From contig NZ_PVBR01000030.1 of the NCBI RefSeq assembly GCF_002980495.1, positions 1 through 53,069 on the forward strand: a stretch of DNA of 53,069 bases, read 5' to 3'. The position numbers and the translations under genes are program-made. Every line of letters begins with the position of its first letter. The first letter of the stretch is position 1. The notes beneath the pieces were generated by a model that worked only from the letters and a program-made list of their open reading frames with translations, was not told where the DNA came from and made no database searches. This stretch comes from Phyllobacterium phragmitis (GTDB lineage: Bacteria; Pseudomonadota; Alphaproteobacteria; Rhizobiales; Rhizobiaceae). Below, piece after piece: positions 1-53,069 of the stretch.

Positions 1-45
1 CTTGATCCGTTCCCATTGATCATCCCGAAGAACATCGCAATCCAT
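1..45 (-). CDS. IS5-family transposase, N-terminal fragment cut by window edge
   Basis: Fifteen codons read leftwards from an ATG at 45 and run off the window. The peptide begins MDCDVLRDDQWERIK, which resembles the start of IS5-family transposases common in alphaproteobacteria. A GGAGG sits just upstream (46-57 region) as a ribosome binding site. Only the first residues are visible, so the family call rests on the N-terminal motif alone, and whether the copy is intact cannot be told. I could not define its terminal inverted repeat. Confidence 0.55.
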   Translation of the reverse strand, partial: MDCDVLRDDQWERIK

Positions 46-199
46 CACTGACCTCCAAAAGTCAGTGTTGAATCTGATTTGCCGGAATTTTGGAATCCCA
101 AAACCTTAAATCGTCACTACGACCTAGTGACCCCTCTTGAGAATTGCGTCGCAGAGCCTGCCTAGTTGGTGCCAATCTTGCTGTTGGTCTTCCCCTGAG

Positions 200-280
200 C
201 GCGAACCCGCACTTGGTGGGAAAGTCATGAGTACATACTTGGCTGCCCTCGGAGTGAGGGTGGTTTTGGCGGGCGGAGAT
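200..280 (+). pseudogene. Possible N-terminal remnant of the interrupted PfkB kinase
   Basis: The 27 codons immediately left of the Tn3 element contain GGKVMSTYLAALGVRVVLAG, which fits the N-terminal PfkB pattern (GG-x-x-x-N/S-x-A-x-x-L-A-x-L-G-x-x-V-x-L-A-G-x-x-G). The right flank of the element is the C-terminal two thirds of a PfkB kinase in the same orientation. It is therefore possible that both pieces came from one gene, with loss of about 60-70 codons beside the insertion. The match is short and the reading frame upstream of it is not kinase-like, so this is a tentative call. The rest of 46-280 holds nothing I recognise. Confidence 0.3.
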
Positions 281-337
281 GGGGTCAGAACAAGAGCTGT
301 GCAAAATCGTGCGCTAAGGTCAAACGAAGCACGAACA
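281..337 (+). repeat. Left terminal inverted repeat of the Tn3 element
   Basis: These 57 bp match the reverse complement of 3454-3510 at 51 positions. The canonical 38-bp Tn3 repeat is 281-318, and similarity continues for 19 bp further inward. Confidence 0.9.
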
Positions 338-477
338 GGGTTTGTTTGTGTCTCTCGATTTTCAGGGCTTGATGCCTGATCCCTGTGGATAGTCATGGCA
401 ACGCGACAGCTTCCGTTTCCACATCCATTCAGCTCGGCAACATTGAGCGGGAGTTGGTGTGTGTGCGGAGTTTAGCA

Positions 478-3453
478 GTGGCCAGGCGCAAGATTCTCAA
501 AACTCAGGATCGACAGGGGCTTTTCGATATACCGGCTGATGAGGACAGCCTGATCCGACACTATTCATTGTCCGCGGCGGATCGCCTCGAAATTGACCTG
601 CGCAGGCGCGAGCACAATAAGCTCGGCTTCGCTGTTCAGCTTTGCGTGATGCGACATCCGGGACGGGTGCTGGCGGCAGGCGAAATTCCGCCACTTGCGA
701 TGCTGAGATATGTCGCCGACTAGATCGGCGCCGATCCCACTGTGTTCACAACCTATGCCCGCCGGGAAGAGACGCGTCGTGATCACATTGCGCGCCTGAT
801 GATCTATCTCGGCGTCAGAAGCGCGACAGCTCAGGATCGTCGCGTGGGGCTGTTGTCGGCAATTGAGGCGGCCGCGATGTCCGACAGCGGCGCTTCGATT
901 GTGAATGCCATTGTCGCTACCCTGCGAGAACGCGGAGTACTGTTGCCTGCGGCGGAAATCATCGAGCGAATGGGGCTTGCGGCTCGCGCCATAGCTCGCC
1001 GCCGCGCCGAAGGTGCGCTTATCGAAGGTCTGGCACCCGAGAAGCTGCAGGCGCTCGACAAGCTGCTCGAGGTTGATGCCGCGATCGGTCAGACCCGCTT
1101 CCATTGGTTGCGGTCGGCGCCCGAAGCACCGGCAGCTTCAAATCTGATCGGGTTGACCCAACGAATTGCATTCCTGCGAACACTCGGGATCGATTCCGGT
1201 TTGCAGACGCGCGTGGCTTCCGGGCGATGGGGCCAGATGGTCCGTGAGGGTAATGCCACGCCAGCGTGGCTGGCCAACGACTTCAATGCAAGTCGTCGTC
1301 ACGCCCTGATCGTCGCGCAGGTCATCAAGCTCGGCGAGAAGCTAACCGATGACGTCGTGACGATGTTCATCAAGCTGATCGGGCGGCTGTTCTCCAAGGC
1401 GCACAACCGCAAGAGACGGCGGCACATGGACCACCGAACAGACGCCTCCAAGGCCCTGCGTCTGTTCCTCGATACGATATCGGCGCTGCAGTCGGCCAAC
1501 GATCGGGGTCAGGACGCACTTGAGGTGCTCGACCAGAAGGTCGGTTGGCACCGGCTGCTGCGGATGAAGCCAGAGCTTGCAGCAATGGTGGAGGAAGATG
1601 AGGCATCCCCGCTGGTCCTGGCGGCCGAGCAGCATAGTGGCGTCCTCAAATATGCGACGGCGTTCCTGGCGACCTTTACGTTCCGTTCAGCGCGCCGCCA
1701 CGACTCCTTGCTCACAGCCATTGCGATGCTCCGAAGACTTCATTCGGAGGGACGGCGTGCCCTGCCCGAGCGTGTTCCGACCAGCCATCTCAGTCCAACC
1801 GATCGGAAACTGATCTTTGGGCAGCAGAAGCCTGATCGCCGGCTCTATGAGATAGCCACTCTCGCCGCATTGCGCGAGCGCCTTCGTTCGGCGGATATTT
1901 GGGTAGAGGGCAGCCGCTCGTTCCGCCCGATCGACGAGCACCTCATGCCGCGATCTACATTCACCACGATGAAGGAAGAGGATCGGCTTGGCCTTGGTGT
2001 AGGCAGTGACGTCGCCGCCTGGCTGAACGAAGTAAAGCAGGTGCTGGACTTCAATCTGAAGCGCCTGACCTATCGCGCTCGCGCTGGTAAGCTCGAGGGT
2101 GTTCGTCTCGAAGCGGGAACGCTGATCGTGACGCCGACCGTCGGCGACGTTCCTGCGGCAGCCGAAGAACTGAACGCAGAGATCAGCGAGATGTATCCGC
2201 TGGTAGAAGTTCCTGATCTCCAGAGGGAAGTGCATGATTGGACGGGCTTTGCCGATCACTTCACACATGTCCGCATAGGCGACGCCCCACGGAATGTCTC
2301 TGCCATGCTGGCCGGCGTTCTGGCCGATGCAACCAATCTCGGTCCGAAGCGGATGGCCGGCGCATCCAAGGGCATCAGCGCCCATCAGATTGGTTGGATG
2401 CGCACGTTCCGTGCCCGAGCAGAAACCTATCGCGCCGCTCAGGCCTGCATCACCGACGCACATACCGGTCACCCGCATTCCCGCCTGTGGGGTAACGGAA
2501 CGACCGCGTCGTCCGACGGACAGTTCTTCCGTGCGAGCGACCGAGCGGCAAAACGCGGCGACGTCAATCTGCACTATGGCAGCGAACCGGGATCGAAATT
2601 CTACAGCCACCTGTCGGACCAGTACGGCTATTTCAGTATCTTGCCCATCAGCCCCACTGAGAGCGAAGCGGCCTACGTGCTCGATGGCCTGTTTGACCAG
2701 GATACGATCCTGGATATCCAGGAGCATTTTACTGACACTGGCGGCGCGAGCGATCGGGTCTTCGGGCTGTTCGCCCTTATCGGCAAACGCTTCGCGCCTC
2801 GGCTACGCAACCTCAAAGATCGAAAGTTCCACACATTCGAGAAAGGCGACGCCTACCCGGCGCTGACGAACCACATCGGCGCACCGATCAACACCGCGTT
2901 GATCCTTGACCATTGGGATGACCTGCTACATCTGGCAGCGTCGATCACGACGCGCGCCGTCGTCCCCTCGACGATCCTGAAGAAGCTCTCGGCGTCTCCG
3001 AAGGAAAGCCAGTTGGCCAAGGCGCTGCGGGAACTCGGCCGGATCGAGCGATCTCTGTTCATGATCGAATGGTATTCGAGCCCGGCCCTGCGCCGACGGT
3101 GCCAAGCCGGCCTCAACAAGGGTGAGGCAGCGCATAAGCTCAAACGCGCGGTGTTCTTCCACTAGCGCGGAGAAATCCGTGACCGGTCATTCGAGAGCCA
3201 GGCATTCCGCGCTTCCGGTCTCAATCTCGTCGTCAGTGCCATTGTCCATTGGAACACCGTCTATCTTGACCGCGCAGCCACGCATCTGCGCATGGCGGGT
3301 CGGACTATCCCGAATGACCTGCTCAAACATGTCTCGCCGCTCAGTTGGGAACACATCAACCTCACAGGCATCTACACTTGGGATTCTGAGCACCAGATGC
3401 CGGAAGGCTTCAGATCGCTTCGCTTGCCAGCACCAATCCGACGGGTGGCATGA
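478..3453 (+). pseudogene. tnpA: Tn3-family transposase tnpA with two in-frame amber codons
   Basis: The frame from a GTG at 478 (VARRKIL...) to the TGA at 3451-3453 would encode about 991 residues, the normal length for a Tn3 TnpA. It is broken by TAG at 721-723 (after ...LRYVAD, before IGADPT) and TAG at 3163-3165 (after ...AVFFH, before [10 protein letters not shown]). Reading frame and similarity continue unchanged through both. At each site Gln (CAG) would suit the family context, so single C-to-T changes are the simplest explanation. The DDE core looks preserved: Asp in ASSDGQFF, Asp in [10 protein letters not shown], Glu in [10 protein letters not shown]. The C-terminal [12 protein letters not shown] and SWEHINLTG motifs are present after the second stop. 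The 807-residue central open frame (742-3162) probably does not give an active transposase. Confidence 0.88.
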
Positions 3454-3510
3454 TGTTCATGCTCCGTTCGACCTTAGCGTACGATTTTGAGCAGCTCTTG
3501 TTCTGACCCC
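3454..3510 (-). repeat. Right terminal inverted repeat of the Tn3 element
   Basis: The reverse complement starts GGGGTCAGAACAAGAGCTG and matches the left repeat with six mismatches in 57 bp. It begins directly after the tnpA stop codon. Confidence 0.9.
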
Positions 3511-4139
3511 TGCATGTGCCCGGTACCGCGGCCATCTTCACCGTCGCCGACGAGGACCTCAATGCGGCGTTGGACGCCCGCGTCGTACATGTCGGTGGTA
3601 CGGGCCTCCTGAAGGCCTTCGATGGCGAGCCGACGGTGAGTCTTCTCAAGAAGGCGAAGGCGCTCGGGCGCATCACCACCTTCGATCTCATCCAGGCCAA
3701 TCCCGAGACTTTCGCGCTCGTCGGGCCGTGCCTTCCCTATATCGACTATTTCGTGCCGAGCATCGAGGAGGCCGGCGAGATGGCCGGCACGCTCGATCCG
3801 CGCGAGGCGGCGCGATTCTACAAGGCGCGGGGCGTGAAAAACGCCATCCTGACGATGGGCGCAGACGGCGTCTATGTCTCGCCGGAAAAGGGTGAGGATT
3901 TCGTCCTTCCCGCCTTCGACATCCCGGTTTCGGACACGACCGGCTGCGGCGACAGCTTCACCGCCGGCATCATCGTCGGGATCATCAGGGGCTGGGGACT
4001 TCGCGAGGCGGCGCGCTTCGCCTCTGCCGTTGCGGCCAAGGTCGCGATGGGCCTCGGCTCGGACGGCAAGCTCGTTTCGTTCGACGATACGCTCGCGGCG
4101 ATGAACAGCCTGCCCGTTCGCCGCAAGAACGCGGCGTGA
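3511..4139 (+). pseudogene. PfkB-family sugar kinase, N-terminally truncated by Tn3 element
   Basis: About 208 residues of a ribokinase/PfkB-family kinase remain. The frame opens directly at the transposon end as HVPGTAAIFTVADEDL, a conserved mid-protein segment, so roughly the first 110-120 residues, which carry much of the sugar-binding site, are missing. The C-terminal signature DTTGCGDSFTAG, with the catalytic Asp in GCGD and the anion-hole glycines, is intact, as is the ILTMGADG strand. The usual start is gone, although a GTG at 3516 could initiate a fragment. The SDR follows 26 bp downstream and then an ALDH, so the kinase probably belonged to a sugar or polyol catabolic operon. A functional kinase is unlikely. 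Confidence 0.85.
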
Positions 4140-4165
4140 CCCTTATCATTCAGGAGTGGAATACC

Positions 4166-4927
4166 ATGCAGATCATGCCAACAGGCAGCGTTGCCGTCGT
4201 CACCGGTGCAAGCAGAGGCATCGGCCGGGCCATCGCCGTCGGCCTTGCGGAATTCGGCTATGACGTCGCCATCCTCGACCTCGGCGCGCAGCGCGCAGCT
4301 CTTGACGAAACGGCAGCGGAGGTGCGCGCCGCCGGCCGCAAGGCGTTCGTCCATGAATTCGACGTAACCTCGAAGCCGGAAATCGAAGCGGCAGTCAAAG
4401 CGATCCTCACGGAGGCCGGCAGCATCGACGTGCTCGTCAACAATGCCGGTATCCTCAAGCCGTCGACGCTGGAGGACCTCAGCGAACAGGACTGGGACGC
4501 GCATTTCGACGTCAACGCCAAGGGCGTGCTCTTGATGTGCCAGGCGGTGCTGCCACACATGCGCTCGAAGAAAAGCGGCCGTATCATCAACATCGCCTCG
4601 ATCGCCGGGCGTCAGGGCGTGGCGACGCAGGGCCATTATGCCGCGACGAAGTCGACCGTCATCACGCTGACGCGCGTGCTTGCGCAGGAGGTCGGTATGG
4701 ACGGCATCACCGTCAACGCCATCTGCCCGGGCATCATCCTTACCGAGATGGGCAAGAACAATCTCGGCAGCGACGAGGCCATCCGCCACTGGGAAACCGT
4801 CGCATCACTGAAGCGGCTCGGCTACCCCGAGGACATCATCGGCCCGGTTCGCTTCTTCGCCTCCAACCAGTCGGACTTCGTCACCGGCCAGTCGCTCAAC
4901 GTCTGCGGCGGCATCTATTTCCACTGA
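4166..4927 (+). CDS. Short-chain dehydrogenase/reductase
   Basis: A 253-residue classical SDR, probably an NAD(P)-dependent oxidoreductase of a sugar, polyol or hydroxy acid. The dinucleotide-binding motif TGASRGIG is at residues 13-20, NNAG at 92-95, and the catalytic residues are Asn117, Ser145, Tyr158 and Lys162 (YAATK). The C-terminal ITVNAICPG and VTGQSLNVCGG motifs are standard. The ATG at 4166 is preceded by AGGAG at good spacing. A GTG at 4136, overlapping the kinase stop, is in frame but would add a non-conserved tail. With the kinase remnant and the downstream ALDH it looks like an alcohol-to-aldehyde-to-acid pathway. The substrate is not determinable from sequence. Confidence 0.9.
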   Translation: MQIMPTGSVAVVTGASRGIGRAIAVGLAEFGYDVAILDLGAQRAALDETAAEVRAAGRKAFVHEFDVTSKPEIEAAVKAILTEAGSIDVLVNNAGILKPSTLEDLSEQDWDAHFDVNAKGVLLMCQAVLPHMRSKKSGRIINIASIAGRQGVATQGHYAATKSTVITLTRVLAQEVGMDGITVNAICPGIILTEMGKNNLGSDEAIRHWETVASLKRLGYPEDIIGPVRFFASNQSDFVTGQSLNVCGGIYFH

Positions 4928-4981
4928 CGGAGCGCTGCGCGGCTCCGCCGCGCCCTCCGGTCCATCCTATCGAGGACTGTC

Positions 4982-6403
4982 ATGCACGCGAACGCGTTGA
5001 AATTCCTGATCGACGGAACCTGGGTCGAACCGATCGGCACCGGCCGCCATACGCTGATCAACCCTGCCACCGAAGAAGCGATCTGTGAGATCGCGATGGG
5101 CGATGCGAAGGACGTCGATCGCGCCGTCGCCGCGGCCAAGGCGGCCTTCCCGTCCTACTCGATGACGACGCCGGCAGAGCGCCGGCGTCTGCTGCAGCGT
5201 CTTCTCGAACTCTACAACGAGAACTACGACGAGATCGCTGCGATGATGACCGAGGAGATGGGCACGACCGTGAGTTTCTCGCGGGCCGCACAGGCCTGGG
5301 TCGGTCGAGCGCATCTCGAAACCATCATCGACGTGCTGGAGAACTATCCGTTCGAGGAGCCGAGAGGCGACGTCCTGATCTCGCGTGAGGCCGTCGGCGT
5401 CTGTGGGCTGATCACGCCGTGGAACTGGCCGATGAACCAGCTGGTGGTGAAAGTCGTACCGGCGCTGGCCGCGGGATGCACGATGGTCGTCAAACCGAGC
5501 GAATATTCGCCGCTCAGCTCCATCCGCTTCAGCGAACTGGTGCATGAGGCCGGCTTCCCGCCGGGCGTCTACAACTATATCAACGGCGAGGGACATACCG
5601 TGGGTGAGGCGATGTCTCGCCATCCCGACATCGACATGATGTCGATCACGGGCTCGACCCGCGCGGGTGTCGCCGTCGCAAAGGCCGCCGCCGACACGAT
5701 CAAACGCGTGCATCAGGAGCTTGGCGGCAAGTCCGCCAACATCATTCTGCCGGACGCCGATTTCGAGGAGGCCGTCGTTCGCGGCGTGCACGGCTGCTAC
5801 ACCAACTGCGGACAGGCCTGCAAGGCGCCGACGCGGATGCTGGTGCCGCATGACAGGATGGACGAGGCCGCCCGCACGGCCGATGCGATCCGTGTAGGCG
5901 CGCCCGGCGATGCTGCTTCCGAACAGGGTCCGGTGGTCAACCGCCAGCAATACGAGCGCATCCAGATGCTCATCGAAACCGGGATTTCGGAAGGCGCGTG
6001 TCTCGCGGCGGGTGGCCTTGGCCGCCCGCAGGGCCTCAATCGCGGTTACTATGTGCGCCCGACCGTCTTCTCCCATGTGACGCCGGACATGACGATCGCG
6101 CGGGAGGAGATCTTCGGCCCCGTCCTGTCGATTCTCGGCTATATGGACGAGGATGATGCCGTGCGCATTGCCAATGACACGGTCTACGGTCTCGCCGGCT
6201 ACATCCAGACGAAGGACAATGCTGCGGCGCGGCGGATCGCGCGGCAGTTGCGGGTCGGCATGGTCTACATCAACGAGGCCGATTGGGACGCGAGATCGCC
6301 TTTCGGTGGCTTCAAGCAGTCGGGCAACGGCCGCGAGCACGGCGAATTCGGCCTTGTCGACTTTCTGGAGATCAAGGCGACAGGGGGGTATCAAGTCGTC
6401 TAG
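4982..6403 (+). CDS. NAD(P)-dependent aldehyde dehydrogenase
   Basis: A 473-residue member of the ALDH superfamily, oxidising an aldehyde to its acid in the cytoplasm. Oxyanion Asn148 lies in TPWNW, the general base Glu246 in HQELGGKS, and the nucleophile Cys280 in NCGQACKAPTR. PFGGFKQSGNGREHG is near the C-terminus. A short segment after the catalytic Cys (MDEAARTADAIRVG) is a few residues shorter than usual, though the fold should tolerate it. The gene lies 54 bp behind the SDR and probably shares its transcript. It resembles the ALDH at 38036 more closely than the one at 39508, so the two may be paralogues brought in with related catabolic clusters. Confidence 0.92.
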   Translation: MHANALKFLIDGTWVEPIGTGRHTLINPATEEAICEIAMGDAKDVDRAVAAAKAAFPSYSMTTPAERRRLLQRLLELYNENYDEIAAMMTEEMGTTVSFSRAAQAWVGRAHLETIIDVLENYPFEEPRGDVLISREAVGVCGLITPWNWPMNQLVVKVVPALAAGCTMVVKPSEYSPLSSIRFSELVHEAGFPPGVYNYINGEGHTVGEAMSRHPDIDMMSITGSTRAGVAVAKAAADTIKRVHQELGGKSANIILPDADFEEAVVRGVHGCYTNCGQACKAPTRMLVPHDRMDEAARTADAIRVGAPGDAASEQGPVVNRQQYERIQMLIETGISEGACLAAGGLGRPQGLNRGYYVRPTVFSHVTPDMTIAREEIFGPVLSILGYMDEDDAVRIANDTVYGLAGYIQTKDNAAARRIARQLRVGMVYINEADWDARSPFGGFKQSGNGREHGEFGLVDFLEIKATGGYQVV

Positions 6404-6459
6404 ATCTGAGTTGCTGACACTGAGGTTACGTTGCCGCCAGCCTGCCGCCTTTGATTCTT

Positions 6460-7032
6460 GAGAACTAATTGCGGATCGCGTTCAGTGCAGAAATCGGCGC
6501 CCCCTGAGCGCAGGAGTGCCTCATTGAGCGTGATTTCGTCCGCAAGGTCGAGCTCGCCCGATGGGGCAGGGAGGGGAGCTGTTCCCCCTCCGCACCGTCA
6601 TTTCCCGTCCCGGGACGCGCTGCTTGAGGAGGTCTACAAGGGGAGGTCGAAGAGCTCATTGGGGCGGCCGAGCGACTGAGGGCCGACCGTGATCCTGTGA
6701 CGGCCCTTCGGGAATGGCTTCGGATGTTCGTTGGTTTTCTGGATACGAAACGCGGCATGGCTGACGCCCTGAGCACACTGATCGACGGATCGGATGATCT
6801 CTACACCGAAACGCATGCTCGATTGTCCGCTCCGATCTCGGCATTGGTTGCCGGGGCGACCGACGGCACCGGAGCCCGGATCGACGTCAAGCCGCTCGAC
6901 CTGCTCCGTGCTCTGACCGGAATTGCCAGCATCAGACCCGATCCGGACTGGAAAGACTCGGCTCTCGGTCTCATCGATCTTCTCACGCCGCAGGTAGCAA
7001 AGAGAGACGATGGCCAGAATCGAAGCTATTAA
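6460..7032 (+). pseudogene. TetR/AcrR-family regulator, frameshifted
   Basis: The C-terminal part (6697-7032) reads as a regular TetR-type ligand domain starting TALREWLRMFVGFLDTKRG. Upstream, HFPSRDALLEEVYKG, the recognition-helix and tetramer-linker region of a TetR protein, lies in another frame. Pieces of the first helices (AEIGAP, SLSVISSAR) appear in mixed frames between 6480 and 6580. At least two small indels therefore separate the DNA-binding domain from the rest. The ancestral protein was probably about 190 residues. It follows the SDR-ALDH pair and may once have regulated it. Confidence 0.75.
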
Positions 7033-7412
7033 AGCGAACTGCAGCTTATCGCGCCAGAGAGCATGAGCAGATCGCGCACGGTGGCGCGCATTTCCGCCGT
7101 TGTGAGCGCCGGTGGTCTGTCATCGATGCCGAGATCGGCAAGGGTACTGAGCAAGCTCTTGCGAACGGAAGCGACATTCACCTTGCGGGAAATATCGCCC
7201 CAACTGGCGATCACCTTGCCATCCTGCACCACCATGACGGCCGTGGGTTTCAGACTGGCAGCATAATCCGGCGCCGCCTTCAGCTTCCCGACAGACCATC
7301 CAGCCAATGCGGGATCGGTGCTTTGCCACGGCTGCGCGCTCGCGCTTCCGGCAAGCACAAAGGCTAACAAGGAAACCAGAAGGGCAAAGAGATGCCTCGA
7401 ATATGGCGGCAT
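7029..7412 (-). pseudogene. Beta-lactamase-like serine hydrolase, C-terminally truncated
   Basis: From the ATG at 7412 a signal peptide (about residues 1-27, hydrophobic core then AGSASAQ) leads into the first quarter of a class C beta-lactamase/DD-peptidase-like hydrolase. The SxxK-like motif SVRKS is followed by PALTTAEMRATVRDLL, the conserved stretch after the catalytic serine. Similarity ends around 7062, where the reading frame enters the tail of the TetR pseudogene and stops. Family members are usually about 350-400 residues, so most of the catalytic domain (YxN and the late triad) is gone. The junction with the TetR relic looks like a deletion join. Confidence 0.72.
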
Positions 7413-7815
7413 TCGGAATCCCGAAGTTTTATTGTTCCGGCACGATGTTGAGTGCACGATTGAAAACGACAATCTTCGCGTTGAAGTGCGCGTGGAAAGC
7501 TGCTCGATCAAAGTCCGATGGCTCCTTGCAACTGCGCCTGTTTAGATCTCCCGGCACACATGGCCGCGAAAACACCGCTCCAGCAACCACTGTGTTCGTA
7601 GCTGCGGGGGCTCTATCGTCTTTCTCTCCGGCCCAAAGCTGGATTGGTAACCACAACTTGCGAATCTGATGCTTTGGATGGACTTTTTTGGGGATTCCTG
7701 ATTGCTGGCGGAAGTAGGTGGTCGCTAGGTGGGAAGGGTCGAGTCCCGGCGGATACCACGGCGCGAAGTCGGCGTCGCCCCAAAAGCCGGTGGGCGCTTG
7801 GCGTGCGCAGGAGTA
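7413..7815. other. 403-bp stretch without a recognisable gene
   Basis: Several short open frames occur, but none has a ribosome site or family resemblance I can support. The left part would contain the promoter of the truncated serine hydrolase, and the right part is the 3' flank of the LysR gene. It fits a patch of decayed sequence. Confidence 0.5.
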
Positions 7816-8727
7816 CTATGTGTCGGTGCCGAGCGTTTTCGATTGTGCTTCGGCTATATCGACGATCTCGCTCGCCAGGTCTTCAACAACCAGAGACCGT
7901 GACTGCCAGGTGGGGTAGAGGAACCCATAGTGCAGAGGGAAGACCGGTCGAAACGGCCGCAGAACGAGACCTGGCACACCGCTCGAGCGGGCAACGAACG
8001 GGTCCGACAGGCAGCACCCAAGGCCGCGGCCGGCGAGTTGGCAAGCGATCACGCCGTTTGTCGCTTCGAAGCGAACCTTGAGAGACCGTCCCCTTTCCCG
8101 GCATAGGCGTTCGAGATATTGACGGATGATCGACCGCGGATGCGTGACGATCACCTCCATCTCGATGAAATCCTCGAAATCAACGATGTCTTTCCGGGCG
8201 AGCGGGTGGTCGGGAAGCATGGCCACCATCGCCTCGATGCGTAAGAATTCTTCGACTTGGAAGGCGGGGTGTGAGATCGGCAGGACGGTAATACCGAGAT
8301 CAAAGTTTTCCTGGCCAACCCAGGTCTCGATATCGAGACGTACCCGGGATTCAATGGAAGCGGTAAAGGTCGGGGATCGCGCGGCCAACGCCGCCGCAGC
8401 ATCGGCAACTATGGCATGAGCAATAAAAGGAGCCGTCAGGACACGCACATGCTCGCGGCTGCCAAGGCGCATCTGAGCGGCAAAGCGATGCAAGTCGTCA
8501 TATCCCAGGAGCACACGCTCAACCTGAGCGTAGAACTCCCGCCCTTCTCGGGAGAGCGCCAGCGGTCGACTTTTCCTGACGAAAAGCGGAAAGCCGACTT
8601 CCTCTTCAAGTGCTGTCAAAAGTCGCCCAACTTGCGGCTGTGTTCGTCCGAGGCGCTCGGCGGCCTTGGAAACTGAGCCTGTTTGGACAAAGGCGCGAAG
8701 CGCTTCCAACCCCCGCTGACTTGGCAA
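7816..8727 (-). CDS. LysR-family transcriptional regulator
   Basis: About 303 residues if translation starts at the TTG at 8727 (LPSQRGLEALRAF), which gives normal LysR length. The frame stays open upstream to 8919 but that part is not conserved. The N-terminal winged helix-turn-helix (AFVQTGSVSKAAERLGRTQPQVGRLL) is followed by a periplasmic-binding-fold effector domain. It is divergent from the hydrolase/ABC operon starting at 8859, the classical arrangement for a LysR activator of the neighbouring operon. A TGCGT-AAT-ACGCA site (T-N11-A) lies in the shared upstream region. The inducer is unknown and is probably the transported compound or its hydrolysis product. Confidence 0.88.
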   Translation of the reverse strand: MPSQRGLEALRAFVQTGSVSKAAERLGRTQPQVGRLLTALEEEVGFPLFVRKSRPLALSREGREFYAQVERVLLGYDDLHRFAAQMRLGSREHVRVLTAPFIAHAIVADAAAALAARSPTFTASIESRVRLDIETWVGQENFDLGITVLPISHPAFQVEEFLRIEAMVAMLPDHPLARKDIVDFEDFIEMEVIVTHPRSIIRQYLERLCRERGRSLKVRFEATNGVIACQLAGRGLGCCLSDPFVARSSGVPGLVLRPFRPVFPLHYGFLYPTWQSRSLVVEDLASEIVDIAEAQSKTLGTDT

Positions 8728-8744
8728 GTGACGATCCCATAAAG

Positions 8745-8757
8745 TGCGTAATACGCA
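8745..8757. promoter_or_regulatory. Candidate LysR box (T-N11-A) upstream of the CocE operon
   Basis: TGCGTAATACGCA is a 5+5 palindrome with the T-N11-A form bound by LysR-type proteins. It lies 18 bp upstream of the LysR start and about 100 bp before the hydrolase. Confidence 0.5.
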
Positions 8758-8777
8758 TGTTAAATGAAGCACTATGC

Positions 8778-8807
8778 ATTTGACACATTTAATGGGGAAT
8801 GTCAAAT
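8778..8807. promoter_or_regulatory. 8-bp inverted repeat overlapping a TTGACA element
   Basis: ATTTGACA (8778-8785) and TGTCAAAT (8800-8807) form a perfect inverted repeat with a 14-bp spacer. The left arm includes a consensus -35 hexamer TTGACA reading towards the hydrolase, but I see no good -10. It may be a second regulator half-site pair or an operator covering the promoter. Confidence 0.4.
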
Positions 8808-8858
8808 TCTTGCCATAAAGAATAACTCGGCCGCCACAGCAGGTCGCGAGGGGATCAT

Positions 8859-10700
8859 ATGAATATACATGCCGACATGTGTCGCGCCTGGCAGACCTTT
8901 CCCAGCGAATATGTCGCAAACCGTCCGGTCGACTTCGATCTGTCTGCGCCTGAATCGCACTATGTGACTATGCGCGATGGCTGCAGAATTGCCGTCGATG
9001 TCTATGTCCCGCAAATTCCGGACTTCAGTGCCGATCACGGCTTTCCGACCATCGCGCTATTCACGCCTTACTACCGCCGTTTCAAGCTGCGACCGGGAGG
9101 CAAGGGCGAAGTCAATCCAAACACCGGCAAGTTTCGAGATTTCTTTGTTCCGCGTGGTTACGCCGTCGTAATCGTCGATGTGCGTGGTACTGGCGCAAGC
9201 TTCGGCACCCGCGATAGTTTCCGCTCCCCGAAGGAACGCGAAGATAGCCGCGAGATTGCTGACTGGATCGTCGCGCAGCCTTGGTCAAACGGTGTCATAG
9301 GCGCGACGGGAGTTTCCTATCTTGGCGCGGCGTCGGACTTTCTGGCGAGTACCGGGCACCCTGCCGTCAAGGCGATCGCCCCGCTGTTCTCCGTCTGGGA
9401 CACCTATGCCGATAATTATTATCCCGGCGGCATTCAGCTCAAATCGCTGATGCAGGTCTATGATGACCTCATGATCGGGCTCGACCACGACAAGCGCGAT
9501 CTTCTCAAGCAGTTTGCATACTTCAACAATCCCGATTTTGAAGGCCCTCAACCCGTTGACGAGGATCCGGATGGTGTTCTGCTGCGTGAGGCCATCCGGG
9601 AGCATCTCGGTAATTTTCGCCAAACGGATTTCATGCGCGAATTCAGTTTCCGCGAGGAGGGACTGCCCTACGATCCGAGCTTCAGTTCGGCTTCGTTCAG
9701 CCCTTATGCCGTTTCACAAGGTATCAAGCCGGATGTGGCCGTCCTCTCTGTATCGGGCTGGCGCGACGGCGCCGGCTACATGAACGGAGCGATCTCCAGG
9801 TTTTTGACGCTGAAGGACAATCCGCGCCATCTCCTGCTTGGACCGTGGGATCATGGCGCGCGTATCGATGTTTCGCCGTGGCGGATGACGGAGGAAGCTG
9901 ATTTTCCGCTACTCGGCGAGGTGCTGCGCTTCTTCGACAACTATCTCATGGGGTTGGATACCGGCCTGCGTGACGAAGCGCCGGTTCATTATTTCACGAT
10001 GCACGCGCAGGAGTGGCGCGCCGCCGCGGAATGGCCGCCGGCCCGGTCGAAGGAGACATATTTTCTCGCTCCAAAGCAGCAGCTTTCGGATGCCGTGCCC
10101 GATGGGACCGGAGCCGACGTTTACAAAGTCGATTTTACGCTGGGAACCGGGGAGTGCACCCGCTACGAACGCATCGCCGGTATTGATGCGCGGATCTATT
10201 ACCCGGACTGGCAAGGTCGCACAGAGCGAATGCTCAGCTATACATCTGCGCCGTTGGAGCAAGCCGCGGAATTCGTTGGGCACCCCATTGCCGACCTCTG
10301 GCTTTCGGCAGACGAACCCGATGCGGCGCTGTTCGTCTATCTCTCGGAGATCGAGGCTGATGGGACTGAGCATTACGTGACCGAGGGGCTTTTGCGTGCG
10401 CTGCATCGCAAGGAAACACCGTCCCCCGAAACCTACCGCACAACATGGCCGTTCCGCAGTTTCTCCCGCCAGGACGCCGCTCCGCTGACACCTGGCAAGA
10501 TCGAGCGCATCCGCATTCCGCTGCTGCCGGTCGCGTGGCGCTTCGCTGCCGGCAGTCGCATTCGCCTGTCCGTCGCCGGTGCGGACGCCGACCATAGCGG
10601 GCAAATCCCTCACGGCCGGCCGCCATTGCTGACATTGGCCTTCGGCGGCGACCAAGCGTCAGCGTTTGAGCTCCCATTGGTCGAGGAAATTGCGCCGTGA
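8859..10700 (+). CDS. CocE/NonD-family (peptidase S15-like) hydrolase
   Basis: A 613-residue alpha/beta hydrolase of the X-Pro dipeptidyl-peptidase/cocaine-esterase family, which cleaves ester or amide bonds. The nucleophile is Ser153 in GATGVSYLGAA. The acid is probably Asp303 (GWRDG) and the base His332 (GPWDHG). The C-terminal third is the jelly-roll domain typical of the family (PGKIERIRIPLLP, AAGSRIRLSVAGADAD). No signal peptide is visible, so it should be cytoplasmic. GAGGGG precedes the ATG. Its stop overlaps the start of the GAF gene and a complete ABC importer follows, so the enzyme probably hydrolyses the imported compound, perhaps an acylated amine or ester. Specificity is not predictable from sequence. 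Confidence 0.9.
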   Translation: MNIHADMCRAWQTFPSEYVANRPVDFDLSAPESHYVTMRDGCRIAVDVYVPQIPDFSADHGFPTIALFTPYYRRFKLRPGGKGEVNPNTGKFRDFFVPRGYAVVIVDVRGTGASFGTRDSFRSPKEREDSREIADWIVAQPWSNGVIGATGVSYLGAASDFLASTGHPAVKAIAPLFSVWDTYADNYYPGGIQLKSLMQVYDDLMIGLDHDKRDLLKQFAYFNNPDFEGPQPVDEDPDGVLLREAIREHLGNFRQTDFMREFSFREEGLPYDPSFSSASFSPYAVSQGIKPDVAVLSVSGWRDGAGYMNGAISRFLTLKDNPRHLLLGPWDHGARIDVSPWRMTEEADFPLLGEVLRFFDNYLMGLDTGLRDEAPVHYFTMHAQEWRAAAEWPPARSKETYFLAPKQQLSDAVPDGTGADVYKVDFTLGTGECTRYERIAGIDARIYYPDWQGRTERMLSYTSAPLEQAAEFVGHPIADLWLSADEPDAALFVYLSEIEADGTEHYVTEGLLRALHRKETPSPETYRTTWPFRSFSRQDAAPLTPGKIERIRIPLLPVAWRFAAGSRIRLSVAGADADHSGQIPHGRPPLLTLAFGGDQASAFELPLVEEIAP

Positions 10701-11206
10701 GCGCTCGCGCGGTTCAGGTGTCGGCCAACCGACTTGCCGCGCTGAGGCAGGCGCTGAGCGAACCCGACCAGCCCTACGCCGCGCTTCGTGTGCTTGATCG
10801 ACTACTCGATGAAGCCATCGGGCATAAGCTTTTCACGGCGTTGCTCTATCGCCCGCAGCACGGTATGGCCGAACGGCTCTATAGCAGCCGGCCCGATGTT
10901 TTTCCTTCGCATGGGACGAAGAACCTTGCAGATGCGCCGACCATGGCGCGGGTGCTGACGTCCGGTGCGCCGTACGTTGCCACCGAAGTTGGAGATATCG
11001 AGCGCGATTTTCCCGACCATGAAAAAATCTTCGCCCTTGGTTGCGGCAGCATACTGAATGTGCCCGTGCGCCGGCAGGGCACGGTGCTGGGTCAGGTCAA
11101 CCTGCTTCATGTAGCTGGTCACTTGCGGGAATCCCATCTGTCTGCCGTCGAGACTATGGCAGAGATTGTGGCGCCTGCCTTCCTCTCGATCTTGAATAGA
11201 GGATAG
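10697..11206 (+). CDS. GAF-domain protein
   Basis: A 169-residue protein that is essentially one GAF domain (about residues 20-165), ending GSILNVPVRRQGTVLGQVNLLH, the conserved core strands. The GTG start at 10697 overlaps the hydrolase stop (GTGA), so the two are translationally coupled. No output domain is attached. GAF domains bind small molecules, and a stand-alone one in a transport/hydrolase operon could sense or sequester the substrate, but no function can be assigned. The next gene begins 10 bp downstream. Confidence 0.82.
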   Translation: MSARAVQVSANRLAALRQALSEPDQPYAALRVLDRLLDEAIGHKLFTALLYRPQHGMAERLYSSRPDVFPSHGTKNLADAPTMARVLTSGAPYVATEVGDIERDFPDHEKIFALGCGSILNVPVRRQGTVLGQVNLLHVAGHLRESHLSAVETMAEIVAPAFLSILNRG

Positions 11207-11216
11207 GAGGAAACCG

Positions 11217-12134
11217 ATGACTTTCACCGATCCTATCTATTCAAAGGCCCGCCGCGACGACAGTGATCGAAGCAGTGTACCTCATGATGCCGATCTGCGC
11301 CATCACCGTACGATAGCTGTAAACAGGCTACAGGCAGCGCTCGCTCGCCTCAGCTACCGCAGTATCATCGCGTTTGGCTATGTGCTGATGCTTGCGCCCG
11401 TGGCAATGATCCTCGTCATGAGCTTTTTCCAGGACGAGATCGTCTCGTTTCCGCCGAGCGGCCTTACGTTTCACTGGTACGCAAATGCCTTCAGCCGAAG
11501 CGAGTTCGCCCGAGGCTTCCTTGTCAGCGCCCAGGTTGCGCTGGCCGCTATGATCATCGGTGTGCCTCTGGGAACGGCGGCGGCGCTTGCGCTTTCCAGG
11601 AGTAGTATTGCAGGCAAAGGCGCAATCAACACGCTTCTGCTCGGTCCGCTGATCGTGCCCGGGATCGTCGCCGGTACGGCACTCTACCTTTTCTATCTCA
11701 GGATAGAGAACGCATTGGACCGCGACGTTGTTGGTACCTTTGCCGGCCTCATCGCCGCCCATGTCCTGCTGACCATCCCGTGGACAGTGCGTGTCGTGAC
11801 CGCCAGCCTTCAGGGGCTGGATCGGGCAGCCGAGGAGGCGGCCGCCAATCTCGGCGCGCGACCCTGGACGGTCTTTCGACGCATCACTTTGCCCATGCTG
11901 CGTCCGGGCATCGTCGCCGCCAGCATGTTTTCCTTTATCCAGAGCTTCGAGAATTTGGAACTCACGCTGCTCCTGGTCGGCCCCGGAAAGACGACGCTTC
12001 CGGTCGCAATGCTCAATTATCTGGAGTTCCGCATGGACCCGACGCTTGCCGCCGTCGCGACCGTTCAAATCGTCATCGTCGCGGCGCTGATGCTGATCAC
12101 GGACAAGTTTGTAAAGCTGTCCAGGATCGTCTGA
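11217..12134 (+). CDS. ABC transporter permease, spermidine/putrescine PotC type
   Basis: A 305-residue inner-membrane permease with about six transmembrane segments after a 50-residue hydrophilic N-terminal extension, unusual for PotC proteins of about 260-270 residues. The EAA loop that docks the ATPase is EEAAANLGARPWTVFRRITLP. GGAGGAAACCG precedes the ATG. With the ATPase at 12160, the binding protein at 13240 and the second permease at 14265 it makes a complete importer. The family carries polyamines, thiamine, phosphonates and other small cationic or anionic solutes, so substrate is inferred only at that level. Confidence 0.9.
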   Translation: MTFTDPIYSKARRDDSDRSSVPHDADLRHHRTIAVNRLQAALARLSYRSIIAFGYVLMLAPVAMILVMSFFQDEIVSFPPSGLTFHWYANAFSRSEFARGFLVSAQVALAAMIIGVPLGTAAALALSRSSIAGKGAINTLLLGPLIVPGIVAGTALYLFYLRIENALDRDVVGTFAGLIAAHVLLTIPWTVRVVTASLQGLDRAAEEAAANLGARPWTVFRRITLPMLRPGIVAASMFSFIQSFENLELTLLLVGPGKTTLPVAMLNYLEFRMDPTLAAVATVQIVIVAALMLITDKFVKLSRIV

Positions 12135-12159
12135 TCGCTCCTCAAGGAGGTCGCTATAA

Positions 12160-13212
12160 ATGGGCACTCTCTCTCTTCAAGGACTTCGCAAGGAATATGG
12201 TCAGTCCGTCGCGGTCGAGCGCGTTGACATCGACGTGGGGGAAGGGGAACTCGTTTCGCTTCTCGGGCCCTCGGGCTGCGGCAAAACGACAACCCTTCGC
12301 ATGGTGGCGGGCTTCATCGAGCCGACGGAAGGCCGCGTTGTCATCGCCGGGCAGGACGTGACGAAAATGCCAGCCTATGCGCGCCAGACAGGAATGGTCT
12401 TCCAATCCTATGCCCTGTTTCCTCACATGACCGTCGCCGGAAATGTGGGCTTTGGTCTCGAGATGCGTGGTGTCGGACGTGCTGAGCGCGACAGGCATAT
12501 CATGGAAGCGCTGAAGCTTGTCCAACTCGATCATCTGAGCGAGCGTTTGCCGCGCCAGCTTTCCGGTGGCCAACAGCAGCGCGTGGCGCTTGCGCGCGCG
12601 CTCGTGATCAATCCGGAGGTTTTCCTCCTTGACGAGCCTTTGTCCAACCTCGACGCCAAGCTGCGTGCCCAGGTTCGTGGCGAAATCCGTGCCCTTCAGC
12701 AACGCCTCGGCCTCACTACGCTCCTGGTGACACACGATCAGGAAGAGGCGCTGACCATGTCGGACCGGCTCATCGTGATGGAGGGCGGTCGTGTGCGCCA
12801 GGTCGGCACGGCGGAAGAGCTCTACGAGAATCCGGCCGATGCCTTCGTCGCGGATTTCGTGGGGCGCTGCAACATCGTCAAAGGCACGATCGAGGGCAGC
12901 GCGATGCGTAGCGAAAGCGGCAGTCTGCTGCCGTGCAGGATGGAGGGCGCACCAGCGAATGCGAGCGTGCTCGCACTGCGACCGGAGCGCATCGCCATGC
13001 AGCCTGGAACTGATGGCAGCGGCCTGACTGCGCGGATCGGCGCAGTCCTCTATCTCGGCGCTCAGACCGAATATCAATTGGATCTCGATGGCACCGTTCT
13101 CACGGCCATCCGCCCTACGCCGCAGGATAACGACGCACTGCGCCACATCAAGACCGGGGACACGGTCAACATAAGCTGGGATCCCGCCGCTGCGCGGCTG
13201 CTTCCTGCTTGA
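12160..13212 (+). CDS. ABC transporter ATP-binding protein, PotA type
   Basis: A 350-residue ATPase energising the importer. Walker A is GPSGCGKTT (near residue 40), the Q-loop is in [12 protein letters not shown], the signature is [15 protein letters not shown], Walker B is [11 protein letters not shown], and the switch His is in [10 protein letters not shown]. The last 100 residues form a TOBE-type regulatory domain. AAGGAGG precedes the ATG. It lies between the PotC-like permease and the binding protein on the same strand, in one operon. Confidence 0.95.
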
Positions 13213-13239
13213 ATGCAAGCAACCAGAGGAGAACAGAAC

Positions 13240-14268
13240 ATGACTGAATTTACACGGCGGGATTTTATCGGTGTTGCCGCAGCCACGACGCTGCTGCCGC
13301 GTGTTTCATATGCCCAATCCTCCCAGGTCATTGTCGGCACCTGGGGCGGGGACTATGGCGATCTTCTTCGCGAAGGTGTCGATCAGGCCATCATGGTTCC
13401 GCAGGGCATCGAGGTTCTGCAGGATGTTTCCGGGCCCGTGCCTCGTCGCACCAAGTTAATGGCCGAGCGTCAGAACCGGCGCGGCAGTATGGATGTCGCC
13501 TGCCTTGCCGACTTCGACATGTTCACCGCAACCGAGCTTGGCGCGCTGGAGGAACTTGACGAGCAGAACGTGCCTCGGATGGGGAACGTGTTTCCATTTC
13601 TCAGGAAATCGCACTCCATCCCGCAGATCTACTCTGCGCACACCATCGTCTACAACACCGATCGCATCACCACCCCACCGAAGTCGATCCATGATTTGTG
13701 GGACCCGAAATATCGCGGCAAGGTGGGTCTCTCCGATTTCCTGTTCACTACCAACACCGCATTCGCCGCGATTGCCGGCGGCGGTTCGATGACCGACTTC
13801 GCGCCGGCCAAGAAAAAGCTCATGGAATGGCGGTCACTGGATGCGAAAGTGCTGGCCTCCACCGAAGCTGTCGCTGCGGCGTTTAAATCGGAGGAGATCT
13901 GGATGACGATCATCGCGGCCGCACGCGGCTACATGTGGAACGAGGCGGGTATCCCGCTCGGGCATGTGATTGCCGAAGAAGGTGCGTTTCCGACCGTTTA
14001 TGAGGCAGCCGTGCCGCGGAACGCACGCAACAAAGAGAATGGACTCAAATACCTGGACGCCATGCTTGAGCCGGCGGCACAAACGGCATTTGCCGCGAAG
14101 ATGGGATATGTCCCGACCGTCTCGGATGCAATCCTCGATCCTGAACTCGACAAGAGAATCAACTTCACGGAGGCCGAGAAGGAGCGCTTCTGGAGGCCGG
14201 ATTTCGCGTATCTGGCCAAATATCAGGCGGAGATGCTCGATTTCTGGAACAGAGACTTCAAGGGATGA
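13240..14268 (+). CDS. Periplasmic substrate-binding protein, PotD/F-like, Tat signal
   Basis: A 342-residue extracellular solute-binding protein (family 1/PotD-like). The ATG at 13240 follows AGAGGAGA. An ATG at 13213 is in frame but overlaps the signal region poorly. The N-terminus TEFTRRDFIGVAAATTLLP is a twin-arginine signal with a cleavage-like SYAQS site, suggesting export in folded form, uncommon for polyamine-binding proteins. QVIVGTWGGDYGD opens the mature domain. Its stop overlaps the next permease start (ATGA). It would deliver the operon's substrate to the two permeases. Confidence 0.9.
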   Translation: MTEFTRRDFIGVAAATTLLPRVSYAQSSQVIVGTWGGDYGDLLREGVDQAIMVPQGIEVLQDVSGPVPRRTKLMAERQNRRGSMDVACLADFDMFTATELGALEELDEQNVPRMGNVFPFLRKSHSIPQIYSAHTIVYNTDRITTPPKSIHDLWDPKYRGKVGLSDFLFTTNTAFAAIAGGGSMTDFAPAKKKLMEWRSLDAKVLASTEAVAAAFKSEEIWMTIIAAARGYMWNEAGIPLGHVIAEEGAFPTVYEAAVPRNARNKENGLKYLDAMLEPAAQTAFAAKMGYVPTVSDAILDPELDKRINFTEAEKERFWRPDFAYLAKYQAEMLDFWNRDFKG

Positions 14269-15110
14269 GAAAACACGAAACGGCCGTCTTCATCCTGCCG
14301 GCGGGACTTCTTGTCTGTGCGCTGCTCGGCGTGCCGATGCTGATGATGGCCCGCATCTCATTGAACCACTATGATCCGATGGTTCTCATGGTCGAGGCTT
14401 TGACTGCGGAAAATTATCTCCGAGCTGTCACGGACCCTTATTATCAGCAGGTGCTCATGGTGACGCTCGGTGTAGCGTTATCCAGCACGGTGCTGACCTT
14501 GCTGCTCGCCTTTCCGGCCGCTTATTGGCTGTCGCGCATGGAGAGCAGGTGGAAAAGCACCGTCACCATTCTCACCCTCTTTCCACTGCTTGTCGGAAAT
14601 GTCGTCCGTTCAGCAGGCTGGATTGCCCTGCTCGGCAATGACGGGCTCATAAATGCAACTCTTCAGGAAGCGGGCTTTATCGTGGGCCCTCTGAGGTTGC
14701 TTTATACACCTGGCGCAGTGATTGTCGGCATTGTCGGCGTGGTTCTGCCCTACATGGTGCTCACGCTCTCGGCAGTGATCGAGGGGATACCGCGCCAGGT
14801 GGAAGAAGCCGCCGGAAATCTCGGCGCGCGGCCGCTCACGGTCTTTCGCCGGGTTGTCCTGCCGCTGGCCACCCCTGGTGTCGTGGCCGGCAGCGTTCTC
14901 GTCTTCATCCTGTGCATGAACGCCTATGCGACGCCTGTTCTTCTTGGCGGCCCGCAGTTCCAGATGATGGCACCAGCCGTCTATGATCAGTTCAGCCGCG
15001 TCAGCAACTGGCCGTTTGGGGCAGCACTCGCTTTCATATTACTTATCGTCACCCTTTTGATGACGGTTGTTGGAAGTGCGGCGCTCAGCCGCAAGTATCG
15101 TGCGGCCTGA
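14265..15110 (+). CDS. ABC transporter permease, spermidine/putrescine PotB type
   Basis: A 281-residue inner-membrane permease with six predicted segments. The EAA loop is VEEAAGNLGARPLTVFRRVVLP. The ATG overlaps the binding-protein stop. It is the last gene of the operon that starts at 8859. The order (hydrolase, GAF, permease, ATPase, binding protein, permease) splits the two permeases, less common than adjacent permease genes. Confidence 0.9.
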   Translation: MRKHETAVFILPAGLLVCALLGVPMLMMARISLNHYDPMVLMVEALTAENYLRAVTDPYYQQVLMVTLGVALSSTVLTLLLAFPAAYWLSRMESRWKSTVTILTLFPLLVGNVVRSAGWIALLGNDGLINATLQEAGFIVGPLRLLYTPGAVIVGIVGVVLPYMVLTLSAVIEGIPRQVEEAAGNLGARPLTVFRRVVLPLATPGVVAGSVLVFILCMNAYATPVLLGGPQFQMMAPAVYDQFSRVSNWPFGAALAFILLIVTLLMTVVGSAALSRKYRAA

Positions 15111-15234
15111 GAGGCTGGCTATACTGACTTTTCTTCGGCCGATTCCAGGACTGCGTGGCTACCGCCCTCTACGAGCGGCGTATTCGCTGCTCGTGCGCTC
15201 GAAGAAATGGTCGAACCTCAGAGCGTGAGGCATG

Positions 15235-15492
15235 TGTCGCTCGGCACTTAATGAGGGTCTTCCACACAAAGTGTGGAAGACCCTTAATTATGAGAATGTC
15301 GGTCGTTCGATTCTCAAATTCACTGCATCTGGGAGGAGGCTTACAGCCGTCGACGCAGGCTATAGGCTTCTCGATGATATGGTGTTGTGGCCGTAAATAT
15401 TGGGAACCATATTCTCGCATCAAGTGCCAAAATCAAGCGACCATTATCACAATTAACTGCTAATTATCAAATTAAGTGCCCGCGCAACGCCT
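15235..15492. mobile_element. Possible non-autonomous transposon remnant with GCACTTAAT end repeats
   Basis: The left edge reads TGTCGCTCGGCACTTAATGA at 15235. On the other strand at the right edge are GGGCACTTAATTTGAT, GCAGTTAATTGTGAT and GGCACTTGATG (between 15417 and 15480). A TGTCG start with several internal copies of a GCACTTAATT-like motif is how ends bound by Mu/TnsB-type transposases look. The same sequence, TGTCGAACTGCACTTAATTG, recurs at 28753 beside a truncated TnsB-like transposase. No coding capacity and no clear target duplication are visible. The flanks (15111-15234 and 15493-15573) hold nothing else I recognise. Confidence 0.4.
15254..15284. repeat. Perfect 14-bp hairpin
   Basis: AGGGTCTTCCACAC and its exact complement are separated by AAA. 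No clear T-run follows, so it is not an obvious terminator for the operon that ends at 15110. It sits inside the putative transposon remnant. Confidence 0.7.
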
Positions 15493-15573
15493 TGATATCA
15501 TTGTATTCTGATTCTTGCGGTTTAATGGAAAGTCACACGTGGTGTAAAGCGTTGTCTGGATGAGAGGCTTGGC

Positions 15574-15702
15574 TCAAGAGAAGTCCTCCTTTGCCGAACA
15601 ACGCCGGCTACATATGTGAGTTCCATCAGTGGCGATGGCCAAAGGTTCTCCGCTCACCTCGCAGCGAACCGCGCCGCACAATCCGCCGGTTCTCGTAATC
15701 AT
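15574..15702 (-). pseudogene. GFA-domain (glutathione-dependent formaldehyde-activating-like) relic
   Basis: Reading leftwards from 15702, MITRTGGLCGAVRCEVSGEP matches the start of GFA/CENP-V-type zinc proteins (TGGCLCGAVRYEVSGEP). A degenerate CSRRCS stands where the family has CHCRRCS. The first zinc cysteine is missing and the frame stops after about 42 residues, against 120-160 in intact members. It is a decayed fragment. Confidence 0.55.
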
Positions 15703-15739
15703 CTCCAGACTCTGGCCCTGCCAGCCCTTTCCGTCAAGG

Positions 15740-15777
15740 TTGAGCGCCGCGCGTCCATTCGGACGCGCGGCGCTCAA
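15740..15777. terminator. Strong GC-rich hairpin (17-bp perfect stem, ATTC loop)
   Basis: The stem from TTGAGCGCCGCGCGTCC (15740-15756) pairs perfectly with 15761-15777 around a four-base loop. No long T-tract follows on either strand, so terminator is only the likeliest role. From here to 16164 I see no gene, only the upstream region of the TonB receptor, with a TTGACA at 16067 but no convincing -10. Confidence 0.45.
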
Positions 15778-16164
15778 AGCCTGCCTGCTTTTCAGGGACG
15801 GCCTTGAAACTATTATCTTCCGCTTTCTGCACAGGCTAAGCCAATTGTCCATGACGCAGGCTCAGCGGAAAGCGGAAATAGAGCCAAGCCGCATGCGCTA
15901 TGATCTCGGCAGGCAAACGATGACGCTTGTATCGGCGCGTCGCAATATCGGTCGGCGGGTGCAGGCTCATGCCGGAAAATACCGCCGAAAATGTTAAGGC
16001 GACGCTTCCCAGCAAACTCCTGCAGGTTGCAATGCGAATTCCGGTAGGGGCCCTTTCGCAAATATGTTGACAGATTTTCTCATGTTATCTAACACCCTCA
16101 AACTGGCTGCATTAGCTTCTAGTCGTGCAAGCAATGCGGTCGCTGTTCACAGAGGGGGCTTCAT

Positions 16165-18300
16165 ATGGAATTGCGTTTTGGACTGGTGACCGTCTTGGCT
16201 CTGACGGTGAGCCCAGTTGCTGTTGCGCAGGATATCGTGCTGGAGCGCATCGACATAAACACAGGCGCATCGACCTCGACGATAACCACTTTGCCGGAAG
16301 AATATCCCGGAGGGCAGGTGGCCCGCGGCGGCCGTGTAGGACTACTCGGCAACCGCGACTTCATGGACACGCCGTTCAATATCACCGGCTACACGGCAGA
16401 GACGATCGAAAACCAGGGAGCGCGGACGGTCGCCGATGTCCTGGCTAACGATCCGTCTGTAAGAAGCACCCACGCATCTGGCGGCATGCTTGATTCCTTC
16501 TATGTCAGGGGCTTTCCCCTCGGTGAGGGGAACTTCGGCGAAATCGCCTTCGATGGCGTATATGGCGTTGCCCCGACCTATCGCCTGTTCACGGACTATG
16601 CCGAACGTGTCGAGGTACTCAAGGGACCGACCGCGCTGCTCTACGGCATTTCGCCGAACAGCAGCGTAGGAGGCACGATCAACATCGTCCCCAAACGCGC
16701 TGGGGATGTCGACCTGACGCGGATTACCACGGATTACATGTCGGACCTCTACGGAGGCAGCCATCTGGATATCAGCCGGCGGTTTGGCGAAGATCGCCGG
16801 TTCGGCGTCCGGTTCAATGGCAGTTTTCATGGTGGCGACACGCCGATCGACGATCAGACGCGCAAGGTTGCGGTTGGCGCCCTGGGGCTCGACTATGAGG
16901 GCGAAGGGCTGCGGGCGACGCTCGACATCATCGGCCAGCGGGAAGATTTCGACGCGCCGCAGCGTCCTTTCTTCCCGGTCGCCGGCATAAGCATTCCAGA
17001 TGCGCCCGATGGCAGGCTCAATATTCAACGGCCCTGGGAATGGTCGAAGAGCGAGGATCTCTCCTGGCTGGGACGGGTCGAGTATGATTTGAACGACGAT
17101 GTCATGGTGTTTGCGGCGATTGGCGGCGGTAGCTCCCGTGTCACACGGCTCTTCAGCACGCCGGTCATTCTTAATTCTTTGGGCGATGTCAGTGTCACGC
17201 CGCAGAACGCTATCTTCGATGTCGACAGGACGACCGCGGAGACGGGCGTGCGTGCCAAGTTCGAGACGGCCAGCATCGACCATACGGTTACGCTGCAGGC
17301 AAGCGGCCTTCGCCAGAGCCTTGACAGAGGCATCGAATCCGGGACGGAACAATTCACCAATCTCTATGATCCCTTTCCCCGGCCCGAGCAGGACGTGCCG
17401 GACCCGGCCCACGCTCCAAAAGTTTCCGAGAACAAACTTTACGGACTTGCTCTCTCCGACACGCTTTCCATGATGGATGACCGCTTGTTGGTCACGTTGG
17501 GGGGCCGCTGGCAGCACATCGATTCCGAAAATTATAATGCCACGGGCGCCGTTACCACGTCATCCGACGAAGGCGCTTTCACGCCGCTGGCCGGCATTGT
17601 CGTCAAGCCGTGGGAGAATATCTCGTTCTACGCCAATTATGCCGAAGGCCTCAGCGTCGGCGACAGCGCGCCGACGACGGCGGTCAATGCGGGAGAAACC
17701 CTGTCTCCCTACCGGTCCAGGCAGTATGAGGTCGGCACGAAGGTCGATCTGGGCCAGGTGGCGATGACCCTCAGCGTGTTCCAGATCGAGAAGCCTTTCG
17801 GCGAACTGCAAACGCGCGGGAACGATCTCGTCTTCGTTGAAGGGGGAGAGCAGCGCAATCGCGGTGTCGAACTCAACATTTTCGGCGAAGTGACGCCAGA
17901 GCTCCGGCTGCTCGGCGGTGCGACGTTCCTCCATGGCGAATTGACGGAAACGGTAAACGCCGCCACGCGCGGTAACAAGCCTATCGGTGTTCCGTCGCTG
18001 CAGGTCAATCTGGGCGCGGAGTGGGATACGCCGTTCCTGCCCGGGCTGACGCTGGCCGGCAATATCATCCACACCAGCAAGCAATCCGTCAACACCGCGA
18101 ACACCATGGAGATCCCTTCATGGACTCGGCTCGACCTTGGAGCGAGATATCATACTGAGATCAGCGAGAGGCCCGTCACGTTCAGGGCCGAAGTCGAAAA
18201 CGTTTTCGACCATGACTACTGGTCCGGCGTCGCGAGCTTTGGCACGCTGTCGCAAGGCGCGCCGCTAACGGTGAAACTGTCAATGACGACAGATTTCTAG
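16165..18300 (+). CDS. TonB-dependent siderophore receptor
   Basis: A 711-residue outer-membrane receptor: a signal peptide (residues 1 to about 21, SPVAVAQ), a TonB-box-like stretch (DIVLERIDI), a plug domain (about 60-180 with YVRGFPL and VEVLKGPTALLYG), then a 22-strand barrel ending in a C-terminal Phe. There is no N-terminal signalling (STN) extension, so it should not act through FecI/FecR. AGGGGGC precedes the ATG. It converges on the siderophore biosynthesis operon (18383-26600), with a hairpin between the two stops, so it is the probable receptor for that operon's product. Iron regulation is expected, but I cannot identify a box with confidence. Confidence 0.93.
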   Translation: MELRFGLVTVLALTVSPVAVAQDIVLERIDINTGASTSTITTLPEEYPGGQVARGGRVGLLGNRDFMDTPFNITGYTAETIENQGARTVADVLANDPSVRSTHASGGMLDSFYVRGFPLGEGNFGEIAFDGVYGVAPTYRLFTDYAERVEVLKGPTALLYGISPNSSVGGTINIVPKRAGDVDLTRITTDYMSDLYGGSHLDISRRFGEDRRFGVRFNGSFHGGDTPIDDQTRKVAVGALGLDYEGEGLRATLDIIGQREDFDAPQRPFFPVAGISIPDAPDGRLNIQRPWEWSKSEDLSWLGRVEYDLNDDVMVFAAIGGGSSRVTRLFSTPVILNSLGDVSVTPQNAIFDVDRTTAETGVRAKFETASIDHTVTLQASGLRQSLDRGIESGTEQFTNLYDPFPRPEQDVPDPAHAPKVSENKLYGLALSDTLSMMDDRLLVTLGGRWQHIDSENYNATGAVTTSSDEGAFTPLAGIVVKPWENISFYANYAEGLSVGDSAPTTAVNAGETLSPYRSRQYEVGTKVDLGQVAMTLSVFQIEKPFGELQTRGNDLVFVEGGEQRNRGVELNIFGEVTPELRLLGGATFLHGELTETVNAATRGNKPIGVPSLQVNLGAEWDTPFLPGLTLAGNIIHTSKQSVNTANTMEIPSWTRLDLGARYHTEISERPVTFRAEVENVFDHDYWSGVASFGTLSQGAPLTVKLSMTTDF

Positions 18301-18307
18301 AAAAGGA

Positions 18308-18338
18308 ATGCCGGGCGCTACGCGGCAGCGCCCGGCAT
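18308..18338. terminator. Bidirectional terminator between receptor and siderophore operon
   Basis: A perfect 12-bp stem (ATGCCGGGCGCT with its complement, seven-base loop) lies between the convergent stops at 18300 and 18383. On the minus strand it is followed by TCCTTTTC, which suits termination of the biosynthetic operon. Confidence 0.75.
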
Positions 18339-18382
18339 GGACTTTACATCTCATCCTTCCAAAAAAGCTGCATCCTTTGCCC

Positions 18383-19543
18383 TCATGACGGGCTATCGGA
18401 GAGGCTCACTGCGTAGCCCGGCCGAAACGCGATCGGCAGGAAACGGCGATGATATTCGGCGAATGTCGCGTCCGGGTCGAGATCGGCAAACAGGTCTGGG
18501 TGGAACCATTTCGCCAATTGCTGAACTGCGATAAATTCATAGGGACTGTTGTAAAACTGGTGCCAGATGGCGTGAAAATTCCGTGTTTTCTGGGCTGCAA
18601 TGTCGGTGTAGGCGATACGCCCGGTGAACCATTCGAGCTTCTTGCGCGTCACATCCCGATCCGCGCCCGGGCCAAGCGGAATCCAGTGGCCGCCAGGCAC
18701 ATAGGCTTCCCAGTCGGCGCTTGTGACGACCACATGCTCGGGGTTGGAAGCAATCACCTGTTCTGGATTGAGCTGGCCGAATGTGGTTGGGATGATGTCG
18801 CTGCCGATGTTGTGACCGCCGGCAAGCTCGACATATTTTCCGAAGTTTTCCGCGCCGAATGACAAGCAGCAATCGTCGGCATAGCCGCCGATCCGTTCGA
18901 TGAACACCCTGGGGCGCCGTGGCTTGGCCCGGTCGAGGACGTCGGTGACCCGAGCCATGGCCTGGTGGCGGAATGCTATGATCTCTTCCGCGCGCGCCTC
19001 CCGTCCCATGATCTTGCCCAGGAGACGGATGGTTTTCTCGGTGTTCTGCAGGGGATGATGACGGAAGTCGATGTAGAGGACGGGAACATTGAGCTCCGCG
19101 AGCTTTTCGACATATTCGGCGTCCTCATTGGCGCGTTTCGCCTCAAGATTGAGCAGAACGACATCAGGCTTCTGGACGATGGTCGATTCTATGTCGATCA
19201 GGCCGTTCTCCTGGCCTTTGAACGAAGGAAGGTCGACCAATTTTGGAAAGGCTTGGAGATATTGCGCATAAGTGGCAGGATCGGCCTCAATCAGATCGTT
19301 GCGCCAGGCGACGATGCGGGCCAACGGGTCTTCCTGTTCCAGCGACGCGATGAGATAGAGCTGCCGTCCCTCTCCGAGGAGTATGCGTTTCACCGGCGCG
19401 TTCACCTGCACCTTGCGACCGGCAATATCCGTGACGGTAATTGGTACCTGTTTATCGCCAGCGGCTTGTTCTCCTGCAAACGCCATTGCCGGGATCAACA
19501 GGGCCAGGATCACGGCACGCAACATCGAAGGTCTTCTCTTCAC
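18383..19543 (-). CDS. FecB-like Fe-siderophore periplasmic binding protein
   Basis: A 386-residue protein of the TroA/FecB superfamily, starting at a GTG (19543) that overlaps the exporter stop by GTGA. A GGGAG precedes it. A signal peptide ([18 protein letters not shown]) is followed by [20 protein letters not shown], the conserved opening of Fe-siderophore binding domains. The mature part holds a vicinal pair Cys225-Cys226 in [10 protein letters not shown], unusual for this family and shared with the binding protein at 44094 (DDCC at 218-221). It should bind the ferric siderophore after uptake by the receptor. No permease or ATPase gene accompanies it in the operon. Confidence 0.88.
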
Positions 19544-20769
19544 AACAATACTCCCTTGCTGATTGGCCAGCGCGATTTGAGCCATAGACCGAGCGCAATC
19601 AGCAGCGACACGCCGTAAAGGCTTGCGACGAGCGGGAATGCCGCTTCCAGACCAAAGCGTTGGGTCGCTATAACACCTGCGATTATTCCTGCAACAGAGG
19701 CGCCTTGCTGGCAAGTCTGGGCAAGCCCCAACACCGATCCTTGCTGATCGTTCCGTGTCGCTGCTGAAATGAGCGCCAGGAGCACCGGTGTGGTTCCTCC
19801 CAAGAGCGCGCCCCAGACAAAATAGAGCACCATAAAAAGGCTGATGCTGCTGGTGAGACCGGCCAACTCGGTAACGACCAGGCAGGCTGCGGAAATCCAT
19901 ACGCTCCATCCCAATACATAGGATAGCGCGCGCCCTTCAAAGAGCCGAGCCCATATGGGGGCGCTGACGACAAAACCTAATGCGAGCAATCCATAGCTCA
20001 AACCAGCTATCGCATGATGGGCGCCGAACACATCCGTCATATAGAGGGAGAAAGGAACCTGCAGAACCATCCTGCTTGCGAGCAGCATTCCCATCAGCGC
20101 GAGAAGTCCCGAAACAGGGGCGTCCATTTTCGTCACTTGAGGCGTTGTTCTCTCCTTTGGCGGTTGCAACGTTTCCAACCCGGCGGGGCGCGCCGGCAAG
20201 CTGATCCATGCAATGACCGCGCAGACCGCGCAGATAACACCCGCGGTGAGATTGACGACGGCGAAAGGCATGGCATCCAGAATGAGGCCACCCAGGAAAG
20301 CGCCACCCAGCGAGCCGACATTGGTCGCCACCTGCAGCCATGCGAAGAGCCCGGCACGGTCCCGGCCTCCGGTTATTTGCACGCCATAAGCTTGCGCCGG
20401 CGCAATATAGCCCGCGCAGGCGCCTTGCAGAAAGCGCAGCGCCAGAATTGTCCAGACGTCCTGGGCAAAGGCGACAAGCACTTGCGTGACCGCCAGCCCT
20501 ATCAGCGCCCGAACCATCATCAGCCGATTGCCGTAGCGATCGCCCATACGTCCCCAGAACGCGCTTGTCAGCGAGATGCCAAGCATAGGGCAGACATAGA
20601 CGCCAATTCCAGCAAGGCTGAAGATGCTTTCAGACGAACTGAGCGCCTTGATCTGAATCGGCCAAAAGGGGCCGCTCATCTCCATCGCCCCCATAGAAAT
20701 GAACTGCAGGCCGAACAGGAGCGCGAAGGCGGGTCCAAAGCCGCGAAGTGCGGCAACTGCACCGGTCAT
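19540..20769 (-). CDS. MFS transporter, probable siderophore exporter (SbnD/PvsC-like)
   Basis: A 409-residue major facilitator with about twelve transmembrane segments. The loop motif [13 protein letters not shown] is the MFS signature between helices 2 and 3. It is encoded between the NIS synthetase and the binding protein, overlapping both (TGA/GTG downstream, ATGA upstream). That is the position siderophore exporters such as SbnD, PvsC or AlcS take in NIS clusters. Export of the finished siderophore across the inner membrane is the likely job, by context. Confidence 0.88.
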
Positions 20770-22652
20770 TTTGCGCTCGCCAGCGGATTGGGCAATTGGT
20801 GTTCGACCCGATAATCGCGATAGCGCTCCAGATGCATGCGGAGCACCGAACGGGTCGGCCAGGGATTGTCAAGAAAGGCTTCCCGCTCCTTGATCCAAAA
20901 TGCATCCGACAACATACGTGGCCGCAGCGCATCAAGCGCCTGCTCCGTCTCTTCCCGCAGAATGCGCCATAGACCGTTATCCGCCAGCGTATATTGCTCG
21001 CTCAGGCATAAGGCGATCTCGTGTAGATGGCAGACAAAGCAGGCATCGATCACGAAGGAACGCACGGGGCTGATATCGTCATCGAAGGTCGTCGGCAAAA
21101 TCCCCTCGCGGCTGAACGGTTTCAGATCGTATCCCCGTTCCTTGAACAAGGGGGCAAAACTGCGGCCGTCGCCGAAATCACGGATAAGCAGCTTCCGCGG
21201 CAGGCCCGTATGGTCGAACAGGATGGTACTGTTTTGCTGATGCGCCTCGAACGCAATTCCGTAGAGCAGATACATGGCGAGCGTCGGCCGGATCACGGTG
21301 CGTGCATAAGCACGGAAGAACGCCGCAACGCCTGCTTCGGTTTCGCCGCCTTTTCTGGCGATAAGCTCGCAAAGGACTGGGCGGCCGTCGACTGGGTTCG
21401 CCGTTAAAAGGGCTGCGACAGTTATCGGCAAAAGTCCGTCATCGCGTGCCAAGGAATCGATGTTGCGATAGACGACTGAAAGGAACCGACCAGGATGCTC
21501 GTCGCCGGTTTCAGGGTGGTGGAGAATTGCCCCCAGTTCTTCGACAAAGATCTCCAGCCCGTTGTTGAGATCATCTTCTTTCGACAGAATGTCGGAAATC
21601 AGCGTGCTGAGGCGCGGCCCCATATGGATCGACTTCGCCTGCAACGTGCGCTGCTCGCTCGTCAGCCAGATGGCGACCGGCAGCTTGATGAAAGGTCTGG
21701 GGTCCGGCGTTTCCGGCAGCATGGTTCGAAAGGACATGGATGGCAGCGTCTCGATTTCCGGTCCGGCCGGATCGAAAATACCGGCTTCGATCTCGGGCGC
21801 GAACTCTTCGTGCACGAAGTTGTCCAAATGCCATGCGTGGACAGGGAGTGGAAGCCAGCTCTCGGGCGATTTGCCACGTTCTCTCAGACCGTCGCTCCAG
21901 TTTTGCCACACATCAGGGAAGTTCTTCGAAAACCACTCCGAATAGCTGCCGACATGGGGCATTTTCTCCACATAGGCCCAATCACTGCGCAGTGCTGCGA
22001 TGCGCAGGCGCACCCGGGCCCCGAACTCCGGCGACAAGGCGACCACGTCGTCCGGCGCGAGGCCGGGCTTGGCCTTCCATGTGGGATAGAAGGGATGCCC
22101 CTCGAGTGCGCCCCACTGGTCGAGGGTCATGGCGGCCAGGTGCGACGGCAGGGTCCCTTCGAGATAGCCAAGAAAGCCCCGCGTATCCGCCGCGGATATT
22201 TTCCGGCGCAGTTCCGCGCTCCAGTTTTGCCTGTGGCGTCGCGCGATGACATCATTATGGATGCTGTTGTCAACATCGCGCAGCAGATGCTCCAGCCCAT
22301 CGGGAGCGAGCGCAATCGTCAGGGAAGGTGCAGCCTCTCTCATCAAGGCAACAGGACCGTCAATCCTGTGCCGGACGCCAACGCTATCTAACACTTCGAT
22401 TTGCCCGCGATTTTGCAACGTTCCGGCAGGTGCGGAGCGAAGATCGGCAAAATGCAGCACGCGGCGCGACGGCCAAAGGGGGAACCACGCCTGCCGCCCG
22501 TCGCGTGCCCATAACAATGCATCTGGATCCAGCAGACGCTCAGCGAAAAGACAACGGACAAGCCGGTTGATCGCGTTGCTTGCAGCATCGGCCAGAAGCT
22601 TTGCATCATTCTCTTGACCATGATCTGTGAGGGACGTCATTCTCTCATCCAT
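20766..22652 (-). CDS. IucA/IucC-family NIS siderophore synthetase
   Basis: A 628-residue ATP-dependent synthetase joining a carboxylic acid (citrate or malate type) to an amine through an acyl-adenylate. Motifs in order: [14 protein letters not shown] (184-197), the HP-x-H/K substrate/ATP site; LPLPVHAWH (267-275); [13 protein letters not shown] (323-335); EAHQQN (469-474); and RDFGDG (491-496). The FhuF-like C-terminal region is present. The ATG at 22652 overlaps the stop of the upstream dehydrogenase (TAATG). It is the only NIS synthetase of the cluster, whereas staphyloferrin B and achromobactin loci have three, so the product should contain a single amide of this kind. Confidence 0.93.
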
Positions 22653-23791
22653 TAGGCGGCCTCCGGCCAGTTCGACGGGATATAATCCGGTATGCTGCCC
22701 GCCAATCCGCCATGATAATCGCGGGCCCACTGATAGGTCCTGGCGATGGCTGGAACCGCTACACCGAGCCGTTCCGCCATCGTGATGAGCAGCGCTTGTC
22801 CGAAGGCGATATCCTCGTGGAAGGCACGGCTTTCGCGATCGATGACAAGCCCCGGCCCGTTCGGATTGGGAATGAGGGGCGCACGAATGCCGGCATAGGC
22901 GCGATTTGTGCGCAGAAGCGTGTACATGGTTCGGCTGTCTTCGATCTGGTGGCCATAGGCCTCGATCAATTCCTGACGGAGCGGTTTCACAGAACTCAAA
23001 TCGACGCCGAGATGTGCTTCACTCGCCCGCCGGATCGCCTGGTTTTCCGCATCGCAGGCTTCCAGCAACTCGGCACCTGCCTGAGGACAGTCACTCCACC
23101 AACATAGAAAATCGTCGAAGGGTCTATTTTCCCAAGGAGCGCCGGGGCCGACGAGCGCGTAGAGCACGGCTGGATGCATCAGGGCGTTGCCCGGCGTCAA
23201 TGTGATTTCGAGGTAGTCCTGCAGCTGAGCGACGGGGGCATCGTAGAGGCAGTTCAACATTGCCACGAGAGCGGCGCTACTTGTAGCGCTCTCCCGGCGA
23301 TGAAGCGCCACGAAGAGATCGGCCTTCGCACCCCCCATCCGCACGCGCTTGCCCGCGATCAGGTCAAAGGCGATATGCGGCACGTCCTTCATGCCCCAGA
23401 TCACCACATTGTCATGACTCGATAGAGCCTTTGCGGCGAGCCAGTCGAAGCCACAAAAGCCGGGAATCGCTCCGACAAAAACGCTCTTATCGCGCGGTAG
23501 ATGCGGTTCTATCCGAAGCAGGAGTGCAAGTCTCGCCTGGGCGGGCTGCGTTATGACCACGATATCGGTGTTCTCGAGCGCCTTGCCCGGATCGGTCCCG
23601 ACATGGTCGGGTCTGGCGCTCAGGATGCGATTGTCCTGGATTTCGGCCTGCCAGAGAGCGTCATCTTTATCCCATTGTTCTGCAACCGCGGTGGAGTTGG
23701 TCAGGACGGAGACCTCGATATCCGGATTTTGCTTGAAAAGGACCGCATTCAGGTGCCCGGTGCGGCCTGCGCCACAGATTGTCACCTTCAT
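22652..23791 (-). CDS. Opine/octopine dehydrogenase-family enzyme
   Basis: A 379-residue NAD(P)-dependent enzyme starting at the ATG at 23791, which overlaps the stop of the SbnA-like gene (ATGA). The N-terminal Rossmann motif is MKVTICGAGRTGH (GxGxxG at 7-12). The C-terminal half has the octopine/nopaline dehydrogenase fold with GNALMHPAVLY, holding the His-Pro that contacts the keto acid. Family members reductively join an amino group to a 2-oxo acid. Staphyloferrin loci use an ornithine-cyclodeaminase relative (SbnB) in this position instead. Here the enzyme could attach pyruvate to an aminoethyl-lysine intermediate, giving the carboxyethyl group of rhizobactin. Alternatively it could run in reverse to release 2,3-diaminopropionate. 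Confidence 0.85.
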   Translation of the reverse strand: MKVTICGAGRTGHLNAVLFKQNPDIEVSVLTNSTAVAEQWDKDDALWQAEIQDNRILSARPDHVGTDPGKALENTDIVVITQPAQARLALLLRIEPHLPRDKSVFVGAIPGFCGFDWLAAKALSSHDNVVIWGMKDVPHIAFDLIAGKRVRMGGAKADLFVALHRRESATSSAALVAMLNCLYDAPVAQLQDYLEITLTPGNALMHPAVLYALVGPGAPWENRPFDDFLCWWSDCPQAGAELLEACDAENQAIRRASEAHLGVDLSSVKPLRQELIEAYGHQIEDSRTMYTLLRTNRAYAGIRAPLIPNPNGPGLVIDRESRAFHEDIAFGQALLITMAERLGVAVPAIARTYQWARDYHGGLAGSIPDYIPSNWPEAA

Positions 23792-24798
23792 GCCGCATGT
23801 GCCTTTTCGATCAGCCAGCCATCTAACTGAGCGGCAATTGCCGGATCGAACAGATTGCGCTTTGTCATCCATTCGTCGTCGAATACCGTGCTCAGATATT
23901 TCTCTCCGCCATCGGCAACCGTCGTCACGACCGTGCCACTGAGCTTGCCTGCCGCAATAAACTCCAATGCCTTGTAGATGGCGCCGCCCGTTGAGCCGCC
24001 CACGAGAAGGCCCTTTCGCCGGGCGATATAACGCGCCGTCTCGAAGGCTTGCGTGTCGGTTACCTGCACGCCTTCATCAATGCAGCTATAGTCCAGCACC
24101 TTGCCGACTTCATCTCCTGCGGGTGTGCCGGTTCCCGACTGGTAGTAAGGGTGCCCAGGCTTGCCGAAAACGATCGATCCGACTGGCTCCACGGCGATGG
24201 TGCGTATCGCCGGATTGTGCCGCTTGAGGCGCTGGGATATGCCGGTCATGGAGCCACCGGTGCCAACGCAGCCGACAAATGCGTCGATGCCGTCCGGGAG
24301 CTGGGACAGCAACTCGTCGACATAACCAGCATAGCCTTCAGGGTTTGCCGGATTGTCTGACTGGTTCATGAACAATGCTCCCGGAAGTTGGGCGCCAAGC
24401 TGTGCCGCCAACCGCTGCCTTTCCACCACAGCCACCTCGTCTTCGCGAAAATCGCCTTCCACGTAACGGATTTCAGCGCCGAGCGCGTGCATCATCCGGA
24501 TCTTGTCCGGCGCCGCATGATGGTCCACCACGGCGATAAAGCGCAGTCCGAATTCCACCGCGGCGAGCGCCAGTCCGGTGCCGGTATTGCCGGACGAGGA
24601 TTCGACAATCGTCCCGCCAGGAGCAAGGCGCCCATCCTGAAGCGCGGCAACAACCATGCTGCGCGCCATGCGGTCTTTCATGGAGCCGCCCGGATTGTTC
24701 TTCTCGATCTTCAGGACCAAGGTGCAATCCCGATGCGGAACAGCGATCGACATTACCGGTGTCTGGCCGATCAACTGAGTTATGGACGTATGCATCAT
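23788..24798 (-). CDS. sbnA: SbnA-like PLP-dependent synthase (cysteine-synthase fold)
   Basis: A 336-residue fold-type II PLP enzyme. Schiff-base Lys41 is in NPGGSMKDRMA, the substrate loop is SSSGNTGTG (67-75), and the phosphate-binding glycine loop is GTGGSMTG. SbnA joins O-phosphoserine to the alpha-amino group of glutamate. Relatives join other amines to the aminoacrylate intermediate. The gene starts with ATGATG at 24798, directly next to the stop of the decarboxylase gene, and is followed by the opine dehydrogenase. In this operon the amine could be lysine or glutamate, which decides whether the product is rhizobactin-like or a free diaminopropionate route. An ordinary cysteine synthase is less likely given the context. 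Confidence 0.88.
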   Translation of the reverse strand: MMHTSITQLIGQTPVMSIAVPHRDCTLVLKIEKNNPGGSMKDRMARSMVVAALQDGRLAPGGTIVESSSGNTGTGLALAAVEFGLRFIAVVDHHAAPDKIRMMHALGAEIRYVEGDFREDEVAVVERQRLAAQLGAQLPGALFMNQSDNPANPEGYAGYVDELLSQLPDGIDAFVGCVGTGGSMTGISQRLKRHNPAIRTIAVEPVGSIVFGKPGHPYYQSGTGTPAGDEVGKVLDYSCIDEGVQVTDTQAFETARYIARRKGLLVGGSTGGAIYKALEFIAAGKLSGTVVTTVADGGEKYLSTVFDDEWMTKRNLFDPAIAAQLDGWLIEKAHAA

Positions 24799-26172
24799 CT
24801 ATACCTCTTCAATGGTGTCGGGAGAGAGGGTGATCTGGCCTTCTGAGCTCCGCATCACGCGCAAGCGAGCGGGCATGGGATGGCGGTGGAATTCATTTTC
24901 AAGGAGATCCATCTGGTAACCGGCGGTGTTGGCATAAACCAACAGATCACCGGCTTGCGGCGTGATAGGGAAGGTCAACCATCTGTTGCTGAGAACGTCA
25001 TCGTCCAGACAACTGTGGCCGGCCAGATAAGCGCGGATCGGCGGCGACAAGGAGGGCGCTCTCGCGGTTGGGATGAGAATGGGATCGACCAAAAACTCCG
25101 AGGCAAACCAGGTTTCGCAAGCGCTGAAGCTGCTGCCTTCAACGAAGATGACATGGGTGTTTTGGTCTAACGCCTTCACCCGCGTGATCCGGAAAGCCGT
25201 TATGGCCGCCTGATCAGCCAGGGCGCGGCCTGGTTCCATTCCAAGGATCAGGCCTTCCCGCGCGAAATAGTCAGCGATTGCGCGCCCATCGCCTGTTTCT
25301 GCCTGCAAAAGCCGGCGTAGCCAGTCCTTCGCTGAAAGAACACTGCCATAGGGATAAAAGGAACCGGGAACTTTGCCCGTGCGGTAGTCATCAGATGTTT
25401 GCGACGCCAGATACGCCTGGTAATGTTGTTGATCGACATATTGTATGGGCAATCCGCCGCCAATATCGATCATGCTTGGAGAAAAGCCCATTCTGCGGGC
25501 CTCAGCAACAAGAGCTGCAGCCTCCCTAAGAGCTGCGGCGCGGTCCTCCCAACGATAGCCGTTGAGATGGAAATGCAGCCCGCTAAAGTGCAGTCTGTTT
25601 TCTTGAGCAATGCGCGTAAGGCACTGAATGACTGCCTCCGCCGGCATGCCGAAGCGGCTATTGCCCTGGTTCGTTGGCCGCACACGCAGGAGGACCGGCT
25701 GTGGGCTCGTTTCTGGTGAAAGACAATTGATGAGATCCTCCAGCTCCTCTGGAGAATCCACGGATATCAGAGCATTGCAGGCGATAAGCTCTTTGAGAAA
25801 AATGTCGGTCTTCGCCGGCCCAGTCGCCACGAGTTTAAGGCCATTGGCGCCGAGCTGTCTGGCGTCTCGAAGCTCGTACAAGCTGGAAACGTCGATACCT
25901 GCACCTGTGCGGAGCGCAACCCCAATGAGTCCAGGCGATTTGTTGATCTTCGCTCCGTAATAGAGCGCATGCTCGACGCGATGTTCCGTCAACACGCCCT
26001 TTAAGGCGGTGAGATTTTCCTGCAAGACTTCAGGCCAGATCAGATTGAGCGGAGAACCGTATCGCGCGACCCAGTCAAAAAGCTGCGTACTTTGTTGAGC
26101 AAGAAGGTCTGCGGTCAACGATCGCAGAATTGGCGGCAGGCCAGCGCCGAGCTTGTGGCAATGAAGTGTCAT
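24799..26172 (-). CDS. Fold-type III PLP decarboxylase, SbnH/LysA-like
   Basis: A 457-residue decarboxylase. PLP Lys75 is in [10 protein letters not shown], and [15 protein letters not shown] and MEPGRALAD mark the barrel and the phosphate site. The Cys of [11 protein letters not shown] and the Tyr of [10 protein letters not shown] form the composite active site at the dimer interface. In staphyloferrin B synthesis SbnH removes the carboxylate of a diaminopropionyl intermediate to leave ethylenediamine. A similar step would give the aminoethyl unit of rhizobactin. The ATG at 26172 overlaps the stop of the ParB-like gene (ATGA), and the next gene starts right after its stop. Confidence 0.9.
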
Positions 26173-26600
26173 GACCACGCTCCAATGGCATGTGTCGGCG
26201 CAGCTTCGTCCGGCTTGAGCCGGTACAAAAGCTGCAGAGGCACGTCGCAGCTCGGCAAAGCTTGATCGAAAATGTGCCGCGTCGTCTTGCAGGGAAACTT
26301 TCGGCCACTGCGCGCCATCGCGAAGATGCTCGCAGGCGTGATCGTCTCACCTGGGCGCCAGCTCTCCACGCGCACGGCGCTGTAATCGAGGAGGATCACC
26401 GGTATTGCGCCCAGCCCGAGACGATGGGCAACCGTTAGCCGATGATGACCGTCCATTACGAACATTGCGTCCTTCTCAGCTGTTATCGGCGCCGTCCATG
26501 AGCCCGCATGCAGGATTTGCCCCTGCAACTCATTAACTCTTTCGAGATCCACCTCTTCGGTGGGAATCAAGCGGTCCGGGGAGACAAAACAATAGTCCAT
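26169..26600 (-). CDS. Short SbnI/ParB-like protein, possible free-serine kinase
   Basis: A 143-residue ParB/sulfiredoxin-fold protein. The ParB-box motif DGHHR is at residues 50-54, preceded by [10 protein letters not shown] with an acidic residue that could serve as base. SbnI of Staphylococcus has the same N-terminal domain, makes O-phosphoserine for SbnA and senses haem through a longer C-terminal part. This protein is far shorter than SbnI (about 254), so it may be the kinase core without the regulatory half. The start at 26600 has AGAGGT upstream; an ATG 15 bp earlier is possible. It is the first gene of the operon, which fits substrate supply. Confidence 0.78.
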
Positions 26601-26648
26601 GCGCCTACCTCTCATGAGTAATGTCAGGGCATAATACTTGAGTTGTTT

Positions 26649-26664
26649 TATCATGTTTATGACA
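26649..26664. promoter_or_regulatory. Candidate operator upstream of the siderophore operon
   Basis: TATCAT-GTTT-ATGACA is a 6+6 inverted repeat with one mismatch, in an AT-rich patch 49 bp before the first gene, with a TATTAT between it and the start. It could bind an iron regulator such as RirA or Fur/Irr, but it does not clearly match any of their consensus sites. Confidence 0.3.
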
Positions 26665-26991
26665 ATGGCTAGACGGTTTTGATTTTATGGTCAAGCTGAA
26701 CGATTACTCTCGGCGACATCCTTCGGCATGGCGATCAACATGAAAGCAAGACACTCTCGAACTCACGGAGGAAAGCCACGATCTCAAGAAGCTGCGATTG
26801 CAACCGTGCACTGCCGCCGTTCCAAGCGCGTCCTCTACTTCGTCCCAGCTTCGCGTGATAAGGACGTTCACATTTCTCTCCACTATCATTGGATGTGCGC
26901 CGTTATTCACCTCAAAAGTGTGATTTAAATTGGTGAATGCGACGGGTTTGGAATGCTTATGTTCTTACTTTGTTCTATGTCGGCATGAGAG
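26665..26991. other. Intergenic stretch upstream of the siderophore operon
   Basis: No supportable gene. A 68-codon frame at 26704-26910 (minus) has no family resemblance I trust. The left end carries the operon's promoter region. Confidence 0.5.
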
Positions 26992-27222
26992 TCAAGGAAA
27001 AAGGAATAATTTCCCATAATGTTCCAGGAAGGCTCGCGGCGGAAAGAGCATCTTGCCGGTCAACTGGTTGATGGTTGGCTTATCGTATAGGCCCCTACGA
27101 GGGCGACGAATGTCGCCTCGATTGGTAAGCCGCTGCAGCGCATTTTCGACAGCATTGGCGTTCCGATGTCCAGAAAATCGTCGCGACCAGATGCCGACGG
27201 GCGCTGCCTTGGTCAGTAGCAA
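26992..27222 (-). pseudogene. AbiEi/DUF6088-type antitoxin fragment
   Basis: The peptide contains ENALQRLTNRGDIRRPRRGL followed by YDKP, the winged-helix core of type IV abortive-infection antitoxins (AbiEi/DUF6088), where a basic loop ends in RGLY. Full-length members are about 190-200 residues. Here the similarity fades after TGKMLFPP and the frame stops at 76 residues. No cognate AbiEii nucleotidyltransferase toxin is nearby. It starts at a TTG, and expression is doubtful. Confidence 0.5.
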
Positions 27223-27310
27223 CTGCTAAGTGAGTTAGGCCAAAAATTTATATCAAAATATCAGTCAGTCAGGGGTCGCTATCTTCTTGTCGTCCCTTGC
27301 TCACTGAGGT

Positions 27311-27517
27311 TCATTCACCGATCAGGCCATCGAAAACTTCAAGCATGGCGTCACTGATCGCCTTGCCGAGCGCGGCTGCGGTCTCAGTCAGCACTTCCTC
27401 ATTCATGTCACGAGCAGCCATTGCGAAGGCAGCGCCTTGTGCCGTCACGATCTCCTGCGCGCGCTGGATCGCCCATAGGGCGAAGTCGCTGCGGTTACTG
27501 ATTTCCACGGTTTCCAT
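27311..27517 (-). CDS. Small conserved-looking hypothetical protein (68 aa)
   Basis: A 68-residue acidic, helix-forming protein starting METVEISNRSDFALWAIQRA, with an AGGAG five bases before the ATG. Its composition (Ala/Glu-rich amphipathic helix) and clean start suggest a real gene. I do not recognise a family. It is divergent from the exonuclease gene that begins 92 bp away. Confidence 0.55.
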   Translation of the reverse strand: METVEISNRSDFALWAIQRAQEIVTAQGAAFAMAARDMNEEVLTETAAALGKAISDAMLEVFDGLIGE

Positions 27518-27608
27518 GATTTCTCCTGATTTTTTCGAGCGGATGCCTTATAGCGAATTTGAAGGACGATGCAGTCCAGGAAATTGATTTAGTGAACCTG
27601 ATAGTCGA

Positions 27609-28571
27609 ATGACGCAGCAGTTTGATCTCTTCGTTGCAAACGGGGTAGCATCTGCGAAGGTGACTGGTTCATCGGCGATGAGGCACCGTTCTCCGGCTGC
27701 GTTGAGCGAAGACGACATGGTGCGGCATCTCCAGGAGACCGGCCGGTACCGTGTCCTGAAAAAACTCGAGCCTCGTTCTGTCACTGCGGCCGCGCGACCC
27801 GGATTTCCGCTGAATGGCGTGATCCTCGACACCGAAACCACCGGCCTCAACCATCGCAAGGACGAGATCATCGAGATCGGAGCCGTTGCGTTCACATTCG
27901 ATGAGGCCGGTAATATCGTCGGTGTCTACAGTGGACTGCAGCAACCGGACATTTCGATCCCACCGGAAATCACCCGTCTCACCGGTATCACCGACGAGAT
28001 GGTGACAGGCCAGATGATCGATGTCGATCAACTGGGCTCGATCGTCGAGCCGGCCGATCTCGTGATCGCGCACAACGCCGGTTTCGACCGACCGTTCTGC
28101 GAGGCCTTCTCAGCCATTTTCGTCGGAAAAGCCTGGGCCTGCTCGATCTGCGAAATCGACTGGGCGGCCCGTGGCTTCGAAGGCACCAAGCTTGGCTACC
28201 TGATCGGGCAGGCGGGCTATTTCCACGAGGGCCATCGGGCCGTCGATGACTGCTTTGCCCTGCTCGAGGTCCTCGTACAGGGTGGGAGAGAGCCGGGACG
28301 AACGCCGTTTGCCGAGCTCTATGCGGCAAGCCAGCGATCCCGTGTGCGCATCTTCGCGGAAAACAGCCCATTCGATATGAAAGATAACCTGAAGGCGCGC
28401 GGCTACCGATGGTCGGATGGCAGTGACGGTCGTTCGAAGTCCTGGTGGATCGAACTTGCGGAAGACGCACGCGAGGACGAACTTCGTTATCTGCGGTTGG
28501 AAATCTATCGCTGGGAGGACGCCGACCGACCGGTCAAGCGCCTCACCGCATTTGATCGCTTCAAGGCCTGA
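27609..28571 (+). CDS. 3'-5' exonuclease of the DnaQ (DEDDh) superfamily
   Basis: A 320-residue protein whose middle is a DEDDh exonuclease: ExoI VILDTETTGL (Asp74, Glu76), ExoII IAHNAGFDRPF and ExoIII HEGHRAVDDC with the general-base His. About 70 residues precede the domain, and about 90 follow (DMKDNLKARGYRWSDG, then SKSWWIEL), a tail seen in stand-alone rhizobial 3'-5' exonucleases. It is therefore not the DNA polymerase III epsilon subunit but a proofreading/repair-type nuclease. It is a monocistronic gene among mobile remnants, which may mean plasmid or island location. Confidence 0.88.
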   Translation: MTQQFDLFVANGVASAKVTGSSAMRHRSPAALSEDDMVRHLQETGRYRVLKKLEPRSVTAAARPGFPLNGVILDTETTGLNHRKDEIIEIGAVAFTFDEAGNIVGVYSGLQQPDISIPPEITRLTGITDEMVTGQMIDVDQLGSIVEPADLVIAHNAGFDRPFCEAFSAIFVGKAWACSICEIDWAARGFEGTKLGYLIGQAGYFHEGHRAVDDCFALLEVLVQGGREPGRTPFAELYAASQRSRVRIFAENSPFDMKDNLKARGYRWSDGSDGRSKSWWIELAEDAREDELRYLRLEIYRWEDADRPVKRLTAFDRFKA

Positions 28572-28752
28572 CAAGCTATCATCGTGCGAGTAGGCATCCA
28601 GTGATGAGCGGCGCGGGATTCCTTTTCAAGGGCCGTTACGAAGCGAGCCGCTGGCGCCGTTGGCACGGCTCTTATGCTGCATTCGGCATCCGGGACGTGA
28701 ACGTCGCTCTGGTAACGGCAATCGTGGTGCCCGTATTGCCGGTAACAATGTC

Positions 28753-28816
28753 TGTCGAACTGCACTTAATTGTAAGAATGCGCCGGTTTGATCGCGCTGC
28801 TGTATTTAATTGTGAG
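28753..28816. repeat. Transposon-end-like repeats: TGTCG plus two 16-bp direct repeats
   Basis: TGTCGAAC is followed by TGCACTTAATTGTAAG (28761) and, exactly 40 bp on, TGTATTTAATTGTGAG (28801). This resembles the arrayed binding sites at the ends of Tn7/Tn5053/Mu-like transposons and matches the repeats at 15235-15480. The stretch 28574-28752 before it holds no gene I can support. Confidence 0.45.
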
Positions 28817-29017
28817 CCGATCAGGCCGGCCGCGCTTGCGTTTCAGAAGTGACATAACCGTTCCATCCGACTGAAACAGTTTGAGCAGGCGGTAGGTGGT
28901 CGCGCGACTTAGCCCGAGGTCGATACTCAGCTTCTCGACATTGCCTGCATCCTCGCCGCTTTCTCCCCGCTGGAAAAAATCACGAATCGCGTCGGCCGTC
29001 GACAAGCTTCCTCCCAC
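28766..29017 (-). pseudogene. Mu/TnsB-type transposase, N-terminal HTH fragment
   Basis: An 83-residue frame from a GTG at 29017 contains a helix-turn-helix LSIDLGLSRATTYRLLKLFQ followed by GTVMSLLKRKRGRP. This is the pattern of the N-terminal DNA-binding domain of Mu/TnsB/TniA-like transposases (RATVYRL... GTVSSL... KRGRP). It stops after the basic linker, without any DDE catalytic domain. Its 3' end runs into the TGTCG/GCACTTAATT repeats, as if an internal deletion fused the gene start to a transposon end. Confidence 0.5.
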
Positions 29018-29142
29018 TCAATGCATGCGAGACATGATGCTCATCCGCTAAGCGCAGCTGCCATTATTACATGAGAGGGCGGCAAGCGGCACCTGCATTT
29101 GGCTCGATCCCATATCCGGAGCTCTTGTTTTTCCGCCCTGAT

Positions 29143-30111
29143 CTAAGTTGAGGACTGAGGAGTGTGCCCTAGCGCGGTGATGCGCAAGGAAGGATACAAG
29201 CTGTTTACAGCCTCGACATCCGCCGTAAGCTCCGCAATCATCCAGTCCCTGACCTTGCCGACGATTGGACGGACTGGCTTGTCACGCAGTCTGACGAGAT
29301 GGCAGCGGCGACCGGTGACCATGAGATGTTCGCGCGCCGGCACCAGTGCGCGGGTCCTCAGCCAATGCGCGACAACGTTGAGCCAGCCAAGTGCCACGCC
29401 CTGGCCCAGCAGGGCCGCCTGCACGACGATCGCATAATCCGAGAAGATCATGGAATTCTGCATGTCGCTGCCATTGGCGGGAGTAAACAGTTTCGACCAG
29501 TTCGGCTGTGCGTCGCTCAGGTTGATCGTCGTATCGGGCACGCGGCCAATTCCTCCGCCGGACATGGCATGGCTCTTCAAATAGTCGGGGCTGCAGATTG
29601 GCAGGAGGATTTCCGGCATGACGAAAGCCGCCTCATGGCGCTCATCCGGCCCATCTACAAAGCGCATGCCGAGATCGACATCGTTGACGGGTCCCGACAG
29701 GGCGCCCATCACCAGTTGGAAACGCAGATCAACGCTGGGAAATTGCTTCTTGAACTCAGCCATTTTCGGCATCATCCAATGCGTGGTGAAGCCGGTTGAT
29801 ACGGATAGTGACACCGTTTCCAAACCAGTCTTACGGTCTGCGATCTCTCGTAGGGCGCTTTCGATCCCAGCAAAGCCGCGCGCGATGGCATCAAACAGCA
29901 ATTGACCCGTTTCCGTTAGATTCACACCGCCGGGCTGGCGAAGAAATAGCGTAGTATCAAGATGTTCCTCAAGCCGTGACATCATGCGGCTCACTGCGGC
30001 AGGCGTGACGTTCAACTCGTCCGCGGCCCTCGAAAAGCTGCCACAGCGCGCAGCCGCCTCGAAAGTAAAGAGGCCGTTCATGGATGGCAGGGATCGCCGA
30101 AGGAGCGTCAT
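29143..30111 (-). CDS. LysR-family regulator, GcvA-like
   Basis: A 322-residue LysR protein. The N-terminal winged helix (LPSMNGLFTFEAAARCGSFS, then RAADELNVTPAAVSRMMSRL) is of the GcvA/AmpR-like type, followed by a two-lobed effector domain. It is divergent from the ABC/catabolic operon that begins at 30343, with 231 bp between the starts, so it is the probable regulator of that operon. I could not pick out a convincing T-N11-A palindrome in the gap. Confidence 0.9.
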   Translation of the reverse strand: MTLLRRSLPSMNGLFTFEAAARCGSFSRAADELNVTPAAVSRMMSRLEEHLDTTLFLRQPGGVNLTETGQLLFDAIARGFAGIESALREIADRKTGLETVSLSVSTGFTTHWMMPKMAEFKKQFPSVDLRFQLVMGALSGPVNDVDLGMRFVDGPDERHEAAFVMPEILLPICSPDYLKSHAMSGGGIGRVPDTTINLSDAQPNWSKLFTPANGSDMQNSMIFSDYAIVVQAALLGQGVALGWLNVVAHWLRTRALVPAREHLMVTGRRCHLVRLRDKPVRPIVGKVRDWMIAELTADVEAVNSLYPSLRITALGHTPQSST

Positions 30112-30342
30112 TACATTTTGTAACAGCCCTTCGATTTTTTTTCAATTGCGCGTCTGTAAGTTGTTTGGTTTGTTGAGTGCCAGCGAAGGCAGAAGACCTT
30201 CCATGTAATCAGGGGAACGTGACGGTTTGATCGTTGATGAGCGCTTTGCGCCATGTACCGTCAGTCTGTTCGTGTTTCTGCAGGAACGCATTGCCAGACC
30301 TCGGCATGTTGCCGCGGTTGTCAGACTTTGCAGTGGAATCAC

Positions 30343-31434
30343 ATGATTGATCAACCGAAAAAAGAGCGCGTCACCGTTTCCATCAAGAAGGCGACTAAGT
30401 CGTACGGGGCCTTTCGTGCGCTCGATGACGTTAGCCTCGATGTATCTCCCGGCGAATTTGTGTCCATTCTCGGCCCCTCCGGCTCGGGCAAGACGACTCT
30501 GCTGGGCATCCTGGGAGGCTTTGTCCAGCCGACGTCCGGCTCGATCTGGTTGGGAACCAGAGATATTACATTTGAGCCGCCACATAAGCGCGAGATCGGC
30601 ATCGTCTTCCAGAACTATGCGCTATTCCCACATATGAGCGTTGGCGAGAACATTACCTTTCCGCTCAGGGCGCGACGCCTGCCGAAGTCGACTTGGCCGG
30701 AAAAACTCAAGTCTGCGCTCGAGATGGTTGAACTTGTCGGCTACGAGGGTCGGCGGATCCATGAACTGTCGGGCGGCCAGCGTCAGCGCGTGGCGCTGGC
30801 GCGCGCCATGGTCTTCGAGCCTGGCCTCATTCTCATGGACGAGCCTCTCTCGGCGCTCGACAAACAACTGCGCGAGACTATGCAGATCGAGCTCAAGCGA
30901 CTGCACAAACGGCTCGGCGCCACGATCATATATGTCACGCACGATCAGCGTGAGGCGCTCACGATGAGCGACCGCGTGGCAATCATGAACAAGGGACGGT
31001 TCGTGCAGGTCGACACGCCGGAACGGCTGCACGATCATCCCGCGAATGCCTTCGTTGCCAGCTTCATTGGCGAAGCCACGCTGCTGGCGGTCCAGCGCGC
31101 GCACGGCGACGCCGTACGCCTCGGTGACCAGGTGCTGAAAACAACGCGCTGCGTGCCCGATGGCGACAACCTGCATCTCGTGGTCCATTCCGAAAAGCTG
31201 ACGGTGGCAGACGGGTCGCAGGCCGACAGTTGCAACAGGCTGACCTGCATCATCACTGACACGCTCTACCAAGGCGAGAGCATTCGCGTTTTCGTCAAGC
31301 CTGATGTCGGCGGGGAGCTGAGCTTCCGGCTGCCCAGCAATCATGCCGGCCGCGCACTGATGAAATCGCCGGGTGAGAGGATCACGCTGGCGCTGCACCC
31401 GGAAGATACAATTATCGTCCCCGATGCGGGATGA
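30343..31434 (+). CDS. ABC transporter ATP-binding protein, PotA type
   Basis: A 363-residue ATPase starting MIDQPKKERV at 30343. Walker A is GPSGSGKTT, the Q-loop is in IVFQNYALFPHM, the signature is [15 protein letters not shown], Walker B is LILMDEPLSALD, and the His switch is in VTHDQREALT. A TOBE domain fills the last 110 residues. The in-frame ATG at 30253 would add a Cys-rich non-conserved tail. It is the first gene of the run on the plus strand. Its partner binding protein and permeases come after two enzyme genes (33589-36327), so transporter and enzymes are interleaved in one operon. Confidence 0.93.
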   Translation: MIDQPKKERVTVSIKKATKSYGAFRALDDVSLDVSPGEFVSILGPSGSGKTTLLGILGGFVQPTSGSIWLGTRDITFEPPHKREIGIVFQNYALFPHMSVGENITFPLRARRLPKSTWPEKLKSALEMVELVGYEGRRIHELSGGQRQRVALARAMVFEPGLILMDEPLSALDKQLRETMQIELKRLHKRLGATIIYVTHDQREALTMSDRVAIMNKGRFVQVDTPERLHDHPANAFVASFIGEATLLAVQRAHGDAVRLGDQVLKTTRCVPDGDNLHLVVHSEKLTVADGSQADSCNRLTCIITDTLYQGESIRVFVKPDVGGELSFRLPSNHAGRALMKSPGERITLALHPEDTIIVPDAG

Positions 31435-31471
31435 CGACTCCCATTCAATATACTCAACAAGGATGAAGACG

Positions 31472-32203
31472 ATGAAACTCATGCAATTCAAGGTTATGAC
31501 CTTCGACGTGGTCGGCACTTTGATCGATTTTGAAAGCGGGGTGCTCAATGCAGTTCGTGCTCTTGGCGGCGAAAAGGCGGCGAAGGCGACCGACGATGAG
31601 ATTTTCGAGCCCTACAAGCGTGGCCGTGAGAAATTTTATGGCCGCTCTTCCTTCGCGATGAAGGATGTCTACCTTTCGCTTGCCAATGAAGTCGGCTTCC
31701 GGAATGACAATGCCACAGCTGAAGCCTTCCAGCTTGCCGTGCTGCGCTGGCCGGCCTTCGCCGACTCCGTCGAGGCGCTCGCCCGGCTGCGCAAGAATTT
31801 CCGCCTGGTCGCCATGACCAATGCCGACCGGACCGCCTTTTCGGCCTATTCCGACACGCTCGGCAATCCGTTCCACGACAGCGTTACCTGCGACGAAACG
31901 GGCTGCGCCAAGCCCAATCCGCAGTTCTTCGCTTTCAATAAGGGCCGCCAGACCGCCTTCGGTTTCAGGCAGTCGGAAATCCTGCATGTCGCCCAAAGCC
32001 AGTACCACGACATCGGCGTCGCCCACGAACTTGACTATACGACCTGCTGGATCGAGCGGCGCCAGTATCAACAGGGTTTTGGCGGCACACCGGAGCCCAA
32101 GGCGGTGACCAAACCCGACTTCCACTTTTCCACGCTCAAGCAATTGGCTGATGCCGTGGATGCGGAAATCGCGGCGGCCGTCACGACCGCAACGGCAGCC
32201 TGA
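31472..32203 (+). CDS. HAD-superfamily hydrolase, haloacid dehalogenase type II-like
   Basis: A 243-residue HAD protein. The nucleophile Asp is in TFDVVGTLID (motif I), motif II is VAMTNADR, and motif III/IV is near CAKPNPQFF and AQSQYHDIGVAH. Type II haloacid dehalogenases displace a halide from 2-haloacids, but many relatives are phosphatases of unknown substrate. DVVGT rather than DxDGT fits the dehalogenase-like branch, which lacks the second Asp needed by phosphatases. AAGGA lies eight bases before the ATG at 31472. It is in the operon between the ATPase and the FAD oxidoreductase. Confidence 0.85.
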   Translation: MKLMQFKVMTFDVVGTLIDFESGVLNAVRALGGEKAAKATDDEIFEPYKRGREKFYGRSSFAMKDVYLSLANEVGFRNDNATAEAFQLAVLRWPAFADSVEALARLRKNFRLVAMTNADRTAFSAYSDTLGNPFHDSVTCDETGCAKPNPQFFAFNKGRQTAFGFRQSEILHVAQSQYHDIGVAHELDYTTCWIERRQYQQGFGGTPEPKAVTKPDFHFSTLKQLADAVDAEIAAAVTTATAA

Positions 32204-32222
32204 ACACAAGAGAGCAAAACCG

Positions 32223-33527
32223 ATGACCGCCCATCCTCCCTTTCCGGACATCCGATCCCTGTGGCAGGAGACCGTTTCCCACCGCCCCGTCTTCGACGGG
32301 CTGACGGGCAGTCATCAGTTTGACGTCGCCATAATCGGTGGCGGCTATACCGGTCTGTCGACGGCGCGCTATCTTGCGCGGCGTGGTCTTTCCGCAGTGG
32401 TACTGGAGGCAAGCCAGATCGGATGGGGGGCGAGCGGCCGCAACGGCGGCGTGGTTTCAGGAAAGTTCAGATTGTCCTTTTCCGACATCGCCGTGCGTTA
32501 CGGACTTGAAACAGCGCGCCGCATGCATGACCTTGGCATCGAGGCGATAGAACATGTCGGCGAACTGGTGGAGGATTACGGCATTGCCTCTGCCGACTAT
32601 CGCCCCACTGGCTCGCTGCGATGCGCCCACAACCAGATCTCGCTGGACGGCCTCAAAAAAGAAGTCGCATGGCTGAGGACTACACTGGGCGACCATGCGT
32701 GCTCCATCCTGTCGTCCGAACAGATGGAAGCCGAGACCGGCTCGCGTGACTTCGTCGGCGGCATGCTCAATACGCATGGCGGCGTCATTCATCCGCTGAA
32801 TTTCGTCCTGGGCATGGCGGGCGGCCTGAAGGCCGCGGGCATCGCCATCCATGAGAAGACGCCGGTAACAGCGATCCGGCGAGATCGCGACGGCGTCGTG
32901 CTGGAAACCCCCGGCGGGACCGTGTCGGCCGCTCAGGTCGTGATCGCCACCAATTCCTATTCCGACCTGACGCCGGCGACCTCGGCTGTGCGAAAGTCCC
33001 TCATCCCGTTCCGCTCCGCAATGATCGCCACCGCACCGCTGACGGGAAATCTCAATGAAGGCCTTCTGTCCCAGCGCCGGAGCTATACCGAGACCCGCCG
33101 CATGATGCGCTGGTTCCGCAGGGCTGGCGACCGATTGATGTATGGTGGCCGGGGCGCCTTCGGCAGAACCGATTCCGAGAGCGCCTTTGCCGCTCTACAC
33201 AAGGCTATGGTGCGCCAGTTTCCCGACCTCGCGTCGGTATCCGTCACGCACCGCTGGTCGGGACTGGTCGCCATGACCATGGATAGCATTCCCCATCTTG
33301 GCCGGTTCGATGACCGCGTGATTTATGCGGTCGGCTACAACGGCACCGGCGTCGCATTGGCTTCCAACATGGGCCGCTATGTCGCGGATATGATTGCGGG
33401 CGAGAAGCCTGCTCTCGGGCTCCTGACTTCCGAGCCACTTAAGCCCGTGCCCCTTTATCCCATCAGGGAACCGGCCATCCGGCTCGTCGCCGGCTGGTAC
33501 CAGTTTCTCGATGCAATCGGGCGCTAA
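32223..33527 (+). CDS. FAD-dependent amine oxidoreductase, DAO family (PuuB-like)
   Basis: A 434-residue flavoenzyme. The FAD-binding motif is VAIIGGGYTGLSTARYLARR (GxGxxG), followed by GWGASGRNGG near residue 80, typical of gamma-glutamylputrescine oxidase and related DAO proteins. C-terminal GYNGTGVALASNMGRY closes the FAD site. It would oxidise a secondary or primary amine to an imine/aldehyde with H2O2 or another acceptor. Next to a polyamine-type importer and aldehyde dehydrogenases, oxidation of the imported amine is the natural role. Confidence 0.9.
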   Translation: MTAHPPFPDIRSLWQETVSHRPVFDGLTGSHQFDVAIIGGGYTGLSTARYLARRGLSAVVLEASQIGWGASGRNGGVVSGKFRLSFSDIAVRYGLETARRMHDLGIEAIEHVGELVEDYGIASADYRPTGSLRCAHNQISLDGLKKEVAWLRTTLGDHACSILSSEQMEAETGSRDFVGGMLNTHGGVIHPLNFVLGMAGGLKAAGIAIHEKTPVTAIRRDRDGVVLETPGGTVSAAQVVIATNSYSDLTPATSAVRKSLIPFRSAMIATAPLTGNLNEGLLSQRRSYTETRRMMRWFRRAGDRLMYGGRGAFGRTDSESAFAALHKAMVRQFPDLASVSVTHRWSGLVAMTMDSIPHLGRFDDRVIYAVGYNGTGVALASNMGRYVADMIAGEKPALGLLTSEPLKPVPLYPIREPAIRLVAGWYQFLDAIGR

Positions 33528-33588
33528 GACCCGAAAGTCGCATATGAACCGGGGCATCAAGTCCCGCAAAGAAAGAGGAGAACCACTA

Positions 33589-34629
33589 ATGACCTACAGA
33601 CTTTCCATGATCGCGCTATCCGCATCGGCCGCGGTCTTTCTGGCTGGCACGGCATCCGCGGAGCAAGTTACCTTCGTGTCGCAGGGCGGCGCCTATCAGG
33701 AAGCCCAGACCAAGGCGATCCTCGATCCGGTTGCTGAACTGCTCGGTATCACTGTCAATCAGGACAGCTCTCCAGACGCTTGGCCGGTCATCAAGACGCA
33801 GGCCGCCTCCGGCAAGATCATCTGGGACGTGATCGATACCCCCGCGAAAGATTGTATCCGTGGCGGCGAGCAGGGCATGATCGCAAAGCTCGACTTCTCC
33901 AAGATCCCAAACGCGGGGAAGATGCCGGCGGCCTATAAGAGCCCTTATTCGGTGGCCTATGAATTCTATTCAAGCGTGCTCGCCTATAACAAGGACAAAT
34001 TCGGCGACAATCCGCCCAAGACGTGGGCTGACTTCTGGGACGTGAAGAAATTCCCCGGCGCCCGGGCCTTGCGCAACCATCCCCTCGCCACTCTCGAAGC
34101 AGCATTGCTCGCTGATGGGGTGCCGGCCGACAAGCTCTATCCGCTCGATGTCGATCGCGCCTTCAAGAAGCTCGAGGAAATCAAGCCGCATGTGTCTGTC
34201 TGGTGGACCTCGGGCGCACAGTCGGCACAGTTGCTCGCCGACGGCGAAGTCGACATGGAAATGGCCTGGAACGGCCGCGTGGCGGCGGTCGTCAAGGAAG
34301 GCGCGCCGATCGGCTACTCCTTCAACCAAGGCTTCCTTCAATATACGTCGCTCTGCATCCTTAAGGGCGCGCCCAACATGGAAACCGCAGTCAAGTTCGT
34401 CAATGCCGCGCTGACACCGGATATCCAGGCGAACTTCCCGGCCTATATCGACTATGGCCCGGGCAACCCCGAAGCCTACAAGACCGGCAAGATTTCGCCG
34501 GAACGTGCGGCTGAAATGCCAAGTTCACCGGAAAATGCAGCTATTCAGGTACTGGTCGCCGACGAATGGTGGAGCTCGCCCGCCGGCGAGGATGCGCAAA
34601 AGCGCTGGGCCTCGTTCATCCAGCAGTAA
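33589..34629 (+). CDS. Periplasmic binding protein, spermidine/putrescine type
   Basis: A 346-residue solute-binding protein. The ATG at 33589 follows GAGGAGAACC. A Sec signal (MIALSASAAVFLAGTASAEQ) precedes VTFVSQGGAYQEAQ, the typical opening of PotD-like proteins. The later motif WNGRVAAVVKEGAPI is near the ligand cleft. An in-frame ATG at 33511 would spoil the signal peptide. It serves the two permeases directly downstream. Confidence 0.92.
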   Translation: MTYRLSMIALSASAAVFLAGTASAEQVTFVSQGGAYQEAQTKAILDPVAELLGITVNQDSSPDAWPVIKTQAASGKIIWDVIDTPAKDCIRGGEQGMIAKLDFSKIPNAGKMPAAYKSPYSVAYEFYSSVLAYNKDKFGDNPPKTWADFWDVKKFPGARALRNHPLATLEAALLADGVPADKLYPLDVDRAFKKLEEIKPHVSVWWTSGAQSAQLLADGEVDMEMAWNGRVAAVVKEGAPIGYSFNQGFLQYTSLCILKGAPNMETAVKFVNAALTPDIQANFPAYIDYGPGNPEAYKTGKISPERAAEMPSSPENAAIQVLVADEWWSSPAGEDAQKRWASFIQQ

Positions 34630-34653
34630 TCACGGGCCTTTGGAGGGTCACTG

Positions 34654-35526
34654 ATGACGAAGTCGACGCGAAATCCCTCGGAACTGCATGAGCGGCGCGA
34701 GCAGAGGCTCATGCTGCTGCTGCTGGCTCCAGCGCTTCTGGTCATCATCATCTTGCTGGTTCTGCCACTGCTATGGCTGGCTTGGCAGTCGATCTGGCAG
34801 GACGGCCGCTTTACGCTCGCCCACTACGAGCGGTTTCTGACGGATTCCGTCTATTGGGCGACTTTCCTGCAAACCTTCCGCATCGCCGCGATCGTCACGC
34901 TGCTGACGGTTGTCCTCGGCTACCCCGTCGCCTATGTGGCGGCGGGGGCGCCCCAACGCTGGAGCATCCTTATCCTGACCATGGTGTTGCTTCCGTTCTG
35001 GACCTCGGTGTTGGTGCGCGCCTATGCCTGGCTGATCCTGCTTCAGCGCAACGGCATCATCAATTCGGCGCTGACAGGCTCCGGCTTGATCGATACGCCG
35101 CTGCGCCTGGTCAACAACGAATTCGGCACGGTCATGGCAACAATTCATATCCTGCTGCCCTTCATGGTGCTGCCGCTTTATGCAACGATGAAGAAAATCC
35201 CGGGTGAATTGACCATGGCCGGCGCCAGCCTGGGTGGATCGCCGATGCATGTTTTCCTGCGCGTCTTCCTGCCGCTGTCGCTGCCGGGCTTGATCGCCGG
35301 CATGGTGCTGGTCTTCGTGCTGACGCTTGGCTTCTATATCACGCCGGAGCTGCTCGGCGGCGGACGCACCTACATGGTCTCCATGCTGGTTTCGCGCAAT
35401 ATCGAGGTCTACAACGAATGGGGCGCCGCCTCGTCAATCAGCGTGGTACTAATGATCTGCGTCTTCCTCGTCTTCCGCCTGGCGAGCCTGCTCATACCAT
35501 TCGAACGCATCATGGGAACGAGGTGA
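34654..35526 (+). CDS. ABC transporter permease, PotB type
   Basis: A 290-residue inner-membrane permease with six transmembrane segments, the first long one from about residue 20 (LMLLLLAPALLVIIILLVLP). The EAA-type loop is MAGASLGGSPMHVFLRVFLP. It starts 25 bp after the binding-protein gene and three bases separate its stop from the next permease. It forms the channel with the PotC-like partner. Confidence 0.92.
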   Translation: MTKSTRNPSELHERREQRLMLLLLAPALLVIIILLVLPLLWLAWQSIWQDGRFTLAHYERFLTDSVYWATFLQTFRIAAIVTLLTVVLGYPVAYVAAGAPQRWSILILTMVLLPFWTSVLVRAYAWLILLQRNGIINSALTGSGLIDTPLRLVNNEFGTVMATIHILLPFMVLPLYATMKKIPGELTMAGASLGGSPMHVFLRVFLPLSLPGLIAGMVLVFVLTLGFYITPELLGGGRTYMVSMLVSRNIEVYNEWGAASSISVVLMICVFLVFRLASLLIPFERIMGTR

Positions 35527-35529
35527 CGC

Positions 35530-36327
35530 ATGAGCCTGTCGAAAGTCCTTCTCTACGGTTTCGTGGTCCTCATCCTTGCCTGGCTAATCATACCGGTTCT
35601 GATCATCCTGCCGATGTCCTTTTCCGGCGCTCGTTTCCTCGCCTTTCCGCCACCTTCCTGGTCGCTGAGGTGGTATGAATCTTACCTGGGCGGTGCCGCT
35701 TGGATGCAGGCCACGCGCGTCAGCCTGATCGTCGGCGTCTGCAGTGCCGTGATCGCGACCATCTTCGGTACGGCCGCAGCCTATGCTCTGAACCTTACGC
35801 AGTCGCGCCTGGTTCGTAGCCTGCAAGCATTGCTGCTGCTGCCGCTGATCGTCCCGATTGTCATCACCGCCGTCGGCGTCTTCCTCGTTTACGCACAGGT
35901 CGGGCTGCTTGCCTCCATGACCGGGCTTATCCTCGCCAATGTGATGCTGGGACTGCCTTATGTCGTTACCTCGGTTCTGGTCGGGCTTCGCAAGTTCGAC
36001 CCAACACAGGAAATGGTATCGCGCAGCCTCGGCATGAACAGATGGCGCACCTTCTTTGCTGTCACCCTGCCGCAAATCCGGCCGAGCGTGATTTCCGGTT
36101 TGCTGTTCGCCTTTATCTCGGCAATCGACGAGACGGTCGTGTCGCTCTTCATCTCCGGCGGAGAGTACCAGACGCTGACCAAGCGTATGTTCACCGCGTT
36201 GCGTGACGAGATCGATCCGACCATCGCGTCGATCAGCTCGCTGCTGACGACGATTTCCTTCATCCTGCTGATGCTGGCGGCGCTGAACGCACGCAACGCT
36301 GATCGCTCCCAAGGGCGGGCGACATGA
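35530..36327 (+). CDS. ABC transporter permease, PotC type
   Basis: A 265-residue permease with six transmembrane segments. The coupling loop is VSRSLGMNRWRTFFAVTLP, followed by IRPSVISGLLFAFISAIDE as in PotC. Its stop overlaps the start of the GMC oxidoreductase gene (ATGA), so transport and oxidation are translationally coupled. Confidence 0.92.
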   Translation: MSLSKVLLYGFVVLILAWLIIPVLIILPMSFSGARFLAFPPPSWSLRWYESYLGGAAWMQATRVSLIVGVCSAVIATIFGTAAAYALNLTQSRLVRSLQALLLLPLIVPIVITAVGVFLVYAQVGLLASMTGLILANVMLGLPYVVTSVLVGLRKFDPTQEMVSRSLGMNRWRTFFAVTLPQIRPSVISGLLFAFISAIDETVVSLFISGGEYQTLTKRMFTALRDEIDPTIASISSLLTTISFILLMLAALNARNADRSQGRAT

Positions 36328-38018
36328 TCGTCGATCACCTGATCCTGGGTGGTGGGTCGGCCGGCTGTGTGCTGGCCGCCCGGCTCTCGGCTGATCCAAG
36401 ACGAACGGTCGTGCTGGTCGAAGCCGGGCGCAATATCTCAGCCGACGATATTCCCGACGAGATCCGCAGCCGCTATCCCGGACGTGCCTATCTCGACACG
36501 CGCAATATCTGGTCGCAGCTCACGGCGCTGATGGGGTATGCGCGCTCCAACACCGCCCCGCGCGCTTCGCGGCGCTATGAACAGGCAAGGCTGCTTGGTG
36601 GCGGATCGGCGATCAATGCCATGATGGCCAACCGGGGTGCTCCTGCAGACTATGCAGAATGGCAGGCGCTTGGCGCGGAGGGTTGGGGCTGGGACGATTG
36701 CCTCCCCTATTTTCTCAAGATCGAGACCGACAGGGATTTCAACGGCCCGCTGCATGGACAGGATGGCCCGTTCACCATCCGCCGCGTCTCCGATGACAAG
36801 ATTTCGCCCTTCGTCGATCGTGTCATGAAGACGCTCGACCGGCGTGGCTATCCGATCAAGCCCGACCAGAATGGTCCCTGGGAAGACGGTGTCTTTCGCG
36901 GTGCCATCGCCGTCAGCGATCGCGGCGAGCGGATTCCGACCTCACTGGCCTATCTCACACCGGACGTCCGCAAACGGCCCAATCTTCGGATCATCACCGA
37001 AAGCGTAGCAACTCAAATACTGTTCGATGGCCGACGTGCCACGGGCGCGCAGCTGTCGGGCGCAATGGCGGAGACGATCCATGCGGCGGAAGTGATCGTT
37101 TCGGCCGGCGCAATCCATTCACCGGCCTTGCTGCTCCGATCCGGTATCGGACCCGCCGGCGATCTCGCATCAGCGGGGGTGAATGTCCTGGTCGGGCGCG
37201 AGGGCGTCGGTCGCAATCTCATGGAACATCCCTCCATCGCTGTCGCCGCCTATCTGCCGCCGCATATGCGTGTGCGCGACCTGGCCGAGCACCACGAACA
37301 GGCGATCTGGCGCTTTTCCTCTGGACTGGACGGCGCGCCGCGCGGCGACATGCATGCCGCCATTCTCTCGCGGTCCGGCTGGCATTCGGTCGGCACGCGC
37401 CTCGGCAGCATATTTTTCTGGGTCAACAAATCCTATTCGCGCGGGTCCGTGCGTCTTGCCTCCGCCAATCTCCAGGCTGAGCCAGATGTCGATTTCAGGA
37501 TGCTGAGCGACGAACGCGATCTGAGCCGGCTCAAGCTCGCGCTTCGCATGGGCGCCGAGGCGGTGTGCGATCCCTCCATGGACGGCCATCGCGGCACGGT
37601 CTTCCCCTCCAGCTACTCGCCGCGGGTTGCGAAGGTGGCGGTGCCGGGAGCGTGGAACGCTTTGCAGCGCGGCATGCTCGCGGGCCTGCTGGATATGGCG
37701 GGGCCGCTCCGCTCTGCCCTTGTCCATTCGGCGATCACGTTGGGAACGACGATGCGTGGTTTGCTGGGGGACGATGACGCCCTGACCGATTTCGTCAGAC
37801 ACAATGTCGGCGGCACATGGCATCCATCGGGAACATGCCGCATGGGGCCGGCCGGCGATCCAATGGCCGTGACGTCTCCGACCGGACGGGTGAACGGCGT
37901 CGAAGGATTGCGGGTCTGCGATGCGTCTCTGATGCCCTCCATCCCATGCGCCAATACCAACCTACCGACGATCATGATCGCGGAGCGGGTCGCCGATTTC
38001 ATCCTGGCCGGTCGCTGA
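36324..38018 (+). CDS. GMC-family alcohol oxidoreductase (choline dehydrogenase-like)
   Basis: A 564-residue FAD enzyme of the glucose-methanol-choline family, oxidising an alcohol to an aldehyde. The FAD motif is LILGGGSAGCVLAARLS (residues 7-23), the second signature is in LLGGGSAINAMMANRG, and the active-site pair is His500 in GTWHPSGTCRMG and Asn544 in NTNLPTIM. His-Asn, rather than His-His, is typical of choline dehydrogenase and aryl-alcohol oxidases. Together with the DAO enzyme and two ALDHs it suggests that the substrate carries both amine and hydroxyl groups. Confidence 0.92.
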   Translation: MIVDHLILGGGSAGCVLAARLSADPRRTVVLVEAGRNISADDIPDEIRSRYPGRAYLDTRNIWSQLTALMGYARSNTAPRASRRYEQARLLGGGSAINAMMANRGAPADYAEWQALGAEGWGWDDCLPYFLKIETDRDFNGPLHGQDGPFTIRRVSDDKISPFVDRVMKTLDRRGYPIKPDQNGPWEDGVFRGAIAVSDRGERIPTSLAYLTPDVRKRPNLRIITESVATQILFDGRRATGAQLSGAMAETIHAAEVIVSAGAIHSPALLLRSGIGPAGDLASAGVNVLVGREGVGRNLMEHPSIAVAAYLPPHMRVRDLAEHHEQAIWRFSSGLDGAPRGDMHAAILSRSGWHSVGTRLGSIFFWVNKSYSRGSVRLASANLQAEPDVDFRMLSDERDLSRLKLALRMGAEAVCDPSMDGHRGTVFPSSYSPRVAKVAVPGAWNALQRGMLAGLLDMAGPLRSALVHSAITLGTTMRGLLGDDDALTDFVRHNVGGTWHPSGTCRMGPAGDPMAVTSPTGRVNGVEGLRVCDASLMPSIPCANTNLPTIMIAERVADFILAGR

Positions 38019-38035
38019 AGCGCGTAGAGATATCA

Positions 38036-39460
38036 ATGGACAGCTATCTGAAGTTCTACATTGACGGCGCGTGGGTCGATCCGGTCGGAGATCAGCGCAT
38101 GACGGTTATCGATCCTGCAACGGAGCAGCCCTTCGCCCAGATTGCCATGGGTAGTGCCGCCGATGCAGAGCGCGCCATCGCCGCCGCCCGTCATGCATTT
38201 GCCAGCTTCTCCTTGACGCCGCACGAGGAGCGTCTCGGGTTGCTCGAGCGCATCCTTGTTATATTGAAGCGGCGCAACGATGAGATGGGCGATATGATCT
38301 CACGCGAAATGGGTGCTCCACGCCGTATGGCACGGGATGAGCAGGCCGGTATCGGCATCGCTCATTTCGAGCAGACCATAAGGGCGATGCGGGACTTCGC
38401 CTTCGAATACATGCAGGGCACAACCCGCATCGTGCATGAGCCGATCGGCGTCGTCGGCATGATCACGCCATGGAACTGGCCGATCAATCAGATCGCCTGC
38501 AAGGTTGCGCCGGCGCTTGCTACGGGCTGCACCATGGTATTGAAGCCCTCCGAGATCGCCCCTCTAAATGCCATCCTCTTTGCCGAGGTCCTGCACGAAG
38601 CCGGTGTGCCGAAGGGTGTGTTCAATCTTGTAAACGGCGACGGCCCGACCGTAGGCGCGGTGCTCTCCGGTCACCCCGATATCGACATGGTGTCCTTCAC
38701 GGGCTCGACGCGCGCCGGCATCTCGGTGGCGCAGGCGGCAGCCCCGACCGTGAAGCGCGTTCACCAGGAATTGGGCGGCAAGTCGCCCAACATCATTCTG
38801 CCAAGCGCCGACCTCGATGCGGCCGTCCGGGCCGGTGTGGACAAATGCTTTGCCAATTCCGGCCAATCTTGCAATGCGCCGACCCGGCTTCTCGTCCCAG
38901 AGGAGAAGATGAACCAAGTGATCGGCATTGCCCGGCAGGCGGCTGAATCGGTTCGCGTCGGTCCTCCCGTTGATCCGGAGACCGACATCGGACCTGTCGT
39001 CAGTCAGACCCAGTTCGATAAGATCCAGGGCCTCATTCGCAAGGGCCTGGAGGAGGGCGCCGAACTCGTTGCCGGCGGCCCTGACCGACCCGCCCATCTC
39101 AATGTCGGCTATTACGTGCGGCCGACGATCTTCGCACGGGTGACAAACGATATGACGATCGTCCGCGAGGAGGTCTTCGGACCCGTTCTCGTGATCCTGG
39201 GCTATCACAGTGACAATGAGGCCGCCGAGATCGCCAACGACACACCCTATGGCCTGGCTTCCTATGTCCAGGGCGAAGCCGGGGAGGCGCGCGCTTTCGC
39301 ACGACGGCTCAGGACAGGCATCGTTCGTCTGAACAGCTCTGCCTGGGACGGTGCGGCTCCCTTCGGCGGCTACAAGCAGTCCGGGAATGGCCGCGAATAC
39401 GGCAAGTTCGGGCTCCACGAATTTACGGAAATCAAGGGAATCGTTGGTTTCGGCGACTGA
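38036..39460 (+). CDS. NAD(P)-dependent aldehyde dehydrogenase
   Basis: A 474-residue ALDH starting MDSYLKFYIDGAWVDP at 38036, 17 bp after the GMC stop. Oxyanion Asn is in TPWNW, Glu245 in HQELGGKS, and nucleophile Cys279 in NSGQSCNAPTR. It is similar over its whole length to the ALDH at 4982 (same HQELGGKS, PFGGYKQSGNGREYG). It probably oxidises the aldehyde made by the GMC or DAO enzyme. Confidence 0.92.
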   Translation: MDSYLKFYIDGAWVDPVGDQRMTVIDPATEQPFAQIAMGSAADAERAIAAARHAFASFSLTPHEERLGLLERILVILKRRNDEMGDMISREMGAPRRMARDEQAGIGIAHFEQTIRAMRDFAFEYMQGTTRIVHEPIGVVGMITPWNWPINQIACKVAPALATGCTMVLKPSEIAPLNAILFAEVLHEAGVPKGVFNLVNGDGPTVGAVLSGHPDIDMVSFTGSTRAGISVAQAAAPTVKRVHQELGGKSPNIILPSADLDAAVRAGVDKCFANSGQSCNAPTRLLVPEEKMNQVIGIARQAAESVRVGPPVDPETDIGPVVSQTQFDKIQGLIRKGLEEGAELVAGGPDRPAHLNVGYYVRPTIFARVTNDMTIVREEVFGPVLVILGYHSDNEAAEIANDTPYGLASYVQGEAGEARAFARRLRTGIVRLNSSAWDGAAPFGGYKQSGNGREYGKFGLHEFTEIKGIVGFGD

Positions 39461-39507
39461 CGATGCCGTCACTGCAACCATCAGCGCTACACATTACAGG
39501 TGAAGAC

Positions 39508-40977
39508 ATGCTCAATCTCAAAGATCCGTCACTCTTCGTGCAGCAGGCGCTGATCGACGGCAACTGGACGGGTGCCGCCAGTGGCGCCGCCGTTACCGTC
39601 GATAATCCCGCCACCGGCGGTTCCATCGGGACTGTGCCGGATTGCGGCAAGGACGACACCGACCGGGCAATCGCGGCTGCGGCTGCGGCTTTCAAGACCT
39701 GGCGGCTGACCAAGGCCGTGGAGCGGGCGCGCCTCCTCGACCGCTGGCATGACCTGCTCATCGAAAATGCAGACGATCTCGCGCTGATCATGACACGCGA
39801 ACAGGGCAAGCCCCTGGCCGAAGCACGGGGCGAAATCCTCTACGGCGCTTCCTTCATCAAGTGGTTCGCCGAGGAGGCTCGCCGCAGCTACGGCATGATC
39901 ATCCCGGCACCAACAGTCGATCGCCGTATTTTGGTCAGCAAAGAGCCAGTTGGCGTCGCGGCAATCATTACACCCTGGAACTTTCCCAATGCGATGATCA
40001 CCCGTAAGTGCGCGCCGGCACTGGCGACCGGCTGCACCGTGGTCATCAAGCCGTCCGAACTTACCCCATATTCGGCGTTGGCATTAGGGCTGCTGGCGGA
40101 ACGCGCCGGTATCCCGCCTGGCGTCATCAATATCGTGACCGGCCTGCCGAAGGCGATTGGCGCGTCGCTCACAACCAGCCCGGATGTCCGCAAGGTGTCA
40201 TTCACCGGCTCGACGGCGGTGGGCTCCCTACTGATGGCGCAGTGCGCCCCGACGGTGAAACGTCTCAGCCTGGAACTCGGAGGCAACGCGCCCTTTATCA
40301 TCTTCGATGATGCTGACCTCGATGCTGCCGTGGAAGCAGCAATCGTTTCCAAATTCCGCAATGGCGGGCAGACCTGCGTCTGCGCCAACCGCCTGCTCGT
40401 CCAGGATGGAGTCTACGATACCTTTGCAAGCAAGCTTGCTGCGCGTGTCCGCGCCATGCGCGTCGGTTCCGGCGCTGATGACGATATCCAGATAGGCCCG
40501 ATGATCAACGTCGCAGCCGTTGGCAAGATCAGCGCCCATATCGAGGACGCACTGGCGTTAGGCGCTGCCAACATCACGCCCCGCGACGACCTTCCGGCGG
40601 GCGACCGCTATGTCGCTCCGACCGTCCTGACCGGAGCGACCACCGCGATGCGACTTGCCAGTGAGGAGACCTTCGGACCTGTGGCGCCGCTCTTCCGCTT
40701 CAAGACCGAAGCGGAGGCGATCGCGATTGCCAATTCGACACCCCACGGTCTCGCCGCTTATTTCTTCACCGAAAACCTTCATCGCGCGTGGCGCGTCGGT
40801 GAGGTGCTGGAATTCGGCATGGTCGGGCTCAACACCGGCAGCGTGTCGATGGAAGTCGCCCCCTTCGGTGGCATCAAGCAATCCGGTCTTGGCCGCGAGG
40901 GCGGCCCCAGCGGCATGGACGAATATCTCGAGGTCAAGGCCTTTCACCTTGGCGGTTTGGATACGCAGCCTGCCTGA
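39508..40977 (+). CDS. Aldehyde dehydrogenase, succinate-semialdehyde dehydrogenase (GabD)-like
   Basis: A 489-residue ALDH from the ATG at 39508 (AGGTGA upstream). Glu256 is in LSLELGGNAPF and Cys290 in NGGQTCVCANR, the latter pattern characteristic of GabD. MTREQGKPLAEARGEI near residue 95 also fits GabD-type enzymes. An ATG at 39463 is in frame but lacks conservation. Succinate or glutarate semialdehyde would come from 4- or 5-carbon amine breakdown. Exact substrate is inferred. Confidence 0.9.
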   Translation: MLNLKDPSLFVQQALIDGNWTGAASGAAVTVDNPATGGSIGTVPDCGKDDTDRAIAAAAAAFKTWRLTKAVERARLLDRWHDLLIENADDLALIMTREQGKPLAEARGEILYGASFIKWFAEEARRSYGMIIPAPTVDRRILVSKEPVGVAAIITPWNFPNAMITRKCAPALATGCTVVIKPSELTPYSALALGLLAERAGIPPGVINIVTGLPKAIGASLTTSPDVRKVSFTGSTAVGSLLMAQCAPTVKRLSLELGGNAPFIIFDDADLDAAVEAAIVSKFRNGGQTCVCANRLLVQDGVYDTFASKLAARVRAMRVGSGADDDIQIGPMINVAAVGKISAHIEDALALGAANITPRDDLPAGDRYVAPTVLTGATTAMRLASEETFGPVAPLFRFKTEAEAIAIANSTPHGLAAYFFTENLHRAWRVGEVLEFGMVGLNTGSVSMEVAPFGGIKQSGLGREGGPSGMDEYLEVKAFHLGGLDTQPA

Positions 40978-40999
40978 CAGGCGAAGCAGGAGATAGCTT

Positions 41000-42073
41000 A
41001 TGACGCAACGCATCTACGATATTGCTGTGATCGCCGGCGACGGTATCGGCAAGGAGGTCATGCCCGAAGGCATAAGGGTGCTCGAAGCGTCCGCGCGCCG
41101 TCACGGCTTCACGCTGAGGCAGAAATGGCACGACTTCGCCCATTGCGACTACTATGCCCGGCGCGGCCGCATGATGCCGGAAAACTGGAAGGAAGAAATC
41201 GGCAAGCCCGCCGCGATCTTCTTCGGTGCGGTCGGCTGGCCGGACATCGTGCCGGACCACATCTCGCTTTGGGGCTCGCTGCTGCAGTTCCGGCGCGAGT
41301 ATGACCAGTATGTCAATCTCCGCCCGGTCAAGCTGATGGAGGGCGTGCCGTGTCCGCTGGCCGGTCGTAAGCCCGGGGATATCGACTTCTGGGTGATACG
41401 CGAAAATACCGAAGGCGAATATTCCGCCATCGGCGGGCGAATGTTCGAGGGCACAGAGCGCGAAATGGTGATGCAGGAGACGGTGATGACCCGCAAGGGT
41501 GTCGACCGCATCCTGAAGTTCGCCTTCGACCTTGCCCGGACGCGCCCGCGCAAGCTGGTGACGTCGGCGACGAAGTCGAATGGCATTGCGATCACAATGC
41601 CCTACTGGGACGAGCGGGTCGCGGAGATGGCGTCGTCCTATCCCGATGTCTCCTGGAACAAGTTCCACATCGATATCCTGACGGCAAATTTCGTGTTGAA
41701 ACCGCAGATTTTCGACGTTGTGGTCGGCTCCAACCTGTTTGGCGACATCCTCTCCGACCTTGGCCCGGCCTGCGCCGGCACGATTGGGATTGCGCCGTCC
41801 GGTAACATCAATCCAGAGGGGGAGCACCCTTCGCTATTCGAGCCGGTCCATGGCTCAGCTCCCGATATCGCCGGCCAGAACCTTGCCAATCCTATCGGCC
41901 AGATCTGGTCGGCGGCGATGATGCTCGACCATCTCGGCGAGAAACAGGCCGCTGCCGACATCATGCGCGCCATCGAGATGGTGCTGAAAGAGCCCAGCTT
42001 GCGCACCCGCGATCTTGGCGGTAGCGCGGACACCCAAACCTGCGGCAAGGCAATCGCTGTCCTGTTGTCCTGA
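41000..42073 (+). CDS. ttuC: Tartrate/D-malate dehydrogenase (TtuC-like)
   Basis: A 357-residue beta-decarboxylating dehydrogenase of the isopropylmalate/isocitrate dehydrogenase family. IAVIAGDGIGKEV opens the fold, VIRENTEGEYSAIGGRM holds the substrate-specificity helix, and FDVVVGSNLFGDILSDLG carries the metal-binding aspartates. GSAPDIAGQNLANP is the NAD site. It matches tartrate dehydrogenase/D-malate dehydrogenase better than LeuB. AGGAG precedes the ATG. It would feed a 2-hydroxy diacid from the operon's pathway into central metabolism. Confidence 0.85.
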   Translation: MTQRIYDIAVIAGDGIGKEVMPEGIRVLEASARRHGFTLRQKWHDFAHCDYYARRGRMMPENWKEEIGKPAAIFFGAVGWPDIVPDHISLWGSLLQFRREYDQYVNLRPVKLMEGVPCPLAGRKPGDIDFWVIRENTEGEYSAIGGRMFEGTEREMVMQETVMTRKGVDRILKFAFDLARTRPRKLVTSATKSNGIAITMPYWDERVAEMASSYPDVSWNKFHIDILTANFVLKPQIFDVVVGSNLFGDILSDLGPACAGTIGIAPSGNINPEGEHPSLFEPVHGSAPDIAGQNLANPIGQIWSAAMMLDHLGEKQAAADIMRAIEMVLKEPSLRTRDLGGSADTQTCGKAIAVLLS

Positions 42074-42095
42074 TACAGTTTAAAAGGTTCATTCC

Positions 42096-42437
42096 ATGTC
42101 CAACCTGATCGTCTTCAATCTCGAAAATCCCGGCACGCCGAAGGAAAGCATGGCCCTGCCCGAACGCCTGGTCGACGGCAAGCCGTCCTACAAGACCTGG
42201 GAGCGGGACAATGTCGATAACGGCCGCATCCGCTCCGGCATCTGGGAAGCCACGCCCGGCGCAACGCGTTCGATCACGGGCGGGACCCGGGAATATTGCA
42301 CCATCCTGTCCGGACTTCTGGAACTGACCGAGGACGACAAGGAGCCTCGCCGCTTTGTCGCTGGTGATACTTTTACCATGCGGCCCGGCTCAACAATCGC
42401 TTCGGCGAAGACACCAGTCCGAGGCTCCGACAGATGA
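42096..42437 (+). pseudogene. Small cupin protein (DUF861 type), C-terminus replaced
   Basis: Residues 1 to about 97 look like a single-domain cupin of the ethanolamine/ureidoglycine type (GIWEATPGATRSI, then EYCTILSGLLELTED, FVAGDTFTMRPG). The last 20 residues of the family (phenylalanine/valine strand with WETIETVRK-like sequence) are missing. After MRPG the frame reads STIASAKTPVRGSDR and stops. The 3' end was therefore probably cut at a rearrangement point around 42385, which also ends the catabolic operon. Confidence 0.65.
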
Positions 42438-42769
42438 GAGAAGGTCTCGATGCTCTTGGTCTGGACAGCGACACTATTCTTCACCACGCCACACCCCGTT
42501 TGTTTTACGCCTGTGAGCTTGGTGTTGGGGCAAGAGAGGCGCTTTTGGGACTATCGAATGAGGGCATTCGGGGTAAACCCGTCGCAGCAATTGCCGATGC
42601 ATGGCGTCGCCGCTGGCTAAACGAGAGAAGCCGCAGAATAGAAACTCTCGAAAAGCTGCAAGCGCTTGAACCCCATAGCGTCCAGGCGAGCCTTCACCCG
42701 GTCGAAATCCTTGGTTTGCTCGAAAGCGGAGATGGCCAAAACTTCCGCGATGACGGATCAGGCAGGTAG
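42434..42769 (+). CDS. Unrecognised 111-residue open frame, possible fragment
   Basis: The frame starts at an ATG overlapping the cupin stop (ATGA) and contains LFYACELGVGAREALLGLSN and a basic helix ADAWRRRWLNERSRRIETLE. I do not recognise a family. It may be a displaced gene fragment joined to the cupin at the rearrangement. From 42770 to 42953 I see nothing. Confidence 0.3.
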   Translation: MREGLDALGLDSDTILHHATPRLFYACELGVGAREALLGLSNEGIRGKPVAAIADAWRRRWLNERSRRIETLEKLQALEPHSVQASLHPVEILGLLESGDGQNFRDDGSGR

Positions 42770-42953
42770 CCTTACGGTGGAGCGACCTCGCCCGGGATTC
42801 TTAGCGACACCTCGAAAAGAGCTCAAGGACACCCGTGAGAGCCAGAAAACTCTCTACGATTAATAGCTCTAGCCTTATCAGAGGCTTAGATAAATCGGCC
42901 GCAGCGCTGGCAGTTCGTATCCCTTCAAGACCCAAAAAGAGCTGTTGGGGCTT

Positions 42954-44075
42954 TCACTGTGGCAGATATGCCTCCGCTCCTGTGGCGATGATTTCTTCTT
43001 CGCTGAAGCGCCTATGCCAGTGCGAGTAGAGGACGAAGCGATCGCGAGAAAGCCCGATATCCTTCTTCATGTGGCGATAAATAGCACTGAATGCCCTGTG
43101 CTCGCATCCGCCCCAGACAAAGACCGTCTCGAGTGTCTCAGGCCATTTTATTGTGCATACGGTATCCTCCAGCAATGTCGTCGTGCCGGCGTCAGCGCCG
43201 TTGCGGTGCAGCCAAACGACCTTTAGGCCGGCCGGACAGCGAAGTGGTAACTCGTCTGATTTGGCATCCACCTCGATGAACGCATAGCCGGTCGCGGTGA
43301 CGGGCAAGTTTTCAAGGATCCTTGCGATACCCGGCAATGCAGTCTCATCCCCAATCAGGATATAGAATTCTGCATGTTTTGGACCATTCGCGGCAGGACC
43401 GAGAATACCGGCAAGATCTGCCGTTCGCGCATCCATGGCCCACCGGGTTGCAGGGCCGGGGTTGGCGTGAAGGGCAAAGTCGATCGTGATTTCCTGGCTT
43501 GCTGCGTCGATATGCCGGATCGTGTAGACCCGTGTCGGAACAGCTTTGTCATCCGGCCATACGACATGGCCGCGGTGGTCGAGCATGGGCCATCGCGGTT
43601 CGGCTGTGCCACGCGGCTGGAAGATGAGTCGACAGTGGAACTGGTCGTCGCGATCGTACCGTACGAGGTTCTCCCCCCGGAACACGATCCGGCGGAAGCG
43701 CGGCGCAATGTCTTCTACGGATTTCACATGCAGGATGCGCAGATCGGCGGGCAGGGCCGGTTCCGCATGATCGCCATCCCAGTGGATTTCCAGTTTTTCA
43801 CGGGCGGCGATGAAGCCGATCGGCCCGACGAGCGCGTGTTTCAGCCGATTGAGGCCACCGGCGTCCGGCGCTTCGGCCGTCAGCCTGAAGCCGTTTGCGG
43901 TCGCTTCGAACGTGGCATCCCCGAACGGTGAGCGGATATGGTGAACACCATCGGCTTCTTCAACAGTCATGTCGTGGGTCGCGATCGAATCGACGATCGG
44001 CTCGACGTATTCACTGATTTTCGCAAACGGCACCATGGCGTTTGCGCGATATCGTTTGTTGATGATCAGTGACAT
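42954..44075 (-). CDS. Siderophore-interacting protein (FAD-binding ferric-siderophore reductase)
   Basis: A 373-residue cytoplasmic flavoprotein. Residues from about 115 form the SIP/ViuB-type FAD domain (FRRIVFRGENL, then RVYTIRHIDA), and the C-terminal half the NAD(P)H-binding SIP domain (FYILIGDETALPGIARILE, then VFVWGGCEHRAFSAIYRHM). The first 95 residues resemble a DUF2218-type domain (VEEADGVHHIRSPFGDATF), often found fused to or beside SIP. It reduces ferric siderophore after import. It lies 18 bp downstream of the binding-protein gene (transcription runs leftward), in an operon with that protein and the TonB receptor. Confidence 0.9.
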   Translation of the reverse strand: MSLIINKRYRANAMVPFAKISEYVEPIVDSIATHDMTVEEADGVHHIRSPFGDATFEATANGFRLTAEAPDAGGLNRLKHALVGPIGFIAAREKLEIHWDGDHAEPALPADLRILHVKSVEDIAPRFRRIVFRGENLVRYDRDDQFHCRLIFQPRGTAEPRWPMLDHRGHVVWPDDKAVPTRVYTIRHIDAASQEITIDFALHANPGPATRWAMDARTADLAGILGPAANGPKHAEFYILIGDETALPGIARILENLPVTATGYAFIEVDAKSDELPLRCPAGLKVVWLHRNGADAGTTTLLEDTVCTIKWPETLETVFVWGGCEHRAFSAIYRHMKKDIGLSRDRFVLYSHWHRRFSEEEIIATGAEAYLPQ

Positions 44076-44093
44076 CCGGATTGCTCCTTGAAC

Positions 44094-45215
44094 TCAGATT
44101 GAGGCCCACAACGGTCCCTCAATGGGGAATGCCGCGAAATCGCGATTGATGCGATCGAGGATGGCCACAGGGTCGAGATCGATGCATTGCTCGGGGTGCA
44201 GCCATTTTGCGGCTTGGGCTACGAAGAGGATGTTGAGCGGAAGATTGGTGATCAGCCCGGTCCATATCCCATGAACGCGTCTTGCGCGAACGCTTGGCAG
44301 ATGACCGAATGCAGGCCTTCCGTCGATCAGGCGCTGCAATCCTTGCCTGCCCAGCTTTGGGTCTAAACCGGGGCCGATCGCGGGACGGCTGCCCGAGGCC
44401 CAACCACCGCCGGAGGCGATGTAGACGTCGTGGGGCGTGGACAGCAGATATTCGAGGGAGAGCTTCTCGAACCAAGGCGCGGTCACGCCTGGTAAGGGCT
44501 GTCCACCGGCAAGTGCCAGCAGATCGCCCCAGACCTTCCGGCCTGCCGCCCAACAGCAGTCGTCAAGGGTGGACTGGACCTCTAGATAGGTCGTGATTGG
44601 TTTCGTACCCGAGATGCGCGCTGTGATGCCCGCCAGTTCTCGTTCGTAAAACGAGACGAATGTATCGGCCTTTTCCGACACGCCGAGAAGCACCCCCCAC
44701 ATCTTCATCGAGGCTTTGAGTTCGGCAACTGGATCTGAGTCACGCGCGCCCACGAACGTGTTGCTCGAGGCGTCGCTGAAGACGACGGGAATTCCGAATT
44801 GACCCAGCCGCTCCGCTATGGATTCGCCGTTGCCCTGAGGCGTCATGAAGGAGGTTGTCACGACTAGATCGGGTGCTAGACCGATCAGCCCCTCCAGCGA
44901 GACCGTGTCGGGAGATTGCTTGCCGGCGACGCTGATCGTGTGGCCGTTGACGAGGAGTCTCTCCAGTAGTTCGCTGTCTATACGATCGACAGCCGCCCAG
45001 CCAACGACGAGGGAGGCAGGATCGGGATGTAGAAGGGACATGGTCAGGAGATCATGTGCTTCGAGCAGGACGATCCTTTTTGGCAGTGCGGGGAGATGTA
45101 CCTCGCGCCCTGCCATATCCATGATCGTAACGGGTTGTTCCGCCCCGGTCGGCCGGATCGCCGAAAGGAAACCGGCGGCGAGGGAAGCGCAGAAACTGCG
45201 TCGTGTGATCGTCAC
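44094..45215 (-). CDS. FecB-like Fe-siderophore binding protein with Tat signal
   Basis: A 373-residue TroA/FecB-family protein from a GTG at 45215 with GAGG upstream. The N-terminus TITRRSFCASLAAGFLSAI is a twin-arginine signal, so it should be exported folded. VTIMDMAGREVHLPALPKRIV opens the mature domain. DDCC at residues 218-221 and AAKWLHPEQCIDLDP near the C-terminus closely parallel the protein at 18383 ([19 protein letters not shown]). The two are therefore members of one subfamily. It sits between the receptor and the SIP reductase. No permease or ATPase is encoded nearby. Confidence 0.87.
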   Translation of the reverse strand: MTITRRSFCASLAAGFLSAIRPTGAEQPVTIMDMAGREVHLPALPKRIVLLEAHDLLTMSLLHPDPASLVVGWAAVDRIDSELLERLLVNGHTISVAGKQSPDTVSLEGLIGLAPDLVVTTSFMTPQGNGESIAERLGQFGIPVVFSDASSNTFVGARDSDPVAELKASMKMWGVLLGVSEKADTFVSFYERELAGITARISGTKPITTYLEVQSTLDDCCWAAGRKVWGDLLALAGGQPLPGVTAPWFEKLSLEYLLSTPHDVYIASGGGWASGSRPAIGPGLDPKLGRQGLQRLIDGRPAFGHLPSVRARRVHGIWTGLITNLPLNILFVAQAAKWLHPEQCIDLDPVAILDRINRDFAAFPIEGPLWASI

Positions 45216-45222
45216 GGCTGCC

Positions 45223-47373
45223 TCACCACTTGTACCTAAGACCAGCCAATACCGTGCGCCCGTTCCCGTACTGGCAATAATATTCGGAACTGCAGGAGGA
45301 ATAATATTCCTTATCGAGCAGGTTAGTGACATTCAGCGTTGCCTGAAGCCCTTTCAGACCTGGGTTCTTCGCTCCAAAATCGTAGCGGAGCGCTGCGTCT
45401 AGCAGCGTGTAGCCATCGGCCTTCACCGTATTCGCGTCATTGCTGTAGCTGGATCCGACGAAACGTACTCCCCCACCGATGCTCAAACCTTTCAGCGCGC
45501 CGGTATCGACGGTGTAGTTTGCCCAGAGCGAACCGTAATAACGCGGTACGGCCTGCGGCCGATTGCCAACGATCGACGCGATTCTGGATTCGGAGACTTC
45601 CGTGTCGAGAAGGGAGATCGCGGCGATCAGCTCGAGATTGCTGGCCAGGTTACCTCTTGCTTCAAGTTCCACGCCGCGCGAATGGATCTCGCCCTGTTGC
45701 TCGTTGAAGCCGGTTGAAGCGTTGAAGTAGACGACATCCTTTTGGCGGATATCGAAGGCGGATAGCGTGAAGATGGCATCCAGCCCGGTTGGCTGATACT
45801 TGATGCCCACCTCGTATAGTTGCGCTTCCGTCGGTTTCAGCGGACTGCCGTCGGCTCCCACGCTGGTCGACGGCTCGAATGAGGTGGAGTAGCTGACGTA
45901 GGGCGCTATGCCGTTATCGAATAGATAGAGCAGACCGGCTCGATAGCTCAGCGCGCTGTCAGATCGCTCGGTTGACGCGCCGGTGAGGCGATTATCCGTA
46001 TCCTGGTCTGCCCAGTCGTGCCGGACACCGAAGACACCGCGCAGGCCGCCGATTTCTATCTGGTCTTGAACGTAGATACCCGTCTGGCGAAGCGTCTGAT
46101 CGCTATCGATCGCAGTCATGAACGGGCCGACCGGCTGACCATAAACGGGGTTGGTGACATCAAGCGATGTTGCGCCACCCAGCATATACTCCCAACTGCT
46201 GCTGGAGCGCTGGATGTCCAGGCCTGCAAGAAGCGTATGACTGACGGCGCCAGTGTCGAAGTTGAACTCGGCCTGATTATCAAACGAAAAACCACTCGCG
46301 TCTTCAATGGAATGCACAGCCCAGCGAGGGATAAGACCGGTTGCCGACATCGGGCCGTTCATCTGGAGCGATCGCATGTCAGTCTCAACGCCAGAATATC
46401 GGAAGTTCGAACGTACGGTCACCTGTTCATCAAAACTGTGTTCGAACCTATAGCCAACGCCGTATTGGGTGCGGTCGAATGCGTCGTAGTTTGGATCACC
46501 AACATTGAGATCGCGCGCCAAGAAACCGGCATAGCCTGCAGGCGCCAGAAACTTCGGATACAGGGAATTAAAATAGCCGCCTTCCGGATCCCGTTGATAA
46601 TAGCCGGAGATCACCAGCGACGTGTCTGCGTCCGGCTCCCACTTCAGCGATGGCATCACGCCTAGGCGCTGCTCATCGACATCGTCATAGCGCGTGCCCG
46701 AGGACCGGCCGATGACCCCAAGCCCGTACTGCACTGTGCCATCGGAGGTGAGAGCTCCGGTGGAGTAAAGTCCGCTCTGAACCCGCCCGTCCGATCCGAC
46801 CTCAAGCCGCACCTCGTTTGATTGGACGTCGGACGGCTCCCGGCTAATCTGATTGACGAGGCCGCCGGGGCTGATCTGCCCATAGAGAAGGGCAGACGGC
46901 CCCTTCAGGACGTCCACCTGATCCAGGAAGAACGGATCGATGGACGGAGTGGCGAAGGCCTGTCCTCGCTGCAACTTCAGGCCATCGAGATAGCTGACAT
47001 AACTCGTGGCGGTGCCGAATGCGCCGAAGCCACGGAGAAATACCGAATCATAGCGGGAATTCGAATCCCGATCAGAAAGAACGCCGGCGGTATAGCGCAG
47101 CGCTTCTCCGACCGTCTGAGGGTTCTGTTCATCGATCTGCTTGCGCGGGATGGTCGTTATGGACTGCGGCGTCTCTGCGACCGGCGTCACGGTTTTGGTG
47201 GCGGATCGTGCCGATTTGACGAGAATGCTGCCAGACGTGTCGTCGATGGTGCCTTCACCATAGATTATGATGGGCGCCAGTTGTGTGACCTGGTCCTGAG
47301 CCCAGGTTTGGTTGACAACGAGGAGAAAGGTCGATGCCGTCAGTATCTGTTTTAGGGAAAGGCTGTGCTTCAC
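45223..47373 (-). CDS. TonB-dependent ferric hydroxamate-type receptor (FhuA/FoxA-like)
   Basis: A 716-residue outer-membrane receptor. A signal peptide ends at NQTWAQ. The plug has ETPQSITTIPRKQIDEQ and VFLRGFGAFG, then VDVLKGPSALLYGQISPGG. The barrel ends NLLDKEYYSSCSSEYYCQYG and a final Trp. The disulfide-like SC/YYC pair followed by GRTVLAGLRYKW is typical of ferrichrome and ferrioxamine receptors. It is the first gene of the leftward uptake operon, divergent from a TetR gene, with an imperfect palindromic operator between them. Confidence 0.93.
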   Translation of the reverse strand: MKHSLSLKQILTASTFLLVVNQTWAQDQVTQLAPIIIYGEGTIDDTSGSILVKSARSATKTVTPVAETPQSITTIPRKQIDEQNPQTVGEALRYTAGVLSDRDSNSRYDSVFLRGFGAFGTATSYVSYLDGLKLQRGQAFATPSIDPFFLDQVDVLKGPSALLYGQISPGGLVNQISREPSDVQSNEVRLEVGSDGRVQSGLYSTGALTSDGTVQYGLGVIGRSSGTRYDDVDEQRLGVMPSLKWEPDADTSLVISGYYQRDPEGGYFNSLYPKFLAPAGYAGFLARDLNVGDPNYDAFDRTQYGVGYRFEHSFDEQVTVRSNFRYSGVETDMRSLQMNGPMSATGLIPRWAVHSIEDASGFSFDNQAEFNFDTGAVSHTLLAGLDIQRSSSSWEYMLGGATSLDVTNPVYGQPVGPFMTAIDSDQTLRQTGIYVQDQIEIGGLRGVFGVRHDWADQDTDNRLTGASTERSDSALSYRAGLLYLFDNGIAPYVSYSTSFEPSTSVGADGSPLKPTEAQLYEVGIKYQPTGLDAIFTLSAFDIRQKDVVYFNASTGFNEQQGEIHSRGVELEARGNLASNLELIAAISLLDTEVSESRIASIVGNRPQAVPRYYGSLWANYTVDTGALKGLSIGGGVRFVGSSYSNDANTVKADGYTLLDAALRYDFGAKNPGLKGLQATLNVTNLLDKEYYSSCSSEYYCQYGNGRTVLAGLRYKW

Positions 47374-47424
47374 GAAACGCCCCCATGGTCGAAGCTTGCA
47401 GTATCTGGTAGGCTATTAAATCAA

Positions 47425-47439
47425 ACGGGATCGTCCTGT
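47425..47439. promoter_or_regulatory. Candidate TetR operator between receptor and TetR gene
   Basis: ACGGGATCGTCCTGT is an imperfect palindrome in the 158-bp divergent region. It matches a perfect palindrome ACGGGACGGTCCCGT at 48720 at 12 of 15 positions, and both are preceded by AA and followed within a few bases by AGTAA. Confidence 0.6.
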
Positions 47440-47531
47440 CCAGTAAATATGAGCGGTTTCATCAGCTTTCGTGCTGGCAAACTAACCCTCGGCGTTAAGA
47501 CGGGACGAGCCTAGGACAGTCGGAGAAAAAG

Positions 47532-48182
47532 ATGGCATCTGAAAACGTACGTACGAGGACCCGAGTGGGTCGGCCCCCTAAAGCGAAACAGGATGCAGCG
47601 GCAAAGAGAATTATAGAGGCGGCTACCGCGCTTTTTGCCAGCAGGGGATTTGCGGGCACGTCGATGGAACAGGTCGCCTCGCATTGCGGAGCCGGCAAGG
47701 ACACCGTTTATCGCCGCTACCCGTCGAAAGTGGCTCTATTCGAAGCGGTCGTCGAGCACGCACATCAGTGCGCGACTGCCAAGCTCGAGAAGATGCCCGC
47801 GGCAAGCGGGAACTCACTTGAGCGGCTCCGATCACTGATGCTCGAGCTCTTGCATGTGAATATGGAGCCGGAACTCATCGCATTGAAGCGTATCACCTTC
47901 AGTGAAGCTGTTGTTTTCGAGAAGAACGGGCCGATACCGCCGCAGCCGGATCCGATCATGGTGAAGCTGATTGAGGCGGTTGGCGAGGCGCAAGACGTCG
48001 GTGCCATCGGCGCTGGCGATGCTACCGAGATCGCTCATCACCTCATTCACTGTATGGTCGCGTTGCCGACGGCCGCGGCAATGATGGGCAGCAATGAGTT
48101 TGATTCGCGCCGGAATATTGAAGCACATTTTGACAGGACTTGGTATTGGCTCATCAATGGTGTGAGTGGGGAGACTATATAA
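47532..48182 (+). CDS. TetR/AcrR-family regulator
   Basis: A 216-residue TetR protein with GGAGAAA before the ATG. The DNA-binding part is AAKRIIEAATALFASRGFAG, then TSMEQVASHCGAGKDTVYRRYPSK (residues 24-68). The C-terminal domain belongs to the AefR/TetR_C type. It is divergent from the hydroxamate receptor and probably represses it through the palindrome at 47425. A TetR rather than an iron regulator next to a siderophore receptor suggests a small-molecule signal in addition to iron. Confidence 0.9.
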   Translation: MASENVRTRTRVGRPPKAKQDAAAKRIIEAATALFASRGFAGTSMEQVASHCGAGKDTVYRRYPSKVALFEAVVEHAHQCATAKLEKMPAASGNSLERLRSLMLELLHVNMEPELIALKRITFSEAVVFEKNGPIPPQPDPIMVKLIEAVGEAQDVGAIGAGDATEIAHHLIHCMVALPTAAAMMGSNEFDSRRNIEAHFDRTWYWLINGVSGETI

Positions 48183-48719
48183 TAGCCTGCCGAATGCAGC
48201 TCTGTGGCAATACGCCGTTTATTGCTTCGGCATCTACGATCGTTGAGTTGAACCGAGCGCTCTCTTGGATCTCATATGCCTGATTACCCATATTTTTTGA
48301 CGGAGCAGCCGCGTTCTTTCCTCGGCGAGATCGCTATATTGAGCGAGAGGGCAGATGAGCTTGTCAAACTGGAAGCACACTATGTGGTTGAGCGAAACGA
48401 TCTGGAAGAGTGTTCACATCGACCTCCCGCAAACCTGATTGCGGCCTGCCCTGATATATTCGGCCGACCTACCGTGGCTGTTCGACCTTTCGAATTCTCC
48501 GAATTCAACGCGCTGCTGTATCGTCGGCATACCTAGCCTCTCTGATGCCTTGGAATGATTGGTTGCAAATACCGCGTCACCGACGCGACATTCGGACGGC
48601 TCCAAGCTGCGAGGCGGGAGCCAACAAAGCGAAATCACGTTTCGGGGTGAAGCGGCCACTCGGCCCTCTGCTATCGCCACCGAATAGGTCTGCCTCCACC
48701 TTGGCTGCAGTTATACCAA
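48183..48719. other. 537-bp stretch without a recognisable gene
   Basis: An 86-codon plus-strand frame at 48276-48536 and a minus frame at 48414-48680 have no family resemblance or good ribosome sites. Likely decayed sequence. Confidence 0.5.
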
Positions 48720-48734
48720 ACGGGACGGTCCCGT
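48720..48734. promoter_or_regulatory. Second, perfect copy of the TetR-type operator
   Basis: ACGGGACGGTCCCGT is a perfect odd-centre palindrome. It is flanked by CCAAA and CTAGTAATTG, like the site at 47425 (TCAAA, CCAGTAAATA). The gene it should control is no longer present: a leftward isochorismate synthase relic follows. Confidence 0.6.
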
Positions 48735-48837
48735 CTAGTAATTGTTGACTATTATTCTCATATTTTAGGGCGCAATCATCCATGTTGTCTGCAAAACATT
48801 TGCTCCCCCGCCACTCCGGAAGATCGGTAGCCGACGC

Positions 48838-49011
48838 TTATCCCAATGCATTGATGAAGGTTTGCAGCTTCGTGCTCGTCTCCGTGTGCTCCTTTTCGGG
48901 ATCTGAGCCAGCGACGATACCAGCGCCTGCAAAGACTGTTGCCTTGCTTCCGGTTGGGGTGATGCAGGAACGGCCTGTGCCTCGGATTCTACGAAGTTTG
49001 GAGCTTGGGAC
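48838..49011 (-). pseudogene. Isochorismate synthase (EntC/DhbC-like) C-terminal relic
   Basis: The last 50-60 residues of a chorismate-binding enzyme remain: [19 protein letters not shown] followed by TSTKLQTFINALG and a stop. [12 protein letters not shown] with a following ET-x-x-KL is the isochorismate-synthase form (anthranilate synthase has VADS). The catalytic middle and N-terminus are absent and the fragment abuts a Tn3 transposase relic at 49018. Isochorismate is the first step to 2,3-dihydroxybenzoate, so a catecholate siderophore locus may once have been here. Confidence 0.65.
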
Positions 49012-49017
49012 CGCAAC

Positions 49018-49236
49018 CTGATGACCGAGTGGCATGCCCGCTATGGTGGCCGCGGGGGCATGATTTACTGGCATGTCGAGAAGCGCGCCACATGCGTTTA
49101 TTCTCAGCTCAAACGGTGCTCGTCACCGGAAGACTATCGCGGTCTTACGCCGCTGATCTATGCCCACGTCAATCCTTACGGTCGTTTCGACCTCGATCTG
49201 GACAGCAGGATCGATTTTGGAAAAATCGCTGCCTGA
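49018..49236 (+). pseudogene. Tn3-family transposase relic with internal deletion
   Basis: [20 protein letters not shown], then [11 protein letters not shown], is the central region around the first catalytic Asp of a Tn3-type TnpA. Directly after SPED the frame continues [20 protein letters not shown], then [15 protein letters not shown], which is the C-terminus of the same protein family. About 300 codons are thus missing in frame. It is a different Tn3 subgroup from the tnpA at 478-3453, which lacks the TEWHxRYGG motif. From 49237 to 49407 I see nothing. Confidence 0.7.
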
Positions 49237-49407
49237 GCAACGGCGTGAAAATGCGCGATGCAAAACTCAGGCGCGGAATTCCTACTTTTATTGGGATTTT
49301 CGCGACGAGCGAAGGTCCGAGGTCGGCCCAAAGCCGTCCATCAGAGGAAGGTCGGAATGTTTTTTCTTCTGGATTGTATCAATGTCGTTGTGCGGCAGGC
49401 GAACAAT

Positions 49408-50007
49408 TCAGCGCTTTCCCCACAGCGCCATGATTTGGTCGATCGACCGATCCAAGTTGGCTCTGTTCGCACCGTCCCGTGCGGCAGTCGAAATACCGAC
49501 GAGGAAGGTGCTGAACATTTCGGTCAGGCCTTCGATATCGGTGCTGTTAGGTAAATCCCCAATTGCAACTGCCCGCCGAACCTGGCTCTTGATTGCCTCA
49601 TGGTTCTTTCTGCGGATGCTTTTCAGCAGCTCGACTACCCGGTTGCCCGTGCTGCCGCAGTTGCTCGCCCCTGATACGATGAGGCAACCCAGCGGATGTG
49701 AAGGATCGGTCTGCATCTTCGCTGATTGGCGCAAACACCGCTCAATAGCGGAGCGTGGCGAGATTTCATCATCGAACAGAATATCCGTCACGCGTCCTTC
49801 GGTAGACCGATACAGTTCCACCACCTCTTCGAAAAGCTTCTCCTTTGAGCCGAACGCCGCATAGAAGCTTGTAGGAGAGATGCCCCCCATTATCTCTTTG
49901 AGTTGGTTAAGCGATGTCGGCTCATAGCCCTGCTTCCAGAAAAGAGTGAGCGCTGCGTCCAGCGCCGCCTGTCTGTCGAATTCGCGGGGTCGTCCAGTTC
50001 GTGCCAT
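49408..50007 (-). CDS. TetR/AcrR-family repressor, probable CifR counterpart
   Basis: A 199-residue TetR protein: ARTGRPREFDRQAALDAALT, then LFWKQGYEPTSLNQLKEIMG and SPTSFYAAFGSKEKLF form the HTH domain, of the kind in which a GRPREFD start is common. A TetR_C_33-like domain with a conserved HPLGCLIVSGAS follows. It is divergent from an MFS gene and an epoxide hydrolase gene, the same arrangement as cifR/PA2933/cif in Pseudomonas aeruginosa, where CifR represses until an epoxide binds. Repeats between the genes fit a two-site operator. Confidence 0.85.
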   Translation of the reverse strand: MARTGRPREFDRQAALDAALTLFWKQGYEPTSLNQLKEIMGGISPTSFYAAFGSKEKLFEEVVELYRSTEGRVTDILFDDEISPRSAIERCLRQSAKMQTDPSHPLGCLIVSGASNCGSTGNRVVELLKSIRRKNHEAIKSQVRRAVAIGDLPNSTDIEGLTEMFSTFLVGISTAARDGANRANLDRSIDQIMALWGKR

Positions 50008-50032
50008 CGATCAATCTCCTATTTATGAAATA

Positions 50033-50098
50033 GTCGATACATAAGTTGTTGACAAGTGCTTCGATGATCCGTAGTTCCGTATCAACCGATACATAAGT
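50033..50098. promoter_or_regulatory. Double TetR-type operator in the Cif module
   Basis: CGATACATAAGT occurs at 50035-50046 and again at 50087-50098, spaced 52 bp. The second copy is part of the palindrome GTATC-AACC-GATAC (50079-50092). The sites lie in the 101-bp gap between the divergent starts, covering both promoters. Confidence 0.65.
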
Positions 50099-50108
50099 AG
50101 GAGAAATC

Positions 50109-51314
50109 ATGCCCCACAAGTTAGGGCGGGCGGGACAAGCCCCCGACGATCACAAACCATTGCCGGTAGCCGCTCTATTGGCATTGGCGATGACCGGCTT
50201 CATTTGTATCGCCACGGAAACGCTTCCCGCAGGGCTGTTGCCCCAAATGGCGGATGGTCTAGGCGTCTCGCAGTCGCTCGCCGGGCAGTCGGTTGCCGCC
50301 TACGCCATCGGTTCGCTTGTGGCCGCAATACCGCTGACTCTTCTCACCCAAACATGGTCTCGCCGAAACGTGCTGTTGCTGACGGTCCTCGGGTTTCTGG
50401 CATTCAACTCCCTGACGGCAGTCTCGGAAAACTACTGGTTGACGCTCGCTGCTCGTTTTCTTGCAGGAGCGGCCGCGGGTCTGGCATGGAGCCTTTTGGC
50501 GGGCTACGCGCGTCGCATGGTCGAACCGCATCAACAGGGCCGCGCCATGGCGCTTGCCATGGTCGGGACGCCGATTGCTCTTTCGATTGGTGTGCCCCTC
50601 GGCACATGGCTCGGCACTGCCATCGGCTGGCGCATGGCGTTCGGTGTCATGTCTGCCATGACGCTCTTGCTAATCGCCTGGATTCTCATCGCCGTCCCTA
50701 ACTACCCAGGACAGAAAAGTGACAGCAAGGTCAGTCTTGGCCGGGTCGCTGCAATGCCGGGTGTTCGCGCCGTGTTGTCCGTGGTCCTGTTTTGGATGCT
50801 CGCCCATAACATCCTCTACACCTACATTGCCCCCTTCGCTTCGCGGGCCGATATGTCCGAGCGCGTCGATCTCGTTCTGCTTACCTTTGGCATGGCGGCT
50901 TTGGTCGGCATCTGGATCACCGGACGTGTGATTGATTGCGCGCTGCGAGCATCCGTGCTGATCGCGCTGGTCGCGTTCAGTCTAATTGCCTTGCTCCTTA
51001 TGCTGCTAGGCACAATTCCCGTCATTCTGCTTCTGGCAACTGCTGTTTGGGGTGTCACTTTTGGAGGCGCGGCAACGCAACTCCAAACTGCTTTGGCAGA
51101 TACCGCTGGTGAGGGAGCGGACATCGCCCTCTCTATGAATGTCGTCGTCTGGAATTCCGCCATCGCCGGCGGCAGCATCCTCGGGGGTGTTCTTCTGGAC
51201 AACGGCGGGGCGGCAACCTTCCCACCCGCCGTGCTCGTTCTGGCGCTCATCGCATTCTGCATCGCCTACGCCGCGCGAACGAACGGCTTTCCGCCAGGTA
51301 ATCGGCGTCACTAG
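50109..51314 (+). CDS. MFS drug/metabolite efflux transporter (DHA1 type)
   Basis: A 401-residue twelve-helix major facilitator. Typical features are [20 protein letters not shown] in helix 1 and the following loop, and [19 protein letters not shown] in helix 4. The start has GGAG at good spacing. It lies between the TetR gene and the epoxide hydrolase gene, as in the P. aeruginosa cif operon. Export of the epoxide, its diol product or another toxicant is likely but not shown by sequence. Confidence 0.9.
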
Positions 51315-51343
51315 AAACCAACACCAACCAAGGAAACCTTACG

Positions 51344-52294
51344 ATGATGAAACAACTGCTTTCAGCGGTGGCCCTTGCGGCTGCCATCATGATCGCCCCG
51401 GCTTGCGCCGAGACCAAGACAGAATTCCCTGTCCCCGCAGGTTTCGAGAGCAACTATTCCGAGATCGACTCGGTGAAACTCCACTATGTCAAGGGCGGTT
51501 CAGGGCCTCTGGCGTTCCTCGTACATGGCTTTGGTCAAAGCTGGTACGAGTGGCATCAGCTCATGCCTGAACTCGCAAAGACGCATACGGTCGTTGCGGT
51601 TGACCTGCCGGGCCTCGGTCAGTCGAGCCCGCCGAAGTCCTACGCAGGGCAGGACGTAGCACCTATCCTTCACAAACTGGCCAAACAGTTCAGCTCGGAT
51701 GCCCCATTCGATCTGGTCGCCCATGATATCGGCATCTGGAACACCTATCCGATGGCAGTCATCCATCAGGATGATATTCGCAAATTGGTCTTCATGGAGG
51801 CACCGATCCCGAACGATCGTATCTACGCGTTTCCGGCCTTCACGCCAAAGGGTGAATCTCTTGTCTGGCATTTCAGCTTTTTCGCGGCGGCTGGAAATCT
51901 GGCGGAAACGCTCGTGACTGGGCACGAGCGAATGTTCTTCGAACACTTCATTAAGGAACACGCAACCAACCGCGATGCTTTCTCTGACGAACTCCTCGAT
52001 ATGTACGCGGCGTCATACGCGAAGCCCCATTCCCTCAATGCGTCATTTGAGTATTACCGATCGCTCAACGAGACGGCAGAGCGGAATAAACCCCTGGCTG
52101 AAACTAAGCTGCGTATGCCCGTCCTTGCAATCGGTGGAGGTGGCCACGGCGGTATGGGCCAGTTGCAGGTAGATCAACTTAGAGAGTACGGCACGAATGT
52201 CGAAGGGCTCGTCATTCCTGATTGCGGCCACTGGCTACCCGAAGAATGCAGCGCACCTCTCAATCAGGCGGTCGTCGAGTTCCTGACGAAATAG
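51344..52294 (+). CDS. cif: Cif-like secreted epoxide hydrolase
   Basis: A 316-residue alpha/beta hydrolase with a Sec signal peptide (residues 1-22, ending PACAE) and strong resemblance to CFTR inhibitory factor of P. aeruginosa. Shared stretches include [45 protein letters not shown] and [18 protein letters not shown]. The catalytic set is present: nucleophile Asp128 (AHDIG), acid Glu152, base His296 (CGHWLPEE), and the ring-opening pair His176 and Tyr238. The positions are one less than those I recall for Cif (129, 153, 297, 177, 239). It converts epoxides to diols in the periplasm or outside the cell. AAGGAAA precedes the ATGATG start. Confidence 0.93.
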
Positions 52295-52347
52295 CACAGC
52301 GTGCCGAGCGAACTATGTTCGCCCGGCTTTCGACAGGGCGGAAAGAG

Positions 52348-52373
52348 CGGCGGCTTCTGGCACGAAGCCGCCG
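52348..52373 (+). terminator. Hairpin downstream of the Cif-like gene
   Basis: CGGCGGCTTC and its exact complement flank a six-base loop 54 bp after the stop. The T-tract is weak. From here to 52502 no gene is visible. Confidence 0.55.
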
Positions 52374-52502
52374 AGCTGTTGCGAAAACCCTGACTTCCCA
52401 TCGGACAGACCGTCCTAAAACGCTCCGGGCATTGGGCGCTGTAGCGTCCTGGTAGCCAACCGGACTGCACCGCTTCCCATCTGGATCCGCCAGAATCGAT
52501 GA

Positions 52503-52808
52503 TCTCAACGCTTCGAGGAATTCCGCAGCTATGTCTTTCGCAACATCGGATCCCTAGCGGACTACGCGTCACATTGCCGAATAGGCGGTCGGGTGTCGAC
52601 CGCCCATGTGGAATCGACCGTGAACCAGCTGATCAACCAGCGCATGTGCAAGAAGCGACAAATGCGTTGGTCGCGCTCCGGCGCCCAGTTCCTGCTCAAT
52701 GTGCGAACCGCGCATCCGAACGGCAGGCTGGGGCGGTACACGGGTCTTGCCAAACCTGGAGCAATAGACCGAACGCCCGACCGAAACTTGATGCTCATCG
52801 CCGCCTGA
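52503..52808 (+). pseudogene. Transposase C-terminal fragment (ISKra4-like)
   Basis: The frame reads FRSYVFRNIGSLADYASHCR, then VSTAHVESTVNQLINQRMCK and QMRWSRSGAQFLLNVRTA. The ESTVN-x-L-x-x-R-M and QMRWS-x-x-GA pattern is that of the C-terminal catalytic end of ISKra4-type transposases, with the final Glu in VEST. The upstream two thirds of the protein are missing, and the tail after RTAHPNGRL is atypical. It marks an old insertion sequence. Confidence 0.55.
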
Positions 52809-52854
52809 CACCCCCAACTTCTTTCCGGTCTCCATTTAAGCGCCAAGTGACATC

Positions 52855-52879
52855 TACCGGCTGGTAAGGTGAGCCGGTA
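52855..52879. repeat. 8-bp inverted repeat
   Basis: TACCGGCT and AGCCGGTA are separated by nine bases. It could be an insertion-sequence end or a small hairpin. The neighbouring 52809-52963 holds no gene. Confidence 0.4.
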
Positions 52880-52963
52880 AAACCCAACCAATGTTATTTG
52901 CGATGGGCCTCGGAGCAACGTGATAGGTTCACCTCGCCCTAGGCAGGGGAATCGCTTGAAAAA

Positions 52964-53069
52964 TCATTTGTGTGCTGCGGTTATTGCGGTTTCGAGATAA
53001 TCGTCGTCCCATCCGAGCGTTTTCCGTCTGACCTTGAGGCTGGCCTTGTCGTTGATGGAGCGAATGAGG
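52964..53069 (-). CDS. Unidentified gene, C-terminal part at window edge
   Basis: The last 35 codons of a leftward gene read IRSINDKASLKVRRKTLGWD, then DDYLETAITAAHK and a stop at 52964. The frame is open to the window end and has clean coding character. I do not recognise the family from this short tail, though surrounding insertion remnants make a transposase or plasmid gene possible. Confidence 0.4.
   Translation of the reverse strand, partial: LIRSINDKASLKVRRKTLGWDDDYLETAITAAHK

Follow-up and report, generated by a model that had tools for sequence, protein, structure and literature searches.

An eight-gene cluster of Phyllobacterium phragmitis that very probably builds, exports and re-imports rhizobactin

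Described systems that resemble the locus

Rhizobactin is a siderophore whose structure was reportedly published in 1985 (by Smith et al.) and whose original producer is said to be strain DM4, a member of the species S. meliloti. No published assignment of its genes was found in the literature searched, outside of which most subscription papers fall, and an assignment elsewhere is possible. The same literature yielded nothing that joins proteobactin with rhizobactin, or rhizobactin with an opine dehydrogenase and siderophore synthesis. Three described gene sets are nevertheless close in content to the locus that we analyse here. The proteobactin (pbt) operon of Proteus mirabilis encodes an NIS synthetase, a receptor, a decarboxylase, a PLP synthase, an octopine-type dehydrogenase, an MFS protein, a binding protein and a SerK-like protein, and it holds in addition PbtI (a CitE-like protein) and an adjoining ABC permease/ATPase pair; no structure of proteobactin was found in the literature searched. 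The y4yB-y4xM set of S. fredii NGR234 specifies a ParB/SerK-like protein, the decarboxylase Y4yA, a cysteine-synthase-like protein, a member of the octopine dehydrogenase family, an IucA/IucC protein and an MFS protein, and is situated between nopX and nopL in a type III secretion locus, where no receptor or binding protein adjoins it. A putative second copy of this set resides on pNGR234b. Finally, the description of the Pseudomonas 'Putative siderophore 1', which assigns no product, lists a decarboxylase, a PLP enzyme, a dehydrogenase, an IucA/IucC protein, an MFS protein and an extra aminotransferase (PMC8719888).

The window, i.e. the complete stretch of 53,069 nucleotides that was analysed, carries at positions 16165-26600 every gene of the siderophore set that the initial annotation had named. 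Seven of these, from serK to the gene for the binding protein, form a tightly packed operon on the minus strand (26600-18383), in which adjacent genes, given refined starts, abut or overlap by 1 or 4 bases, as expected for a single operon. The receptor gene (16165..18300, plus strand, identified by profile matches) lies outside this operon, beyond its end. An Rfam scan of positions 15000-28700 at gathering scores gave no match. All eight proteins have counterparts in the pbt locus, but the gene order differs there, and the window has no ABC pair adjoining the locus and, over its 53 kb, no CitE-like match, so that the pbt set including PbtI is not what we find. The order of the y4yB-y4xM genes is that of the window. 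The content of 'Putative siderophore 1' matches that of the Pseudomonas loci collected here, and its aminotransferase, which we found in one of our loci (L061), is absent from the locus in the window.

More distant systems share only part of this logic. In opine metallophores, as in the octopine dehydrogenase reaction, a keto acid and an amine are likewise joined reductively, but the staphylopine-type enzymes belong to another family. That type is marked by the nicotianamine-synthase-like CntL and a CntM-type dehydrogenase; neither family is present among the eight genes, where the dehydrogenase is instead coupled to an NIS synthetase. Rhizobactin 1021 shares with rhizobactin its name and the NIS route, but it is a citrate-hydroxamate siderophore made by other genes (rhb), which include two NIS synthetases (RhbC and RhbF) and N-hydroxylase and acetylase genes, and the eight genes hold none of its markers beyond one NIS gene. 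The staphyloferrin B (sbn) pathway includes an SbnB-type dehydrogenase, three NIS synthetases and the citrate synthase SbnG. Its logic of a SerK/SbnI-type kinase, an SbnA-type synthase, a PLP decarboxylase and NIS synthesis recurs in the locus, and the shared kinase and synthase genes and LysA-type decarboxylase could thus be read as belonging to a citrate/diaminopropionate siderophore. Such a product is extremely improbable: an enzyme of the Octopine_DH family takes the place of SbnB, there is one NIS gene rather than three, no SbnB-type or citrate synthase gene occurs among the eight, and the strain discussed below that carries the same gene set releases a product of another kind (PMC7676072).

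Enzyme identities and a proposed route

The first gene of the operon (serK; 26169..26600, minus strand) encodes a protein of 143 residues whose first match, by profile as well as by predicted fold, is the free serine kinase SerK, followed by SbnI, in agreement with its initial annotation as an SbnI-like serine kinase. It is a short form that aligns to both ends of SerK and has no equivalent of the middle part, and it retains the SerK fold and the counterpart of the catalytic glutamate E30, features that, by sequence and model, place it within the SerK/SbnI serine kinases. The second gene (24799..26172, minus strand; longest frame from 26178) had been considered SbnH-like, a label that needs correction: of the NCBIfam models LysA scores highest (101 bits against a cut-off of 298), FslC scores far lower and SbnH is absent among the matches. 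We describe its product as a LysA-fold PLP decarboxylase of the Y4yA family, a name taken from S. meliloti plasmid loci. In the case of the PLP synthase (23788..24798, minus strand) SbnA is indeed the best NCBIfam match, as claimed initially, but only narrowly so (244 bits against a cut-off of 350, with cystathionine beta-synthase at 243 bits). The next gene (22652..23791, minus strand) specifies an opine dehydrogenase, as had been proposed, and more precisely an octopine-type member of the Octopine_DH family; its nearest solved relative is octopine dehydrogenase, and the residues that align with the catalytic H212, R324 and D329 of the latter are invariant in 75 of 75 aligned rows. The IucA/IucC (NIS) synthetase (20766..22652, minus strand; 156 bits, Pfam cut-off 25) is the only one in the locus, as the initial annotation had it, and a second IucA/IucC locus is found elsewhere in the genome, on another contig. 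Adjoining are the genes for an MFS transporter (19540..20769, minus strand), to which FslB is the nearest model, for a periplasmic siderophore-binding protein (18383..~19543, minus strand; the start is placed by analogy with the gene overlap in related loci, and the longest frame begins at 19909) and for the TonB-dependent siderophore receptor. With a synthetase well over the cut-off and transport genes next to it, the locus belongs to the NIS siderophore clusters.

We propose that the minimal SerK would convert serine to O-phosphoserine and that the SbnA-like enzyme would add the aminoacrylate derived from it to the alpha-amine of lysine. The LysA-fold decarboxylase would subsequently remove the serine-derived carboxyl group to give N2-(2-aminoethyl)lysine, to the new primary amine of which the octopine-type dehydrogenase would reductively attach pyruvate; decarboxylation is placed before this step because a PLP decarboxylase requires a free primary amine. 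The single NIS synthetase would then couple malate to N6 of lysine, yielding rhizobactin (C15H27N3O8), which the MFS protein would export and of which the iron complex would be re-imported via the receptor and the binding protein. We infer every one of these reactions, each substrate and the final product for the organism from which the window derives.

Conserved gene company and regulatory boxes

A search with the dehydrogenase alone gathered 72 loci, 8 of which are cut short at contig ends. The neighbourhood search that had been suggested initially thus recovered the same set: genes for the decarboxylase, the SbnA-like synthase and the NIS synthetase adjoin the dehydrogenase gene in all 72 loci, the MFS gene does so in 71, and serK, the binding protein gene and the receptor gene are each nearby in 67. 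Such constant company implies that this is not a chance neighbourhood. For the five loci without serK nearby, a search of the respective whole genomes, run without a positive control, was also empty. In two S. meliloti strains (AK83 and USDA1021) the full gene set is located on plasmids. The nearest carrier with a species name is Phyllobacterium salinisoli.

Boxes of the form TGA-N9-TCA, presumably RirA-type operators, precede both transcription units (26639..26653, upstream of the operon; 16068..16082, upstream of the receptor gene), and this placement is conserved in relatives. In 20 of the 26 alphaproteobacterial loci examined a box lies no more than 300 bp from where serK starts (background chance 9.5%), and in 22 of 29 loci one is found at most 300 bp from the start of the receptor gene. 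Over the window as a whole the boxes are not enriched (17 found versus 12.7 expected, with 21 of 100 shuffles reaching 17), and it is only the placement across loci that is telling. Repression of the locus by RirA is likely. The Bradyrhizobium loci mostly have no such boxes and carry a different receptor (50-53% identical) upstream of serK. Two boxes that do occur there, in L029 (at -249) and L026 (at -139), look like chance.

These data also bear on a reading that assigns the set to sulphur metabolism, with the SbnA-like enzyme acting as a cysteine synthase. The fold family of the enzyme does include cysteine synthases, and Y4xP, its homologue in S. fredii, has reportedly been described as one, yet an NIS synthetase and an exporter are constantly alongside, a receptor and a binding protein occur in most loci, and the boxes are of an iron-regulator type, all of which makes this reading very unlikely.

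A rhizobactin producer with the same genes and the choice of acid

Pseudomonas sp. FEN was reported to release both rhizobactin (HR-MS/MS) and rhizobactin B (MS/MS and NMR), the latter containing citramalate (PMC7676072). Its locus L073 holds the same gene set as the window, and the one IucA/IucC gene detected in this draft genome lies inside it; the gene set thus co-occurs with a producer whose siderophores have been identified chemically. For the proposed route, the atom balance comes to an [M+H]+ of 378.1871, compared to 378.1866 measured in FEN; rhizobactin B corresponds to m/z 392.203, and the products of the synthase, decarboxylase and dehydrogenase steps would have [M+H]+ values of 234.145, 190.155 and 262.176. 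Out of 210 combinations, the measured masses are matched by rhizobactin, by rhizobactin B and by a single isobar, each of which includes pyruvate and decarboxylation. The rhizobactin reading, initially derived from gene functions, is hence supported by the co-occurrence in FEN, the two S. meliloti plasmids and the atom balance, and we put the probability that this is a rhizobactin-type siderophore locus, covering biosynthesis, export and uptake, at about 0.8. What counts against it is the second NIS locus of the genome, the lack of serK near five of the 72 loci and the report on Y4xP as a cysteine synthase.

The FEN authors themselves attributed biosynthesis to homologues of rhbAB, which are genes for rhizobactin 1021 (PMC7676072). 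We consider this origin highly improbable, as the one NIS gene found in FEN sits in L073. The rhb pathway, moreover, uses its own NIS synthetases (RhbC and RhbF) and yields a hydroxamate, which rhizobactin is not; the 'diaminopimelate decarboxylase' of the FEN report may, we presume, be the decarboxylase of the locus itself.

A closer contender is a relative of rhizobactin with one block exchanged: lysine might be replaced by ornithine, pyruvate by 2-oxoglutarate, or the NIS amide might carry a different hydroxy acid. The substrates cannot be read from sequence alone, a form with ornithine and citramalate is isobaric with rhizobactin, and the family does use citramalate in the case of FEN, but the MS/MS data from FEN were assigned to the rhizobactin skeleton (PMC7676072) and the CitE-like gene is absent from the rhizobial loci; we regard such a relative as unlikely. 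For the window's organism, rhizobactin would be the inferred product, with predicted amine and acid specificities; since its NIS protein is 49% identical to that of FEN, which belongs to another class, the acid may differ between the two.

The present analysis shows a CitE-like gene in 26 of 26 gammaproteobacterial loci versus 0 of 46 alpha- and betaproteobacterial ones. The nearest relatives of these genes are citramalyl-CoA-lyase-type enzymes, and their distribution fits the presence of citramalate in rhizobactin B (Pseudomonas) and of malate in rhizobactin (Rhizobium). An alignment of NIS proteins from loci with and without the gene has three near-fixed separating columns (by our own thresholds), two of which, F/Y188 and K/R195, belong to the GHPxYPTWKxKPG loop; there are exceptions, L059 and L043 being two of them. 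On a quick NIS tree without bootstrap, from which L051 was excluded (its NIS gene is cut by a contig end), the CitE label changes only twice. These residues may be taken as suggestive only.

As the pbt operon contains the same core genes, proteobactin is predicted to be rhizobactin-like. Going one step further, we lean slightly towards a scheme in which one widespread set builds the entire rhizobactin family and the accessory CitE-like enzyme sets the acid: where it is present (Pseudomonas, Enterobacterales), acetyl-CoA and pyruvate would give citramalate and mainly rhizobactin B, and where it is lacking malate would give rhizobactin. Proteobactin would then be of the rhizobactin B type, and the S. 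fredii set would be a copy captured by a type III secretion locus, which may place the synthesis of rhizobactin under the control of a legume signal.

If the assignment is true, it would correct the published attribution in FEN to rhizobactin 1021 homologues, unite pbt, y4yB-y4xM and the Pseudomonas 'Putative siderophore 1' within a single product family and establish a route that pairs an NIS synthetase with an opine dehydrogenase. What proteobactin is, and which gene settles the choice between malate and citramalate, can be predicted from it directly; it also makes the pathway testable and hints at the products of related bacteria.

The operon and its link to a rhizobactin producer

Gene calls and family matches on contig C30, within the 5.6 Mb draft genome, delineate a siderophore operon that runs along the minus strand from 26600 to 18383; beyond it, at 16165-18300, the plus strand encodes a TonB-dependent receptor. 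In order of transcription, the operon encodes a short ParB/SerK-like protein, a PLP decarboxylase, an SbnA-like PALP enzyme, an octopine-dehydrogenase-family enzyme (the dehydrogenase), a single IucA/IucC-type (NIS) synthetase, an MFS transporter and a siderophore-binding protein; with starts set from relatives, the genes abut or share 1 or 4 bases with their neighbours. The coordinates and gene identities that the initial annotation had given for 16165-26600 stand, as all named genes were found there. By NIS protein, the nearest named carrier is Phyllobacterium salinisoli (85% identical).

The same annotation had read the product as rhizobactin, and this reading is well supported by comparison with Pseudomonas sp. 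FEN, one locus of which (L073) is among those found via the dehydrogenase. FEN is reported to release rhizobactin, which was recognised by MS/MS and high-resolution MS, and a larger quantity of rhizobactin B, with citramalate in place of malate; NMR on a partly purified sample of the latter placed the citramalate and the alanine (PMC7676072). The FEN genome holds a single IucA/IucC gene, the one within L073, and one such gene was found in 8 of the 8 carrier genomes tested, while the window's own genome has two. The rhizobactin 1021 pathway employs other NIS synthetases, none of which was found in the FEN genome, where the L073 gene is the sole IucA/IucC gene. The FEN authors instead proposed a pair of homologues of rhbAB, genes of the rhizobactin 1021 pathway; rhizobactin itself was first discovered in S. 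meliloti DM4 (PMC7676072), and the complete cluster occurs on plasmids of two S. meliloti strains (L089, L090).

The atom balance agrees: lysine plus a phosphoserine-derived unit, minus CO2, plus pyruvate and malate gives C15H27N3O8, [M+H]+ 378.1871, and the masses measured in FEN were 378.1866 against a computed 378.1871 for the malate form and 392.2020 against 392.2027 for the citramalate form (PMC7676072). When 210 combinations were computed (seven amino acids, three keto acids and five acids, with or without decarboxylation), three fitted these masses, namely rhizobactin, rhizobactin B and an isobaric ornithine/citramalate form, all with pyruvate and decarboxylation in common. Three observations count against the reading: the NIS proteins of FEN and of the window share only 49% identity, the gene for the minimal serine kinase (serK) was not found in five carriers of the set, and S. 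fredii Y4xP has been reported as a cysteine synthase (PMC3973906). On balance we put the probability that the cluster is a rhizobactin locus at roughly 0.8.

Two other sets of siderophore genes were seen. The window carries a second uptake set at 42954-47373 (minus strand), with a TonB receptor, a periplasmic binding protein and a siderophore-interacting FAD protein. Elsewhere in the genome, another one-NIS locus (L099; G000:C26:9000-28000) probably makes a second, hydroxamate-type siderophore, because it includes an N-monooxygenase-like gene, a FoxA-like receptor and FhuB/FhuD-like genes.

Distribution, regulation and known relatives

A peptide-pattern search of the genome collection, with the dehydrogenase alone as query, recovered 72 loci, which are a sample and not a full census. 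Decarboxylase, SbnA-like and NIS genes adjoin the dehydrogenase in 72/72 loci, and the exporter (71/72), serK, binding protein and receptor (67/72 each) lie near it, contig ends cutting 8 of the 72. This grouping exceeds chance. The dehydrogenase is present in 4 of 5 other genomes of the genus, whereas 55 more distant relatives yielded a single weak match (27% identical); in the plasmid collection 46 records carry it, 22 of them Sinorhizobium. The cluster is patchy in distribution, like mobile clusters.

Some loci show peculiarities. Two Sinorhizobium loci (L018, L019) may hold a decaying copy: in serK, near 7280, DDYHR replaces the SerK motif DGHHR, and the match to the binding protein is short. 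On a Serratia marcescens plasmid (L100) the annotated decarboxylase gene overlaps at its end with an IS903B-type transposase gene (8495-9463). A class V aminotransferase gene stands beside the set in that locus (1586-2770) and in Pseudomonas locus L061 (14310-15494). A permease on a separate contig of the window's genome (G000:C9:155455-156471) is 52% identical to one beside the Proteus locus, and such a permease and an ATPase adjoin the cluster in many other carriers.

TGA-N9-TCA boxes have the form of operators bound by RirA, an iron regulator of rhizobia. Among 33 alphaproteobacterial, chiefly rhizobial, loci (the remainder lacking the gene or a clear start), such a box is present no more than 300 bp from the receptor start in 22/29 and from the serK start in 20/26, against a background chance of 9.5%; the majority are 62-109 bp ahead of the receptor start and 53-98 bp ahead of the serK start, and the window has both boxes. 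At the receptor the box is missing in S. meliloti AK83 and in six Bradyrhizobium loci, which have a different receptor; at serK it is missing in L028 and five Bradyrhizobium loci. In Pseudomonas locus L061 an ECF sigma factor and a FecR-like frame take its place.

The same genes make up the proteobactin operon pbt of Proteus (PMC11026637), y4yB-y4xM of S. fredii, the role of which has been called enigmatic (PMC3973906, PMC10970691), and 'Putative siderophore 1' of Pseudomonas (PMC8719888); the accessible parts of these four papers do not assign rhizobactin to them. In NGR234 (pNGR234a; L101, 6192-13237) the set is found inside the type III secretion locus, between nopX and nopL, and has neither a receptor nor a binding-protein gene beside it; flavonoid-dependent expression of y4xP has been described (PMC3973906). 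Two rhizobial siderophore papers treat, in the portions available, petrobactin and rhizobactin 1021, a hydroxamate (PMC8822346, PMC12815270); those of the FEN genome note name no such cluster (PMC7849696), and those of PMC7204214, PMC3326035, PMC3323832 and PMC12026967 add nothing further on the cluster genes. No paper turned up in literature searches that combined rhizobactin with opine dehydrogenase or with proteobactin.

The enzymes and their probable order of action

The short ParB/SerK-like protein has no match in Pfam. A profile of 27 homologues best matched the free serine kinase SerK, followed by SbnI, the aligned SerK regions being a front part (15-119) and a back part (202-241) with the KTTRH motif. 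The nine best PDB matches to its predicted model (mean pLDDT 90.5) are five SerK entries, three SbnI entries and one unnamed Pyrococcus protein, and the near-invariant E15 aligns with SerK E30, which is mutated in several of the matched SerK entries. From profile and model, the protein looks like a minimal serine kinase without the middle part of SerK.

The closest solved relative of the dehydrogenase is octopine dehydrogenase (3c7a, E 1e-30); the residues aligned with H212, R324 and D329 of the latter are invariant in 75/75 rows. PLP decarboxylases require a free amine, and therefore decarboxylation should precede the dehydrogenase step. The decarboxylase keeps its PLP lysine in every row and the SCLD motif in at least 90% of rows, and the SbnA-like enzyme keeps its PLP lysine and SGNTG motif throughout. 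That the latter is a cysteine synthase, as reported for S. fredii Y4xP (PMC3973906), is improbable; the rhizobactin reading has it join lysine to the phosphoserine-derived unit. For the NIS synthetase, the best named model is FslA, with a score far under the cut-off, and the closest solved relative is AsbB; such matches do not fix its acid.

A candidate switch between malate and citramalate

The Proteus mirabilis pbt operon has an extra gene, PbtI, named citrate lyase beta subunit (PMC11026637). Homologues occur in 26/26 gammaproteobacterial loci (23 Pseudomonas, including FEN, and Proteus, Budvicia and Providencia) and in 0/46 alpha- and betaproteobacterial loci, six of which are cut short; the 53,069-nt window has none, and the Serratia plasmid locus also has one. 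At E <= 1e-60 the Pseudomonas version was found in 3 of 72,556 plasmid records (two Proteus, one Serratia), which match the gammaproteobacterial organisms among the 46 plasmid carriers of the dehydrogenase. Weaker relatives are common on plasmids (121 records at 1e-20, including 18 from Rhizobium; less than 40% identical among the matches listed), and the tie to the cluster therefore holds for the close version only.

The best NCBIfam model for the PbtI homologue is RipC, a C-C lyase of itaconate degradation (164 bits, cut-off 375), and among solved structures the beta chains of bacterial acyl-CoA lyases are closest to it. RipC/Ccl enzymes split citramalyl-CoA into acetyl-CoA and pyruvate; in the reverse direction a PbtI-type lyase would supply citramalate, the acid of rhizobactin B. 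In the lineage of the Rhizobium that produces the malate form, the loci are without the gene, and FEN makes some malate form too, despite its homologue. Since presence or absence changes only twice on the NIS tree, the proposed switch is a fit with the chemistry and no statistical proof. As far as the literature searched shows, both this switch and the prediction that Proteus pbt makes a rhizobactin-like product are new and specific.
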